In this document: positions 1 to 64,000 of the stretch, one piece after another | Position numbering within the stretch: position 1 is the first letter of the stretch | Layout: every line of letters starts with the position of its first letter | DNA from: Clitopilus passeckerianus | Lineage: Eukaryota > Basidiomycota > Agaricomycetes > Agaricales > Entolomataceae | Reading direction: 5' to 3' | Length of the DNA: 64,000 nt | Assembly: GCA_944990035.1 (NCBI GenBank) | Contig: CALYLX010000145.1 | Span: 744,001-808,000 of the forward strand | The notes under the pieces: generated by a model | The model's database searches: none | What the model saw: only the letters and a program-made list of their open reading frames with translations | Told to the model about the DNA's origin: nothing | Made by a program: the position numbers and the translations under genes

Positions 1-1100
1 GCGTTCGGGTTCAATTGCCATTGAGTCGTCTACTATTTCTGCGGGGTCTCGCGAGCGGCGGAGGTGTTGATTGGTTTTGGAGATTTTGATAACGGATGTG
101 ATTGAGTAGTATACACAGGGAAAAGCTAGAAGGAGGGGAAAGCCTGCATAACTCAGGAATCGAAGCCTGTCGATGACTACTTCAGAACAAATAAAATTCC
201 ACGACAACGTAATTACGCACCATTCAGGCTCCGCATAGTCGCAGTGTAGGTCATCGCTTGGTAGACCTGAGTCCAGGGAGAATGTCACAGAAATTTGGAT
301 GACTGAAGCTATCAGAGGATATGCAACCAATGGGTACAAATATTTCCACTTCCAAGTGAGGGCGCTTAAATATGGACGATTTAATAAAAGTAAAGATGAA
401 GATAATTGCGGGAACGTACGCTTCGCCTCCGCCTGTCCAAGTCTTCGGCTTGTTTGCTGCTTCACACGTTGCCATTGTAAATGCAGCCGCGACTCCTGAC
501 ATGAGAAAGCTGGCAAAACCGATGATGATCGATTGGGCTGGTGATGACTGGAGCTTGAGAAAGCTGACAAGCTGGGTGGGCAGTGAAAGCACATACCTGT
601 GCAAAACGCTTTAGGCATTTGGAATGGATCCATCCGGTATATCAAGCCTAGTGACGGTTAGCGACTATTCAACAAAGCATATTTAGGTGACATACCCAGA
701 CAGAAAATTCCCTGCATTAATGTGCAACCAAAGCAGTACAGAATTGGGGCCCAATACGTCCTCAACGCACGCCCAAACCAGAACATGGTGACCCAGCAGG
801 CAATCAAGCCTACAAAAAACGAAGGAATCCAATGAGCTCGTCACATTCTCAATGCGACTCCCCTTGGAGGCAAATACATCCAAATCGCTAGCACTCACCT
901 GATAGCGAGAGGGAAAACCATGTCGCTCTAAGGCCAAACCCAAGCATAACACTTCGTCGACGGACGTTGGTCCTGCTCTGGTGGTCGTCGTTGAACCAGA
1001 AGAACCTGCCCCAGAGCTGAAACCGTTTAGTAGGTAATATTATGGGAGAAAAATCACGGCAGACCCAATACAGCGGCCCCGGCAATGCCTCGAGGTCATG
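1..1100 (-). CDS. Putative multi-pass membrane protein, partial (runs off the left edge)
   Basis: I do not recognise the family with confidence. Reading leftward, exon-like segments encode a Ser/Thr/Gly-rich stretch (around 1010-960). A hydrophobic segment containing LIACWVTMFWFGRAL follows after an intron (around 790-690). Next comes a segment with two helices (around 600-370) containing IIIGFASFLMSGVAAAF and AYVPAIIFIFTFI. A last hydrophobic segment near 150 contains YAGFPLLLAFPCVYYSITS and is followed by a basic tail. This layout suits a polytopic receptor- or transporter-like protein whose C-terminus lies beyond base 1. Further exons may extend upstream to about 1660, where a minus-strand reading frame exists, but I could not join them. 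The exact start is unresolved. Confidence 0.4.
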
Positions 1101-1953
1101 ACTTCAGGGACAGAAGGCAAAAACGTTTACCAGAATTGATATGCCCATTTAGAGAAGCAGGTCCTGAGATAAGATTGACTCAATTCATCCAGTCCGAGTC
1201 GGATCGTCCAACCCTACTTATGTTTTCAATGCACAACCAAGGGCGGCTTTACTTTGAGATCTTCGAGCACCAATTTCAGCGGAAAGCACAGAAAAACTGA
1301 GGAAAAACGGCGAAGTATATCGCTACAACGTGGGTCATGTGGTAATTGGGCTAAGCACTATTACGACTGTCAGCCTGTCAAGCCGTCCCAGAGCGCCTCC
1401 AAGTAACTCCTTTGGCGCACTTTTTCAGCCACAATCACAGACAAATGTCAAGCTCTGGAAAGCTTGGTCACGCCCCAGCAGCCCTTCGTTTCAGCTAGGT
1501 CGGGGGTATCAAAGAACGGTCTGGTGTCGTTGCAATTGACGATGCTATGTGCTTGAGCCTGGTTGTCGAAGGATACTTTCCATTGTCCCGCGTTTTGGGG
1601 ATAATGAAGTGCGATGCTCCGCAATGTGTGCAAAAAATTGGAAGAGAACAGGGTCAATGTTGCCAGGAGACGATCACTGCAGTTGCCATTTGGGATAACA
1701 AAACGCGCTAATTTAGTGGCTCTCAGGATACCTCCGTCTTTCCCACAATCGTTAAATCTCGAGTCAGTCAGAAGGCCGGGAAAGACGCCGGCATCTCCCT
1801 ATAAAGGCAAGTCCAGGACGCCAGCCGCTAGAAATCGACTTGTGCGGGTAGAAAAAAGCTTGAACAACTGGAATTTAGAAATAGTTTATACACGAAGGCT
1901 GATTCTAGCCGTTTCTATTCGGACGCCTTTCGTCACTTTTCTACGAATCGAAA
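1101..1953. other. No assigned gene
   Basis: No gene could be assembled here. A minus-strand frame at about 1448-1657 could be an upstream exon of the membrane protein to the left, but no clear splice path links them. The right end is the 3' flank of the PL4 gene. Confidence 0.3.
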
Positions 1954-4691
1954 TTAGTAAAGGCGAATAGCATCGAACACAAAGTTCGGCGACCTGGTGA
2001 GCGTGTCAGTACGAGGTTAAATGCTCCACAGGAACCATTTCCATACAGGTATTGATCTCCAGATGAGCCCGAAATGACATTGATGACTAGCTTGTTCGAT
2101 CCCGCAACAAGAACACCCGACGCTATGAGGGGTGCAAAAATCAGCATCTCTTCAAGAAGCAAGAAAAAACGAGTGAAAACGCACGGATGCTGACAGTGTA
2201 CAAGATGTTCTGACGAGATCGCAGTTAGAGATATTTGCAATAGCTGTACGTTGCCACTTCAATGACTCACATTACCGCGCCATGTTCCTCGTGTAACGCC
2301 TGAAATTTTGGTGGTAAGAATAGTGCCGTGAGGAATATAAGTCATCGCCATACCTCGGGAGTCGGGCTGCGACGGGGCAGGGGGAGCGGGCCCAGTCCAA
2401 CTGTTGACCTGAACCTGAGGACGACCGCCTAACATCCGCTTTGGTTAGCATCACGTTTGTGACCAAACATCAGCCAGACTAAACTCACCAGCAAACGCAA
2501 GAGTGGTGCCGATATCCAAGGTACGTGCGCCAACTAGGTCATACGGAGTCAGTAAGGAGGGAAAATGTGGAAGGAGGCCATTCTCACTTTGGCTGGAGCT
2601 GAGCGAAAAGTTGATCGTAACTGCTCCAACAGCCTTGAAAATTGCCATGGGGAAACCGCTGACGGCAGAGCCAACCGAGAATGTAACTGCAAGTAGCGTT
2701 TAGCTGAGGGGACATTTAATCTAGCATTATTCGTACTTGGACCCCATTTGCTCATGCGACTATCGCTCGGGCTGGAAGAATCAATTCAGACAAATCGTCG
2801 GTTGAAGGATGGGCCAAAAAAACATACTGCATCGTCTCAATTTTACTACGCGGAATGACGATCAGGGCCACCAAATATGTATTTAATGAACCTTTTGACT
2901 CACTCTGCATTCAAGAATCCTCGGGGCGTTCCATCGAAGTCGCCGATTTGCCAAATGGTTGAAGGGTTCTGTGGGACAGGGGGTGAGCGAATCTACCAGA
3001 TAGATTGAGGGTGCACCCCCTACGGATTCTGCCGACGCGATATTCTTGGTTGCAACGCCACCAGCACTGACGGAGACGCTTGTGGAGGCAACTGCTAATT
3101 CAACCTTATAGACTGAGGCACAAGTTAGTTCGTTATCGTGGCAGTTGTAAAGGTGTACGAAGCCTTACGAGTCATTGTGTAGGTTCCTGGCTTCATGTAC
3201 GGGCTGACGAAATTTCCAGAGGAATCAGTTCGAACCCTGAACGAATTTGATTAATTTGCTAATTCGACGGCAAAGTTCAGGAAAAGCCATACCAGTACTG
3301 GGCTGCGCTATTGCTGAAGCCGATGGATTGGAGCGACGCCCAGTTGGAGGCAATACCGGATGCCTTGCCACTAACGCGACCACGACCGGTGGTATCCAAC
3401 CAACCGCTCACACTCAAACCACTCCAGAAGGATGTATCTGGATCGGAGGTGAGTGAGGTCTCCTTTGGTACCTGGAGTGCTTACCGATGGATGCTGAGGG
3501 AGCAGATCCTGTCGTGAACCAGAGAGCACTATTCAGGAATTAGAGGTTATAATTGACCGAAGGTACTTGACAACTGACTAGGGCCCCATCAAGCCGGTGC
3601 GGTACGCTAGCCGTAAACAATGAGTACGCAGGTGCTGGCTCGAGAAACACCAGACTCACATTCTGTTTGAGTATGTCCGGAGTTCTTGAGAGAAAGAACG
3701 AGTAAGCAAAGGCACGAAGTCCAGAGAATGGGTGTTTACCATATCTGAATAATCGCAGGTCAGTGAGGTCGACGACCAAGGCTAGTTGAGTGTAAAACTC
3801 ACAGAAATACAGCTCTTGCACGCTCCCACCCTGATTGTCGATATCACGGAAGAATGGTCCACCAGAGGATCCCTCATATCCCGTGCCAGGAATGATCATG
3901 TAGACACCCACCCCGCTTCCCGTTACACCATGGACTTGGTCATCGATAAACTGGTGGGAGGAGTAGAATTTGGACCTGGTCTGGCCGCTAACGGTGAAGA
4001 CATCGCTACCCTCGATAGCTGTACCGCCGTTGATATCTGACGCAGTGGGGCCGTTGGGTACGGACGAACGCTTGAGGCGAGCAATGAACCTCAGCTCGCC
4101 AACAGAAGGCTCGCCAGTGATGCTGCAAGGAGGCCAAGGTAAGAAGGCAAACATATAGCATCAGGAAGAAGATGACGCACTACGTAGCCATGTGAATGGC
4201 AGGGTCCTTGTATCGAGCAACATAGTACCTTTGTAGGGTCAGACCTTCCGTTTCAAAGGTTCATTACGGTCTCCTTACTGCGTCAACGATCCTGCCGTAC
4301 AGGTAATCTTGATGTAGTTGTTGCTATTGCCGGTTCTGACCCAAGAACACGATGCGCCAATTCCAGAACCGATTTGACTCCACTTTCCTCCAGTGTCTTG
4401 AGTCTGTAACGCTTGGTAAATTGCACGCATAAAACTTGGCTGTCGTCGAACTCACCTCAATTCCATTGAAGACCATGGAAGTGATGTCACCGCTAGTCTT
4501 GTCCACTAATATGCACGTCAATTCAGGCACTCCCTTTGATCTGGGGGGAGCACCCGACCTTTGAAGACAAGCCCTCCATCGGTAGTCACCGTGTAGGTGT
4601 TCCCGGACTCAACGAGTCCAAAGCCAAGAACACCCAAAATGAGTGAGCTAGCGCCCAAAGTGAGCAAGGTCAATAATTTCTTGCCGAACAT
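1954..4691 (-). CDS. Secreted rhamnogalacturonan lyase, polysaccharide lyase family 4
   Basis: This enzyme cleaves the rhamnogalacturonan-I backbone of pectin by beta-elimination outside the cell. The start at 4691 opens with a hydrophobic signal peptide ([15 protein letters not shown]...). About a dozen short introns must be removed. Spliced frames give family-typical strings in order: [52 protein letters not shown], then [20 protein letters not shown] and [15 protein letters not shown]. The middle and C-terminal domains follow with [33 protein letters not shown] and [14 protein letters not shown], and the protein ends [12 protein letters not shown] at the stop (1954). An apparent stop after GLMGP falls at an exon edge: splicing TA|GT...AG|T restores Tyr. 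The gene therefore looks intact. The catalytic Lys and His were not pinned to positions. Confidence 0.92.
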
Positions 4692-5402
4692 AGCAGTGTC
4701 GCCTCAGATAGAAATTTGCCTACGACGGGAGCAGTTCGAGCTTGGTGGGGCATTTATAGGCGCATGGATACCCCAGAATCTCCCGAACATTACCCACTCA
4801 ACATCTTGAGCGGGTCCGATGTACCGCGCAACGACGACGTCAGGTCGGTCAGGTTGCTTGGACTTCCAAGGCGGCAAGTGGCTTGAAACTTCAGGACCGT
4901 TAGCGGACCGCTTTTAGAGTTCGAAGACACTCTCAGCGTCACCCTCGTGATGCGCTCCCTCATTCAAACCTGGGGAAGAGGGTAGAAACTGGCGGACCAT
5001 CATCCCGCTGAGTATATGCGGGGTTGCTCCGAGACGGCTCGACCGTGATGCTTGTCGTGAGGCATGGCCGCTGTCCGCATCGAATTTACCTCAACTCCCG
5101 GAACGTGACCTTCCCGGAAAGTCAGGCGTTGCTTGTCTTTTCAAAATAGCCTGTGTGCAACAAAAAGTGGTTTCTTTTGGAAGATGGTATTGCAGCATCA
5201 AGGTTGGCTGTGAGAGGCAGGCGACGCGTCCGCTTTGATTGGCTTTGTTTCCTTCAAACCCATCTGATGCTTTATATGAGACTTCGGAGCCGGCCTTACA
5301 TAAATATTGAATTGAAAGCTTGGAAAGCCTCATTTTCAAATTCAATATCATTCATTCACGCGACCAATCCAACAAGCAATACAAACGGCACCGCGTTCAA
5401 GC
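4692..5402. other. Promoter region of the PL4 lyase and 3' flank of the PTEN-like gene
   Basis: No coding exon was recognised. The PL4 gene and the PTEN-like gene both run leftward, so this stretch should carry the PL4 promoter and the PTEN-like terminator. No distinctive element was identified. Confidence 0.4.
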
Positions 5403-7725
5403 CTATTCCTCATCCGCCTGCACGGCAGAAACAGCCGTATCCGCATCCGCACCTCCCGCCTTCCCAACAGCCGAAGTCACAATCGCAGTAGCCTCCCCAA
5501 CAAGTCCCCTCTCTTCACTTCCCTCCGGCTCCAAACTCTTCGCCTTCACCTTCTCCGTATCCACAGCAGACACCCACTCCATCTCTATCTCAACATCAAT
5601 GAGACTCTTCCCAGCACCGATTGGGAAATCCACCTCCTTCCGCGTCAGTAGCAATTTGGAGGAGATGGCTTGAGAGCCGTCCTGAGATCCAGGTGGAGGC
5701 GGGAGATGGAAGGCAGGTATGAACCAGAGCCAGCCCATGAAGATCTGCGATGTGGGTTCGCTTCAGTCTCTGCGGTAGGTGGGTTGAAACTAAAAATTAC
5801 CTGATCCATGTACAGCTTCATCCGAACTTCTCGTTCAGCATCAACTATGATGCTTTTCTTCGAAGACCTTTCGGATTTTTGGGGGCTGAGAGTTGAACCT
5901 TTCTTGGTAGCCCCTGTACCTTGTTTCTTTGGAGGAGCCAGAGAAGCGCTCGAGACCGCAGGGGTGGTTGGAAGGTCTTCCAGAATAGATGCCGTTTCAG
6001 ATTTTGGGAGCATCTCTTCATCGAGCAGGGTCTGCTCCTCCGCTTTCTGAGCTTTCGTTTCCTCGGAAAGACTTCCCTTGAGGGTGTCCCAAGAGGAGGT
6101 GGTCAAAGGATATAGATTATATGTATATGTCTTGTTGTCCTGTAAAGATGAAATGGATATCCATAGTTCTTCGTGAAGTGAAAAACCAGAAAGTTACCTT
6201 CTCTCCCTCAATTTCGACAGCCCCACTGTCATCACTGACACCCATCCTCGCAAAGCTCCTGACAATCTTCTTCTTGTCCCATTTATCGTCCTTGAATATT
6301 TCTCGAACTTCCTCCGACTCATTCTTCTCTCCATCCGCCAAAGGCATACTCGCCGACCCCTGCCTCCTGACACCTATATCGCCGCCTTCAACATCTCTAG
6401 TCCATCTCTCCCACTTCTCCAACATCTCCACGAACTCATCGTTGTATCTTGCCACCGAGATCCAGACTCTAGGAGCGCCGTGATACCCATTCTGCTTTTC
6501 TTCCCCTTCGTGGATTCTTCTGTGCCCAAGCAGCATACCAGCGGCTTTTACCAGAGTCGATGTTGCGAAAGACGTTTCTTTCATCCTGATCTTGACTCCA
6601 GTCAACCTCACTTTCAGCTTCCTAGCAGGATCTTGCTTGAGCATAGAGGGCGAGGTAGGGATGGAAGGGAGCCGCCAGAAATATTCTGGCGCGGCGTTGT
6701 CGAGTAGTAAAGCCCAGTAATAGAGGTATCTGCGCTGACTGGGTATACTGACGCCTTGTTTCTGCTTCTTTGAAGGCGAAGACGGGCGTTTCATCCTCCT
6801 CGAGGTATGCAGATCTAAGATGTGACCCAATACATGAGGTTTAGGCTTAGTCCCCGAGGTATTAGCTGTCCCCTTCGGTGATTTGTTTGTAGTATCGAGA
6901 GTAGAAGCTGGAGTAATGGACCGTGGAGATTGTGTTTGTGTCGCATGTTCGACAATTGGCTCGGAAATCTCAGGTTCCTCACAGAGCTCTTGTGGGGACG
7001 TTTTGTCATCGACGTCATCAGGAACGACGGCCATCGCGTCGTCTGCACGTATGTGAGCCCATTCTTTGGCAGTGTAGCTTCGTTGTAGCTTGGGTGCAGT
7101 GGGCAGTTGATCATGGCTCTGAGAGAGCAGATAAGCACAGGCCATAGAACCCGATCTTCCTTTTCCAGCTGTCAGACCAGTTGAAGTCAGTATTATCCGA
7201 GTAGTTGAGAGCAGCGGAGAGCGGACCTTTGCAATGCACAACAGCCACACGATCTGGTGAGCCACTAAGCCAGGCTCGTATCTCACGGACGACGAGAGGC
7301 ACGATTGCCAGTGGTGGAGCACTAATAACGGATGGTAAGTCATCTGGCATTAAAGCAAAATGGAGTCAAGCAAAGCATACTGGTGGTCAGGGAACGGATA
7401 TCTGCTAACTCTTCCCTCGAAGAAGCCTGCATCGTATGAGTTCTCCCTGACAGGACAGAAGTTGAAGATCCAGTAGTTCTTCCCATGCCGTGAATCTAGA
7501 AACTTCTTCGCGTCCTCTCGTCGATTGCGATATAGTCCCTCCACTCCTGATGCTGGGTATCCCATGATGATTACATTGTCTGTTAGATACACGAGATCTT
7601 TGCAACGTTAGATACCGAGCTTGAACGAAGCCGTTACTTTTGAACTTACCGAGTTCTAGATCTAGTTTCCCATCCTTGAATCGAGCTTTGTCACCTGAAA
7701 CTAGTTTTCGTATGAAGTCAGTCAT
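5403..7725 (-). CDS. PTEN-like phosphoinositide/dual-specificity phosphatase
   Basis: PTEN-family enzymes dephosphorylate the 3 position of PI(3,4,5)P3 at the plasma membrane. The start at 7725 (MTDFIRKLVSGDKARFKDG) matches the PTEN N-terminus. Next come VIIMGYPASGVEGLYRN, then a phosphatase loop split by an intron inside it. The joined loop reads VVHCKAGKGRSGSMACAYLL, which is the HCxxGxxR signature with the Lys pair typical of PTEN. The C-terminal half holds a C2-like region containing VRLTGVKIRMKET-type strands in altered form and a long Ser/Pro/Glu-rich insert. Its last exon (5738-5403) begins MGWLWFIPAFHLPPP after an intron and ends in an acidic tail. There are at least five introns. The insert and acidic tail make it longer than animal PTEN, as is common in fungi. 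Confidence 0.9.
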
Positions 7726-7997
7726 GGCAAGGAGGAGGAAACGCAGGCAGAAGGGTGTTCTGAGCCAAGAATACGACCAGGCAACTGTCATGACATCATG
7801 GCAGGTGGCTACGCGACTTTGATGAACCCGCCGGTCAAAGCGGAAGTGAGAAAAAGATAAACGAATGGATTGCATATTCCATCATACTGTGCATAATTGA
7901 CATAAATTCATAGAGGGCATATAGTAGTGTACTTATGGCACTCGCAAAGGGCGAAATGAAATAATTAGGCAAAGGTGAGCCAAGGTAACAACCATAG
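7726..7997. promoter_or_regulatory. Upstream region of the PTEN-like gene, with a GTCAAAGCGG copy
   Basis: This short gap lies between the PTEN-like start and the stop of the first SRA gene. It contains GTCAAAGCGG at 7834-7843, the same decamer that is clustered upstream of the second SRA gene and cyclin B. Confidence 0.3.
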
Positions 7998-9379
7998 TTA
8001 ATAACGACGTCTGCTTGAACTGGGTTGCGATTTAGGGTCGGAAGGTTGAAGCTCGAAAGTTGGGCGAAGGAGCTGTCCCTGTGCATGATATGTGCTGGTG
8101 GGAGGTGAGGCCCGGTCGAGCCTGGGTTCTGGATAATCAGGTGGGTGAATAAGGATTCCTGGGCTCCTCCCATCGCGTCGTATATGGGTAGGACCAGCAA
8201 AAGGGTGGCGACTGGCAGCTTTGCGGGTTTCTAGCATCAGATAAGATGAAGGGCTATCGTGGCGGACGGGGGAACGGGAGCGTTCGCGGTCAGATCGACC
8301 AGGTGTACTGTAAGGGTTTGGCCACCACTTTGTGCCACCTAAGCCTCGTTCTGGAATCGGATCCTGGCTAGACTTGCGCTTTTGAGAAATGTAAGCGAGG
8401 GAGTAACAGTAGTTCAGATTTCTATCGTACCAGCAGTTTGAACATGCAGATTTTGTACCCTGAACGGTCTTTCTTGGTCGTCACCTGAAGGATGGGTTAC
8501 TTTCTCAATGCTACGCATTTGAACGGAGGCACTCCCCTCGGTAATCTGGTAGAGCCCATCATAGCGATACCTATTTACAAAACTCATCAGCAGTTTCATC
8601 ATATTTTCCGCGAGAGACGTACCCCTTCATTGGCGAATATTTTGTGTTACATTCAGAACCTCGAATAACGCGAACGGGTTTCCCGTTCTCGAATGATGCC
8701 TGCTTAGACTTCAGGAAGGAGTGACAGATAGTTGACAGGCAGCCTACCTTTAACCACTCATTTCCGCGAACCCATTCCTGATCTCCGACTTGCTCGCCTC
8801 TATGGATTGGCTATGGGTGGGGTTTACTAGGATGCAATGAATAACGATCAAGATGGTACGAACTACATATCCCCGCATTTCTTTATGGTCCAAGTTGTAC
8901 TCTCGCGAGTAACCCTTTCCTATTGTGAGTGAAATCAGTGACTAAAAAACCTGAAGGCATTCGAGAGTCGGACCTGTGCCGCTAAGCTCGCTGAAAGAAG
9001 AATCAGATCCCTGCCCACCGCTTGAAGAGAGCCAAATAACTTACATCCTATCACCCTTGTCCACAGTTTCCTCATAGACCCCATTAATCACGACCGAAGA
9101 TGCCCCCGTAGTAGCACTTCCGTCAACACCAGCGACAAGCGGACCGTGAACCCCAGCAAGACGTAACTCTTCTCGATTTTGGAAGCAGGTTCCGACCTCA
9201 ATTCCACGAATAGCCCCAAACTGCCTTGCAAAGGGACTTGGACCCGAAGATACTCTGCGAGGCGAAGGCAGTAGTGGACTCTCGATTGATCTTCCGGGCC
9301 TTCTCGAAGGCGTCACGTAGGGTGGGGTTGGAACAGGATTCCGACTCGAAGAGGGTGGTGTCCTTGGAGAAGCGTACAT
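7998..9379 (-). CDS. SRA/YDG-domain protein 1 (methylcytosine-reader fold)
   Basis: SRA domains flip out and read 5-methylcytosine or related modified bases in chromatin. The start at 9379 is followed by about 45 residues rich in Ser/Pro/Arg, then the SRA core. That core contains FGAIRGIEVGTCFQNRE, LRLAGVHGPLVAGVDGS, SVVINGVYEETVDKGDRM, and further on GYRYDGLYQI, the YDG motif that names the family. Several introns of 50-60 bp split the domain. The C-terminus is an arginine/serine/proline-rich tail ending in SSSRRRY at 7998. No RING, PHD or SET domain is visible, so this is a stand-alone SRA protein rather than a UHRF1 or SUVH type. A second, more divergent SRA gene lies immediately upstream on the same strand. 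Confidence 0.85.
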
Positions 9380-10172
9380 AGTTCCTGATTATCGGTGTGG
9401 ATGGGTGGTTCTGCGTTTCTGGCCATACTTAGCCCAACTTCAGCAAGGTTATATACCCTGGCGTAATGCCAAAGCGGATGCAAGATGTGTCAGGCCATAG
9501 GGAGACAACAGGTTTGAGTGTATTACCCTGTTTGGTAATATAGCGAAGGAAGTTATTGTGATTGTGAGATGGAGTAACGTGTTCTTGAGAATGAATAGGC
9601 AGCAAAACGTCGTGGCCATGTGCAAGAAAGTGACACTGCCACCTTGCAGAATGAAAAGGAATGAGGCACAGTGACGTTCGGGATAGTTCTCTGACCACCG
9701 TCCACCAATGGAGACAGATTGTGTGATATTGGCATGCGTTTTTGGCATTGTGTTGTTGGCACGAGGACCTTGGTTCAGAACATGATCATGGCCAGCAACC
9801 TTTCGATCTGTCCTAAGAATGGCAAGGTACAAAGCGTGGTGAATCGAGGTCGTGTCTCGCCTTTATCCGCAGTGAAGAGTCCGTCCTCAGATCATATTGT
9901 ATGAAGCTTCAATATCGATCACCCTGCATTGCCAGAGGAAGAACATGATCATCACCGTTCAGAAGGGAGTGATTGAAGGTGACGAGATGGAACAAACCCC
10001 ATCACTCCGACATTGTCGGACTTCACTTCATACTTCTCCCAACACTCCTACGGGTCAAAATTAAAAGATTCCATAGAGCAGCGCATAGCAGGCATAAGTA
10101 GGTACATATTAGCATACTGTAGTAAAGAATTGCATATATTTTGGTCAATCAGATACTTGGCGGGGATTTCTC
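9380..10172. other. Intergenic region between the two SRA genes
   Basis: No coding exon was recognised. It carries the promoter of SRA gene 1 and the terminator of SRA gene 2. Long overlapping frames on the minus strand (9429-9832) resemble no family and lack codon bias that I can see. Confidence 0.35.
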
Positions 10173-11396
10173 CTAGGCCTTATTCGAGCTCTGGTTGTTC
10201 CTCTTCGGAATCCTTGGGAGCTTCCTGACATCTCCCCTGTGCGTAAGAAGGGCAAAAATGTTGTTGGAACAGGTAGTTGGATGTTGGAAGGCATTAGATT
10301 TTGTGTCTGAACAACTTGTAAGTGATGTCGTCCTGGAAGGTTCAGATCCAGTGGTTTCTGCCCTCCTCGAGGCTTGTCTTGCAGAAGGTTGGATCTGAGA
10401 GAATTCGGTCGTTTGGATGAAAGCAGGACCATTCCACCTCTGGCGAGGGTAACTGTGGTTAGGCAGACCAGTATCTTTGCCGATAACAATGCGCTGCATC
10501 GATTTGGTGAGAATTCTATCCCTTCGACGATAATTCCAAATGACCAACCTCTAGACCAAACTTGCAGACTTTGAAGCCGGATTGTCCTACTTCCCTTACA
10601 GACTGCCCGAAGGTCAGGAGCAAGGTCAGTTAGACTTCGAAAGGTACATACCCATACAAGACGGTATAAACCATCGTATCGGTATCTGTCGAAAGGTGAG
10701 GGCCTCCTCTGAGGTCTCTCCGAATAGAACTTACCCAAGCACAGGAGAATACTTGGGATCGCCTTTGCATCCACGGATAACACGAACGGGTTGAGTAGTG
10801 CTCTACAGTTCCAAGGATGGTATGAGCATTAGTCAAGAAACCGCCGAAAAGTCATACCCTCAACGCTTCGTTGATACCTTTCCACTGCTGGTGTCCCACT
10901 TGGCTACCAAGAAAGATGCGAGGCTGCGGACTATCAAAAAAAAAAGTCGATGGTGCAGGCTTTCATGACTGACCCAATATCCCTTCACCATTCTCAGACG
11001 CTGCCTTAACCGCTGCGAACAGCCTTTTCCTCGACCTGCAACTATGCTGGTTGGGTGTTAGCAATCAGAGAGTGCGTCGAATAAAGCACAGCGTACATTC
11101 GATCTCCATCGTCCACATTGTCTTCGTATCCTCCGTTCAGTACAATGGAGAACGAATTGGTGGTCCTGTCTTTTGTAATCCCTTGCATGAGTTGATTGTG
11201 CACGCCTGCCTTCATCATGTCTTGCCGACATTTGAAAGTCGTCCCAACTTTCACCCCTCTTGAGGCATAGGCTGTTGCACTGGATGTCCCGCATAAGAAA
11301 AGCGTTCAGAAGCACTGTCTGTGAGCAACCCACAATTTCATCCCGATGAGGATGGATTCCAGTATTGGGACCTTCAAGATGATTTGCTGGGAGCAT
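10173..11396 (-). CDS. SRA/YDG-domain protein 2 (divergent neighbour; 5' end uncertain)
   Basis: This is a second SRA domain. Exons read VKVGTTFKCRQDMMKAGVHN, SIVLNGGYEDNVDDGDRM, PQPRIFLGSQVGHQQWKG, then GYRYDGLYRLV and GQSGFKVCKFGLEV, in the same order as SRA gene 1. The final exon (about 10530-10173) encodes a basic Ser/Thr/Gln-rich tail ending in NNQSSNKA. The residues before VGTT do not form the usual FGxIxGI lead-in, and no ATG-led first exon was convincing. The 5' end is therefore uncertain and the gene may be partly decayed. It probably arose by tandem duplication with SRA gene 1 followed by strong divergence. Confidence 0.6.
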
Positions 11397-12327
11397 CCCG
11401 GATGGATTTACATTTTATATCTTCTAAAGGTCAAAGCGGATGCCAAAGCGTCTTCGTATGAGAGAGATAGCAGAGGCAAAACGTGCCTGCTAATAGGTCA
11501 AAGCTAGGTCAAAGCGGCTAAACCTTCCTCATAACCATGTGGAGCGGGTTTTTCTTTTAAGCGTGTCAAAGCGTCTCATGGGTATGCAGAAAGTTGCGCG
11601 AGCTTGTGTAAATTGACTCGAGAAGGTTTTTTCCACAAGCCAGGCAATTTGAGTGGAACGTAAAAGTCGAAGTGCAAAGCAAATACAACGCAGACCAAAA
11701 GCAGATCATGATGACGACTTGGATGGAAGGGCAACGCTCGAATGTGACAATGTTACTGATCTGTGACTCATCTGTGACAGAGGTTTGATGTCGAACGCTC
11801 GACGATCGAGGGCATCAACACGAGAAAAGTATTTGCAAGGAAAATGCTGCACAATTTGTCGGTGTGAAAGTTCTACCACAGGAGACTAGCTTACATACTG
11901 TGGTGCATATGTTTCTCCTTTCATTGGTTGGTTAACAGTTATTCGTCAGCCACGTTACCAAGTTAAAATTCAACTTTATCTCCGCGCAACATCTGTGCTA
12001 CATTCTTGAAAGTTTTGAGCCAATTTGAAGAATCGAAAACGCTCCCACCGGTGTGAGCGTGAACTTTGTCGGTGTGGCGCATCATGAAATACGCGAGGCG
12101 CGGCCACGTGATCACCGCGTTCCTGTTGTTTGCAACTATTTCGTTGTGGAAGGCATCGCTTGGCCATCACCTCGCGGTTCTCATTTCTTCCTAGTTCATC
12201 CACCCGAACCCTGTGTCCTTCAGCGAGCATCGTAGCTCGTCTTCATACCCCCTCCTTTCCCCCTCAATACCCCAACTGGTCGACGTCGACGATCGTTAGG
12301 ATCAAAACACTTTTCGCTGGTTGAAAA
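11397..12327. promoter_or_regulatory. Divergent promoter between SRA gene 2 and cyclin B with GTCAAAGCG repeats
   Basis: The SRA gene is transcribed leftward and the cyclin rightward from this roughly 0.9 kb interval. It contains a cluster of direct repeats related to GTCAAAGCG: 11430-11439, a variant at 11442-11450, 11508-11517 and 11565-11574, with a partial copy near 11497. No ORF with family resemblance was seen. Confidence 0.4.
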
Positions 12328-14212
12328 ATGTCAACAATACCGGTGAGGTCATATTCATGTTGAGAACGATGGAGCTGTTACTGACGAGGGCCATTATCAA
12401 TTTAGCCACGTCGTACCACCAGGACTACGCGAGTTTCTGCCCGGGAGAGCGAGAATGCTAACGCGCGACCATCAAGACTACTACGTGCCAAGGCGGGGAC
12501 TGCCACAGAAGCCCCTGCAACGAAGTCAACTGTCACTGGTGGAGCAGCTCTTCTCGCTGCAAGGTCAAAATTGAACGAGGCAGGACCGGCCGAAAAGACC
12601 TCTGCGAAACGGAAACGTGAAGCTTTAGCAGAGGTCAAGTCAACAACAGCAAACGTTCGGAGAGGTCGGGAGAACGAGGTAGCAGCGAAGAAGGCTAAGG
12701 AGAAGAAGGTTGACGACGCGAAGCCAGCAACGAAGGTTGCTGCTTCAAGGGTGCCCGTTCGTGAAGCTCTTCGCGCCGTTGGCGGCGTGAACCAAGCGCG
12801 AGCCCATTCACGGAGCGCCAGCGTCAGTACTACTGCGAGTGATGCACCTCAGGCGAAGAAAACCAAGGTCGTTACAGGCAAAGTCACAGTGAAAAAGGAG
12901 AGCATCGTCGAACCCTCTTCGCGTCGCCCCACTGTTTTCACAAAGCAGCCCCCCGCGAAGGCTGAAGAGCCTGGTGACCTAGAGGATACTCGTGCCACGA
13001 AGAAAGGTCGTTTGGACGTCGTTACCGAAGCTACAGGTTCGACCCGTCATCGGGACGACTCAAAGGTCGAAGAGGAACGCGTTGCTGCTGAGCTTCAAGA
13101 AGTCGCTGAACCTGAACAGACAAAGGCTGCCGAACCCCAGGAGCGCTGGGACGACCTAGACGCTGCCGACTGGGATGACCCTGCATCTGTCAGTGAATAT
13201 GTTGCAGAAGTGTGTATATATCTCAGAGAAGTCGAGGTACGAATGATTTTGTTGCGATATATTGAAACCAACTAATGACTTTTATCCAGCTCCAAACCCT
13301 GCCAAACGGAAAATACATGGATCATCAACGCGAACTTGACTGGGAAAAACGGGGTGTCCTTGTTGACTGGATTCTTCAGGTCCACGCAAAATTCGGCCTT
13401 CTACAGGAAACCCTCTTCCTGTTCACTAATATTCTCGACCGATTCCTGTCGGCTCGCTCCGTCGACCTCCTCAAGCTTCAACTCGTCGGCATCACCGCCT
13501 TCTTTATCGCAGCAAAATACGAGGAGACTTATGCTCCGTCCGTTAACGAAATCGCCTACCTGGCGGAAAACGCGTACACTGTCGAGGAGATCCTCAAAGC
13601 AGAGAGGTACATGCTCAAGACGCTCGGTTGGGATCTACGATACCCTGGACCTATGACATGGCTCCGACGTGGTAGCAAGGCGGATGAATGTGATGTACAG
13701 GCTAGGACAGTCGCCAAGTACCTCATCGAAATTGGTTGCTTGGAATGGCGTCTTGTTGGCACCGCCCCATCGATGCTTGCTGCAGCTGCCATGTGGCTTG
13801 CTCGATTGACCCTCGGTCGTGAGGACTGGGTGAGAGTCAATTGCTGTTTCCTCGGTTAATCAAAGCTCACACTTGCCCCGTAGACACCTAACTTGGAGCA
13901 CTACATGACATATTCTGAGGAGGAACTGTTGCCCACCGTTAACATTATGGTCAACTACATTCTTATTGAAGCCATTCCTCACGAATCGCTTTACAAGAAG
14001 TACGCCCATAAGCGTTACATGAAGGTAGGAATTATGTTATTAAACCTGAACATCTGCTGATCCCCCCACAGTGCAGCGTCTTTATGAGGCAATGGGCCTT
14101 GGAACGGTGGCCTGAAAACTCCACTGTCGACCTGGAATCCGATGTCGCCGCGCTCAAGCAAGAAGTTGTTTTAGCGCGCCAGATGGCCAAGGCCGAGGAA
14201 GGTGATGAATAG
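12328..14212 (+). CDS. B-type mitotic cyclin
   Basis: This protein is the regulatory subunit of Cdk1 and drives entry into mitosis. Five exons: 12328-12342, 12406-13236, 13290-13829, 13885-14024 and 14072-14212. Exon 1 encodes only MSTIP and joins PRRTTRTTR in exon 2. The N-terminal third is basic and low in complexity, with an RxxL (RSKLNEAG) as a possible destruction box. The cyclin box starts in exon 3 with KRGVLVDWILQVHAKFGLLQ, the MRAIL-equivalent helix that binds the kinase. The C-terminal cyclin fold continues with YLIEIGCLEWRLVGTAPSM and HYMTYSEEELLP. The length and order match fungal Clb2/NIME/Cdc13-type cyclins. The gene appears complete. Confidence 0.93.
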
Positions 14213-15025
14213 TGGCTCCCAGTCCCCACTCTGCATCGCTTGGTCTAGAACCTTAAGTTATATGCTTAAATTGTCCATATTCTCCGTCATGACACTCCGT
14301 ACCTCACAGTTATCTCTTTCATGGTTTTCTTCATACGCACGCATGTTTTCATTACGTATCTTCAATCCTGTCCCATTTCAACCATAAATTAGTTACCCTC
14401 CCACAATTTCTGTAGCACCATTGATGTAATCTTCTGCAAATCTGAAAGCGTAATGTAGTCGAGAAACCTCGCTTTCGACTCTTTGAGATCTCTGCTTGGT
14501 GACTTCCTGGTGACATTGACAGTTGGACAGTGTTGATAACCGAGATACATCGGAAGTCTGGAAAATGATCTACTCGACTTTCACATGCTCCCCTCCACAG
14601 CACCACTATATCAGTGTGGTCTCTAGATGATTATGTATCGTGGGGAAAGGTCTGAACTCAAGCCACACCAACGTCAAGAGTTTGGAGCGGATTACCGCTG
14701 TAAATTGTGCTTTGGTTTGATCTTACTGACGATCTTTTATTCCTTGGATTTTCGTTCGGCTGTGCTCTTAAACGTTGGACCGCAGGTTCCACATTGACAC
14801 CTATTGACACTGCTTCCATTGGATGTGCCTCCGCTGCTGGACACGTGGAACGTCAGCAGGCCATGGACTCTCATTGATATGAGGGCAGATCACGGTCGAC
14901 CCGTACATACAGACAACCAAAGCTACATGAATTGCATCCGTTGGTCCTTCCCCACCTCTATCAGCCCTCTCTGACCCGTCTCTACGACTACCAACTCTAA
15001 CTCTCGGATTGTCCTGACTGGGTCT
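14213..15025. other. 3' flank of cyclin B and promoter of the P450
   Basis: No gene was recognised. Both neighbours run rightward. This marks the left border of the apparent peptide cluster. Confidence 0.4.
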
Positions 15026-16982
15026 ATGATTGTAAACCTAGAGGAGTGTTTGAGAAAGGGCTCTCCCATTCCATGGACCGTCCTTGCCCTTGCTTCGAGT
15101 GCGATCCTATACTACTACAGATCACCTTTATCGCGACTATCGCCACCTCCTGGCCCTAAGCCCAAGCTACTCTCAGGTAACGTACACCAACTACCCACAA
15201 CAGAATCTTGGAAGGTCTACAAGGAATGGGCGGAAACGTACGGTATGGCGAACTTCAACATACTTCAGCATATGCATTACTGACCGATAGTCAAATCGAT
15301 TCAGGACCTGTTGTATCCTTCCGAATTTTTAATCGTCGGGTGATTGTCCTCAACACCTACAAAGCCGCCACCGAGCTTCTCGATGGACGGTCCAACCTGT
15401 ATTCCGATCGACCCCAGGCCTGGATGCTGAAAGAGGTCGTTGGACGGAAGTTTGCAGTATTCAACATTTCATCCCATCATACTAGATTCAAGAAATACCG
15501 AAAGGTTTTGCACACTGGCCTTAACACCAGGGCCGTTCAAGAATATTACCCACTCTTTAAACAAGAGGCCCAAGCCCTTCTCAAAAGGTTGTCGGATACA
15601 CCAGAACAGTTCATAAGACATCTAAGGCAGTAAGTGGCGTTGTAACCTCGGTGCCTCGGCGATTGACAATTTCCAGAAACGCTGGTGCGATAATTCTCAA
15701 ACTCGCGTATGGATGGTCGGTCGAGCGCTCGGATGACCCATTCGTGGTCGCTGCAGAGGAAGTGGTGAAGTTGCAGGTCCGAATCTCCAAGCCTGGGCAA
15801 TGGCTCGTTGAATTCTTACCCTTTCGTGAGTGACCAAGCCTTGTCATTTCTTTCACTACTATACTCATGCATATCATTTGCAAGTCCGATTCGTGCCTTC
15901 TTGGTTGCCTGGTGCTGGCTGGAAGAGGCAAGCAAAAGGATTCCGAACAACAATGGAAACAATTGACCGACAAGGGTTCGAATGGACGAAAGAACAAATC
16001 GTAAACCTTTATGGTCCTCCTCCCTTTGTCCATTCCTCAGTAATCCATCCTTAGGCATCCGGCTCCTACGTCCCATCATTTACCTCACACCATCTTCAAC
16101 CCGATGATGGCCATATACCCGATGCAGAAGAAGAGGATATAATCAAATGGTGCAGCTCTGCATTATACGCCGGCGGTGCGGATACCGTAAGTTGTCGCCT
16201 GTTCGTTTCACCAACGCGATCTCAAATACACAGACTGTTGGAATCATGACCGCATTCTTCGCTGCCATGGCTCTGTATCCAAAGGTACAACGCGAAGCAC
16301 AAGAAGAGGTGAATAGAGTCATTGGTGCTGGAGAACTCGACCAAGACGCAGAGCAAGATCTGCCTTACATCTGTGCACTTATCAAAGAGGCCTTGAGGTG
16401 GGGCCATCCTGTACCTCTCGGTGAGCTCATGATTGTTCTCCATCCACTTACCAGACCCTAATAAGTCCCATATAGGGCTTCCGCACAGCGTCATCCAAGA
16501 CGATGAGTTCATGGGATATCGTATTACCCAGGGAGCTACAATCCTTGCCAATATTTGGGCCATAGCACACGATGAAGATGTTTACCCCGATCCTTTTACC
16601 TTTAATCCTCAGCGATTTCTCGGGCCAAATCCTCAGCTTGACCCCAAGAAGTGGGTATTTGGTTTTGGACGTCGAGTTTGTCCTGGTGCGTGAATACATA
16701 TTCTCCACGCCTCGCGTTTGCTACATCTCATGTTGAATAGGTGCACTGTTCGCCGAGAAATCCATTCTTACCAGCGTCGTCGCGGTCCTGAGAACATACG
16801 TCGTTCTCAAACCATTGGACGCTAATGGACATGAAGTAACGCCCACACTTGAATATACAACTGGCGTGACAAGGTCAGTTTGCTTGATTCGTGCAATCTG
16901 AAAATACTGACAATGATAACGCAGTCACATCAAGCCATTTCCCTGCCGCTTGGTTAGGCGTGCAATGGTGGTCAATATCTGA
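15026..16982 (+). CDS. Cytochrome P450 monooxygenase
   Basis: This is a membrane-anchored heme monooxygenase of the O-methylsterigmatocystin-oxidoreductase-like type that is frequent in mushrooms. The start at 15026 is followed by a hydrophobic anchor (TVLALASSAILYYY) and a proline hinge (SPPPGPKP). Spliced exons then show YGPVVSFRIFNRRVIVL, an I-helix containing YAGGADT, the K-helix ExxR (KEALRWG), the PERF-type segment FNPQRFLG and the heme loop FGFGRRVCPG. An intron falls right after the heme loop. The last short exon ends at 16982 after SHIKPFPCRL. At least eight introns are present, and all hallmark residues are intact. It sits beside a UstYa-family oxidase and four repeat-peptide precursors, so a tailoring role on those peptides is possible but unproven. 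Confidence 0.92.
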
Positions 16983-17231
16983 GGCACATCTTTGTTGCAT
17001 CGTTCTGTATACCTCACGGAAGGGTGAAAAGTCTTCGCATGATGCTGGCTGCTTCGATGTATATATTATAGTCATCATATCGTCCACTCGAGATGTATTT
17101 AGTACTCATGAGGCTCTTTCAGCTGACGAACAGAGCTAAACTACATTTGAACCCGATGCTAGGTCCCAATATTTTCCCATTGTTAAATATTAATTGAGAT
17201 TCATAACTTTCAAGTTGGCTAGAATACCCGT
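16983..17231. terminator. Convergent 3' ends of the P450 and the UstYa-like gene
   Basis: This AT-rich gap holds the 3' ends of two converging genes. A poly(A) signal-like AT stretch lies near 17165-17195. Confidence 0.3.
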
Positions 17232-18280
17232 CTACTTGCCTACGTAATTCGTAGGTAAGCTTACGGCGTCCTGGACATTGTGGATAGCGGGAGGCCAGGG
17301 AATATCATCCTCGACATATTGATGAGGAGTAATCCATTCCTTCAATTTCCTCTCTATGGCCCAGTCTCGGATCTTATCGAAATTGACGCAGGTGTGTGGT
17401 GCGGACAACTGTGGTCGGACAACCTTATCCCTAGGGTCCCACTTCCAGGCCATGGTGGAAACGTCCGCATGGCACCTGAAATACATTTAGCAACGACTAC
17501 ACGGAAAACCGGGACAAAGACTCACATGATGTATTGACGGATTGAATCAATGCAATGAGAGATATGGAGTTGGCTCAAGGAGTCCCAGTCGTAATTATAA
17601 TGTTCCTTGTTGACAGCTTGACGGACTTCATCCTAAGTACCTGGTTAGCACCTGCAGCCGATAGACTCATGTAAACGGGCGAACCAGGCAATGCAACTGG
17701 TGGAAAACGTCCAGAGCGGTGATGTAGTACCCTGGATCATCCAGAATTGGCCATGTTTTATTGACAAGCCTAGCGGCCTGCTCGTGCGGAATCCTGACTC
17801 GAGCATCTGTAGGAGCCTTAGTCGAAGCCTACCGGTTGAGATTGAGTGCACTGACGATCGTGGTACAAGTCTTTCCAAGCTTGATCAGCTTCGGGAGTAA
17901 GCTCTTGATAAACAGTTTGAACAATGAAGCCGTCATCGAAAACTTTGACTTCTTCCTCAAGAACCTCATTGGCTGGGGCTGTCAAGACCATCAGTATCGA
18001 GGAGCCTCCGAACGGCGTGTGGGTCAAACTCACAGTACCACAGAGGTTCGTGTAAGGAGCGCTTCTGATTCGAGACAGCAGCGGAATCTTGTTGTAGTTT
18101 TGCAAGGACCAGAACGGCGATAACGATTGTCTGGAACAGAATCCCGATCGTGAAGAGCCAGTCACGACGAGAGAGCTTCGGTGTGCGGCGTGTCGACCTA
18201 GCTGGGAGGATTGGACTCCCAAGGTCAGAGTTGCTCTCATCCGCCATGAGAGGCATGTAATCGGCGGAACTCTTGCTCAT
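17232..18280 (-). CDS. UstYa/DUF3328-family oxidase
   Basis: UstYa-family proteins are metal-dependent oxidases. In ustiloxin, phomopsin, asperipin and victorin biosynthesis they act on ribosomal peptide cores, for example in oxidative macrocyclisation. The spliced protein is about 280 residues. A cytosolic N-terminus of about 40 residues precedes one membrane helix (about 41-62, WLFTIGILFQTIVIAVLVLA). The family lead LWYSPANEV follows, then the two signature HxxHC motifs: HQLHC (about 159-163, in LDVFHQLHCL) and HISHC (about 187-191). After these come CHADVSTMAWKW and HTCVNFDKIRDWA, also typical of the family. About five introns of roughly 50 bp are required; the one before HARVRIPHEQ is 49 bp with a CTAAG branch site. 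Both catalytic motifs are intact. It runs leftward, away from the first precursor gene. Confidence 0.93.
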
Positions 18281-19605
18281 TTCGAAAGCAAAAGAAAGTT
18301 ACAAACAGGGGTGCTGGTTGAGACTGTCAGGGGAACCTTTTGCCCACATTAATAGCCTCAGCCTGGCACATAGTTCGGACATTTAGTCGTCACCTCCCAT
18401 CAAGATTCCAAGCCTGGATCTGTCTAGTAGCCTTTGACATGTTCTGGTGGTGGAGAGGTATGATAACACCAGGTAGACTCCCATCCTGCATGCTGTCCCG
18501 GCCGTAACCAAGGCGAGTCGGACGTCAGTGAACTGTGGACGGATTGGGATACCGAAGTTCTTCCCCATTCGGACACCCGATAAGATGATCTCCGTGATCT
18601 AGGTGGGGCATCTTTGATAACCTGTTTCGCGCCTTTAAGCTTTATCCTCCATGGTCATTCTCAATCCGACAGCGGAAAGGGGCTCATATGACTTGGATTA
18701 GACACGAACAGATGACCACGGGGCCTGACTCAAAATCAGGTAACTATTAAGTTTCACGACTACTTGGATTTTTATGTTATCTGAGAATGTTTTCTCTCCC
18801 GCGCCCGGCTACTTCCCGATCAGCTGAGGCCAGATATAAATTTCAGGAGATTAATGGCTGGAAGGTTCCCTTGCATGCGGAAGCCGTCAGGATAATCACT
18901 TACGAATGTAACGTACCTTTTATTTGACAGCGGGTGTGGCCACGGCCATGTTGTTCTCTGGACAAAACTTGAATGAATAAATCTGTCACTGTTCACAGAT
19001 GACAGCAGCATTACCGATTACCCTCTAGTAATGGCCTAAAAATACCGCACTCAAGCACCAAGTGCCATTCGGCGGGTGGAGGTTACGTTGGCAGCTTGCG
19101 GATTGGATTGCCCAAGTCGAGCGTTGCCGAATCACGGCATTAGCCACATCAATCTGTCTGTGGACCTAGCCCGTATTTTCACTTGTATCTCTTTATGCGC
19201 AACTTGATCGGCTTTCTAGCAATTGTCAAATCCTGGTACAAGTCTTCCCCTCGTTCACGAGCTCAACACCGGCAATTACTTGTGCCTACTAGCAAAAAAC
19301 AGAAACAACAAGGCATCCCTCCCTTTACGATGAGTGCCGGATACAATATCCATAACTCACCATTTGAAAAGAAACTGCTAACGCCTGAGTTTTTCTATTC
19401 TTATCTTTTGACTCCTAGATCACACGCTCGTCTGACATGAATACAAGAGCCTTCAACGTCATGACCAACCGCAAGAAATCTGCCTCGCCGCTTATGCGGA
19501 ACTCACCAATCCAACACCTTATCATTGCCTATGTTCTGTCACAAGTCGACCTAGGGTTTAGCTGATTCAGGTAGAGGCCTGAGTCTGAATGGTCCTCTGA
19601 CGGAT
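18281..19605. other. Intergenic region between the UstYa-like gene and precursor A
   Basis: No gene was recognised. It contains the UstYa-like promoter on the left. The stretch near 18880-18960 shows weak similarity to 21090-21220, both including a TTTGACAGCG block, which suggests duplicated flanking DNA. Confidence 0.35.
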
Positions 19606-19632
19606 AGCCTCGGGTGTTGACGTTCATGAAGG
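19606..19632 (+). promoter_or_regulatory. Conserved cluster promoter element, precursor A copy
   Basis: A 27-bp block begins AGCCTCGGGT and ends CATGAAGG. It recurs upstream of all four precursor genes at 150-205 bp before the ATG, which suggests a shared transcription-factor site. Confidence 0.6.
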
Positions 19633-19737
19633 TTTCATGTGCTCCCCGTCGTTCTAATTCAATGGGAGCACCAACGTGAGTATTGTGCATGTTCAGGCAT
19701 TCCGAAGATAAAGCGCCCTGGTTTCAGCAGACTCGAG

Positions 19738-19744
19738 TATAAAA
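19738..19744 (+). promoter_or_regulatory. TATA box of precursor A
   Basis: TATAAAA lies 62 bp before the start codon. All four precursor genes have a TATA box 61-67 bp upstream of ATG. Confidence 0.7.
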
Positions 19745-19805
19745 GGTGGCCATCTTCAAGCAGACTGCTTCAACAAATCTTTATTGCTACTACTTTCTTC
19801 TTGAA

Positions 19806-20358
19806 ATGAAGGTCTCAATCTCTGCCAGTCTCTTCACTGCTCTCTTTGTCTGCGTTCATTCAGCGCCAGTCGCCACTCCCGGCGAGCGGGCCGGGGATGG
19901 TGTCTTCGCAAAGTTCTTGTGGAGCGTGTCTGAGGTATAAACCAGAGTCCCTTCAGCATATATAGTGTTCTGATTCAGTTTAATCAGAGGTCTGAACTGC
20001 CTCGTGAGGTAGAAACAAGTCTCTTCCCAAAATTCGTCTGGAGCAGAAAAGGCGCTGCGGACACTGAAGTATGATTATACTCGATTTCGTCGCATATAAT
20101 GTTTAAACCCCGGTTCACAGGTCGACAAGACGACTGAGCTCCCTCGCGACGTAGAGACGAGCCTCTTCCCAAAGTTCGTGTGGAGTAGGAAAGGCGCTGC
20201 CGACGATGGGGTATGATACGAGTCCCTCTCCATGCATACGATGTTCTGATCAAGGTCGATAGGCCAACAAGAGCGCTGAACTCCCTCGTGACGTAAATAC
20301 CAGTCTTTTCCCGAAGTTCGTCTGGAGCAGGAAGGGGGCTGCAGGTGCCGATGTATAA
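19806..20358 (+). CDS. Repeat-peptide precursor A (secreted, UstYa-associated)
   Basis: Four phase-0 exons: 19806-19934, 19988-20068, 20121-20210 and 20272-20358 (127 aa). Exon 1 encodes a signal peptide (MKVSISASLFTALFVCVHSA) plus PVATP and a first core, VFAKFLW. Exons 2-4 are near-copies of one unit, LPR(D/E)VxTSLFPKFVWSRKGAAD. Unlike the other three precursors, exons here do not start with Lys-Arg. Possible processing sites are Pro-Arg before the unit and Arg-Lys after the Trp. The mature region has no cysteine. An alternative acceptor at the start of exon 4 (just after 20254) would shift the frame, so the one ending at 20271 was chosen. No known family was recognised. The role as a precursor is inferred from the signal peptide, repeats and neighbourhood. 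Confidence 0.82.
19988..20358 (+). repeat. Tandem exon-intron repeat, precursor A
   Basis: Three copies of an exon plus part of its intron start at 19988, 20121 and 20272 (steps of 133 and 151 bp). The exons are strongly similar at DNA level across the SLFPKFVWSRKGAAD stretch. Confidence 0.8.
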
Positions 20359-22699
20359 GTTCGGAACTATGCGACGAAGTAGTAGATATCATTATCGTCT
20401 AGTAGCCTACTTATCAGCTTTGTCCCGACATGTTCTGGTGGTTCACCTCGTACCCAAATAGACAGAAAAAGACAGAAAAACTAAGTATGTTTTCAGTTAA
20501 TAGCTCTCTAGACTGTGTAACCCCCGGTTTGAGACTCCCAAACACTTGCAGAGAGAAGGAAGCCTGGGACTGAAGTCACCGAGAGTATCAACAGATTCTT
20601 TATACATATTATATTTAAGCTGCTTTTCGAAGTTGCAGGGCAAGTAGTTGGCCTAACTCTGTATTCGACACCTGCGCATATTTTTTGCAATTATTGCGAC
20701 CTGTATATAGTCTCGTTCATCGTGGTGTCTAGATCGTTGGTCTCTAATTTGCCCCCATCCGAAGCTCCGGACATTCGTGTATGAACCAGAGCACAAACAA
20801 CGAGACCTAAGGTGCGACACCGGTCGAAAACGTTCCATAGGGACTGTTCTACATTTGGTTCAAACTTTGGATGTAGCTTGGCCTTTCTGAGAACATAAAT
20901 CTGCACACGAATCTATAGCCATATTTTCCTCTTATCGAGGAGTACGTTTGCTGAGGGTCCTAGACATTTTCATCGGGGCAAAGCAACCAGCCAGATCGCA
21001 TTGATGGGTTTGGACAGAGAATTGCATGGGGAAGCACCTGAGGGAGGGGATCTGCCGATTTCGGAAGAAAACAGAGGTTACAAGGGTTCCCTTTGCAGCC
21101 CCGTTCGCCGAGATAATCACTCACAGGTCCAAGGTGTATTCTAGCACATGGGGAGAATAGCATCCGAGCCTTGTCAAACTTTACCCTGAATGTATTTGAC
21201 AGCGAGCGTTTACGCACCGATGTCATTTTCTCCACCTAAATGCGCAAATATGTCCGCCCAGGCTTGACACTCTACCGAGTTCCCGAAACGGTCAGGCACA
21301 ATGGTCCAGAAACTTTACATCGGAAGAAGTGCAAGCACGACGAGGAAGAGCACCTAGGGACTTTGGCAGTCGACTTGCAGTGTCTATGAACTAGACCATG
21401 TGCAGATGAGAGATATGAAAATGCGGCATATGTGACTAGAATGAAGCGCAACCGTTGCACCGGGGGCATAGCCGCGAATTTGGCCAGCACAACGTCACCG
21501 AGTTGGCATATCCAGTCTTTGGATTGCGAAACCGATGCGAAATGGTATCTGTCAGGCACCGATTGCAGGCAGATACCTGACTGACTGCTGTGGGGATCTC
21601 CAGTTGCAAAGCTAAGAATAGCTCACCTCGTCCCTGAGATACTGGATTGATCCGCAAGCAGCAACCTAACCGACTTTGCTGATCCGGGGGGCATAAATCG
21701 ATTGGAGTCACCTTGGAATCTAATGTGTAAGTTCTGTTTTACATGGATTGCACCAAAATGTCAAGAGATGCGAACTTTATTGCGCTCTGTATGAGTCTAG
21801 GCTGCTGTTGCATTTTGAGACGCACCGATACAGGAAAGGCTACCATCATGGCATACAATGCATAGATCTTGTGATCTTATGAGGCAGCAAACCACACCGT
21901 CAGGAACAAGTGTCAAATCACCGTGCTGACAGGTGAAAGCCATTTCACCAGCTGAAGTTCGCCAGACGGTCACAAAAGCCAGATCAGATTCCAGTCTAAC
22001 GCAATCAGCCCCACCTTGATATGCGGGTCTGAATTTATCTTCGAGCGCCGAGTGCCAATAAGCATAGCGTGCCAACAGAGGAGTCGAGTCAAAGTTGAAG
22101 GAGAGTCAAGATTCGGAAGAGTCGGACCTTGTTCTGGCCTAATGATGGTGCCGACCGGTAGCATAGCCACACCAACTATTCTCTCACTGAGCTGGTTCGC
22201 TTTTTCATGCGCAATTCTGGTACTGGTCTTCCAGCGCTTCATTGAGCTCGAAAGTCGGCATCGTATGTTACATGTTCATGGCCGGAATCTTGTTTTAACT
22301 ACCCACTTATTAACTGCTATTTTCATCCCTCATTACTGAAAATTTTGACTGTTGGGCCACGGCTCGTTCAAGATGAAAGCCAGCGATTTGTGATTGACAG
22401 GCCTGTCAAAAGCATAGGTCGGCAGCCGTCGCGTTTGTATGCAAATCTCTGAAACAACCACCGTCCCGACCCTCCCACGGACAGTCTGTAAAATCTTATC
22501 TCAATCAGCAGACCTGTCAGCCAAACGCTACAACTACTACGGTCGCAGCTCAAGCACCTGCAAACCATCAGACTCTCGAGTGTCCTGACTATTGGCGATA
22601 CTCCGATACGGCCGTTTGTCTACTGGCAAACAAAGCAGTCGTACTCAAGTTTGTGCGTCATCGATACACTACACATGGTTCTCTCCGATGCTGACAGCT
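20359..22699. other. Intergenic region between precursors A and B
   Basis: No gene was recognised in about 2.3 kb. The part from about 21960 to 22210 resembles 25160-25330 and 28150-28340 (shared blocks such as CAGCCCCAC...ATATGCGGG). The region around 22600-22680 matches 25845-25940 and 28780-28860. It therefore belongs to a duplicated flanking segment that travels with each precursor gene. Confidence 0.5.
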
Positions 22700-22726
22700 A
22701 GCCTCAGGTGCTGGCTTTCATGAAGG
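22700..22726 (+). promoter_or_regulatory. Conserved cluster promoter element, precursor B copy
   Basis: This copy begins AGCCTCAGGT and ends CATGAAGG, preceded by GACAGCT as in the C and D copies. It lies about 147 bp before the ATG. Confidence 0.6.
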
Positions 22727-22805
22727 ATTCCATCAATCCGAGGCACAGCACGCCCCGAACTCAAGCTTGCTGGAGAAAGGGGGCATTATGACGACCGTGC
22801 CTCGC

Positions 22806-22813
22806 TATAAAAA
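22806..22813 (+). promoter_or_regulatory. TATA box of precursor B
   Basis: TATAAAAA lies about 60 bp before the ATG at 22873. Confidence 0.7.
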
Positions 22814-22872
22814 CCGGCCATCTTAAATCACTCCTCTTCAGCAAGTCTCTACTGCTTTATACTCTTCACAAC

Positions 22873-24139
22873 ATGAAGGTCGCACTTTCTGCTACTCTCT
22901 TCGCTACGTACTTTGTCTACGTCCATTCTGCGCCAGTCGCAGCTCCCGCCCAAGACACGAGCCTCTTCCCGAAGTTTGTGTGGAGTGGGAGTGAGAATGC
23001 CCAGGTATGGTCAGATTCCACTTAGTCACAGATGTTGCTGACACGGTTTCGGCTAGAAACGTGCTGAAGAAACGAGCCTCTTCCCGAAGTTCATTTGGAG
23101 CAGGGAAGGAAGTGCAGATGCTGAGGTACGATCAGAGAAGTCTCATCCCCCCGTATGTTATTCTGATCTAGATATACAGATCAAGAAGAGGGGCGTTGAG
23201 CTTGCCCCAAACTTGTGGCAGATTCCTCCAGGCGCTACCAATTGGGAGCGCCGCGCGATACCTGAGGTGATTTCCCCGCTGTAGTTGCCACAATACGTTT
23301 ACTCATTCTTACGTTCGCAGAAACGCGAGAACGCCCAGGTCGCACCTCTATTCGTCTCCGATCCCGATGGTGGTTGGTTTAACTTGAAGGTACATCTCGC
23401 TGTCCATTTCCTTAGTCGAACGATGAGCTCATTCTTGCGATTTTCAGAAACGCGAGAATCCCCAGGTAGCACCTTTATTCGTATCCGACCCCGATGGCGG
23501 TTGGTTCAACTTGAAGGTACATCTCATGGGTCCCTTGTCGTTCACATAGTTCATCTCACCCATACACGCTTAGAAACGCAAGGAAGCCAAAGTCGAGGAA
23601 ATTCCTATATTCTTAGTGGGCCCCGAAACTGACGGCTGGGCTTGGGAGGTAATTTTCCCATTGTCTTTCGCAGTCGAATGCTCATCGATGCATTCCTAGA
23701 AACGCAGGGAAGCAAAAGTGGGAGAAGTACCTTTATTCAATGGAGATGGCGCATGGATTGGGGTAAACTTACGCGTGTCTTTTTCTCTCGCATAGTCGAG
23801 TGCTCATTCGTCCATTCCTAGAAACGCGAGGAAGCAAAAGTAGAGGAGGTACCTTTATTCTATGGAGATAGCGCGTGGCTCGGGATAGAGGTACGCGCCT
23901 CGACGTCTTTGCATAGTCAAATGCTCATTCACACGTTTCCAGAAACGCGAGAACGCGAAAGTTGAGGAAATCCCTCTATTCGAAACTCCTTCCGACTGGG
24001 ACCCCAGAGGGCCCGGAGAGGTATGCGCCTCGTTCCCTTTTGTATAGTCGAGTGCTCATCCGCACATTCCTAGAAACGCGAGGAAGCCAAGGTCGAGGAG
24101 ATACCTTTGTTTGAGGACATATGGCCATCGCCAGAGTAA
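22873..24139 (+). CDS. Kexin-type repeat-peptide precursor B, ten units in ten exons
   Basis: Ten phase-0 exons: 22873-23004, 23057-23125, 23180-23266, 23321-23389, 23448-23516, 23574-23648, 23700-23762, 23822-23890, 23943-24020 and 24074-24139 (258 aa). Exon 1 has a signal peptide (MKVALSATLFATYFVYVHSA) and the first core, SLFPKFVWSG. Every later exon begins with Lys-Arg, except exon 3, which begins IKKR. Cores in order: SLFPKFIWSREG, NLWQIPPGATNW, PLFVSDPDGGWFNL (twice), PIFLVGPETDGWAW, PLFNGDGAWIG, PLFYGDSAWLGIE, PLFETPSDWDPRG and PLFEDIWPSP. Exons 6-10 share the lead EAKVEEIP. There is no cysteine in the mature region. The KR-E-A arrangement recalls yeast alpha-factor processing by Kex2 and a dipeptidyl aminopeptidase. 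The product is presumably secreted peptides, possibly modified by the nearby UstYa-like oxidase and P450. Confidence 0.88.
23574..24139 (+). repeat. Tandem exon-intron repeat, precursor B exons 6-10
   Basis: Five copies of a 121-131 bp unit start at 23574, 23700, 23822, 23943 and 24074. Each is one exon plus one intron. The introns share a CATAGTCGAxTGCTCATTC-like core, so whole exon-intron units were duplicated. Confidence 0.8.
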
Positions 24140-25958
24140 AGTCCATGGCGACACTTCGCCGTCGTCGCGTGTTTGGATTTGGATTGATGGATCCGAGAGC
24201 AGCAGTGCCGTTATATATGCACACGAATTTGAATGTGGTTGTTGATTACCGGATATCTTATTTATGATTCTACTTCTTTCCACATTCTCCGTGCCTAAGT
24301 CCACACGATATCAAGCGTCAAATTTGTAAACCTAGCAGTGCAACGAAAGATACTAAGTACAGTACCACTGACACCTTTCACGGACCTTCGTCGGCCTCAG
24401 GCGGCAAATCCCTCTCCGCCTGTCTTACCAGTACCATATGAAGTGACGGATACGCGCCCAGGTCCAGTCAACTCAAGCGCGACCGTAATTATTCATTTCC
24501 AAAGTAAGAGGTTTCTCCACGTCACGATTGGAGAGCAGGTGCCGTATATAGACGCGAACGGTGCCCGGTTCTTCCTATGCGCCTGAACTACTTTACAATC
24601 GCATCGATCGGTGCGAACCCTAGGAATGCTGAGAGTTCGTATTTCATTCTGTTTTTAAATTTGAACTTGACCAAGTATTCCCCAGTCTTTCTCATTCGTC
24701 ACAGCATTACCCCAGTCAATTCCAGCCAGCTATTAAAACCGAAGACTCTGAATCGGCATGTCGGCAGCCCAGGGTCTCCTTTCATACCGTGTCGTTGTTT
24801 CTCTTCGCTTATCTTGGCTCACGAAACGGCGGACCGGCCAATGCACCCTTGTTATGTCAATTTTACAGTTTTTAAAGTTGGGAGGAAGCGTAGCTCAGCA
24901 ATATATCAAAATTATAAATTTGACCTGGTCACAGTTTACCTATGCATCCAGTTGGATTGCGCATGTGGTCACATCTAACAAAGCCACAATATGGGGGTCG
25001 AGGAGGTCCGAGGAGCGGGGGATCAACATGGTCCCCATCGCACTTTCAAAGGCCGTGGTATGGCCTACACCTAGAGATTCTGAGAAACTGGTAGAACACT
25101 AAGCATACCGGTACTCAAAGTTGACCGGCCGTTTGACGAACGTTCACCAAAAATCCGAGACTGGAGCAATGAGACCCACATAGGATACGGCATGGTCCTG
25201 GAGGCTTTTTCCAGGTCCGAGTACCACTGAGTCAAGAGTCAAGATTTGACCGAACTTCAAGTTGATAGAACAGAGGAAAATTGCCGGACTCGGACGACGG
25301 CACGATTTGACATTGTACATAGCCACCGAGGCGCGTGTGCCGCGGCCCGGGTCTCCGAGTATACCCGACAAGTCGTTCACCCAAACGTTCACCAGCCTAA
25401 GGATCCACTGGCAGATCTTACCGTAATAGTCTGTCCAGGTCTGTCAACAAGCTCGAGGGGTGGATTCCTCAGGCCGTCAAACAAACTCCAGAGACTACAA
25501 TATCCAGATAAACTATCCAAAAAAACCTCGTTCTATAATCAGAACTCGGAAAGATTGAAGCTTTTTGCAACACTGACGTCACTGGCAGTCAGTAATTCAG
25601 AAAGCTTGGCAGTTGCCCTGAATATCTTGCCGCTGTCGGACAGCCAAATCTGCTTCAACTTGAACGCCCTCGCTGTCAAAGTCATGTCAAATATTAATAG
25701 AGGTGTATATGGAAATCTCTATACACTTCCAAGCTCCAGCAGGCAGTCGGTAGAATGTTCCTCCAATCAGCAAGAGGTTTTAGTGCGAAGCTAACCTATC
25801 TCACAAACATGGCTGAACCCGTTGCAGTCTATCAGAAATTGCTGGTGACCCTCCGCTACGGCCGCCTGTCCGTTGGCACAAACGCAGCTGTTCTCAGGTC
25901 TCCGCGTTATTGGCCGATGCTCTACCATGCACATGGCTCTTTCCAACTCTTGACAGCT
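24140..25958. other. Intergenic region between precursors B and C
   Basis: No gene was recognised. It contains segments similar to those before precursors B and D, for instance around 25570-25720 versus 28500-28660 (shared GACGTCA, TTGCCCTGAATAT, CCGCTGTCGGA and GTCATGTC blocks). Confidence 0.5.
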
Positions 25959-25985
25959 AGCCTCAGGTGGTGACGTTTATGGAGG
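25959..25985 (+). promoter_or_regulatory. Conserved cluster promoter element, precursor C copy
   Basis: This copy begins AGCCTCAGGT and ends TATGGAGG, preceded by GACAGCT. It lies about 178 bp before the ATG. Confidence 0.6.
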
Positions 25986-26094
25986 ATTCCTGCGCCCTCC
26001 CTCAATCAAATCCGATGGATGTCCCGTCACAAAGTCGTAAACAAACTTGTGACTAAGTGTTCCGCAGAACTTGAACAGGCTATTGGGCTTTAGA

Positions 26095-26100
26095 TATAAA
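26095..26100 (+). promoter_or_regulatory. TATA box of precursor C
   Basis: TATAAA lies 63 bp before the ATG at 26163. Confidence 0.65.
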
Positions 26101-26162
26101 GGCTGGCTTTCTGCAGACACCTTTCTTCAGCAAATCTCTGCTGCTTCTACATTCTTCACAAG

Positions 26163-27257
26163 ATGAAGATCGCAATCTCTGCTACCCTCTTCGTCGCTTA
26201 CTTTGTCCACGTCTATGCTGCGCCAGTCGCCGCTCCTAGTGGGCAGATTGGGGCGAGGCAAAAATCTCCCCCGACTCTCTTTCCGAAGTTTGTGTGGAGC
26301 AGACAAGGGACTGCGAACGTTGAGGTACATCTCATCATGACATTCATTTGGGCGAGCTCAACTTATACTCGAATGCTAGAAACGCGAGAAAGCCAAAGTC
26401 GAGGAAATACCTGTATTCTTAGTAGGTCCTGAAAGTGACGGTTGGGCTTGGTGGGGCGATCGGGCAGTAGCCGAGGTGACTTTTCCATTGCATCCCGCAT
26501 ATCGACTCTGCTCAGACGTTCTATTCTAGAAACGTGAGGAAGCAAAGGTCGAGGAAATACCATTGTTCGTCAGTAATGGCGACGGCGGCTGGGTCGGAAT
26601 AGAGGTAGGTGCTTCAATTCCTATAGCGTATTTGAACCCGCTCATACTTTCACAATCAGAGACGCGGCGCAGTAGATGCTGCTTTAAAACCTCTATGGGG
26701 ACCTCTTGGCCATGACGGCTGGGGCGATATACCTGGTTCTGTACGTTCCCGATTGAATATTGCGCGTAGTCTCACCCTCCTCATATTCTCAACCGTAGAG
26801 ACGCGAAGAAGCAAAAGTTGAAGAAATACCATTGTGGATTGGCCCTGAAGTATGGCACAAGCGGGAAGCTGCTCCATCATCCTCTAGCAATATTGTATGT
26901 TCCCTGTCTTAGTCCATGCAGTAAAGCCCCACTCACCTCTCAATCTTAGAAACGCGAAGAAGCCAAGGTTTCGCAGATACCCGTTTTCACCGCTGAAGGT
27001 GATGGTGGTTGGGAACTTGGCCATTATGTATGTTGCCCATTTTTTCCGAGTTAGGCTTGAGTATACCCACAAATGTTTGCTAGCCACGCAACGAAGCGAG
27101 CGAGTGAGAGGTAAGTTCCAATATCTGGCACTCTCAAAAGCGGAGCAACTGATGACCATAAATGTAGGCTAAGAGAGGGATCCCTCCCCCTCCCGAGTTC
27201 AACCTCTTTACTGGCGGGAATGGGTGGCCGGCCCCCAGGGCTGAAGAGGCCGCCTGA
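26163..27257 (+). CDS. Kexin-type repeat-peptide precursor C, seven units in seven exons
   Basis: Seven phase-0 exons: 26163-26324, 26380-26475, 26530-26604, 26660-26740, 26799-26894, 26950-27027 and 27168-27257 (225 aa). Exon 1 has a signal peptide (MKIAISATLFVAYFVHVYAA) and the core TLFPKFVWSRQG. Exons 2-6 start with KR or RR; the last starts AKR. Cores: PVFLVGPESDGWAWWG, PLFVSNGDGGWVGIE, PLWGPLGHDGWGDIPGS, PLWIGPEVW, PVFTAEGDGGWELG and NLFTGGNGWPAPR. This gene mixes unit types otherwise found in A/B (FPKFVWS), B (EAKVEEIPLF) and D (LKPLWGP, PPPEFN). Between the last two exons lies an exon-like relic (27084-27110) with an in-frame stop; the model skips it. There is no cysteine in the mature part. 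A signal-bearing precursor for multiple peptides is inferred. Confidence 0.85.
27084..27110 (+). pseudogene. Vestigial core exon inside precursor C
   Basis: Twenty-seven bases sit between a good acceptor (GTTTGCTAG) and a good donor (GGTAAGT), in phase 0. They read PRNEASE then TGA, which looks like a decayed KREEAKxE exon start. If spliced in, the precursor would end here and lose its last unit. Confidence 0.5.
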
Positions 27258-28883
27258 GCCGACTCGGGAGCCCATCGAACCCTCTAAAACGTCAAGAATT
27301 ATCAGAAATGCGGAATCAATCCTTCTTATGACTAGCGTAGAGAATGAGCCTGTATTTAAACATGCGCCTGTGCCCAAATATTTATTCTTTTCACCTTCCT
27401 CACTCATCACCGATCCACCTGAGTTTCTCGAGTGCTCTCCCAGCTGGAATCAGAGGCTGCGGGTAATATTGGCCAAATTGGGCTCGAGTGTGGAAGCATG
27501 AATTTTCAGCTGGGTATAGCAAAGCAATTGCTAAAGAGAGGGCTCAATGCTTGGACGGCTACTTGATTAATTGTACACGTTGACTTCAGATCTATTCCTT
27601 CTCGACCCAACGGCCGCTTAGCATCGAAACTGGAGGGCAGCGTGGTTTCAGGGTATTCCTGATACTTGACTTAGAGTCTGTAAACGCCCTCCGTCGTCCT
27701 TCCTCAACCTGTATATCCTGTCCCTACATGCCTTTGTACATGAAATTGAAATCCCAAAGCGGCCCATCTTGAAACCCGTTCCCCGTGTGTTCCCCATTGG
27801 AGCTCTGGCACAACGGTGATGAATCGTCGAAAAAGTTATGTACCATGCTTCACAGACAGGAAGGAGATATTGGTCAAGGATTCGAGTCGGATAGAATGGT
27901 GCCTGAGCACTGAGCATAGTAGATCTGGATTGTCCAGGCTGTCACGTCTATCAAAAAAAAGGGGATGGGAGAGGGGCGGACCCGCAAAAGCTATCAACAT
28001 GCGACTGTAATTGTGGACCATTGAGAATAACGACCGCCAGGCACAGATATCACGCCAACACCCTAAATGACAGGTTAGGGTGGAATGATCAAGTCGGCGG
28101 ATCTATGCGCACTTGTTTTTCACGAATCATCAGCTTCGTCGTCAGACGTAGTTTGACAGACGCACCAAAGATCCAGATCCGACATTTACCTGACACAACC
28201 AGCCCCACATTAGTATGCGGAGAGTTTTGAGGGCCCTTTTTCAGGCGCCAGGTACTACCTTTTGGCTAAGAGTTGACCGAATCTCGATACTCAGTGGAGA
28301 GTTGCCGGACGACAGCGCTAGCGGCATGGCTGTATAGCCACATCCATGGGTCCCTGAGCGGTCCGAGCTCCGATTGCCTGCCTTATTCAAATCCTAGTCT
28401 GAGCCTCTCTCCAAACTCAGAGAATGACGCATGAATCCCATATTAAAACTCCCAAGTTAAATAACATAGCCACGTCCTCTTGAAAAATGTATCCTTAAAT
28501 GTAACTTTACTGAAATCGCTGACGTCAGTCTGCAGAACTAACGTGTTGCCCTGAATATTGACACTGACACCTTTGAAACCGCTGTCGGAAAGTAAATCAG
28601 CCCCATCAACCCCATCGCTGGGCAGAGTCATGTCTAATAGACATGCAAATCTCTAACGCAACATACCTTACCGGACTGGTCAGGGGGCCCGAGTCCGAAA
28701 GTTACCCCTTGCTACGGACATGTCTCAATCACCTGCAAGTTATCAGATTTCCAGAGATCGTTGAAACTGACGGCACCCGATGACGGCCATTTGTGCACTG
28801 GCAAACAAACCAGCCGTTCTCAAGTCTGTGCATTATTGGCCGATACACTACGATACACATGGTTTACTTCAAGTTTGACAGCT
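27258..28883. other. Intergenic region between precursors C and D
   Basis: No gene was recognised. The right two-thirds are related to the regions before precursors B and C, as noted for those intervals. Confidence 0.45.
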
Positions 28884-28910
28884 AGCCTCAGGTATTGACA
28901 TTCGTGAAGG
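28884..28910 (+). promoter_or_regulatory. Conserved cluster promoter element, precursor D copy
   Basis: This copy begins AGCCTCAGGT and ends CGTGAAGG, preceded by GACAGCT. It lies about 166 bp before the ATG. Confidence 0.6.
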
Positions 28911-29008
28911 ACTTTGGCGCTCTCCCTCAATCAAATCCGACGGATGCACGGCACACGAGGATACCTGTAGCTCGAGTGTGTCGCAGAAATGGACCATTAG
29001 TCCCTCGC

Positions 29009-29015
29009 TATAAAA
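29009..29015 (+). promoter_or_regulatory. TATA box of precursor D
   Basis: TATAAAA lies 61 bp before the ATG at 29076, in a context (CCTCGCTATAAAA) shared with precursor B. Confidence 0.7.
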
Positions 29016-29075
29016 GCTGGCTATCTCCAACACATTCCTGCAGCAATTTCTCACTGCTACTACGTTCTTCTCAAG

Positions 29076-31472
29076 ATGAAGATCGCAATCTCTGCTACGC
29101 TCTTCGCTGCTTACTTCGTCTACGTCCATTCCGCTCCCGTCGCCGCCCCCGAGGTATGATCAAAGCTCTCTTCGTCACATATTTCATTCTAACCAAGATG
29201 ATGACGTGTAGATTGGCGGAGAGCTTCTGTTCCCGACCAACGCATGGAGGACGGATAAAACCGCGGAAACTCAGGTATTTCCTGACTCTCTCATAAGTAC
29301 ACACTGTTTTGACCACTATCCACAGGCCAAGAGAGTGATTCCTCCATTCAAGGAGACGGACTGGCTTAACCCTAAGAGAGAAATCCCTCCATTCAAGGGG
29401 GCGGACTGGCCTACCCCTAGGAATGTTAAGAGAGAAATACCTCCGTTCAAGGGGACGGACTGGTCTGTCCCTAGAGATGTACCGGTTGCGAAGGTACGTT
29501 CCGTCCTTTCTGGACCAGAGCGACCCTCATGGTTGGTTGGAACTTTAGAAACGCGAGGAAGCCAAAGTCCAAGAAATACCTCTATGGACTAACAACGTAG
29601 GTGGTTGGGAGACCAACACGGTGAATTCTATTTTATGTTGATGAAATTGAACCATACTCATAACCGTTCTAGAAACGTGAGGCAGCTAAACTGGTTGATC
29701 CTGTGTTCGTCCTTGGTCCCGATGGTGGCTGGTATCATGTATAAGCTCCCCATCCTCCATTGATCGAGCTCTGCTTACACCTGGGTTTTAGAAACGTGGA
29801 GAAGCTAAGGCAGAACTAAAGCCTCTTTGGGGACCCTATGGCCAAGACGGTTGGGCTGATATACCTGGCTCGGTGTGTCTTATTCCAGTCCTACGCATTT
29901 GGCTACTTATGTTCCCAATTATAGAAACGTGAGGAGGCAAAGGTCGAAGAGATACCTCTCTGGACGAACAATGTTGGAGGTTGGGAAACAAACACGGTAC
30001 GCCATCACTCGATTGCACGTTGATGAATTCCACTCATACAGACGGTTCTAGAAACGCGAAGAAGCTAAGGCAGAGTTGAAGCCTCTATGGGGTCCTCTTG
30101 GCCAAGACGGCTGGGGCGATATACCTGGCTCGGTATGTTTTCCAGTTAATCTCACAGAGGAGGCAGCTCATGTCTCCAACCGTAGAAGCGCGAAGAAGCA
30201 AAGGTTGAAGAGATACCTCTCTGGGGTCCCCTTGGCCAGGACGGCTGGGGCGATATTCCTGGCTCGGTATGTTTTCTTTTAATCTTGCGCAGGAGGGTGC
30301 TTATGTCCCCAATCGTAGAAGCGGGAAGAGGCAAAGGCCGAAGAGATACCTCTTTGGACTGGCCCTGTGAATTGGGGTTTCGTTCCAGGAAAGGTACTTC
30401 TCCACCCCATTTGCGTAGTCGAGCTGTGCTCATATTTGCGGCTTCAGAAACGCGGAGAAGCGAAGGCAGAGTTGAAGCCTTTGTGGGGACCTTATGGCCA
30501 AGACGGCTGGGCCGATATCCCGGGCTCGGTATGTTTCCATGAGTTGTTTTCTGCACCGGGCCAGGCTGACAGCTACGATGTTAGAAACGGGATGCAGTTT
30601 CTGCCCGCGAACGACCACTATGGCAGGCCCTCGAGAATTGGTCTACTGAACCGCGAGCGGTGAAACGAGGCGAAGCCAATTTAGCAGGGCCTCCATGGGG
30701 TGGCCCTGAATGGCAAAAACCACCATCCGACCGCGAGCTGAACGCAAGGAGTGAGCCCCCTCCTCTCTTCACCGGCATCGTAGGATGGCGCCTCAAGAAC
30801 CCTAATGGCGAGGTGTGTCTCGCTTCCGTGGATACTGGCCTAAAATTGATCAAAGTTGATTGGAGTTCCAGGTTGAAAAGGGGGAGCTGGTGAAATCGGC
30901 GACAGAAAAAGAAAATCTGGAGGTTTCATGGGGTAACAATGGTTGGAGAATAATTCCAGGTCCGGTTGGGAGGAGCGTCCCTGATGTCGAGGTATGTTTT
31001 TGTTTCTGTGTATGTACCGGTCGCTTACCTCTTTATTTAGAAGAGGATGATTCCACCTCCCGACGGCCACGAGTTCAACGTTTTCACTGGTGGCGGAGGA
31101 TGGCCAACCCCCAGGAGTGTGAGCCGGCTCAGATATTGCGCCTTGAACGCATCATTTAACTGTTTACTTAGAATGAGAAGAGGATGATTCCACCCCCCGA
31201 CGGCCACGAGTTCAATGTTTTCACTGGTGGCGGAGGATGGCCAACCCCCAGGAGTGTGAGTTGGCTCAAAATTTGCATCTATAACGGATCATTCAACCGT
31301 TTACTTAGAATGAGAAGAGGATGCCGCTTCCACCTCCCGACGGCCACGAATTCAATGTTTTCGTTGGCGGTAATGGATGGCCAACTCCCAGAGAGGTATG
31401 TACCCAAATTTGTACGGCAACACTTGGACACTGAATCTCCGCCATTCATAGGTTGTGGAAGAGACTGCATAA
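29076..31472 (+). CDS. Kexin-type repeat-peptide precursor D, about 19 cores in 17 exons
   Basis: Seventeen phase-0 exons: 29076-29153, 29212-29274, 29326-29493, 29549-29620, 29673-29738, 29792-29872, 29925-29996, 30052-30132, 30186-30266, 30319-30393, 30448-30528, 30585-30812, 30872-30991, 31041-31118, 31172-31255, 31309-31395 and 31452-31472 (511 aa). Exon 1 is the signal peptide (MKIAISATLFAAYFVYVHSA). Exon 3 alone carries three KR-separated cores (PPFKETDW, PPFKGADW, PPFKGTDW). Exons 4-11 are single KR-led units: PLWTNNVGGWETNT twice, PVFVLGPDGGWYH, PLWGP(Y/L)GQDGW(A/G)DIPGS four times and PLWTGPVNWGF. Exon 12 (76 codons) holds PLWQALENW, PPWGGPEW and PLFTGIVGW. Exons 14-16 repeat EFNVFxGGxGWPTPR. 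The last exon encodes VVEETA. The mature region has no cysteine. It is the largest member of the family. Confidence 0.87.
31041..31395 (+). repeat. Tandem exon-intron repeat, precursor D exons 14-16
   Basis: Three copies begin at 31041, 31172 and 31309 (steps of 131 and 137 bp). Exons 14 and 15 encode the same GHEFNVFTGGGGWPTPR core, and their introns share TGTTTACTTAG or close variants at the 3' end. Confidence 0.8.
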
Positions 31473-32104
31473 GCCCAGATCCAACTAAGCCCCAGAACAC
31501 CAAGGATTTCAATTTCTGGTTATCTCTTTTTCCATGAATCGTATAGAACATCTAGTCGTCGATGTATTTATATCTGAATGTGCCCACGAATATTTATTCT
31601 CTCCTATCTCGCTTCAGTGTAGATCCATGTGAGAGACTCAGGAGCCGGCGGGTCAGAATTTCTCCCCCAGAAGAGCAGCAACTTTGACGGTGAGTAGCAG
31701 AATGAAGCCGGGTTGAATCGATTGTGACAGTGGTTTACCTGGAACATTTCATACGAGCGTCAATTCCTAGTTCTAGTTCCGGAGCCTGCCTGTGGAGAGA
31801 GACCAAGAGCCGCTCGAACAGGAGCTCGCTAAAACTGCTCAGATGTCGGGGCCGTTGTCGAGAAACCAGTGACAATCATCTTCTGATGTGCGCAAGAATA
31901 GATTTGTACATCTTTACTCCTTTCCATATGCTCTCTCCTCAAATCCACACGCTTCTCAGTGTCAGACCCCTATGGCTTCCATGCAGATACTGTCAGGAGT
32001 CCCTCTCTTGACGTCGGTTGCGAAGATATAAAGATGGAGTGCGGATCCGAAGTCAATTCTCGACCTTGGACTGAAGGCCGTCGAAAACTCGTTATTTCTT
32101 CAAC
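31473..32104. other. Intergenic region between precursor D and the serine hydrolase
   Basis: No coding exon was recognised. The right end is the hydrolase promoter and 5' leader; TATAAAG occurs near 32027. Confidence 0.35.
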
Positions 32105-33548
32105 ATGCGGGTATCCTCTCTCGTGCTCCTCGTACCCTTCCTCTCAGCAGCCTTGGCCAGAAAGCATGCGACTGGGAATCTGGTCTACGGGTCGCCAGAG
32201 TCTGTCAACCTCTTGCCACAACCCTTCGCCGACCTGCAGACCAACGTCTCCGCCTACCTCACTGCGCGTAATTACGGATCTGCGTCCTATAACCTCGTTC
32301 ACCCGCTCTATCCTGGCGCAACGGTGATTATTGGCCACCAGAATACTATCGTGTCGCATTTCGCAGTTGGGAAGGAGGTCTTGTACAAGGATGTGAATGG
32401 GACGCAATTGCCTGTCGCTCAGCAATTGCCAGCTCAAAAGGACACCATTTACGACAGTACGTTATCGTTCCCATAATCCAGGCCTTTTCTTGGCTCACAA
32501 CGTCTTTCTAGTGGCATCCCTGTCGAAGATGTTCACCACAATTGCCGCTCTGCAACAGCTCGACACAGGAAAACTGTCGACGAATGCTACTGTTGCTTCA
32601 TACTTACCCGACTTCGCTGTCAACAGCAAAGGCAACATCACCATCCTCATGCTCATGACGCATACGAGTGGGTTCGACGCTGATCCCACGCCCAGTCTAT
32701 GGCAAGGATATGACACCGTCGACGCAAGGAAACAGGCAGTCATTCAGCAGAAGATCATTAACCCTCCAGGATCAACATACCTCTACTCTGACCTCAGTAA
32801 GCCCTCTCATTCAATAACATGACCTTCACCTCACACACTTTCAGATTACATGACCCTCCAAATAGTCCTAGAGACCATCACATCTACCCCACTCGACAAA
32901 CTCGTCCACGACAAGTTCACCGCTCCGCTAGGAATGTGGGATACCTACTACAACCGCGGAAACAAGCCCTTGAAGAAAGAAATCCTCGCCCGCGTTGCCG
33001 CTACCGAATTCCAAATCGCCGCGGAAGGCGCAGCCCCAGATCGCCCACAGCCAGTCTGGGGAACCGTCCATGACGAGAACGCATGGAGCTTGGACGGCGT
33101 CAGCGGACATGCAGGCGTCTTCTCCACCGCTTACGACTTGGCCATCTTCTCTCAGATGATCTTGAACAATGGCACGTATAATGGGGTGCAGATCCTCAAG
33201 CCCGCGACTGTTGATTTGATCTTCCATAACTTCAATACGGCGTTCCCTGGGAATGATCATGGGCTTGGGTTCGAGCTTAACCAGAATTACTGGGCTGGTG
33301 CGATGAAGGGGCCGCAGTGTGCTGGTCATACTGGCTTCACTGGGACTACCATGGCCATCGATAGACGTGAGGTTCCCCCTTCTACTTCAAGAGCAATCGT
33401 AACTCATTAGATGCTGAATATAGCGAGCAATACGTTCTTCATCTTCCTATCCAACCGGGTCCATCCATCCCGAGCCTGGTCAAATGTCAACATAGTGAGG
33501 GAGAATGTTGGTCTTTTCGTAGCGAGGGCTTTGGGAAGGAAGGTCTAA
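32105..33548 (+). CDS. Secreted serine hydrolase, beta-lactamase-related (class C/D-Ala-carboxypeptidase fold)
   Basis: Fungal members hydrolyse esters, amides or peptides outside the cell; the substrate here is unknown. The start at 32105 opens with a signal peptide (MRVSSLVLLVPFLSAALA). Removing an intron after IYD gives the SxxK nucleophile motif in MASLSKMFTTIAAL. Next come the Tyr motif in STYLYSDL and the third motif HTG in CAGHTGFTGTTMAIDR, so all three active-site elements are present. Four exons fit; the last (about 33424-33548) encodes NTFFIFLSNRVHPSR and ends ALGRKV. It lies 0.6 kb downstream of the last precursor and on the same strand. A role in peptide maturation or turnover is conceivable, but nothing in the sequence shows it. 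Confidence 0.85.
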
Positions 33549-34754
33549 ATGAGTTAGCTCATGTAGTCGCTCATGTCCCGCCGATAACTACTCAATTCAT
33601 TTCTTCACACACCAATGTCGAGTGCAGCCTTCAAAGCGATTTGGTTGCTTGCATTTGGTTGGATACACCCCTAGCCTGAAGCGACACTGAACCACGTGTG
33701 GATGTGTTTAGGTTTGCACCTCAAGTCTCATTCACAGGGCACATCCTCGGAATAGGGGCTGTCCATTGCCGACGCAGACACCACTGCTCTGTGACCTAAT
33801 CCAGCGATACCGTCGAGAAACACAAGGATCTACCTCCGACATGGTACGGACGAACCCAATGCTATGAATTCGATATCTCGTTCATCATAGTCTCCGACGG
33901 AGTGCACCAAACAGAATTTGAGGCTGCTATGATGACACCAAAATCACAAGCCAGCAATTGGCTGCCAATCAGATTCGGATAATTATCTGGTGAACCCCAA
34001 CAAGCTTCTTCATCCTAACACTCAGTATCACGTCGTCCAACGGGTCCTAATTCTCCTTCATTCCGCCCCCAAAGACTGCTGATCGAATTAACCAATGCCG
34101 TTGTCAAATCTTAAAACTACGAAACCCTCCGGCTCGACGGGAGGATTAGCAAGTCATTGGTGACATTAGTCCCCAGTCCCCAATATACGAGATAAACTGC
34201 GTCAGAGTTTTCCAGCGTAAAACGGTAACGCCGGGTGTATTATCACATGAAGCAACTACCGAGCCCACTGCGCCCCAATCTCCACTGCAAAACCTCCAAG
34301 CTCGAGGTCATGGAAAAAGACTCCGTTGCCTTTTACGGACTCCCCAAATCTTCAATTTGGCCACGTGATCGCGTGCTGTCGGTTTTTTCACCGTTAGACG
34401 CCGGTCTTCTTTCTCGAACTCTTCGAGACCACAAGCAAGAATACGACTTAAAGCAATGTCTAGCGAGGCCAGAATGAACCAGGTCAATCAATGAAGAGGC
34501 TAGGCGGAGGCAAACGCAATGATGCGCTAAAAGAGCGAAAATGGGGTGGGAGGCGAGGCAGTGACGATCAAATTCACACCGACAGGGTGATTGGCTCTGC
34601 AACCCCAAAGAAATTGGTGATGGCATATAAAAGGATGCCAGCCAAACGTACAGTCGACCCTGTGTCCGTTGTTTCTTTTTTTCTTTACTCATCTCTTTTG
34701 GCTTTCTCGTCGTTACTGTCCACGTTGACGACGCTTTAGAGGACAACGACTACC
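33549..34754. other. Intergenic region, promoter of the desaturase
   Basis: No gene was recognised. This long upstream region of the desaturase includes a TATAAAAGG at about 34625 and a pyrimidine-rich stretch just before the ATG, usual for strongly expressed basidiomycete genes. Confidence 0.4.
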
Positions 34755-36320
34755 ATGGCTGGCGCGAAAACTAAGGATGCTAAGGCTTCCAATGAGCCTG
34801 TCCCCGCCGACATCGACATTCCCGACAACTATGTCGCTCACACCCTCAAGACCCAGAAGGCCCTTCCCCCTATCACTTGGGAGAACTGGTGGAAAGAACT
34901 CAACTACCTTTCTTTCACCATTCTCACCTTCACGCCCTTGCTCGGTCTTATTGGTGCATGGTACACCAAGCTCCAGTGGCCCACTTTCTGGTTCTCCATT
35001 TTCTATTACTACGTGACTGGCTTGGGTAAGTTTTCTCTGACAACGATCTCTTCCACAACCCCTGAGTTGCTAACCTGTAATCCCTCAGGTATCACTGCTG
35101 GCTACCACCGACTCTGGGCTCACCGCGCATATAACGCCTCCAAACCCCTCCAATACTTCCTCGCCCTCGCTGGTGCTGGAGCAGTGGAAGGTTCTATCAA
35201 ATGGTGGTCCCGTGGACACCGCGCCCACCACAGGTACACCGACACCGACCTCGACCCCTACAATGCCCACAAGGGCTTGTACTGGTCCCACATTGGCTGG
35301 ATGTTGGTCAAGCCCAGGCGAAGGCCCGGTGTTGCTGACGTTTCCGACTTGAGCAAGAACGAGGTCATCAGGTGGCAACACAGGCACTACGTCCAGCTCA
35401 TTCTTTTGATGGGCTTTGTCGTACCCACTGTTATTCCCTGGCTCTGCTGGAACGATGCCAAGGGTGGTTTCGTATATGCTGGTGTCTTGCGCCTTTGCTT
35501 CGTCCACCATGTAGGTTCCCCAAGTCCTGTTTGCCAGGCCTGTACTAATGCCTTTATTCCAGTCCACCTTCTGCGTCAACTCCCTTGCTCACTGGCTCGG
35601 TGACGCTCCCTTCGATGACAAGCACACTCCTCGTGACCACCTCATCACCGCTCTCTGCACCATTGGCGAAGGCTACCACAATTTCCACCATCAATTCCCC
35701 ATGGACTACAGGAACGCTATTAGGTGGTACCAATATGACCCCACCAAGTGGTTCATCAAGTCATGCCAACTCCTCGGTCTTGCCAGCCACCTCAAAGTCT
35801 TCCCTGACAACGAAGTCAAGAAGGGCCAGCTCACCATGCAATTGAAGAAGCTCCGCGAGACTCAAGAGACCTTGAAGTGGCCGAGCAACAGCGATGACCT
35901 CCCCGTCGTCAGCTGGGATGCCTTCCAAGAACAAGCCAAGACTCGCCCTCTCGTCCTCATTTCTGGATTCATCCATGATGTTACTGGTTTCATTGAGGAA
36001 CACCCTGGCGGACCTCATTTGCTCATCAAGATGATTGGCAAGGATGCTACTACTGCGTTCTTCGGTGGTGTTTACGATCACTCGAATGCTGCTCACAATG
36101 TACGTTCACTCCCTCTACTGTCTGCTATGCTTAATCTGACGTTTTGCGCTTTTAGCTCCTCGCCATGAAGCGCGTTGGTGTTCTGAATGGCGGTCATCCT
36201 CATGGTCTCGAGGACAAGTCTATCCCACCCTCACAGAGGCTCAAGATTGCCCGATATAACGAGCTGGGCAGTGGATTCAGCTCTGCTGCACAAAGTGACG
36301 GAGAGGGGCTTTACTACTAA
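34755..36320 (+). CDS. OLE1: Delta-9 acyl-CoA (stearoyl-CoA) desaturase with C-terminal cytochrome b5 domain
   Basis: This ER membrane enzyme introduces the first double bond into palmitoyl- and stearoyl-CoA. Four exons start at 34755 (MAGAKTKDAK) and end at 36320. The three di-iron histidine boxes are present and in order: HRLWAH, HRAHH and HNFHH. Hydrophobic pairs surround them (LSFTILTFTPLLGLIGAWY; LILLMGFVVPTVIPWLC). The C-terminal cytochrome b5 domain carries the heme-binding EEHPGG loop. An intron splits FVHH|STFCVNSLAHWLGD. Codon use is strongly biased to C-ending codons and the promoter has a TATA box, consistent with high expression. It is complete and of normal length for fungal Ole1. 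Confidence 0.95.
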
Positions 36321-36879
36321 GCACTTCCCCTTTGCACTTTACCTACTCGCTGTGTTTGTCCTCGCTATGTTATGTTTAACCGGTAGATCTCCCTACTTTC
36401 ATCTATCTCGATGTCTTTCGACTCGTGCTTTCGTCCTGGTGCGTGTCGCATCGTGTTGGAAAGAAGTAAAAGTACTTTTGTTTCGCGATGGGTTGTTGAT
36501 AGTTTACGCTACGTCTCAGTTGTGGATGAATAGAGAAATGAACTTAATGAATTATTTTGCAAAATTCTTTAAAAATTCTGCTCTTAACTCAGAAGCTTTG
36601 TCGACCCAGAAGGCGGGGAAGTTGCGGGGAACAAATAGTTGAATGAATGTTCTCTGGCAGCTCCAAGTCATAAAATTACTTTCAAGCTTCATTGTATGAG
36701 GAAAGATTCAAGTACAGAATTCAATTCGATCATATGAGTCCCATTGACTCTATGCAACCAACTCCGCGTCAGACCGCTTCCAGCCCTCAACACGTTTGGG
36801 GTCCCAGTGACCACCGCAAATGTGCCAAGGACACATAGCAACCTAAACCAAAGATTTAATGATACAATCTAGGCGCATT
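36321..36879. other. Convergent 3' flanks of the desaturase and the small Cys protein
   Basis: No gene was recognised; it holds the AT-rich 3' UTR of the desaturase. Confidence 0.4.
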
Positions 36880-37323
36880 TCATATCCCTACCTTTCCATC
36901 CCTCATGAACGTAGTGTCACACTCAGCGCAATCGATAGAATGAGCCGTCCCGTCGCTATGAGGGCTTTCAAGGAACGCCTTGAGCATAAACTCGCGAGAG
37001 TGAACGCCAGCTTTCTGAGCTGTGTGAATGAAGTCGTCGAGACCCGATTCCTTGCCGCAGTTCGCGCAGGTCATCTTGGTGCATCCGGCCGCCATCCAGT
37101 GTCCAGCGATACCGTACTTGGCGAAGTCGACGTCGAGGATCTTGGAGATGCGTTCGGTGATGGTGTTGTCGACTTCCCAGAGAACGGGGGTGGTGCTAGA
37201 AGGTAAATTGTTAGTGTTTGGCACGCGGAAGAAGACGTGAAGCCTTACTCTTGCATCGTTGGTGTGGTTGCTAGAGTTGTATCGAGTATATTGGAGCTGA
37301 GTGCTGATGGGAGAACCGCTCAT
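36880..37323 (-). CDS. Small conserved-looking protein with paired cysteine motifs
   Basis: I do not recognise the family. A single open frame of 147 residues begins MSGSPISTQLQYTRYNS. The second half holds a possible zinc-binding arrangement: CTKMTCANCGKESG, then about 45 residues later CAECDTTFMRDG. There is no signal peptide or membrane segment. A weak intron (GTAAGG...TTCTAG, 53 bp) near 37240-37190 would break the downstream frame, so the read-through model is preferred. Confidence 0.55.
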   Translation of the reverse strand: MSGSPISTQLQYTRYNSSNHTNDARVRLHVFFRVPNTNNLPSSTTPVLWEVDNTITERISKILDVDFAKYGIAGHWMAAGCTKMTCANCGKESGLDDFIHTAQKAGVHSREFMLKAFLESPHSDGTAHSIDCAECDTTFMRDGKVGI

Positions 37324-38957
37324 GGCATTTATACTCGCTCACAGTGCACCTTCTCCCGGATGAATGTGTCCTATTCAGACTATACCAGGGGCAAGGCCGG
37401 CATTTCTAGAAGACCGTCAGGACATTATCACCGCAAGTCATGGACAATGGCAAGTTGAATGTAGCGTCAGGGAGTGCAGTCAAAAGTTTGTCGTCTGGAA
37501 TGCAGGCGGACCTGACGTCCTTGTTCTACCACGCCTCTTTTGAACTACCTTTCAAGGGCTAAACGTCCACAGCAGACACTACATCGGTGATTGGTAGGCA
37601 GAGGAGACAATGACTAGTCGGCACCCATCACATCAGCGACGGCACTGATGTCCATTACTAGGCTTGTCATAGCTAGGAGAGGGTCCCCTGTTGGGTCATG
37701 CTTAAGAACAGGGACAGGGGAAAAGGTGGCTGTAGAAACAACACCAACTGTTCAGAAACGTGCAAGCGTGGACGTAAGACGATCAATAGGTCCGGACTCT
37801 CTATTTTGCCAGTGCAGCATTGAGCACCAGATTTTAGGCGCCTTACATTCAAAGGCCTCAGCGATACATGTTGACCAAGTTAAGGGGTACTCGAGTTGGA
37901 GACAGTCTACCAAAGACGACCGGGATGTTCTTGACTGACCTTGATTGAAGGTGTTCCTAACGATGTGAATGCGATTCAGGGCCAGCCCAGTCGATTTCGA
38001 ATGGACTGACTGGCTTGAGTCTGATAGCCTGAGACGGTTCTTAGCCTTTGTCCCTAGGTTAGCTGTTTCTGGGCTCCCCATCCGCGATTTCGGAACGTAG
38101 TAATTGAGTCGAGAGCGAAATGGGTTGGTCGTCCGACCCCTGAACCTGGCGGCTTTTGTAAGAGTCGGAATATTTAAGCTTCCGCACATCCCCTGAGCAG
38201 AAAGCCGGACAGCATTCTTGTTCAAATTGTTCCTGACTGCCAGAATGACGAGGAACAAGTGTGGAAGATCCCAGGAGGAGGCGGACGTGATTCGAGAGAT
38301 ATCAAGCAGAAGCACTAGGAAGTCAGCTTATCCCTCAGAAGCAGCGCGATTCGCTAAGAATGAACGCCGACCATAGCACTAAGGTATCTTGAGGGTGTCG
38401 TCGGAAGAGTACCAGTGCTTGATCATCGTTGAAGGCAAGCAACGATTCAAATTCAGTGCACAGCTTTTTCTCATGTAACCAGTCTTCCAGCTTCCTCTCA
38501 AGTCCGTCCTTGAGAGGCAGCTACAATGAAGACGTCGTTTATAAATACGCATCTACAGCAATATCTTCTGGCTCAGAAAAGAAGAACCAGGAGCAATCCA
38601 GGCGTCCCCTAGCTGAGCACTGCAGACCATTTAGATCTTCGCCCAGGCCTCCTACGGAAACACAGTTGTGACCCCTGAGGACGGATGCCATCCTTCTATC
38701 TCTACTCCCTAGTAGGATGAAACAGATGCTCTCAGTACTGGGTATGATGCAGGATTAGGGGCGTCGGAACAAGTGAAGCTACCCCTTTCCACTACATATC
38801 CAACCCCATGCATTCTTGTACATCTCTTTACAAGGTATTCAGAAATCGGTTCTCTTCATCCACTACTATAGTTGACACTTCTTAGAATTTAGAAGCACTT
38901 GAGCCTCAGTGGCCCAATATCACACGAAACAAGCACCAAACAACCTATCAGACGAAA
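37324..38957. other. Intergenic region without a convincing gene
   Basis: A 187-codon minus-strand frame (37752-38315) has no family resemblance, no signal peptide and a Ser/Arg-rich random-looking composition, so it is not called. TTTATAAATACG near 38537 and ordinary AT-rich stretches are present. Confidence 0.35.
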
Positions 38958-40085
38958 ATGACCGGCTTTGAAACCATAATCGGGCCATTCATTCCCTCAT
39001 TCACCATTCTGCGCTCAGAATCAATGCACTCCACCTTATCTCAGTCCCATCATTGGCATACTCTAATCATCCATTGCGACAACCCAGCATATATCCAGCA
39101 AAATGACCTCTTTCGGGATTTTCACCTAGGTCTCTGCTCAGAAACCACCGATGATTCTTACATGCAACATTACCTACTCCTCAAACGCGCTTCCGAGCTG
39201 GAACGAAGTTCTCACTTCCTCGAACGCCTCCGAGAAATCGTACTTCATGATGGGAGACGATACCCCGCCATCGAGGCGATATACCTCGTCGACGCCAATG
39301 GGTCAGAAGGACCTCTATGGACGGCTCTGGAAGGCCTTAAGCCGAAGCATTTGACGATATGCTGTGGTGTGGTGGGCTATGTCAACTGCTCCGGACTCTC
39401 GAGGCTAAAACCGCCCTGGCTTCTGGAAAGCTTAACCATTGTCAAAGGGACTTCTATGCCATTTCCAGCATCGGTGGGCTCGATCCATGCCCTCACACTA
39501 TTTCGGTGTCAGAATATACTTTATAAGGCCGACCCAGGCGGGAGCAGGTCCTCGTTGACACATCTATCGTTGAGGGAATGTAGTGGAGGAGCGAACTTCG
39601 TTGCTATGTGTTCCGTTAACCCAGACCTTCCCAAGAGGCTGAAGACGTTGTATTTGGAGAGTCCGCAACTTGATTTCTTCGAGTCGCAGGATTTGCAGCC
39701 GTACGAGTTCAAGATGACACTACGCCATTGCACGGCCCTCTCCTCCCTCACCCTTCTTCTAGGCGAAACAACTTTCTCTTTTCGGAGCAAGTGTATGGGC
39801 CTACCAGCCTTCTTTCCCAAAAATCTGGAGCACCTGGAGATCCGTGGACCACCTGGCATGGCGAGCGATCTGTGGCTCTGGAGGGCACACATAGAGGAAC
39901 CGGGGTGGTTGATCAATTTGAACAGAATTCGGTTGCGGTTCGAGAGCTTTGACAGGAGAGGATGGTATGACGGGGGAGATATTGAAGCCGCGCAAGTTGA
40001 GCTAGCAGCTTTGGAGGTGGAGGAACTGATAGCATTCCTCAGAACACGGCGGCCAGACGTTGTGATTGAGCATCTCTCCCAGTGA
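38958..40085 (+). CDS. Hypothetical leucine-rich protein, single exon
   Basis: The family is not recognised. This is an uninterrupted 375-codon frame from ATG 38958, unusual for this intron-dense window. It has a string of irregular leucine-rich segments (LKPKHLTICCG, LLESLTIVKG, SLTHLSLREC, RLKTLYLESPQLDFF, LSSLTLLLG, NLEHLEIRGP). This resembles the beta-strand spacing of the LRR regions in basidiomycete F-box-like proteins, but no F-box is visible at the N-terminus. The C-terminus (FLRTRRPDVVIEHLS) is also typical of those proteins. It converges on the OPRTase gene 90 bp away. Confidence 0.65.
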   Translation: MTGFETIIGPFIPSFTILRSESMHSTLSQSHHWHTLIIHCDNPAYIQQNDLFRDFHLGLCSETTDDSYMQHYLLLKRASELERSSHFLERLREIVLHDGRRYPAIEAIYLVDANGSEGPLWTALEGLKPKHLTICCGVVGYVNCSGLSRLKPPWLLESLTIVKGTSMPFPASVGSIHALTLFRCQNILYKADPGGSRSSLTHLSLRECSGGANFVAMCSVNPDLPKRLKTLYLESPQLDFFESQDLQPYEFKMTLRHCTALSSLTLLLGETTFSFRSKCMGLPAFFPKNLEHLEIRGPPGMASDLWLWRAHIEEPGWLINLNRIRLRFESFDRRGWYDGGDIEAAQVELAALEVEELIAFLRTRRPDVVIEHLSQ

Positions 40086-40175
40086 TTTAGATCTCCTCCG
40101 TTGTATAATTTCGGTGCATATTTATGATACCAGGACTATAATCTAGGTATAAAATTATTCGTATATTTACGAAAT

Positions 40176-40912
40176 CTAATTCTTCAATCCATATTGATCC
40201 CAATATTCCCTCATACTTTCCAGCTCCTTGTCCATGCCCTTGCTCTTCAGCCACTCCATGAGATCCCTCATCTTCAGGATGGATAAGACAGGTCCGTTGC
40301 CGATCAAACCTTCCACCTCCTTTACCGTCGATCCTCCATCCTGCCCAACCTCTTCACGATTCAGCATCTGTACAACACCGACCACCTGGCCTCCCGCAGC
40401 CTGAACCATGTTGATTGCGCCTCGGACCGCCTTGCCAGAAGTCATCACGTCGTCCAGGATCAAAACCTTCTTGTCTTTGACATCAGCTCCAACCATTTGC
40501 CCACCTTCGCCGTGATCCTTGACTTCCTTTCTATCGTACGCGAAACCGACATCTACTCCATGATGAGTGTGGAGAATGAGGGAGGTCGTCGCTGCAAAAG
40601 GGATTCCCTTGTAAGCCGGGCCGAAGAGGACGTCAAATTTGGGTATGGGCTTTGTCTCCGATGCAAGGCCTCTGACTATGGTTGCGGCGTATGCGTTAGC
40701 CAGAGTTGCCATGATTGGTCCCGTGGAAAGGAGGCCTGCATTGAAGAAATATGGCGATTGCCTGGTTGATGCTATTAGCATATTTTTGAGCTAGTGTGCC
40801 TGCTAGAGCCGTACCGCCCAGATTTCAAGGTGAACAAGCCAAATTTCAGAGCATTGACCGACATGGATGTCTCGATCAAGTCATTTTGGTACTTTTCAAG
40901 AGTAGCGGCCAT
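40176..40912 (-). CDS. URA5: Orotate phosphoribosyltransferase
   Basis: This cytosolic enzyme of pyrimidine synthesis converts orotate and PRPP to OMP. Exon 1 from ATG 40912 encodes MAATLEKYQNDLIETSMSV through LKSGR. After one intron ending CAACCAG, exon 2 continues QSPYFFNAGLLSTGP. Family elements follow: DVLFGPAYKGIPFAATTSL, the flexible loop FAYDRKEVKDHGEGGQMVG, and the PRPP-binding motif VLILDDVMTSGKA. It ends YWDQYGLKN at 40176. Length and motifs match fungal Ura5 and it looks intact. Confidence 0.95.
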
Positions 40913-41156
40913 TTTTTTGACAATCCTGACGACGATGAGGGCTACGGGTTCTCGGAAGAAATTTAGCATGAAACTCTGAAAGCCGGATCTAATCTTATCT
41001 TCGGCATCAAAGCGGCCTTGTGATGTCGTTTTCGACTTGGTCAGTGCCACTGACACACCATAACCACCAAGGACATATCAAATGCTGCTCCTCAGCTAGA
41101 CATCGTGAATGCACCATCACAACCAACGACAGTGACTACGATAGGGAAGACACTGG

Positions 41157-44100
41157 ATGATGCTTCCATTAAATGTTGCATATCAGTTTTTCCTTTCCTC
41201 TTCATCCGACAACCATGAGTCAAACGCTGAAAAAGGCATTTCGGACAACTCCCCGAATACTGACGACAGGTTTGGCGAGTCCAATGGCAATGGGATAGGT
41301 GAAGGGGAAGGGAGGGACGGCATTGATGAGGCGATGGACGGTGACTACCTTGCACAACGAGACATGCGGGATGAAGATGATGACGAGATCATCAACGAGC
41401 TCGAGGAGGAGGAATATCACGACGAACCGAGAACACAAAGACGACACAGAAGAATGCCTCCTCGATTCAAGTCTCTTGCATCTGCTAAATCATGTCTATC
41501 CAATAAACGACCTAGATCAATATGGCAGAAGATCAAGAATGTCCTCAGCACTGAAACAACCCAGGAGGAAATGGAGGCATTCGTCCCTCGATACCGCTAT
41601 ATGCCCATTATCTCTGGGGTCGTCATACCTTTCTCGATTCTCCTTGAAATTCCTGGTCTTACCGAGGACTGGTACATTCGAACCGTAGCCAATGAGGTGG
41701 TTGAACACAGACCAAACACAACTATTCTCGATGTTGGTCTGGCTTTTAGCATGGCCTCGGCAGTCTTTGCAAACGTTTGCTTGATCGCTCGGTTTATGGA
41801 AAAGAAAATCAGGTTGATGACTATTCTTTGCGTATGCTTCCTATCCATACACGGTATGCCCAATTTTGGACCAAAACGACTAGCTCTAACACATGGTTGC
41901 AGATATTATCAACATCGTCGCAGTCACCACATTTGGCGTTGAACACCGATTCAGCGATGGTTTTACCTATGGACAAGCATTCTGGATTACTGTCTGCTCG
42001 ACTACGGTATCCACCTTTGTCAATGTCACCCTCATAATCGACTTGATAAGGACACCAGACTTCACAAATAGCGGTTAGTCCATCGTTCATATTACGTCTT
42101 CGTTATACTGTACTTACAACTCTCTCACAGGAAGCGGCCTCACCAGAAAGCAGCGAACTCTTGTCATAAGTGTCATGATCCTCCTCGCATATATTGCGTT
42201 TGGGGCACTCATCCAAACATTCCTCTTGGAATTATCCTTTATCAATGCCTTATACTTTACCGTATGCACAATCGAAACTATCGGTAAGTGCACCTCTTCT
42301 TGTAGCCAGCTTAAAGCTGATAAACACGCCTGGCAGGGTTTGGCGACATAATCCCTAAATCCGTCGGTTCCAAGATTTTCACCTGCTTCTATGCAGTCTT
42401 CGGAATTCTCAACCTTGCCTTAACTATTGGGATGACTCGCGAGACAGTTATCGAAGGCATCGAAGTCGGCTACCGTAAACGTGTTCGAACCGCTCGCGAA
42501 CGTCGGAGGCAGGCCCACTACGAGCGCCGGGTCTATGCCCGTTGGCAAGCCGCATTAGAGTGGAGGCTGAATAAGAAAGGAAAACCCATTTGGGTTCGAG
42601 ACAGGAAAGGTCGTGTACACTCCGCCTTCGTCCTGAGAATACGGACATGGTGGGATAACTTCAAGAGTCACCATCCTGGATCTTTCCTCCGCCCTAGGAA
42701 CTCTGAGTGGTTTAATTACCCTCGACCGCACGGGATGCATCTGAACCTTGAAGGGCTCACCCTCCCTGAACTGGAAGCAGCAGCGATGGAAGCAGGTGTT
42801 CCCCTGCATACGCTTCTGCCATCAGACTTTAAACCTGAAACTCCACCTGAAGCTGACACCTCCGTTCCAAACGGCGGGGTTCAATTCCCTCCCCTTCCTT
42901 CCGAAGATCACGACCTTCCACTCACCCATGCCCGCGTTGGCAGGATGGTCAGCATGCTCGGCCGGTTTGCTCTAGCCGTACAGGCGTCCGCTTTTTCACC
43001 CACCGCAAAACGACCCACCTTGCCGCCACCTACGATAAAAATCGAACGAAGTGAAAGTGCGAAGAGCGTAGCCGAACGGTATGAAAGCATGAGAATTAGT
43101 ATGGCAGAAGAGGAAAAGAGGGCTTTCAGAGCCCGGCTCATCATCGTATGGATTGTTTTCTTTGTTTTCTGGAATGTTGGAGCGGGTATTTTTGTCGTAA
43201 CAGAGGGGTGGTCGTATAGCACGGCGTTTTATTTCTGTGAGTTTTGAGACACATTTATTTGTCATATCCAGTACTGAAACGTCCGTTTCTCAGGTTTCAT
43301 TGCTTTCACAACGATTGGATATGGTATGGTCGTTGCTTTTTTTGCCGAAAGTCAATGCTAATGCAGTTGCCAGGCGATTATTCCCCCAAATCGCCAGCTG
43401 GTCGGGCGATATTTGTTGTCTGGGCCCTAATGGGTGTCGGAACAATGACGATCCTGATTTCTAGTTCGTTGGCTTCACTATTACACCAGACTACTAACTG
43501 ATACATTCTTATAGTCGTCTCTGAAGCTTACTCCTCAAGATATAAGGAGGCCTTCCTTTCTGGTCAACCCAGTTCCGTGATCAAACGTTACCGCAATCGA
43601 GCAAAGTCAGACGTATCCGATCGTCTACAGCCGCCGGATACCTCAAAAACACTGGTCACATCGCCAACATCGGAGCAGCAACCTGATACTGCAACAACCC
43701 TTGTCGAGGACACGCGGCCAGCTCATCGGCAAAAGTCTTTGGACGAGTTGAATCAGAAAGTTCAGAACCACCTGGAAGCGTTGCCGAATGAGGTGTTGAG
43801 GCAGGCGAAGAGATTCAAAGAAGACGTGAGGTATCTTACGACAGATCATGATGAAGGAGAGGAAGAGAAAGAGAAAGATGTGCCAGATGGTTTGAAGCAG
43901 TTGATCCGCGACATCGCAGGTGTGGAGAAGCTTGGCGAGAAGATAAGGAGCGAGATTTTGAAGGATGGAGATGCCAGAAATGTTGGTTGTTTCTGCTTCG
44001 GCTGCATTTCATTTCTGTGGCTTACTTTGTTACCGTTTGCAGACCTTGCTTGCTATCAGTATTGAACGTGAGTTTGCTTAACGCACTTAACTACTTCATG

Positions 44101-44313
44101 ACTAACGTTTGTTCAGAGGCAATACGAAACCTGATCAACGTAGCGGAACAGGCTAGCCAAGCCGTCCAAGAACGCGACCGACTTGCCAATCTAAAGTCTG
44201 AGGAAAATGAACCCATTGCAAGCACTTCGGGTTCGGAATCGTCGCCTGTGTATAGTTCACCCGGTCCCGCCATAACGGAACTCTCAGTCACTCCATCAGC
44301 TTCCTCAACATGA
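41157..44313 (+). CDS. Outward-rectifier K+ channel, Tok1-like (two pore domains)
   Basis: This plasma-membrane channel carries K+ efflux on depolarisation. An acidic N-terminus (INELEEEEYHDEP) precedes the first helices (MPIISGVVIPFSILLEIPG; VGLAFSMASAVFANVCLIA). Further membrane segments appear after short introns. Pore 1 reads TIETI|GFGD, split by an intron. Pore 2 reads FTTIGYG|DYSP, also intron-split. Between them is a large cytosolic linker of about 240 residues, rich in Arg and Pro (RARERRRQAHYERR-like). The C-terminal tail (VVSEAYSSRYKEAF... to SVTPSASST) is hydrophilic. The eight-helix, two-pore plan is that of Tok1. The ATG at 41157 is the first in frame; an ATG at 41215 in another frame is an alternative if an early intron exists. 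Confidence 0.85.
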
Positions 44314-44789
44314 GGAACGTGCAACTGGCAACATGATATAATGTCCGCATTTTTTTGACGGCTCTTACGAAGATATACCCCTTGGGACACTATGCATCTA
44401 CTGCCCATACTTATTCGATGTATTTCTAGCTTTCAATAACCACGCTAACACTGTTTTCTCGATTACCTCCACATCGTACTTTATTCAAGCTGCAGCATTG
44501 CCTGGTGCCTGCGTGGTCGGGGCGGTAATACCGTCTGCTCATGATTGATATGGTCCTTGTGACAAGAACAACAAGCACCCGACGTCATAGTCTTCTTTTC
44601 TCCTTTCGTTCTTGTCGAATTAGGTTATAAGTATGACCTCCTCGAACGTGATCATAGCACATCGCTTCGAGGAAATCTACCACATGTGTACTGAATTCTC
44701 ATAAGTGAGCTCGCTCCGCAAGAACGTTTGTCTGGCTCTACCGCATGATATAAAGCTCAGGTATGTCTTCGTTACAATGCATTGCAAAG
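44314..44789. other. Intergenic region
   Basis: This holds the 3' flank of the channel gene and the promoter of the EEP-family gene. No exon was recognised. Confidence 0.35.
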
Positions 44790-46100
44790 ATGCTGAACTT
44801 CCTCTTCAGCTCGATCTTTTGCTTCAAATTGCTGCAGGTAACTGCAGCTATGCGACTCGCTACGTACAACCTCCGCTACGACTCTAAGCCGGACAACATC
44901 ACTGTTCAACAGTCCATTGACAAGCTGGGAGATCCTTTGCAGGAACCGAGTTATTTAAAAGCTACGACTGAGGCGCCATGGAGCACACGTCGCTTGAGGG
45001 TAGCTGAGCACCTTCTGAGTGAAGGCCCTTCAATTGCATGTAAGTTGCGCCATTCTCATCAAACCAGGAGGGGCAATTGACGCTCTACAGGCTTCCAAGA
45101 GGCGCTCAATAGGCAGGTAAACGACCTCGCAGAACTCCTTGGGAAGGATTGGTCTTGGGTGCGTCAAAATAGTTCCAAGATGACGGTTCGGAATATGAAC
45201 ATTGCCCTTAGGTTGGTGTCGGCCGTGACGATGGCGCTCAGGCTGGAGAATATAGTCCGATCTTCTACAAGAAGTATGCGCTTCAACACGTTGATTGACT
45301 TCAGTTCTGAATGCCTGACCACTTGCCTAGCAATGTCAAACTCCTGTCGAAAGATTTCTTCTGGCTTTCGTACGTCCACCTTCCTTCGAATAATCCCAAT
45401 GTTATGCTGATCTTTTTTATCTTTCTCGACAGCAACACACCTTCGGAGCCCTCTAAGTTCCCTGGTGCAGGGTCCATCCGAATCTGTACCGCAGCACACT
45501 TCTCTCTTACCTCGTCTAATGGTACTCCTCAGAACTTCACCCTCCTCAACACCCACCTCGATGATCAATCGGACGACCAGCGCAAGCTTGGAGCATCTAT
45601 GATTCTAGCCAGAGCGAGGTACGAGGCATACACAACGAAAGGGCCCGTTTTTATCACGGGAGATTTCAACAGGTGTGTAGCTTCTGATGTTTTTACCCCC
45701 GCAGTAATTCAGTGTTAATGGCTCTTAATTTTATGATAGTCCATCCACAGGAGGGGATTCGGGTGCCTACAAAATCATTACTGGGGCTTCCCCAGCTGTT
45801 TCTATTAATAGCACTTTCGCTTCAAAGTACTCCGTACCCAATGGTCAACTCCCTGATTTCAAAATGCTTGATACCCGTGCAACCACGGCGCGACGAAACG
45901 TCTCTACAAATTTCGCCACTTTCACGGGATTCACGCTTCCCAATGACACCGGTAGCTGGAGTAGGATTGATTTTGTGTTTGGAGGAAGCAATGGGGGATG
46001 GAAGTCCGAGGCCTACAAAGTTGGAACTTCACTCTCGGATGATGGGGTGTTGAGCAGCGATCATCGGCCTGTCTTCGCTGATTTTTCATTGGCGTGGTGA
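44790..46100 (+). CDS. Secreted endonuclease/exonuclease/phosphatase (EEP)-family hydrolase
   Basis: EEP-fold enzymes are metal-dependent phosphodiesterases, DNases or sphingomyelinase-like enzymes; the substrate here is not clear. ATG 44790 opens with a hydrophobic leader (MLNFLFSSIFCFKLLQV). After it comes the first conserved strand, RLATYNLRYD. Spliced exons give GFQEAL (metal-binding Glu), GVGRDDGAQAGEYSPIFYKK, then FTLLNTHLDD and GPVFITGDFN. The C-terminal RIDFVF and SSDHRPVFADFSL carry the Asp-His pair. All EEP motifs (N, E, T/H, GDFN, SDH) are present. About five short introns are needed. Confidence 0.88.
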
Positions 46101-48159
46101 AATAGCATATGCTTGTATAAATCTCTAACAATAGTCTTGCTGAAAAATAGGAACAGATGTTACGCAGGAGTGGTGGAGTGAGTCTTCTCGAGTGGCCGAA
46201 ATTGACTTTCCTCCTCAAATCGGCGAGCGCTTAACATTGTTAGGTAACGTGTCGAAAAGACGTCAAAGTCCAGTCCGTATGCTCAGCACTATAGAGGAAG
46301 GTAAGAGGAAGGTAAATGGGAGCGCGAGGGAAGATGGAACGGACTTAGCTGACCTGACAGAACGCCTAGACGATGGCGAGAAATGCAAAATATTGTGTCC
46401 TGAGGTCTGAGAGAGGGGGCTTCATATGTGGTGCCCGAGAACTCGTAGGTAATGAGGTAACATATACTGCCCAGAGATACCATAAATTCGGGGCATCCGT
46501 TGAGGCTAGGTAAGCTCATAAAAGCTACATGTATCAAGGCAGTTCTAGTCTCCATTTAGTCGGATTTATAGTTCATCTCTGAGGTTTGGCGTATGGTCAT
46601 GAAGGGGTGCTTGTTCTGGAGAAGAGAAGAAGCAGAGAGCGGTGAGTAGAGATTAGACTCACCATCAATGGAAAGAAAGTCCGAGTCGTTATAACTTCCA
46701 TCTAATTCCGCCCAAAGAGACCGTTGATCTGTTGGCCGTTGCCACCAGTTGTATGCCTGAGAAGAAATATATGCCATTAGGGAGAGCGGTGGAAACCAGA
46801 AAAGCTGGCAACGCAAGAGAGCGAGAACGATCCCACCTTGGCGAGAAATCTCGAGCGGGTTGATGCGACCATGACTATCACCTCTGTCCACCACTATACC
46901 ACGTCCGTCCGGACGAGGACATGAAGATTCTCACAGAATGGGTACCACCTTCTAATAGGTCTCGACTCTTCACAACCAAGTTGAACCGGTAAATGAATGT
47001 GACCTCTGGCGTAAGTCCTCTTGCCGTTACATTTAAATTTTATCACCATCTCAAATGTCAATATATCAGAGACGAACGTAGTCAACGAAGATTAGTCTCC
47101 GGACCTCTCGTTACTTCTGAATATCCATCTCCTCCCGCTATTGCTGTTGGTCCTTCCCTGAATTCGTGTCCACTCACATTGGAGTTCTGACGATTCTCAT
47201 CACATAGCAAAACGACTTCGTATAACACCGAACCGGAAGAGAATAAAACCCAGCGCTAGGCTCTCTATATAGTATTGTTGCACCCGCAGATTTGGACACA
47301 CGAGACGAGGCCCATAAAAGGAGATGGAGGAAGATTGTATACTTTCTGGTCAAGCGGGCGAAGGAGGAGGTAATTAATGCCGCCACCCAGACCATCTTCA
47401 TCCTCCACCACGCGTCTACTCCCCCACCCTCCTTCATACGTCCAGTCCTGCTCTCGGTCCTTCCCATTTTTGACACCTCAGAGTCTCGTTTGCTTGACTT
47501 ATCAACTTTCCACCTGCCAAACCGACAGGATGTGCTCATAGCTGTTTTGATGCCCTCGACGAGTCACCCAGCCTCGCAGAACACGCCAGCTTTGGTGTAA
47601 GATTCAGCGCATACCACCTTCTGGCATCACGGAGGAAGCCAGAAAAGTCAATACTCCTCCCTCTCTCTTGGCCTTCCCATCCACCTACCCTCTCGCCAAA
47701 CCCTGCTCATCATTTCCTACTCGAGACAATTCACCAATTGTGCCTTCAACGCGACATCAGAAGATATTCGCAGGCTTAGAATCCTTCACCGAGACTATTC
47801 CCACTGCCACCCACAAACTTCCAAAGACAGCCTAGAAGACTAACCCCGTCTGCATATCGCACCAAACTCCTCACCGCCGACCGCTGGTTCTATTGAAGCC
47901 GAGGTGGGCAAACCTAAGACCGAACAAAAGTTGAACAAGGGCTCTAAAGCACCGAGGCTGGACCAAGTATCGGGAGCTGGTGGAGGGGTGGGCATTCTTC
48001 CGGAATGCCAACACGAAGCCTACCCCATTTCCGGTGTCGACGAATAACGCGTGACCGTCGCTGTGGACGTCCGTGATATGATACTTGACTCGTACAAACT
48101 CCACGTTCACAGCCCATTTATAAGACCAAGCAATGCCATCACTACGTTGAGACCTGACG
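46101..48159. other. About 2 kb without a supported gene
   Basis: Several open frames exist (for example minus 46556-46894, with one possible membrane helix), but none matches a family or connects by good splice sites. The right part is the 3' flank of the coiled-coil gene. Confidence 0.3.
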
Positions 48160-48860
48160 CTATCCTTCCCTCGCAGGCTGAACATTTGCTGTGCTGTTTG
48201 CTGTTTTCTCGAGATACTCATACAAACTCTTCTGGAGGGGTGTCATGTAGGCCATTGCAGGGAATATGCCCGCCAGGTGGTCCCGTAGAAACGCTTCAGA
48301 GAGCTGGGGATGGGTAGTGGCTCGGGTAGTGGTGGCTGTCTGCATTCCGGAAAGCGACAACTTCTCGGCCCACAAAGCGTGGGCAATGTCTTCAAGGCGT
48401 TCGTCAAGGCTGTTAAAGGCCGTCTTGGCGACGTTTCTCTTGTCCGTCTGGTCTCGATGGTTGTACACTGCTTCGCGTAGATATCTAAGAGGGCCATAAG
48501 CCTTCTGCGGGCGAAGTTCGCGACAACCCTACAGGTGGAGATAGCGTGTCCTTCCAAAACTTGTTGACGTTGCTCCGAGAGTTTCCCCCAAGAAGTCGTC
48601 CATTGCTAAAGATTTCTGGTAAGCCATGGCCCATCTCGGATACAAAAAGCTTCAGCTGACCCGTGATACTTAGAGAGTTGGCTTGCCGCGCTGACAAAAT
48701 AGGTTCATTCTCCATCTTGTCCCCTCTAAGAGCTATAATGACCTTCTCAAGTACCGAAAGGCGGCCTTCCAGACCAGAAACTTTTCGCCGCAAATTTTCC
48801 AAACTTTTCAGGAGAGCCTGAAGTCGGATGGGAGTGAGAAACCGAGGACACGAAGAACCG
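48160..48860 (-). CDS. Hypothetical coiled-coil protein (5' end uncertain)
   Basis: The family is not recognised. Two exons read well. The first contains LENLRRKVSGLEGRLSVLEK, a heptad-like coiled coil, and continues to FWKDTLSPP. After a short intron (GTAGGGTTG...CGCAG), the second starts KAYGPLRYLREAVYNHR. It continues through FNSLDERLEDIAHALWAEKL and LRDHLAGIFPAMAYMTPLQ to a stop at 48160. The helical, soluble composition resembles N-terminal helical domains that precede NACHT modules in fungi, but no NTPase follows. No ATG-led first exon was identified; an upstream exon near 48880-48950 is possible. Confidence 0.5.
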
Positions 48861-49660
48861 ATGGACGCACCACATTGTCATCTGTGGGACGACTGTTTTT
48901 CATAGTCTTGGTTCCCGTGGCCGCTCAGAAGAGACCTGATCAATATTGAGAGGCTGACCACCCCTGCCAGTGTACCCCTGAATTGCTTGCGGGGAGATTT
49001 TGCAACAGAGTTGACTGTCATTGCAGTCTGTCTGACTGTTAGGTGTTTTCCGAGAGGAGATTCCGATTGAGAGCCACTTTTGTTGTAGACACAAAAGTGG
49101 GTGCAGCAACCAATGTGCACCGTTTGAATACACAAGTTTCTGCACGGACCGACCAATCTGTTGAGTTGGGAGAGCGATCAAGAGGAGGCTGCTCTTCCTG
49201 ACTGCTTCTTCCACATAATTAAGGTTTGGATTTATCTCCGTTGTGTTCGGAGGTTTTCGGCAGGACTGCGGGGTCTGATTAATGATTTTTTGGCGGTGGA
49301 CTCGGTCTCATCCGTGTCTGAGTTTAAACTCATCCCAAGGTTCTGTTACGTTTAACCCCGAAAATCCCCTTCAGAGCGTCTCTAAAATATTCGCATATGT
49401 TTGGGGTTCTGAGACTGCACCTGGCTAAAACTCACGCACGTTCAAGTACTTTCGCGGTAGCCTGTGGCATAGTCATGAATATCGAACGTCCCGGACATCA
49501 TCATTGATGCCGTCAACCTTGAATTACCGGACACAATCAAAGCGATTGTTGTGAGCTTCTGGTCAACTGTACAGAGATTTGAGCTGATATCCCGAGCTGC
49601 TCGGTTCCCGTCCTACAGGCCTGATTGTTCTCTTTCTTACACCTCCCTCGCTATACTCCC
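48861..49660. other. Intergenic region
   Basis: No supported gene. It should carry promoters for the leftward coiled-coil gene and the rightward HAD-like gene. Confidence 0.3.
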
Positions 49661-51294
49661 ATGCAGGATAACACGTTCCCAAAACTCATCGCGTTGGATA
49701 CAAAGTCAGTACCTTTGATTGATGCACCTCATGATCATTGGGGCATGCTAACGGTGGGGATGTGCCTAGCTGGCTTATTTGGTTGGGAGCCATGACTGAG
49801 GATTCATGGGGTCAAGGCAAGGATGCCACCGTTCAAGTCGAGGACAGCATCGAGCTCGTCAATGAGCTAAAACTCCAGGACAGGAGGTGAGCTCGATGAT
49901 CTCCGGAAGCATTCTTCCTCACATCTCGGTTGGAAAAGTGACCCTATTAATTATGTTTATGTCCATGAGGAGCTTTCGGAGATCGTGGCACACGTAATAC
50001 GACAAGGGGCCAAAGTTGCAGTCGTAACGCGCCAGCCAAGCAAAGAGATGTATGTCCATTTAACGTGTCACCTGTTTTGCATTTGTTCGATGTGCGATAG
50101 GTGTCAAAAGTCGTTGTCGTTCCTGAAGATATCTGATCCTCATGGAACCTCCAAGAAAATGCCGATAACCGATTTCATCACGTACCTTGAAGTAGATGGT
50201 ATACTCTTCTCGTTGTTCTTCTCTCGATTCGCATTAAGACACAGCCTACCAGAATCCAGGGTAGCGACGTTCAGAAGACTTAGAGAATGGTCTCAATTTG
50301 ATTATTCTGATATGGTACAACGACGCCGTTGTACAGGTGGCATGCCACTCATTTGATCCACAGGTATTTTACAGTGCCGAGGCAGACAGCAATGAAGCCA
50401 GAATCCACCTGGGTATGCTCTGATTGAAACGACAGTTTTCGTGACCACTCACCTTGAAACTTTAGGGGTTACATGTATGATATCTCTCGACGACCAAGGC
50501 TTGAATTGGGATCTCTACCAGCGGGGGGTTGCTCAGTGGCGTCGCACGAAGTTGATCGAGGTTCCCAAAGATATCACAAAGAGGAGACCTGTGTGCATCG
50601 GCTACTCGGGAATCAACCGTCGTAGAATCAAACTCCTCCAGAAGGGAGAGTACGAGGTCAATCCAAATGCCATGGAACGTTGGGGTTATGGCCTATACTG
50701 CACCGACGACTTGGCCATGTGTGTGATACCTACCCTTACTCGTTCTCTCCTTATGTTCATCCCTGAAAGTGCACAGCTCTATGTGGACTGGAATGAAAGG
50801 GATAATAAACAGAAGTCCTTCCTATATGCCGTATACGTTTGGGACTTCTCTGTATTTATCAACCGAGTCAAAAAGGTGATATCCACACGCGCTGTCAAGT
50901 CCGTCTGCTACTGACCTTGTCCGGATAGATCTGGGTTCCAGGACATGTTCGCCAGTTTCAACACACAGAAAATGACTTGATGTCTCGCGAGGAAGCTGCA
51001 CGTCGTTTTGAACAGCAAGACCGCTTTGTAGAGACCCAATGGGGTGTCCCGTCGCCCTATATTCTGTTCTCTAGGCACCCCTCATCGAAAGGGGTGACTA
51101 CGCGCGAACGATATAACGAAATGTTAATACGCACAGAGATTTTCAGTGCTCTCTGCTACATTGAGCTAATTCCCGACGACAAGAGACACGATTTTGACCA
51201 CCTCCGATACAACTTCCAAACGAAGAATTGGAATATCGAGGTGCCTGAGGAAACACGATTCAATTTCAAGGTCCATGAGGAGTATTTTGAGTGA
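49661..51294 (+). CDS. Degenerate MDP-1-like HAD domain fused to a possible ADP-ribosyltransferase-like region
   Basis: Spliced from ATG 49661 (MQDNTFPKLIALDT). The first half follows magnesium-dependent phosphatase-1. It has ALDTN|WLIWLG where MDP-1 has the nucleophile motif LDxDxTxW, then QVEDSIELVNELKLQDR, VYVHEELSEIVAHVIRQG, KVAVVTRQPSKEM, FRRLREWSQFDYSDM and LGVTCMISLDDQGLNWDLYQ. The second catalytic Asp is Asn (residue 15). The FFDDE motif that should follow YSDM is FYSAEAD, so metal binding and catalysis are probably lost. The C-terminal half contains VCIGYSGINRRRIKLLQKG and WGYGLYCTDDLAMC, similar in spacing to HGT...GxGLYxT of ADP-ribosyltransferases but with His replaced. The tail (to 51294) is charged. 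It needs about seven introns. The HAD assignment is fairly firm; the transferase-like call is tentative. Confidence 0.62.
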
Positions 51295-51697
51295 TGCCGT
51301 TGCAAATTGAAAAGTTTAATTCACTCTATTTAGATTTTGCCTCATGTCATTTTTGATTCTATATTTTCCCTGGATTTCTTTTTTTTTAATGTGGAGGTTA
51401 TTGTTGGTGAGGTCAATGGGCCTCGGGTCCCGGGAAATCGTCCAAATTATTTGGCAAATCCGAATTGTACATGGTGACGATCACCACCAGAAGAAAAAAC
51501 ATGCTTTATCGACATTATGGCACCATAACTACAAAAGCTCGAATTGCTGCTGGAGCAGCCCTTGCCTTACGTCCTCATCTCGGCGAAATTCCTCCTCATG
51601 AAAGAAGACTTGTTTTCCTCGGCAGAGTCGATCCTTGGTTGATCCATACTTCTCTCCCACAAATAATGTAGCAGGAGTCAAAAAATCGTTTCCTGTA

Positions 51698-52060
51698 CTA
51701 TTTCATGTCCTCGTCATCGTGGAGGGGTCTTCGTGCAATGATCGCATTCTTACCAGCAGCGTAAGCATCCCAAACCAGCCTGATGGTGGGATTGTACTGC
51801 AGAATTAGTCGTTAAAGCAGAGACGTGAGTAAATCCGTGAGACATCCAGAATTAAAGTACCCAGCGTGTAGTTCCGCTGGCCACCTGTCAGGGACGCGGA
51901 GGTGAGAACGTCGAGCAACAGGGAAAGGTTAAAGATCGACAACCGCCCCTTGTAGCCTGATGCCGGGGAGATTCAGCGAAGGTACTGTACAGCGCTGAAA
52001 GTCTTTGCTGTCAACCTGAGACAGAGGATTGTTTCAATAGGATAAGTAGAGGGTGTTCTT
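51698..52060 (-). CDS. Small hypothetical gene (3' part; 5' end unresolved)
   Basis: Two adjoining minus-strand exons read clearly as protein: GRLSIFNLSLLLDVLTSASL followed by TGGQRNYTLG, then after an intron YNPTIRLVWDAYAAGKNAII and ARRPLHDDEDMK, with a TAG at 51698. Splice signals (GTACTTTAA...TTCTGCAG) are good. A preceding exon ending VDSKDFQRC is likely near 52000, and a Ser-rich frame at 52310-52558 may be the N-terminus. No family was recognised. Confidence 0.45.
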
Positions 52061-53785
<1,725 letters not shown>

Positions 53786-53949
53786 AGATGTTTATTTTGC
53801 CTTCTCTTCCTCTCTAATCGCATAGTCATTTATTTGAACCGCCTGTTGTGATACATAATAGTCGCATAGCAGGGTCCTGCGTTTACTGCCCAATATAAGT
53901 GTATTTTTGTAACGTTCAGATTAATTCTTCTCGCGGTCGAAGCTAGTCT
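53786..53949. terminator. 3' flank of the xylanase gene
   Basis: AT-rich 3' untranslated region following the stop; no specific signal was assigned. Confidence 0.3.
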
Positions 53950-54860
53950 GGATGTTACTCAAGTCGGCAGCGTTAACATCAACAATGCAGACAAGAGGGC
54001 GACACCCCAATGCTATACCCAGCATACGAGAGACATGCACCATTTGACAGGCTACTTTCGGCGTAGCCTGAGATAGAAGTCAACACTCAGAACAATCGAG
54101 GCCAAAGAAGTAGGCTTTCAAGAGCATGCGACAAATACAAGGCTCCATACCACAAGGACGAGGACGAGGCTACAGGAGGCTCTGAGGCCTTGGCCTTCGC
54201 CCAGCTTCTCCTCGCACGAGTGAACGTCGAGCTTAACCTCGCCGGTGAAAATGGACATACACTGCTAGGCTATTATGCGACTTACTCTAGGTTCACGAGC
54301 GTTGCTGAATTGCCGAGGTCGAAGGGAGCTCGAGCAGTCATGGGTCAGGCGACTGGCGGTGCATTGGACGCTTCTTCATCGGTTTGGGGACGGCTGCATT
54401 CGTTATTTACAAAAGCTACCCTCTCCTTTTGTCGCGCTATTTCCCCGCCCTGGACTGTATACTAAATCACTAATCATTCACCAGTCATCATGCCAAAAAT
54501 GCACTCCCTTCAGTGATATAGACCCTTGGGTTCCCCAGGGAACACTTTCCAGCCTCATGGTGTGAAGTTCAAAGACGCCAGCCTGAAGTTTGAATGCCGT
54601 CAAGGAACTGCCAGTGTGTGCCGCAGTTATCGAGGCATATATCCTCCTTCTTGTCACCGGGTAATGCTTCGAGTAAGTTTGTTCAAGTTGCAGATAGATA
54701 ATCGCTGTTCAAAGGATTTGAGCAACAGTGGATAGAGCTCGTTGAAGCTTGCTATACGAGAGGACGACGGTCTTGGCCGCAGAGGGAGGGGGAAGACGAA
54801 GTGTTTAATGGAAGAGACGAAAGGTGGGATATGTATTCGGATAGAGACTGGACGAAATAA
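53950..54860 (+). pseudogene. Decayed copy of the 3' end of the NACHT-ankyrin gene
   Basis: This stretch is similar in order and orientation to 62200-62870. Shared blocks include ACATCAACAATGCAGAC, TTTCAAGAGCATGCGACAA, the frame LLLARVNVELNLAGENG (compare LLLTREDVDVNLADEEG), GAxxVMGQATxGxxDASS, and the 3' flank GCTACCCTCTCCTTTTGTCG. Frameshifts and insertions break the ankyrin frame, and the rest of the gene is absent. It looks like a truncated, non-functional duplicate left about 8 kb upstream of the intact gene. Confidence 0.75.
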
Positions 54861-57515
54861 AGGGTACCTGCCAAACTTATAAGCAATACATATACAATTA
54901 AGGCAAATTAATAAAAGAGCCTGCAGCTACCTGAGAAGCGGTGGTGCACACTCGATCTCTCGTCTCAAGAGCGAAGTTTGCGCCCATCACGGGGCAGAAA
55001 TAGCTAATAATCGTTAGAGGAGTGCTGGCCTTGCTTGCTGACATTGAAGTCATGCGGTTAATCGTCATGCAAGAAGTATCGGTTCTTGCTCATCTCGGAG
55101 ATGTTGACGTAGAATGAGCAGGAAGGACTCATTGGATCTGCCTTGGGTTCCTGGGAAAGTCGTCCCGATTTGGCATTCGGCAAATCCAAATCCCTCAAGG
55201 CGACCACCACGACCTCTCCTCCACTACATATAGTATGGAGCACGAAGCCCCCACTGTGGCTAGCTGCTTAAGCTGACCAAACTATTATACCTTAAATTAT
55301 GTCGAATCAGAGTAACCACGGCCCTCCGCTGTAAGTGATCTTTCACCTGCCAGTTCTTCAACATCTGAGTGCATTCTTGTGTCAAGGAAGTCGCAGACAA
55401 TTAACGAAATGAGAGTCGCCAGACTCCCTGTACTCGTATATATACCAAGCTTTTCATGTACGATGCATCTCTAAACTATACCTGGCCCCTCGGATGCTGA
55501 TGATTCTTTGTTTAGCAGGTCCTCCCAAAGCAGCATTGGACGTGTACAACGCAAACACGATGAAGACAGGGACGGCTTCGGAGTGAGCGCGCCTGCTGGA
55601 GTTATGGAACTTTTGAGCACGCCAAGTTCAAGATGCAACCACGGATACCACCCAAAATCGACAAGTCGGAGCAGGTTGAGCAAGAAGGCGGTCTAAAAGG
55701 AGAGAAGGACAATTCTAGCGCACGATGAAGCAGCCGACCCTCCACGGGCAGCTTTATGCCAAAGAGATATTCCCCGTCCTCCGCCCGTTTCGACGGCCTC
55801 TACTCCTGAATCCCTCTGCGAGACTGGGTAGGCTGGCCCAGAATCCTATTCGTCTGGTTTGAGGCGAGCACTCACGGGAAGCAAGATACTCAAGACGGGC
55901 CTATCACTTTGCTCTGCGCTACCGAACCCATCAACGGTTCTTGCACGACATGTGCGCATCCATGTTGTCCGCCCAGCTATGAGGCTCCCCTTTGCGTCTG
56001 TCTAATTGGCTAATCCGTACGTGTCTCCATCTCCATTCTCGTTGCCCTATCCTCATGTCAACTTGTATCCACAGGTCCTACGATCACGCAAGCCCGACCT
56101 CGCACCCCAAGAAGACATCATGATGAAAAACATACGGATGTGGGCCAAGTGCATCCAACGCCGTACATTTTCCGTCCTCCTAGGTTATGTCAACGCCAGA
56201 CAACCTAGGTCGCCGCTAAGATGAACCCCGGGCAAAACGCAGCGTTCTTCCTTGGACATGGCAAAGACTGCCTCACCTTCGAGTGTCGATGAAGATGGGA
56301 GGAAGCACGGAACTACTGAATCCCACAATTTCGTCTCTGCAGCGAGCTTCCTTCACACTCCCAACCATCCCTATGGGTTTGTCGTCAATATTTTTGCATC
56401 CGTTTTTCGGCTCTTGGAATCCCCCGGGACGGATTCCATCTGAAACTCTTCTGCCGGCTGGGTGTGCCTCATGGCCCTGTTGGTACCGTGCAAGTACCGC
56501 CCAGAATGTTGCGCCCCTCAACAGCTCCTGGGATGGGTAATCCGACGATTCTACGAAGACCAATGATCCAAGGTGTACACAAAAAGGATCTGATTTTCCT
56601 CACAGGGCGTCTTGAGAAGTACGTATCTCCTGCTTTCTCCATTCTACTGCGCTTCTAAGCTGACGTTTGCCGAATCTAGGATGACTGTTGACAAGAAATG
56701 ATTCGACGCCTACGGGATTATGACCAGCTCATCCTCACCTGCCTGTGCCCAGAGAGGCAACTCAACCTCAAACCATTCCATCCTTGTGGTCAATCCCCCG
56801 AGATGCTTGATGTGCTTTCGGCCGTAACGCGAGGAAAAATTCACCTTCTTGAAATTGCAAGGCGTCCTTTACCCACACGCCACGCCAGCACCACGAACGG
56901 CTGCATCTCTGTTGCTCTTGGGGCTTCAAAATACCGAGTCGTCAGGATCTGCGCGTCGGAGTCGTAGAGTCGATAAAGGAGAGGGGAGGGGAGGGCGCAA
57001 GGAGGAGAGTTGAGAAGATTCGGAAATTGGCGGGAGACTGCAATGGGAGCGGAGGAAATGGGAGGCTTACAGTATGTCCTCATACAAGTCCTCGATGGCG
57101 CCTAGGGATGTCAAGGACGTGTTATCATTGCAAACTTTGTATCAGCCTACCACGTCTAAGATTTCCTCGTCCAAGGTAGATAACACCTATTAATATTAAT
57201 ATTTTAATATCTTCTGGTCGCCCTTCGTGAGCTTCTAAGCCTTCTTCCGAATAATTCTTCGTTTTTCAGTGAGTTTGGTAGGTCACGTGTTGGGGAGAGG
57301 CACCATGGCTCAGTGGAACCGCCACGCATCGATTCTGGATACAATCATTTGCCCTCAGGGTGGGCATCAACAACACATTGCGGAAAGCTCAGAAGAATTT
57401 TCTACTCTTTTGAGTGCCTTACAGGTTGCTTCAGTTTCGTTCCCCATCTATCGTTGCATTGACTCGCAAATGCATACAATGTTGACTTCTCGTATGAGTA
57501 CTTTCTGAGTGCTTG
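54861..57515. other. Long interval without a supported gene
   Basis: Short frames occur but no family was recognised. Given the STAND relic on the left, some of this may be decayed gene material. Around 56690-56830 one frame reads FDAYGIMTSSSSPACAQRGN, possibly a fragment of a lost gene. AT-rich TTAATATTAATATTTTAAT lies at about 57190-57210. Confidence 0.3.
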
Positions 57516-60500
57516 ATGTCCTTCAGGCGCCCATCTGTCAGGGTGCTTGTTGACGGTGCCTCTATACACATGGCACATACTGCAGATCCTCACTCACTGC
57601 TGAACTTACCCGAGGCTCGCCATCTCACAGCTTCACCAACTCATCATTGGGTGCTCACCATGCAGCGTCCGTGGCATTGGAGCACAATGGCCGAGGATCC
57701 TGCTACAGATTCCATGGTAGCAAGCACCACTTCAAGTCACCGACTATCCGGAACCCCAGTGGCATCCATTGGGACGATACCTGTCGAGGCCGGGTTCGAA
57801 GACAAGTCTATGCTCAAGGACTATCCATGGTCATCATACAAGAGTTTGGGCCCTGTGACACAAAGGCTGCGAGAATTAGCGGTTCTGAAAGAGGTTGTTC
57901 GACGCTGCACCAAGCAAACAGCAGGCACTAGCCTGATCGATAACAAGAGCCTCTCAACGCTTCTTCACGGCAATGATGAGTTCAGGGCACTCCTTCTCAA
58001 ATGCTGGGAGATGGGCAGTTTCCGCGAGTTGTGGAGCGATGGTATGCTTTTACTCTCCAAAGTCTAGCCCTTGTTGGACTCTCACTGATCTCGTAATATG
58101 CAGAAGCATTCTGTTCAATCGCCCGACCTAGGTTCAAGGAACACATTTCTTGCGGCGAGGACGCACCTATCCTGCCCATACCCCCGAGTCCAACCGAACC
58201 AGAGCACACCAATGAGCAGCCACGTTCATTATGTTGGGCAGGCGAAGAGGCAGGCGCCAACGATCAGTATAAAGATTCAAGAGAAAGAACTGCTTATAAA
58301 AACCAACATGCAAGAGGAGACAACCCTACGAAGCACGAGGGCGCTGATGGAACTGCAAAACGTCAGAAGGGGAATGCAAGATCCAATCCGCGGCGGAAAC
58401 AGAGCATACTAGTCCCACCGATTGCTGGCGGAAGTTACCAGGAAATTGTCAACTCGTTCAACGACAACTCGCAGATTCATGATTCATTCAATACTGAGTA
58501 CAGAATTCAATTGCAAATATTCAGTGTGTAGTATGTTGACAGCACGTTCAAAGCTGATTGTTGACCCTATGACCGCTCAGATTCAGACCCAGGCAAGCTC
58601 AAACCTATACGCACTACTCCACGTTCCATTGAAATGTTTCGACATAACTAGAGAACAACGAGAATAAGATCCCGGAATGGCTATCTCCCATAGAGTATTC
58701 CGGGACACACAACGATATCCGGAAAAAACGAACGGATAAAACTGGAACCTGGTTCATCGAATCCCAGTCGTTCCGTAATCTATGCTCCAACCCTTACCGT
58801 CGGATCCTATTTTGTCCTGGGATACGTGAGTCATCTCTGTGCGTCACACACGTCTACCGAATACTTATTCCATCTGCTACTAGCTGGCGTCGGCAAAACC
58901 GTCATCGCGTGAGTGTTTTGAGGAAAACTTTAGGGATGCTGGCTAACTTCGTACCTAAAGCTCGTTGGCTATAGACCATTTACGAGCCCATCGCCCAGAC
59001 TCAGAGCAGACTGCCGTCGTATTCATCTACTTCAACTACAAGTTGCAAAACCAACAAAATCTCACCGCCTCGGTCCAATCCCTCTCTCGGCAACTCCACG
59101 AAATCTGTCGCGCTACTGAATCTCCGTCTGCTTTCAAGACCTTATATGTTTCTCACATGAAGCACAAGTCACGGCCGCCCATCGACGAGCTTCAAAAAGC
59201 TTTTAGCGAGACCTCCCAGCAGTTCAAGCATGTCTATGTCATTCTTGACGCTCTTGACGAGTATCTGGAGCGTTACAGCGACTACGAGATTCAGCAGCTA
59301 CTCGACACCGTCTTATCTCTCGGGGGTTGTATCAAGATTATTGTCACCTCTCGCGTTGTCGGACAAATGGAGAAGATGTTTGGGGACCTCGGCGCGATCA
59401 GGCAGGAAGTCGTTGCAAATTATCAAGACCTCGAAATATACCTCCAGGCCAGCATTAAGGGGTTGAACCACTTTGAAGTTTCTACTGGCCTCTCTCACCA
59501 AGTTATGCAAAAGGTCCAGGAGGCGGCCAAAGGAAGGTTAATAGTCAGAGAATTACCTTTGTCATATTTACTGAAACAATTGAGATAGGTTCTTGATGGC
59601 AGAATTGCACATGAACTCGTTGATCAGACACTTGACAGCTGGTGACCTCAAAGACGCCCTAGCCCTTCTTCCAGACGAGATAGACCAGACATATGCATTG
59701 GCCGTAGAACGTATCGAAACATCGAGTGGATCCTCAAAGGACCTTGCCATGAAGATCCTCATGTGGGTCACGCGTTGTCAGCGCCCACTGCTGCTCGAGG
59801 AATTGCAGCATGCTTTAGCAACAAAGCAAGGCAGAACTAACATCGAAGACTTCCTTCATTCCCCTTCGACCATTACCTCGGCTTGTGCCGGGCTCGTGGT
59901 TATCGAGAATGGCAAGGTTGGATTTGTCCGTGAGTCACCTCCAGTTTCATTACATCTTATGTCCTCAACGTGTTCCAGAACTGACAGCGCAAGAATTCTT
60001 CAATTCGCATCGAGCTCGCTATTTCACCCTACCTGATCAAGAGATCGCCCTCACCTGTCTTAATTACCTCCTGCTCCCATGTTTCCACGATCTTGCTACT
60101 CGAAGTCTGGAGGGCCCCTACGAAATTAGCAACATCAAGCAGATCCACCCATTTTACGATTATGCTTCGATTAATTGGGGATACCACGCGAATGCAAATG
60201 GAGTTGAAGAGACATTTTCCGACACTGTGTTTTCTACCCTGGAAGAACACAACTCTACCCTTCACCTCAGCTTGATTTTCATTCTACAAAGAATCTATGA
60301 GGATGGGGAGGACAGCTTACCCGGTAGGAAAGGGACGGGACTGTTTTTGTCGCTATTCCATGAGCAATCTCGTGCTCTATCAGCTTTCATAGACAACATC
60401 ACGGCTGAAAACATTCCCATCACATGTCGAGGTGTCAGCCCATACCTGTTCGCTGCTTACCTCGGCCAGACCCGACACATCCAGTGGATGATGGCTCAAT

Positions 60501-62599
60501 GGTGTACAAGCCCGCCCAACATCCCATTGCTCACCGATGGAAATGAAAGTAAGATTTCCAGCTCTGCGGTTGTCGACATCACTACCCCAAGCAGCAACGG
60601 AGACACGCCCCTGCTAGCCGCTGCTCGCCGAGGTCACAAGAAGGTAGTGGAACTGATACTCCAACGCAATATTCCCCGACTGCACTCCCAAACCTCTCAG
60701 GACTGGGACGACCCCATAAGCATAGCTGAAGGAAACAATGCTTTGCCAATCAGGCATGCGCGGGTGGATGTCAATTCACAAAATAAGAAAGGATTTACAG
60801 CACTTTCCTACGCAGCTCATCGGGGGCACCTTTCTGTTGTCGAAGTCCTCCTGAGAGAACCAGACATAGAGATCAACTCGACTAATGCCAATGATGGCCA
60901 CACCGCCCTCATAGTTGCAGCAGAAAATGGTCATGTTTCAGCCGTGCAGTTACTCCTTGAACACCCAGTTATAGAGGTGAATTTGCAAGACAATAGTGGC
61001 GATACGGCACTTTCCCTCGCAGCAGATGGTGGCCACCAATCTGTACTACAGCTGCTCCTTGAACATCCAGCCACGGATATTAATCTGCAAGACAGCAGTG
61101 GATTTACACCACTCTATTCTGCGGCTGTGAGGGGCCACGAATCAGCCGTCGGACTAATCCTCGGCCATCCTGACGTCAACATCAACTTACCAAGCAAAGA
61201 TGGATGGACACCACTCATGGGCGCTGCTCCGGCTTCCAATGGGCATACCTCTGTTCTCAAGCTCCTTCTAGAGCAAGGGGGCACCGATGTCAATGCCCAA
61301 ACGAATGAGGGTTGCACTGCCCTCATGGTTGCCGCACACAGTGGCCACAATTCCGGAGTGCAGCTGCTCCTTGAACATCCGGCCACAGATATAAATCTAC
61401 AAGACAGCGGTGGATTGACAGCACTCTACCGCGCAGCTCAAAACGGACACAACTCGGCGGTTAAGCTCCTACTCAACCACGCTTCCATTGATGTCGAGTT
61501 ATCAGATACGGATGGATGGACACCACTCATGGTCGCTGCTAGTGAAGGGCATACCTCTGTTGTCAAGCTCCTTTTGGAGCGAGAGGCCATCTACGTCAAC
61601 GCCCAGACGAATAATGGCTCCACTGCCCTCATAATTGCAGCAAGCAATGGCTACAGTTCGGTAGTACAGCTACTCTTTGAACATCCAGCCACGGACGTAA
61701 ATCTGCAAGACAGCGATGGATGCACGGCACTCTACTATGGAGCTCGAAACGGGCACGACTCAACAGCTGAGCTCCTCCTCAACCACCCTGATATCAATGT
61801 CGAGTTACTAGACAAACATGGATGGATACCACTCACGGGTGCCGCTTCTTACGGGCATACTCCTGTTGTCAAACTCCTCCTCGAGCGAGCGGGCATCCAT
61901 GTCAATACCCAAAGTAATGACGGTTGCACCCCGATCATGTTTGCAGCCCAATTTGGCCACGACTCAACAGTGCAGCTGCTCCTTGAACATCCAGCTACAG
62001 ACGTCAATCTGCGAGACAGTCGTGGAAACACAGCACTGTACGTTGCGACTTGGAATGGACATGAGGACGTAGTGGAACTGCTCCGAAAACACGGTGGCGT
62101 TGAATTAGATGCACGAGACAATTATGGTCGCACTCCTCTTTTGACCGCTGCTGAATTTGGCTATGAACCTATAGTCCGAATGCTACTCGAGCATAATGGC
62201 GTCAATATCAACAATGCAGACCACGACGGCGATACCCCCCTCATACGTGCCGCATACCAGGGACATGCACCAATTGCAAAGCTTCTTTTGGCACAGCCTG
62301 GGATAGAAGTTGACATTCGGACCAATCGAAGCCGAAGAACTGCGCTTTCAAGAGCATGCGACAAGCACGGGACTCCGTACCATGAAGTCAAGGTTAAGGG
62401 AGAGTCTGAGGCCTTTGACTTCGTCCAGCTTCTTCTCACGCGAGAGGACGTCGATGTTAACCTTGCCGATGAAGAGGGCAACACCCCGCTCCATTACGCG
62501 ACTCAGTCCGGTTTCACAAACATTGTGGAGTTGCTGAGATCAAAGGGAGCAGTCATGGGTCAGGCGACTGACAGTGATGCACCGGACGCTTCTTCATGA
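57516..62599 (+). CDS. NACHT-ankyrin STAND protein (fungal NLR-like); N-terminus uncertain
   Basis: STAND proteins are signal-sensing NTPases; in fungi many act in non-self recognition and programmed cell death. The NACHT lead WLSPIEYSGTHNDIRKKR and TGTWFIESQSF sits at 58675-58800. The Walker A PGIPGVGKT is completed by a 25-nt microexon (58884-58908). The next exon (from 58961) begins SLAIDHLRAHRP and includes the Walker B-type HVYVILDALDEY. Helical spacer segments follow (ALALLPDEIDQTYALAVERI; TAQEFFNSHRARYF). From about 60600 there are roughly 18-20 ankyrin repeats ending LRSKGAVMGQATDSDAPDASS. The frame from 57516 (MSFRRPSVRVLVDGAS) and exons to about 58440 probably encode the N-terminal region, with no effector domain recognised. 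It contains at least six introns, all upstream of the ankyrin array. Confidence 0.8.
61052..62025 (+). repeat. Higher-order ankyrin repeat (three-ankyrin unit of about 306 bp)
   Basis: The string LL(L/F)EHPATD(I/V)NLxDSxG recurs at 61052, 61364, 61670 and 61976 (steps of 312, 306 and 306 bp). Each period holds three ankyrins of distinct type: EHPATDxNLQDS, NHxxIxVELxDxxGW and LLExxxIxVNxQxNxG. This indicates recent duplication of a three-repeat block. Confidence 0.85.
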
Positions 62600-63361
62600 T
62601 TCGGGACAGAGTCTTTGTTGACTACCGGCATGCATTTATAGCTTATTTTATCGGAGCTACCCTCTCCTTTTGTCGTGCTACTTCCCGTCTTTTACCATAT
62701 ACCATATCCTTATAAGTACTCTGGCCCTTCGAGATACTTATATGAAGCTCAAACCATCCGAATGTTGTCAAGGAACTGAGTACAACAGTTACAGCGGCAT
62801 ATATCCTTCTATCTCGGTCACCGGGCAATCCTTTATTACGTAGCTCTGTCGTAGATAGATAATTGCTATTCAGGCGACACGAGAAAAGGAACGTAGGATG
62901 GAAAGAAAGAAAAAAGCGCATACTTTGCGAGCGTCCACTCGGCTCGTAAGGTTGCCGCAAGCACCAATTCGTGGCAGAGATCCAGCTTCCTAGAAATACG
63001 CATATATTATCAGCTTTCTGGCCCACTTGAGAGAACAAGTTACTCACAACCGTGGCTTCAAACCTTGTCGCCGCTCTGAGGATTTCTCACCGCCATCCAG
63101 AGCTTCTTCGAACTCGGTGAGGTATAGCTATCTCCATGTTGGGTATGGTATCGGAAACCTCCGCCTCAATATAAAGTTCTTGTTGGCTTTGAAGCTCGTT
63201 GGAGTCGGTTACTGGCAAACGCGCGGGGTTCGATTTGGTTTATAGTACAACGAAAGCGGAGGGTGGAGGATAGAGTGCTCGAAAGGGAAGGTGAGTTGAG
63301 GTTGAGTATTCTGAACAGGCATAGCCGCGCGTCCTTCATGCTATATCACGCTGAGTAAGTC
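62600..63361. other. 3' flank of the STAND gene
   Basis: No supported gene. Its first 270 bases have a degenerate copy at 54390-54730. Confidence 0.35.
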
Positions 63362-63720
63362 CTAGCAAGTGAAGTCATTGGCGAGACGGGAACATACCTG
63401 CATGAGAAGGATGTCCAGTGAGGAGTCGCACAGGGTTGTGAGGATGTTGTTGCCACGGCCGTGCTTCAAGATCTCATAAGTAGGTAGCTCCAAGATCATC
63501 CCAATGTGGTGACAGGCTCTCACTCGCTTAGGGCCGCGACTTTCTATCCCATCAACCGCCACTTACTTGCTGGAATCCATTCGGCATGAAGAAGACATAA
63601 AGCTGGAGACCGATCCAGGAGAACTTCTGCCTTTTGCCAATTCTCAGCCATCACGAAGTCCAGTACGGCGTCTTCGTCTAACTTTGCTATGTGCCACCTT
63701 CTAATGTCACGTTCAGGAAA
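63362..63720 (-). CDS. Possible hypothetical gene fragment
   Basis: A minus-strand frame reads AKLDEDAVLDFVMAENWQKA then EVLLDRSPALCLLHAEWIPA before a GTAAGT donor. A possible downstream exon reads YEILKHGRGNNILTTLCDSS. The composition looks coding, but neither end was found and no family was recognised. Confidence 0.3.
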
Positions 63721-63880
63721 TCAAATACAGTCCATGAAGACTGGATTCAGGTCCCTCGTTTCTTCCGGCGTCTGGGCACCCGATTACTGCTGCTGATGTG
63801 AGACCTCTCCTGGACTCGTGTGTTCTCGTTGCTTGATTCTAAGATAGTATTGGCATCTCTCGATCCTGATACTACTCAAA

Positions 63881-64000
63881 ATGACCTCCGACGACACTCC
63901 AGGGCGATTTAACGAGGTGAACTTAGCGCTCAACCCCCTACATATCTACCCAGTCGGCTACTAGGACCTCCCGCCCAAAAACCTCGCATACGCACCACGG
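63881..64000 (+). CDS. Possible gene start cut by the right edge
   Basis: ATG at 63881 begins MTSDDTPGRFNE, followed by a possible 37-bp intron (GTGAAC...ACCCAG) and a Ser/Thr/Arg-rich frame open to the window end. The model is weak. Confidence 0.2.

Follow-up and report, generated by a model that had tools for sequence, protein, structure and literature searches.

What does a mushroom genome encode where a gene for a putative peptide-modifying oxidase adjoins a row of repeat-precursor genes? We addressed this question for a locus of Clitopilus passeckerianus, within a stretch of 64,000 nucleotides (the window), that had been predicted from its sequence to form a cluster for ribosomal, kexin-processed peptides. 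Gene models are our own predictions from the sequence, made without RNA data. Automatic models were wrong for pre1 and pre3 of the window, for the first exon of pre1 on the second haplotype (C94) and for parts of pre5, a fifth member of the precursor family located elsewhere; the window pre1 and pre3 models and those of pre5 were mended by reading.

Genes and promoter elements of the locus

The locus comprises the following features:

15026..16982, + strand: cytochrome P450, 9 exons, 508 aa (PF00067, E-value = 5.7e-64), predicted tailoring oxidase
17232..18280, - strand: UstYa/DUF3328 protein, 5 exons, 280 aa, predicted to be a copper oxidase for the peptides
19806..20358, + strand: pre1, 4 exons, secreted-type repeat precursor without a dibasic site
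22873..24139, + strand: pre2, 10 exons, cassette precursor with 9 dibasic-bounded peptides
26163..27106, + strand: pre3, 7 exons, cassette precursor with 6 dibasic-bounded peptides
27168..27260, + strand: possible alternative last exon of pre3, which would encode AKRGIPPPPEFNLFTGGNGWPAPRAEEAA-stop
29076..31472, + strand: pre4, 17 exons, cassette precursor with 16 dibasic-bounded peptides, 14 of them distinct
32105..33548, + strand: beta-lactamase-fold serine hydrolase, 4 exons, 427 aa (PF00144, E-value = 5.5e-57)

The models and Pfam searches thus confirm the original prediction that a P450, a UstYa protein with both HxxHC motifs, four repeat precursors and a hydrolase lie together at 15026-33548. 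The UstYa protein matches PF11807 with an E-value of 3.7e-46 (158 bits, against a cut-off of 25), and its two HxxHC motifs read HQLHC and HISHC. Its best named relatives are from Schizophyllum, Collybia and Crucibulum, and its sequence matched no solved structure. The start of the hydrolase resembles a signal; the role of this enzyme in the cluster is uncertain.

All four window precursors exhibit starts resembling secretion signals, as judged by eye, on both haplotypes. Precursors of cycloamanides (MSDIN) and borosins are processed in the cytoplasm (PMC9769878, from the part of the article available), and hence carry no secretion signal; the signal-like starts in 4/4 precursors argue against either identity. 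Pfam reports no domain in pre2 or pre4. Neither a pre4 query (7995 candidates scored, those sharing most words, E-value up to 0.001) nor a five-row precursor alignment (7994 candidates chosen likewise, E-value up to 10) retrieved a relative outside the assembly, which, coming from word-sharing candidates only, is weak evidence for the absence of such relatives.

The four precursor genes share a 28-bp promoter element:

19605..19632, + strand: element starting 201 bp upstream of the pre1 ATG
22699..22726, + strand: element starting 174 bp upstream of the pre2 ATG
25958..25985, + strand: element starting 205 bp upstream of the pre3 ATG
28883..28910, + strand: element starting 193 bp upstream of the pre4 ATG

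This element has 10 matches in the 64.8-Mb assembly, all upstream of genes of the precursor family, with none for the reversed control. It marks five genes per haplotype (pre1-pre5) and no others, and is absent from the enzyme genes of the cluster, which weighs against a pathway shared by precursors and enzymes.

Predicted cassette exons and their differences between haplotypes

In the predicted models of pre2-pre4, almost every core occupies an exon of its own, the most unusual trait of the locus and one that the original prediction does not mention. Phase 0 holds for all 34 introns of the precursors; in the enzyme genes it applies to 3 of 15. Among the 31 post-signal exons of pre2-pre4, 25 begin with KR, RR or PR (24 under one alternative splice choice). 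The typical cassette consists of KR, an acidic 8-mer, P-L-W/F, a loop of 5 or 7 residues, and W. The pattern KR-(8 residues)-PL[WF]-(5 or 7)-W fits 47/61 distinct exons with a dibasic start, some of which, like the listed pre5 peptides, derive from uncorrected pre5 models.

Pre2-pre4 encode 31 peptides of at least 8 aa bounded by KR or RR, 29 of them distinct and 30 containing tryptophan; repeated peptides between dibasic sites, the KEP criterion, are present in these three precursors and absent in pre1. Pre1 instead carries three near-identical repeats, LPR-(D/E)V-x-TSLFPKFVWSRKGAA, and it yields no dibasic-bounded peptide because these repeats are bounded by LPR. The count falls short of the "about 40 different cores" first announced. 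The precursors had also been described as free of cysteine. This holds for those of the window past the signal and fails on the other haplotype, where one cassette of pre2 contains two cysteines.

On the second haplotype all seven genes are intact, and blocks 88-96% identical extend over the cluster. Comparison of the window with C94 gives dN/dS values of 0.11 for the P450 and 0.03 for both the UstYa and the hydrolase genes, and of 0.38, 0.15, 0.22 and 0.35 for pre1, pre2, pre3 and pre4, respectively. All seven genes are thus under purifying selection (dN/dS 0.03-0.38), with precursor values above those of UstYa and the hydrolase. Together, the KR/RR/PR exon starts and the open, constrained frames on the second haplotype form a pattern that is more than chance.

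Nine whole cassettes of the precursor family are confined to one haplotype, and indels of 127, 478, 140 and 120 nt between the haplotypes correspond to exon-plus-intron units. Since exon and intron move together and internal cassettes are frame-preserving, the protein can stay unbroken when a core is added, dropped or skipped. Pre3 ends in PRNEASE-stop, with an identical end on C94. The exon at 27168..27260, which is missing on the C94 haplotype, would possibly serve only when the PRNEASE exon is skipped.

UstYa genes and repeat precursors elsewhere in the assembly

A repeat precursor lies within about 3 kb in 14 of the 15 related UstYa neighbourhoods that we examined (C26 and C123 being included on the UstYa match alone); control sequence totalling 85 kb has none. 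All seven arrays of the motif KR[ED]EA, which was itself derived from arrays first noticed next to UstYa genes, have a UstYa locus at a distance of 1.7-2.4 kb, although just 0.29% of the assembly falls within 2.5 kb of one; the seven represent about 4 families once alleles and copies are merged. The closest UstYa paralog (C142:816k) adjoins a precursor whose signal peptide is similar and whose repeats read PLWNGEW. Runs of KR-starting exons are missing at the other UstYa loci, which taken alone would speak against a UstYa link; the single-exon and other arrays found there overturn that reading.

The screens for such arrays differed in yield. A first ORF screen picked up, in addition, an ankyrin array (L044) as well as true arrays read in alternative frames; it missed C26, C142:67k and C93:59k. 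A looser ORF rule flagged 6 ORFs in the 85 kb control and was dropped as a criterion. A repeat-array screen (period 45-230, at least 2 copies) flagged nothing in the control but missed pre5.

The pairing has exceptions. No array occurs within 10 kb of the UstYa locus at C142:201k, and there is no UstYa on the contig of a further repeat precursor (C82/C83). Related genomes with precursors that lack any UstYa or P450 neighbour had been named in advance as evidence against the pathway; inside this genome pre5 is in part such a case, with no UstYa match on its contigs and no relative of the cluster P450 or hydrolase in the surrounding 20 kb. Tblastn likewise found no relatives of the P450 and the hydrolase at the other UstYa neighbourhoods, which makes both enzymes candidate bystanders or additions peculiar to this locus. 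The recurrence of UstYa-precursor pairs in the assembly gives the link better support than could be known when the cluster was first proposed. The pairing supports, without proving, modification of the peptides by UstYa, given that pre5 has no UstYa on its contig and that linear peptides are what has been published for agaric KEPs.

Proposed pathway, alternatives and known systems

We favour, with a probability of roughly 60%, a pathway in which KEX2-type proteases cut secreted precursors to release peptides with tryptophan, in most cases one from each exon, that UstYa likely oxidises. Precursors would be spliced from interchangeable phase-0 cassette exons, and the proteases would cut at the dibasic sites. 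The acidic 8-mer may act as an enzyme-recognition element. Oxidation by the neighbouring UstYa would be copper-dependent, by cross-linking or hydroxylation, and would probably join the W or F of P-L-W/F and the tryptophan further on. The P450 and the hydrolase are candidates for tailoring and trimming the peptides, respectively. Seen in this way, the locus resembles a peptide library made by nature and quick to change, and we can only guess that it serves in interactions with other organisms. We also put forward, tentatively and as a bolder proposal that is more apt to fail than to hold, that cassettes with a fixed enzyme-recognition 8-mer and a fixed aromatic pair for cross-linking are duplicated, lost and shuffled as exchangeable exons, such that the two nuclei of a single mycelium encode different libraries of Trp-linked macrocycles formed by the copper enzyme UstYa. 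The macrocycle loops would have 5 or 7 residues, and exon skipping could further vary the output.

The most serious competitor, to which we give about one chance in four, is that KEX2 and KEX1 release linear KEP peptides, UstYa and the P450 acting elsewhere or on few cores. In Coprinopsis, Lentinula and Pleurotus, measurements showed linear KEP peptides with minimal modification (PMC9769878, available part), although the text seen of that Coprinopsis study does not contain the term DUF3328 and so has no bearing on UstYa-linked KEPs. Consistent with linear products are also pre5 and the C82/C83 precursor, which lack a UstYa neighbour, and the low share of basidiomycete KEPs with a DUF3328 neighbour (6.1%; PMC7329392, in the part available). 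Against them stand the repeated UstYa pairing across the assembly and the fixed aromatic pair with its loops of 5 or 7 residues.

Linear signalling peptides like alpha-pheromone, produced by a STE13-type dipeptidyl aminopeptidase that strips the spacer after KR, are very improbable. Basidiomycete KEPs with STE13 signatures have been described (PMC6339444, PMC9769878; both sources seen in part) and the spacers of the cluster are rich in E and A, but A or P occupies the second place in only 8/57 distinct post-dibasic stretches, and 4/57 have two XA/XP dipeptides in succession. We reject such trimming as the main rule on the XA/XP count of 8/57. We consider it slightly less probable still that the repeat genes are decaying or unexpressed, without present function. 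Pre5 and the C142:814k precursor terminate in truncated repeats, and the precursors show higher dN/dS than UstYa and the hydrolase; this is countered by window precursors that are open on both haplotypes, by their dN/dS of 0.15-0.38 and by the preserved promoter element.

Umemura 2020 (PMC7329392) reports, in the part available, a DUF3328 neighbour for 103 of 1680 basidiomycete KEPs; in its type P-3, which includes Galerina, Psilocybe and Coprinellus members, W is accompanied by P and 4/7 have a DUF3328 neighbour. The locus shares with those DUF3328-accompanied KEPs a secreted repeat precursor, KEX2 sites and a nearby DUF3328 gene. Unlike them, it has four precursors per cluster, one core per phase-0 exon and cassettes that differ from one haplotype to the other; the text seen of that article nowhere uses "intron". 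The originally proposed UstYa pathway survives in part, as a KEX2-type repeat-precursor cluster beside UstYa, in a recurring pairing, while the remark that no described cluster of such organisation was known does not, since this kind had already been reported in Basidiomycota. It is the cassette-exon build that appears to be new. Agaric precursors described by Vogt 2022 (PMC9769878) are also secreted and carry dibasic sites; their peptides are linear, and the available text mentions neither DUF3328 nor a cassette-exon build.

Ascomycete dikaritins (ustiloxin, phomopsin, asperipin-2a and victorin) likewise combine a secreted multi-core precursor with an adjacent UstYa-family enzyme. Their links are Tyr-based (PMC9233826, part seen), whereas the locus has few Tyr, a W/F...W pair and one UstYa. 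Compared with the five-gene dikaritin definition (PMC12048977, as far as available), which also includes a product cyclised through side chains, we found a repeated-core precursor with a signal (judged by eye). For the transporter or peptidases of that definition, the PF00144 hydrolase in the window may be a counterpart. The tyrosinase domain PF00264 has 12 matches in the assembly, none of them on C142, and the window has no tyrosinase; the methyltransferase domain PF13489, the only one searched, has no match in the window and a sole C142 match at 1149k. In place of multiple DUF3328 genes the window has a single one, and about 54 kb separate it from the next on C142, at 816k; asperipin-2a likewise has only one (PMC7329392, PMC12048977, parts available). 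DUF3328 proteins are binuclear copper oxidases with the motif HxxHC(x)nHxxHC, and copper-dependent oxidation was shown for CctR of the cyclochlorotine pathway (PMC12435403, part available). The cluster UstYa shares family and motif with CctR, which, in contrast, is an ascomycete enzyme hydroxylating a non-ribosomal cyclic peptide.

Our literature search brought up no UstYa-type peptide of a basidiomycete whose chemistry has been characterised. With enzyme-precursor pairs of readable pattern, this assembly makes tryptophan cross-linking by a mushroom UstYa testable through predicted masses. The cassette-exon build offers a route by which a peptide library could change through gain or loss of whole cores with the gene unbroken, visible here in what distinguishes the two haplotypes of one fungus.

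Gene content, borders and second haplotype

The seven genes that the original prediction placed at 15026-33548 (a P450, a UstYa gene, the secreted-type repeat precursor genes pre1 to pre4 and a hydrolase) are all present there in spliced gene models. In Pfam searches, the P450 matches PF00067 (E = 5.7e-64), the UstYa protein PF11807 (DUF3328; E = 3.7e-46) and the beta-lactamase-fold hydrolase PF00144 (E = 5.5e-57); pre2 and pre4, the two precursors searched, matched no Pfam family. The P450 and UstYa genes are convergent, with 249 bp between them. The UstYa protein exhibits the motifs HQLHC and HISHC; in the available part of a report on CctR, two copper ions are bound by the HxxHC-type motif of the UstYa family (PMC12435403). 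Three of the ten flanking ORFs scanned were recognisable:

13275-13859, cyclin
from 34755, fatty-acid desaturase
59885-62599, ankyrin protein

Since none of the three is a typical partner, the cluster appears bounded. No tyrosinase (PF00264) match was found on contig C142 and no methyltransferase (PF13489) match in the window. Diverged copies of the right-hand ankyrin-repeat genes (54115-62616) lie just past the window, adjoining the closest UstYa paralog (L stretches lie outside the window, with internal coordinates):

L044 2072-3891 and L045 196-3988, ankyrin-repeat gene copies

The assembly (64.8 Mb, 160 contigs; the window is C142:744001-808000) holds the same locus, reversed, on contig C94, with cluster blocks 88-96% identical and reading frames open in all seven genes. 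We infer that C94 and C142 represent two nuclei of one dikaryon.

dN/dS between window and C94 over aligned codons (own Nei-Gojobori script)
P450: 0.11, 508 codons
UstYa: 0.03, 280 codons
hydrolase: 0.03, 427 codons
pre1: 0.38, 130 codons
pre2: 0.15, 235 codons
pre3: 0.22, 204 codons
pre4: 0.35, 480 codons

With dN/dS of 0.15-0.38, the precursor frames are under constraint, weaker than that on UstYa and the hydrolase.

Cassette exons and the shared upstream element

The spliced gene models, with the wrongly modelled pre3 tail left out, place all 34 precursor introns (pre1 3, pre2 9, pre3 6, pre4 16) in phase 0; among the 15 introns of the P450, UstYa and hydrolase genes, 3 are in that phase (Fisher p = 5e-9). 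Phase 0 emerged unassumed from the first gene models and was presupposed in the later cross-haplotype exon models. Three repeat arrays exhibit periods of 122, 134 and 137 nt, corresponding to exon plus intron. KR, RR or PR opens 25 of the 31 exons after the signal exon in pre2-pre4 (24 with an alternative splice choice for one exon). The exceptions in pre4 are one exon with three short cores and another with several.

Among 75 distinct exons of pre2-pre5 from both haplotypes (pre5 being a fifth family gene elsewhere in the assembly), 61 have a dibasic start; KR-x(5,9)-P-x-[WF]-x(2,14)-W fits 47 of these and not the other 14, a description rather than a test because it was written after reading the sequences. 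Of the 47 fitting exons, 41 have an 8-residue spacer after KR, the mean spacer charge being -1.7; 22 have a 7-residue loop and 15 a 5-residue loop. Exon lists give nine single-haplotype cassettes (pre2 four, pre3 three, pre4 one, pre5 one). DNA alignment gaps of 127, 478, 140 and 120 nt separate the haplotypes in pre2, pre4 and pre5; the pre3 differences rest on exon lists, since its DNA alignment is not clean. Nine of the 29 distinct window peptides recur letter for letter on C94.

A 28-bp element precedes each window precursor, starting 174-205 bp upstream of the ATG, with no match in shuffled windows. At up to 3 mismatches the assembly contains ten matches (reversed control 0): four lie in the window and another four on C94, while C137 and C55 have one apiece, in both cases preceding pre5. 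None occurs at the P450, UstYa or hydrolase genes. Common descent explains the sharing of this element; its retention suggests use.

UstYa genes and repeat precursors across the assembly

PF11807 yielded 68 exon matches, merged within 3 kb into 30 loci, of which match pattern rather than a tree assigned 21 to the type of the window locus (on C142, C93, C94, C26, C74, C79, C123 and C141) and 9 to another type. Fifteen of the 21 neighbourhoods were read: C142 at 44.7k, 67k, 90k, 96k, 185-187k, 201k, 761k (the window locus) and 816k; C93 at 36k, 59k, 89k and 96k; C94:147k; C26; and C123. The others are C74 and C141 (pattern only), C93:174k, C93:188k, C94:75k and C79. A repeat precursor lies within about 3 kb of UstYa in 14 of the 15, C93:59k being counted through an untranslated repeat unit matching C142:67k; C142:201k has none in 10 kb. 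As several loci are alleles of one another, the pairing on C142 alone is 7/8. C26 and C123, chosen last on their UstYa match alone, both carry KR-SEAAEADTFLQRGIYWPT-type arrays. The repeat-array screen found none in 85 kb of control sequence, nor in five ~3.3-kb stretches from three of the nine loci of the other type. Loci of that type (L001-L008; C66, C67, C69, C139) exhibit several matches each, with near-copies on C67 and C69.

A search of the whole assembly for KR[ED]EA, a motif derived from arrays already seen at UstYa loci, found 45 sites, against 8 in the reversed control. Two or more sites fall within 1 kb in seven places, each of them 1695-2347 bp away from a UstYa locus; the regions within 2.5 kb of such a locus make up 0.29% of the assembly. 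The paired form (22 matches, control 0) is confined to these seven places, which amount to about four families once alleles and copies are merged. The C74 and C141 arrays are new, the latter a copy of the C142:47k family.

Beside C142:816k, which is the closest UstYa paralog, lies a precursor whose signal peptide is similar and whose repeats read PLWNGEW. The C142:67k precursor again exhibits cassette exons, with an unrelated core; its SNVGDAAFIPVGGRTTYGPREVV units have a 126-bp exon-plus-intron period and a sequence unrelated to the window precursors. More repeat precursors, most of them of one exon, lie by other UstYa genes; examples of their cores are DSDATFHRSSNGGWYYG, DDDIVFLPQSIGGWAPG, EDIFFYNWGEE and ADTFLQRGIYWP.

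L039 ~2375-3050, minus strand, second cassette-exon precursor, at the C142:67k UstYa gene
Further UstYa-side repeat precursors:
L038 6614-7333
L040 2754-3173 and 9264-9441
L042 7309-7713
L044 5983-6170
L046 6957-7676
L048 2149-2793 and 9005-9206
L049 1600-1917
L050 3325-3642

The available text on Pleurotus reports 16 UstYa-like genes, six developmentally expressed, with allele-specific expression in all six (PMC8893723).

Evidence against the UstYa link, and precedent

Evidence against a UstYa link comes from pre5, which has the family's signal, promoter element and core pattern, with no PF11807 match on C137 or C55.

L032 from ~8990 into L033, and L034 from ~8806 into L035: pre5, final repeat shortened by a stop

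No relative of the window P450 or hydrolase was found in its 20-kb surroundings; of ten ORFs near pre5, two could be identified, a GH7 gene and a DUF6535 gene. Enzymes may act on pre5 in trans, or none may be required. Likewise, the C82/C83 repeat precursor has no UstYa match on its own contig, and tblastn with the window P450 and hydrolase gave no match at the other UstYa neighbourhoods. The agaric KEX2-processed repeat protein (KEP) peptides so far measured are linear, according to the accessible part of one source (PMC9769878). A precursor with KREEAKEDIVFTYWGEENQ-type repeat units occurs on contigs without a UstYa match:

L036 4787-5050 and L037 ~5038-5174, KREEAKEDIVFTYWGEENQ-type repeat precursor

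The original prediction knew of no described cluster with this organisation; this does not hold for the kind of cluster, as a DUF3328 neighbour accompanies 103 of 1680 basidiomycete KEPs in the available text of Umemura 2020 (PMC7329392). Our literature search, with most subscription journals and preprints outside its coverage, found no paper recognisable as a description of one-core-per-exon fungal precursors; Le Marquer 2019 treats basidiomycete KEPs, and the words intron and exon are absent from its accessible text (PMC6339444). The kind of cluster is thus already known, and its cassette-exon build is without precedent found. The cluster is a real, intact basidiomycete KEP cluster, the peptides of which are, judging from sequence, likely UstYa-modified.
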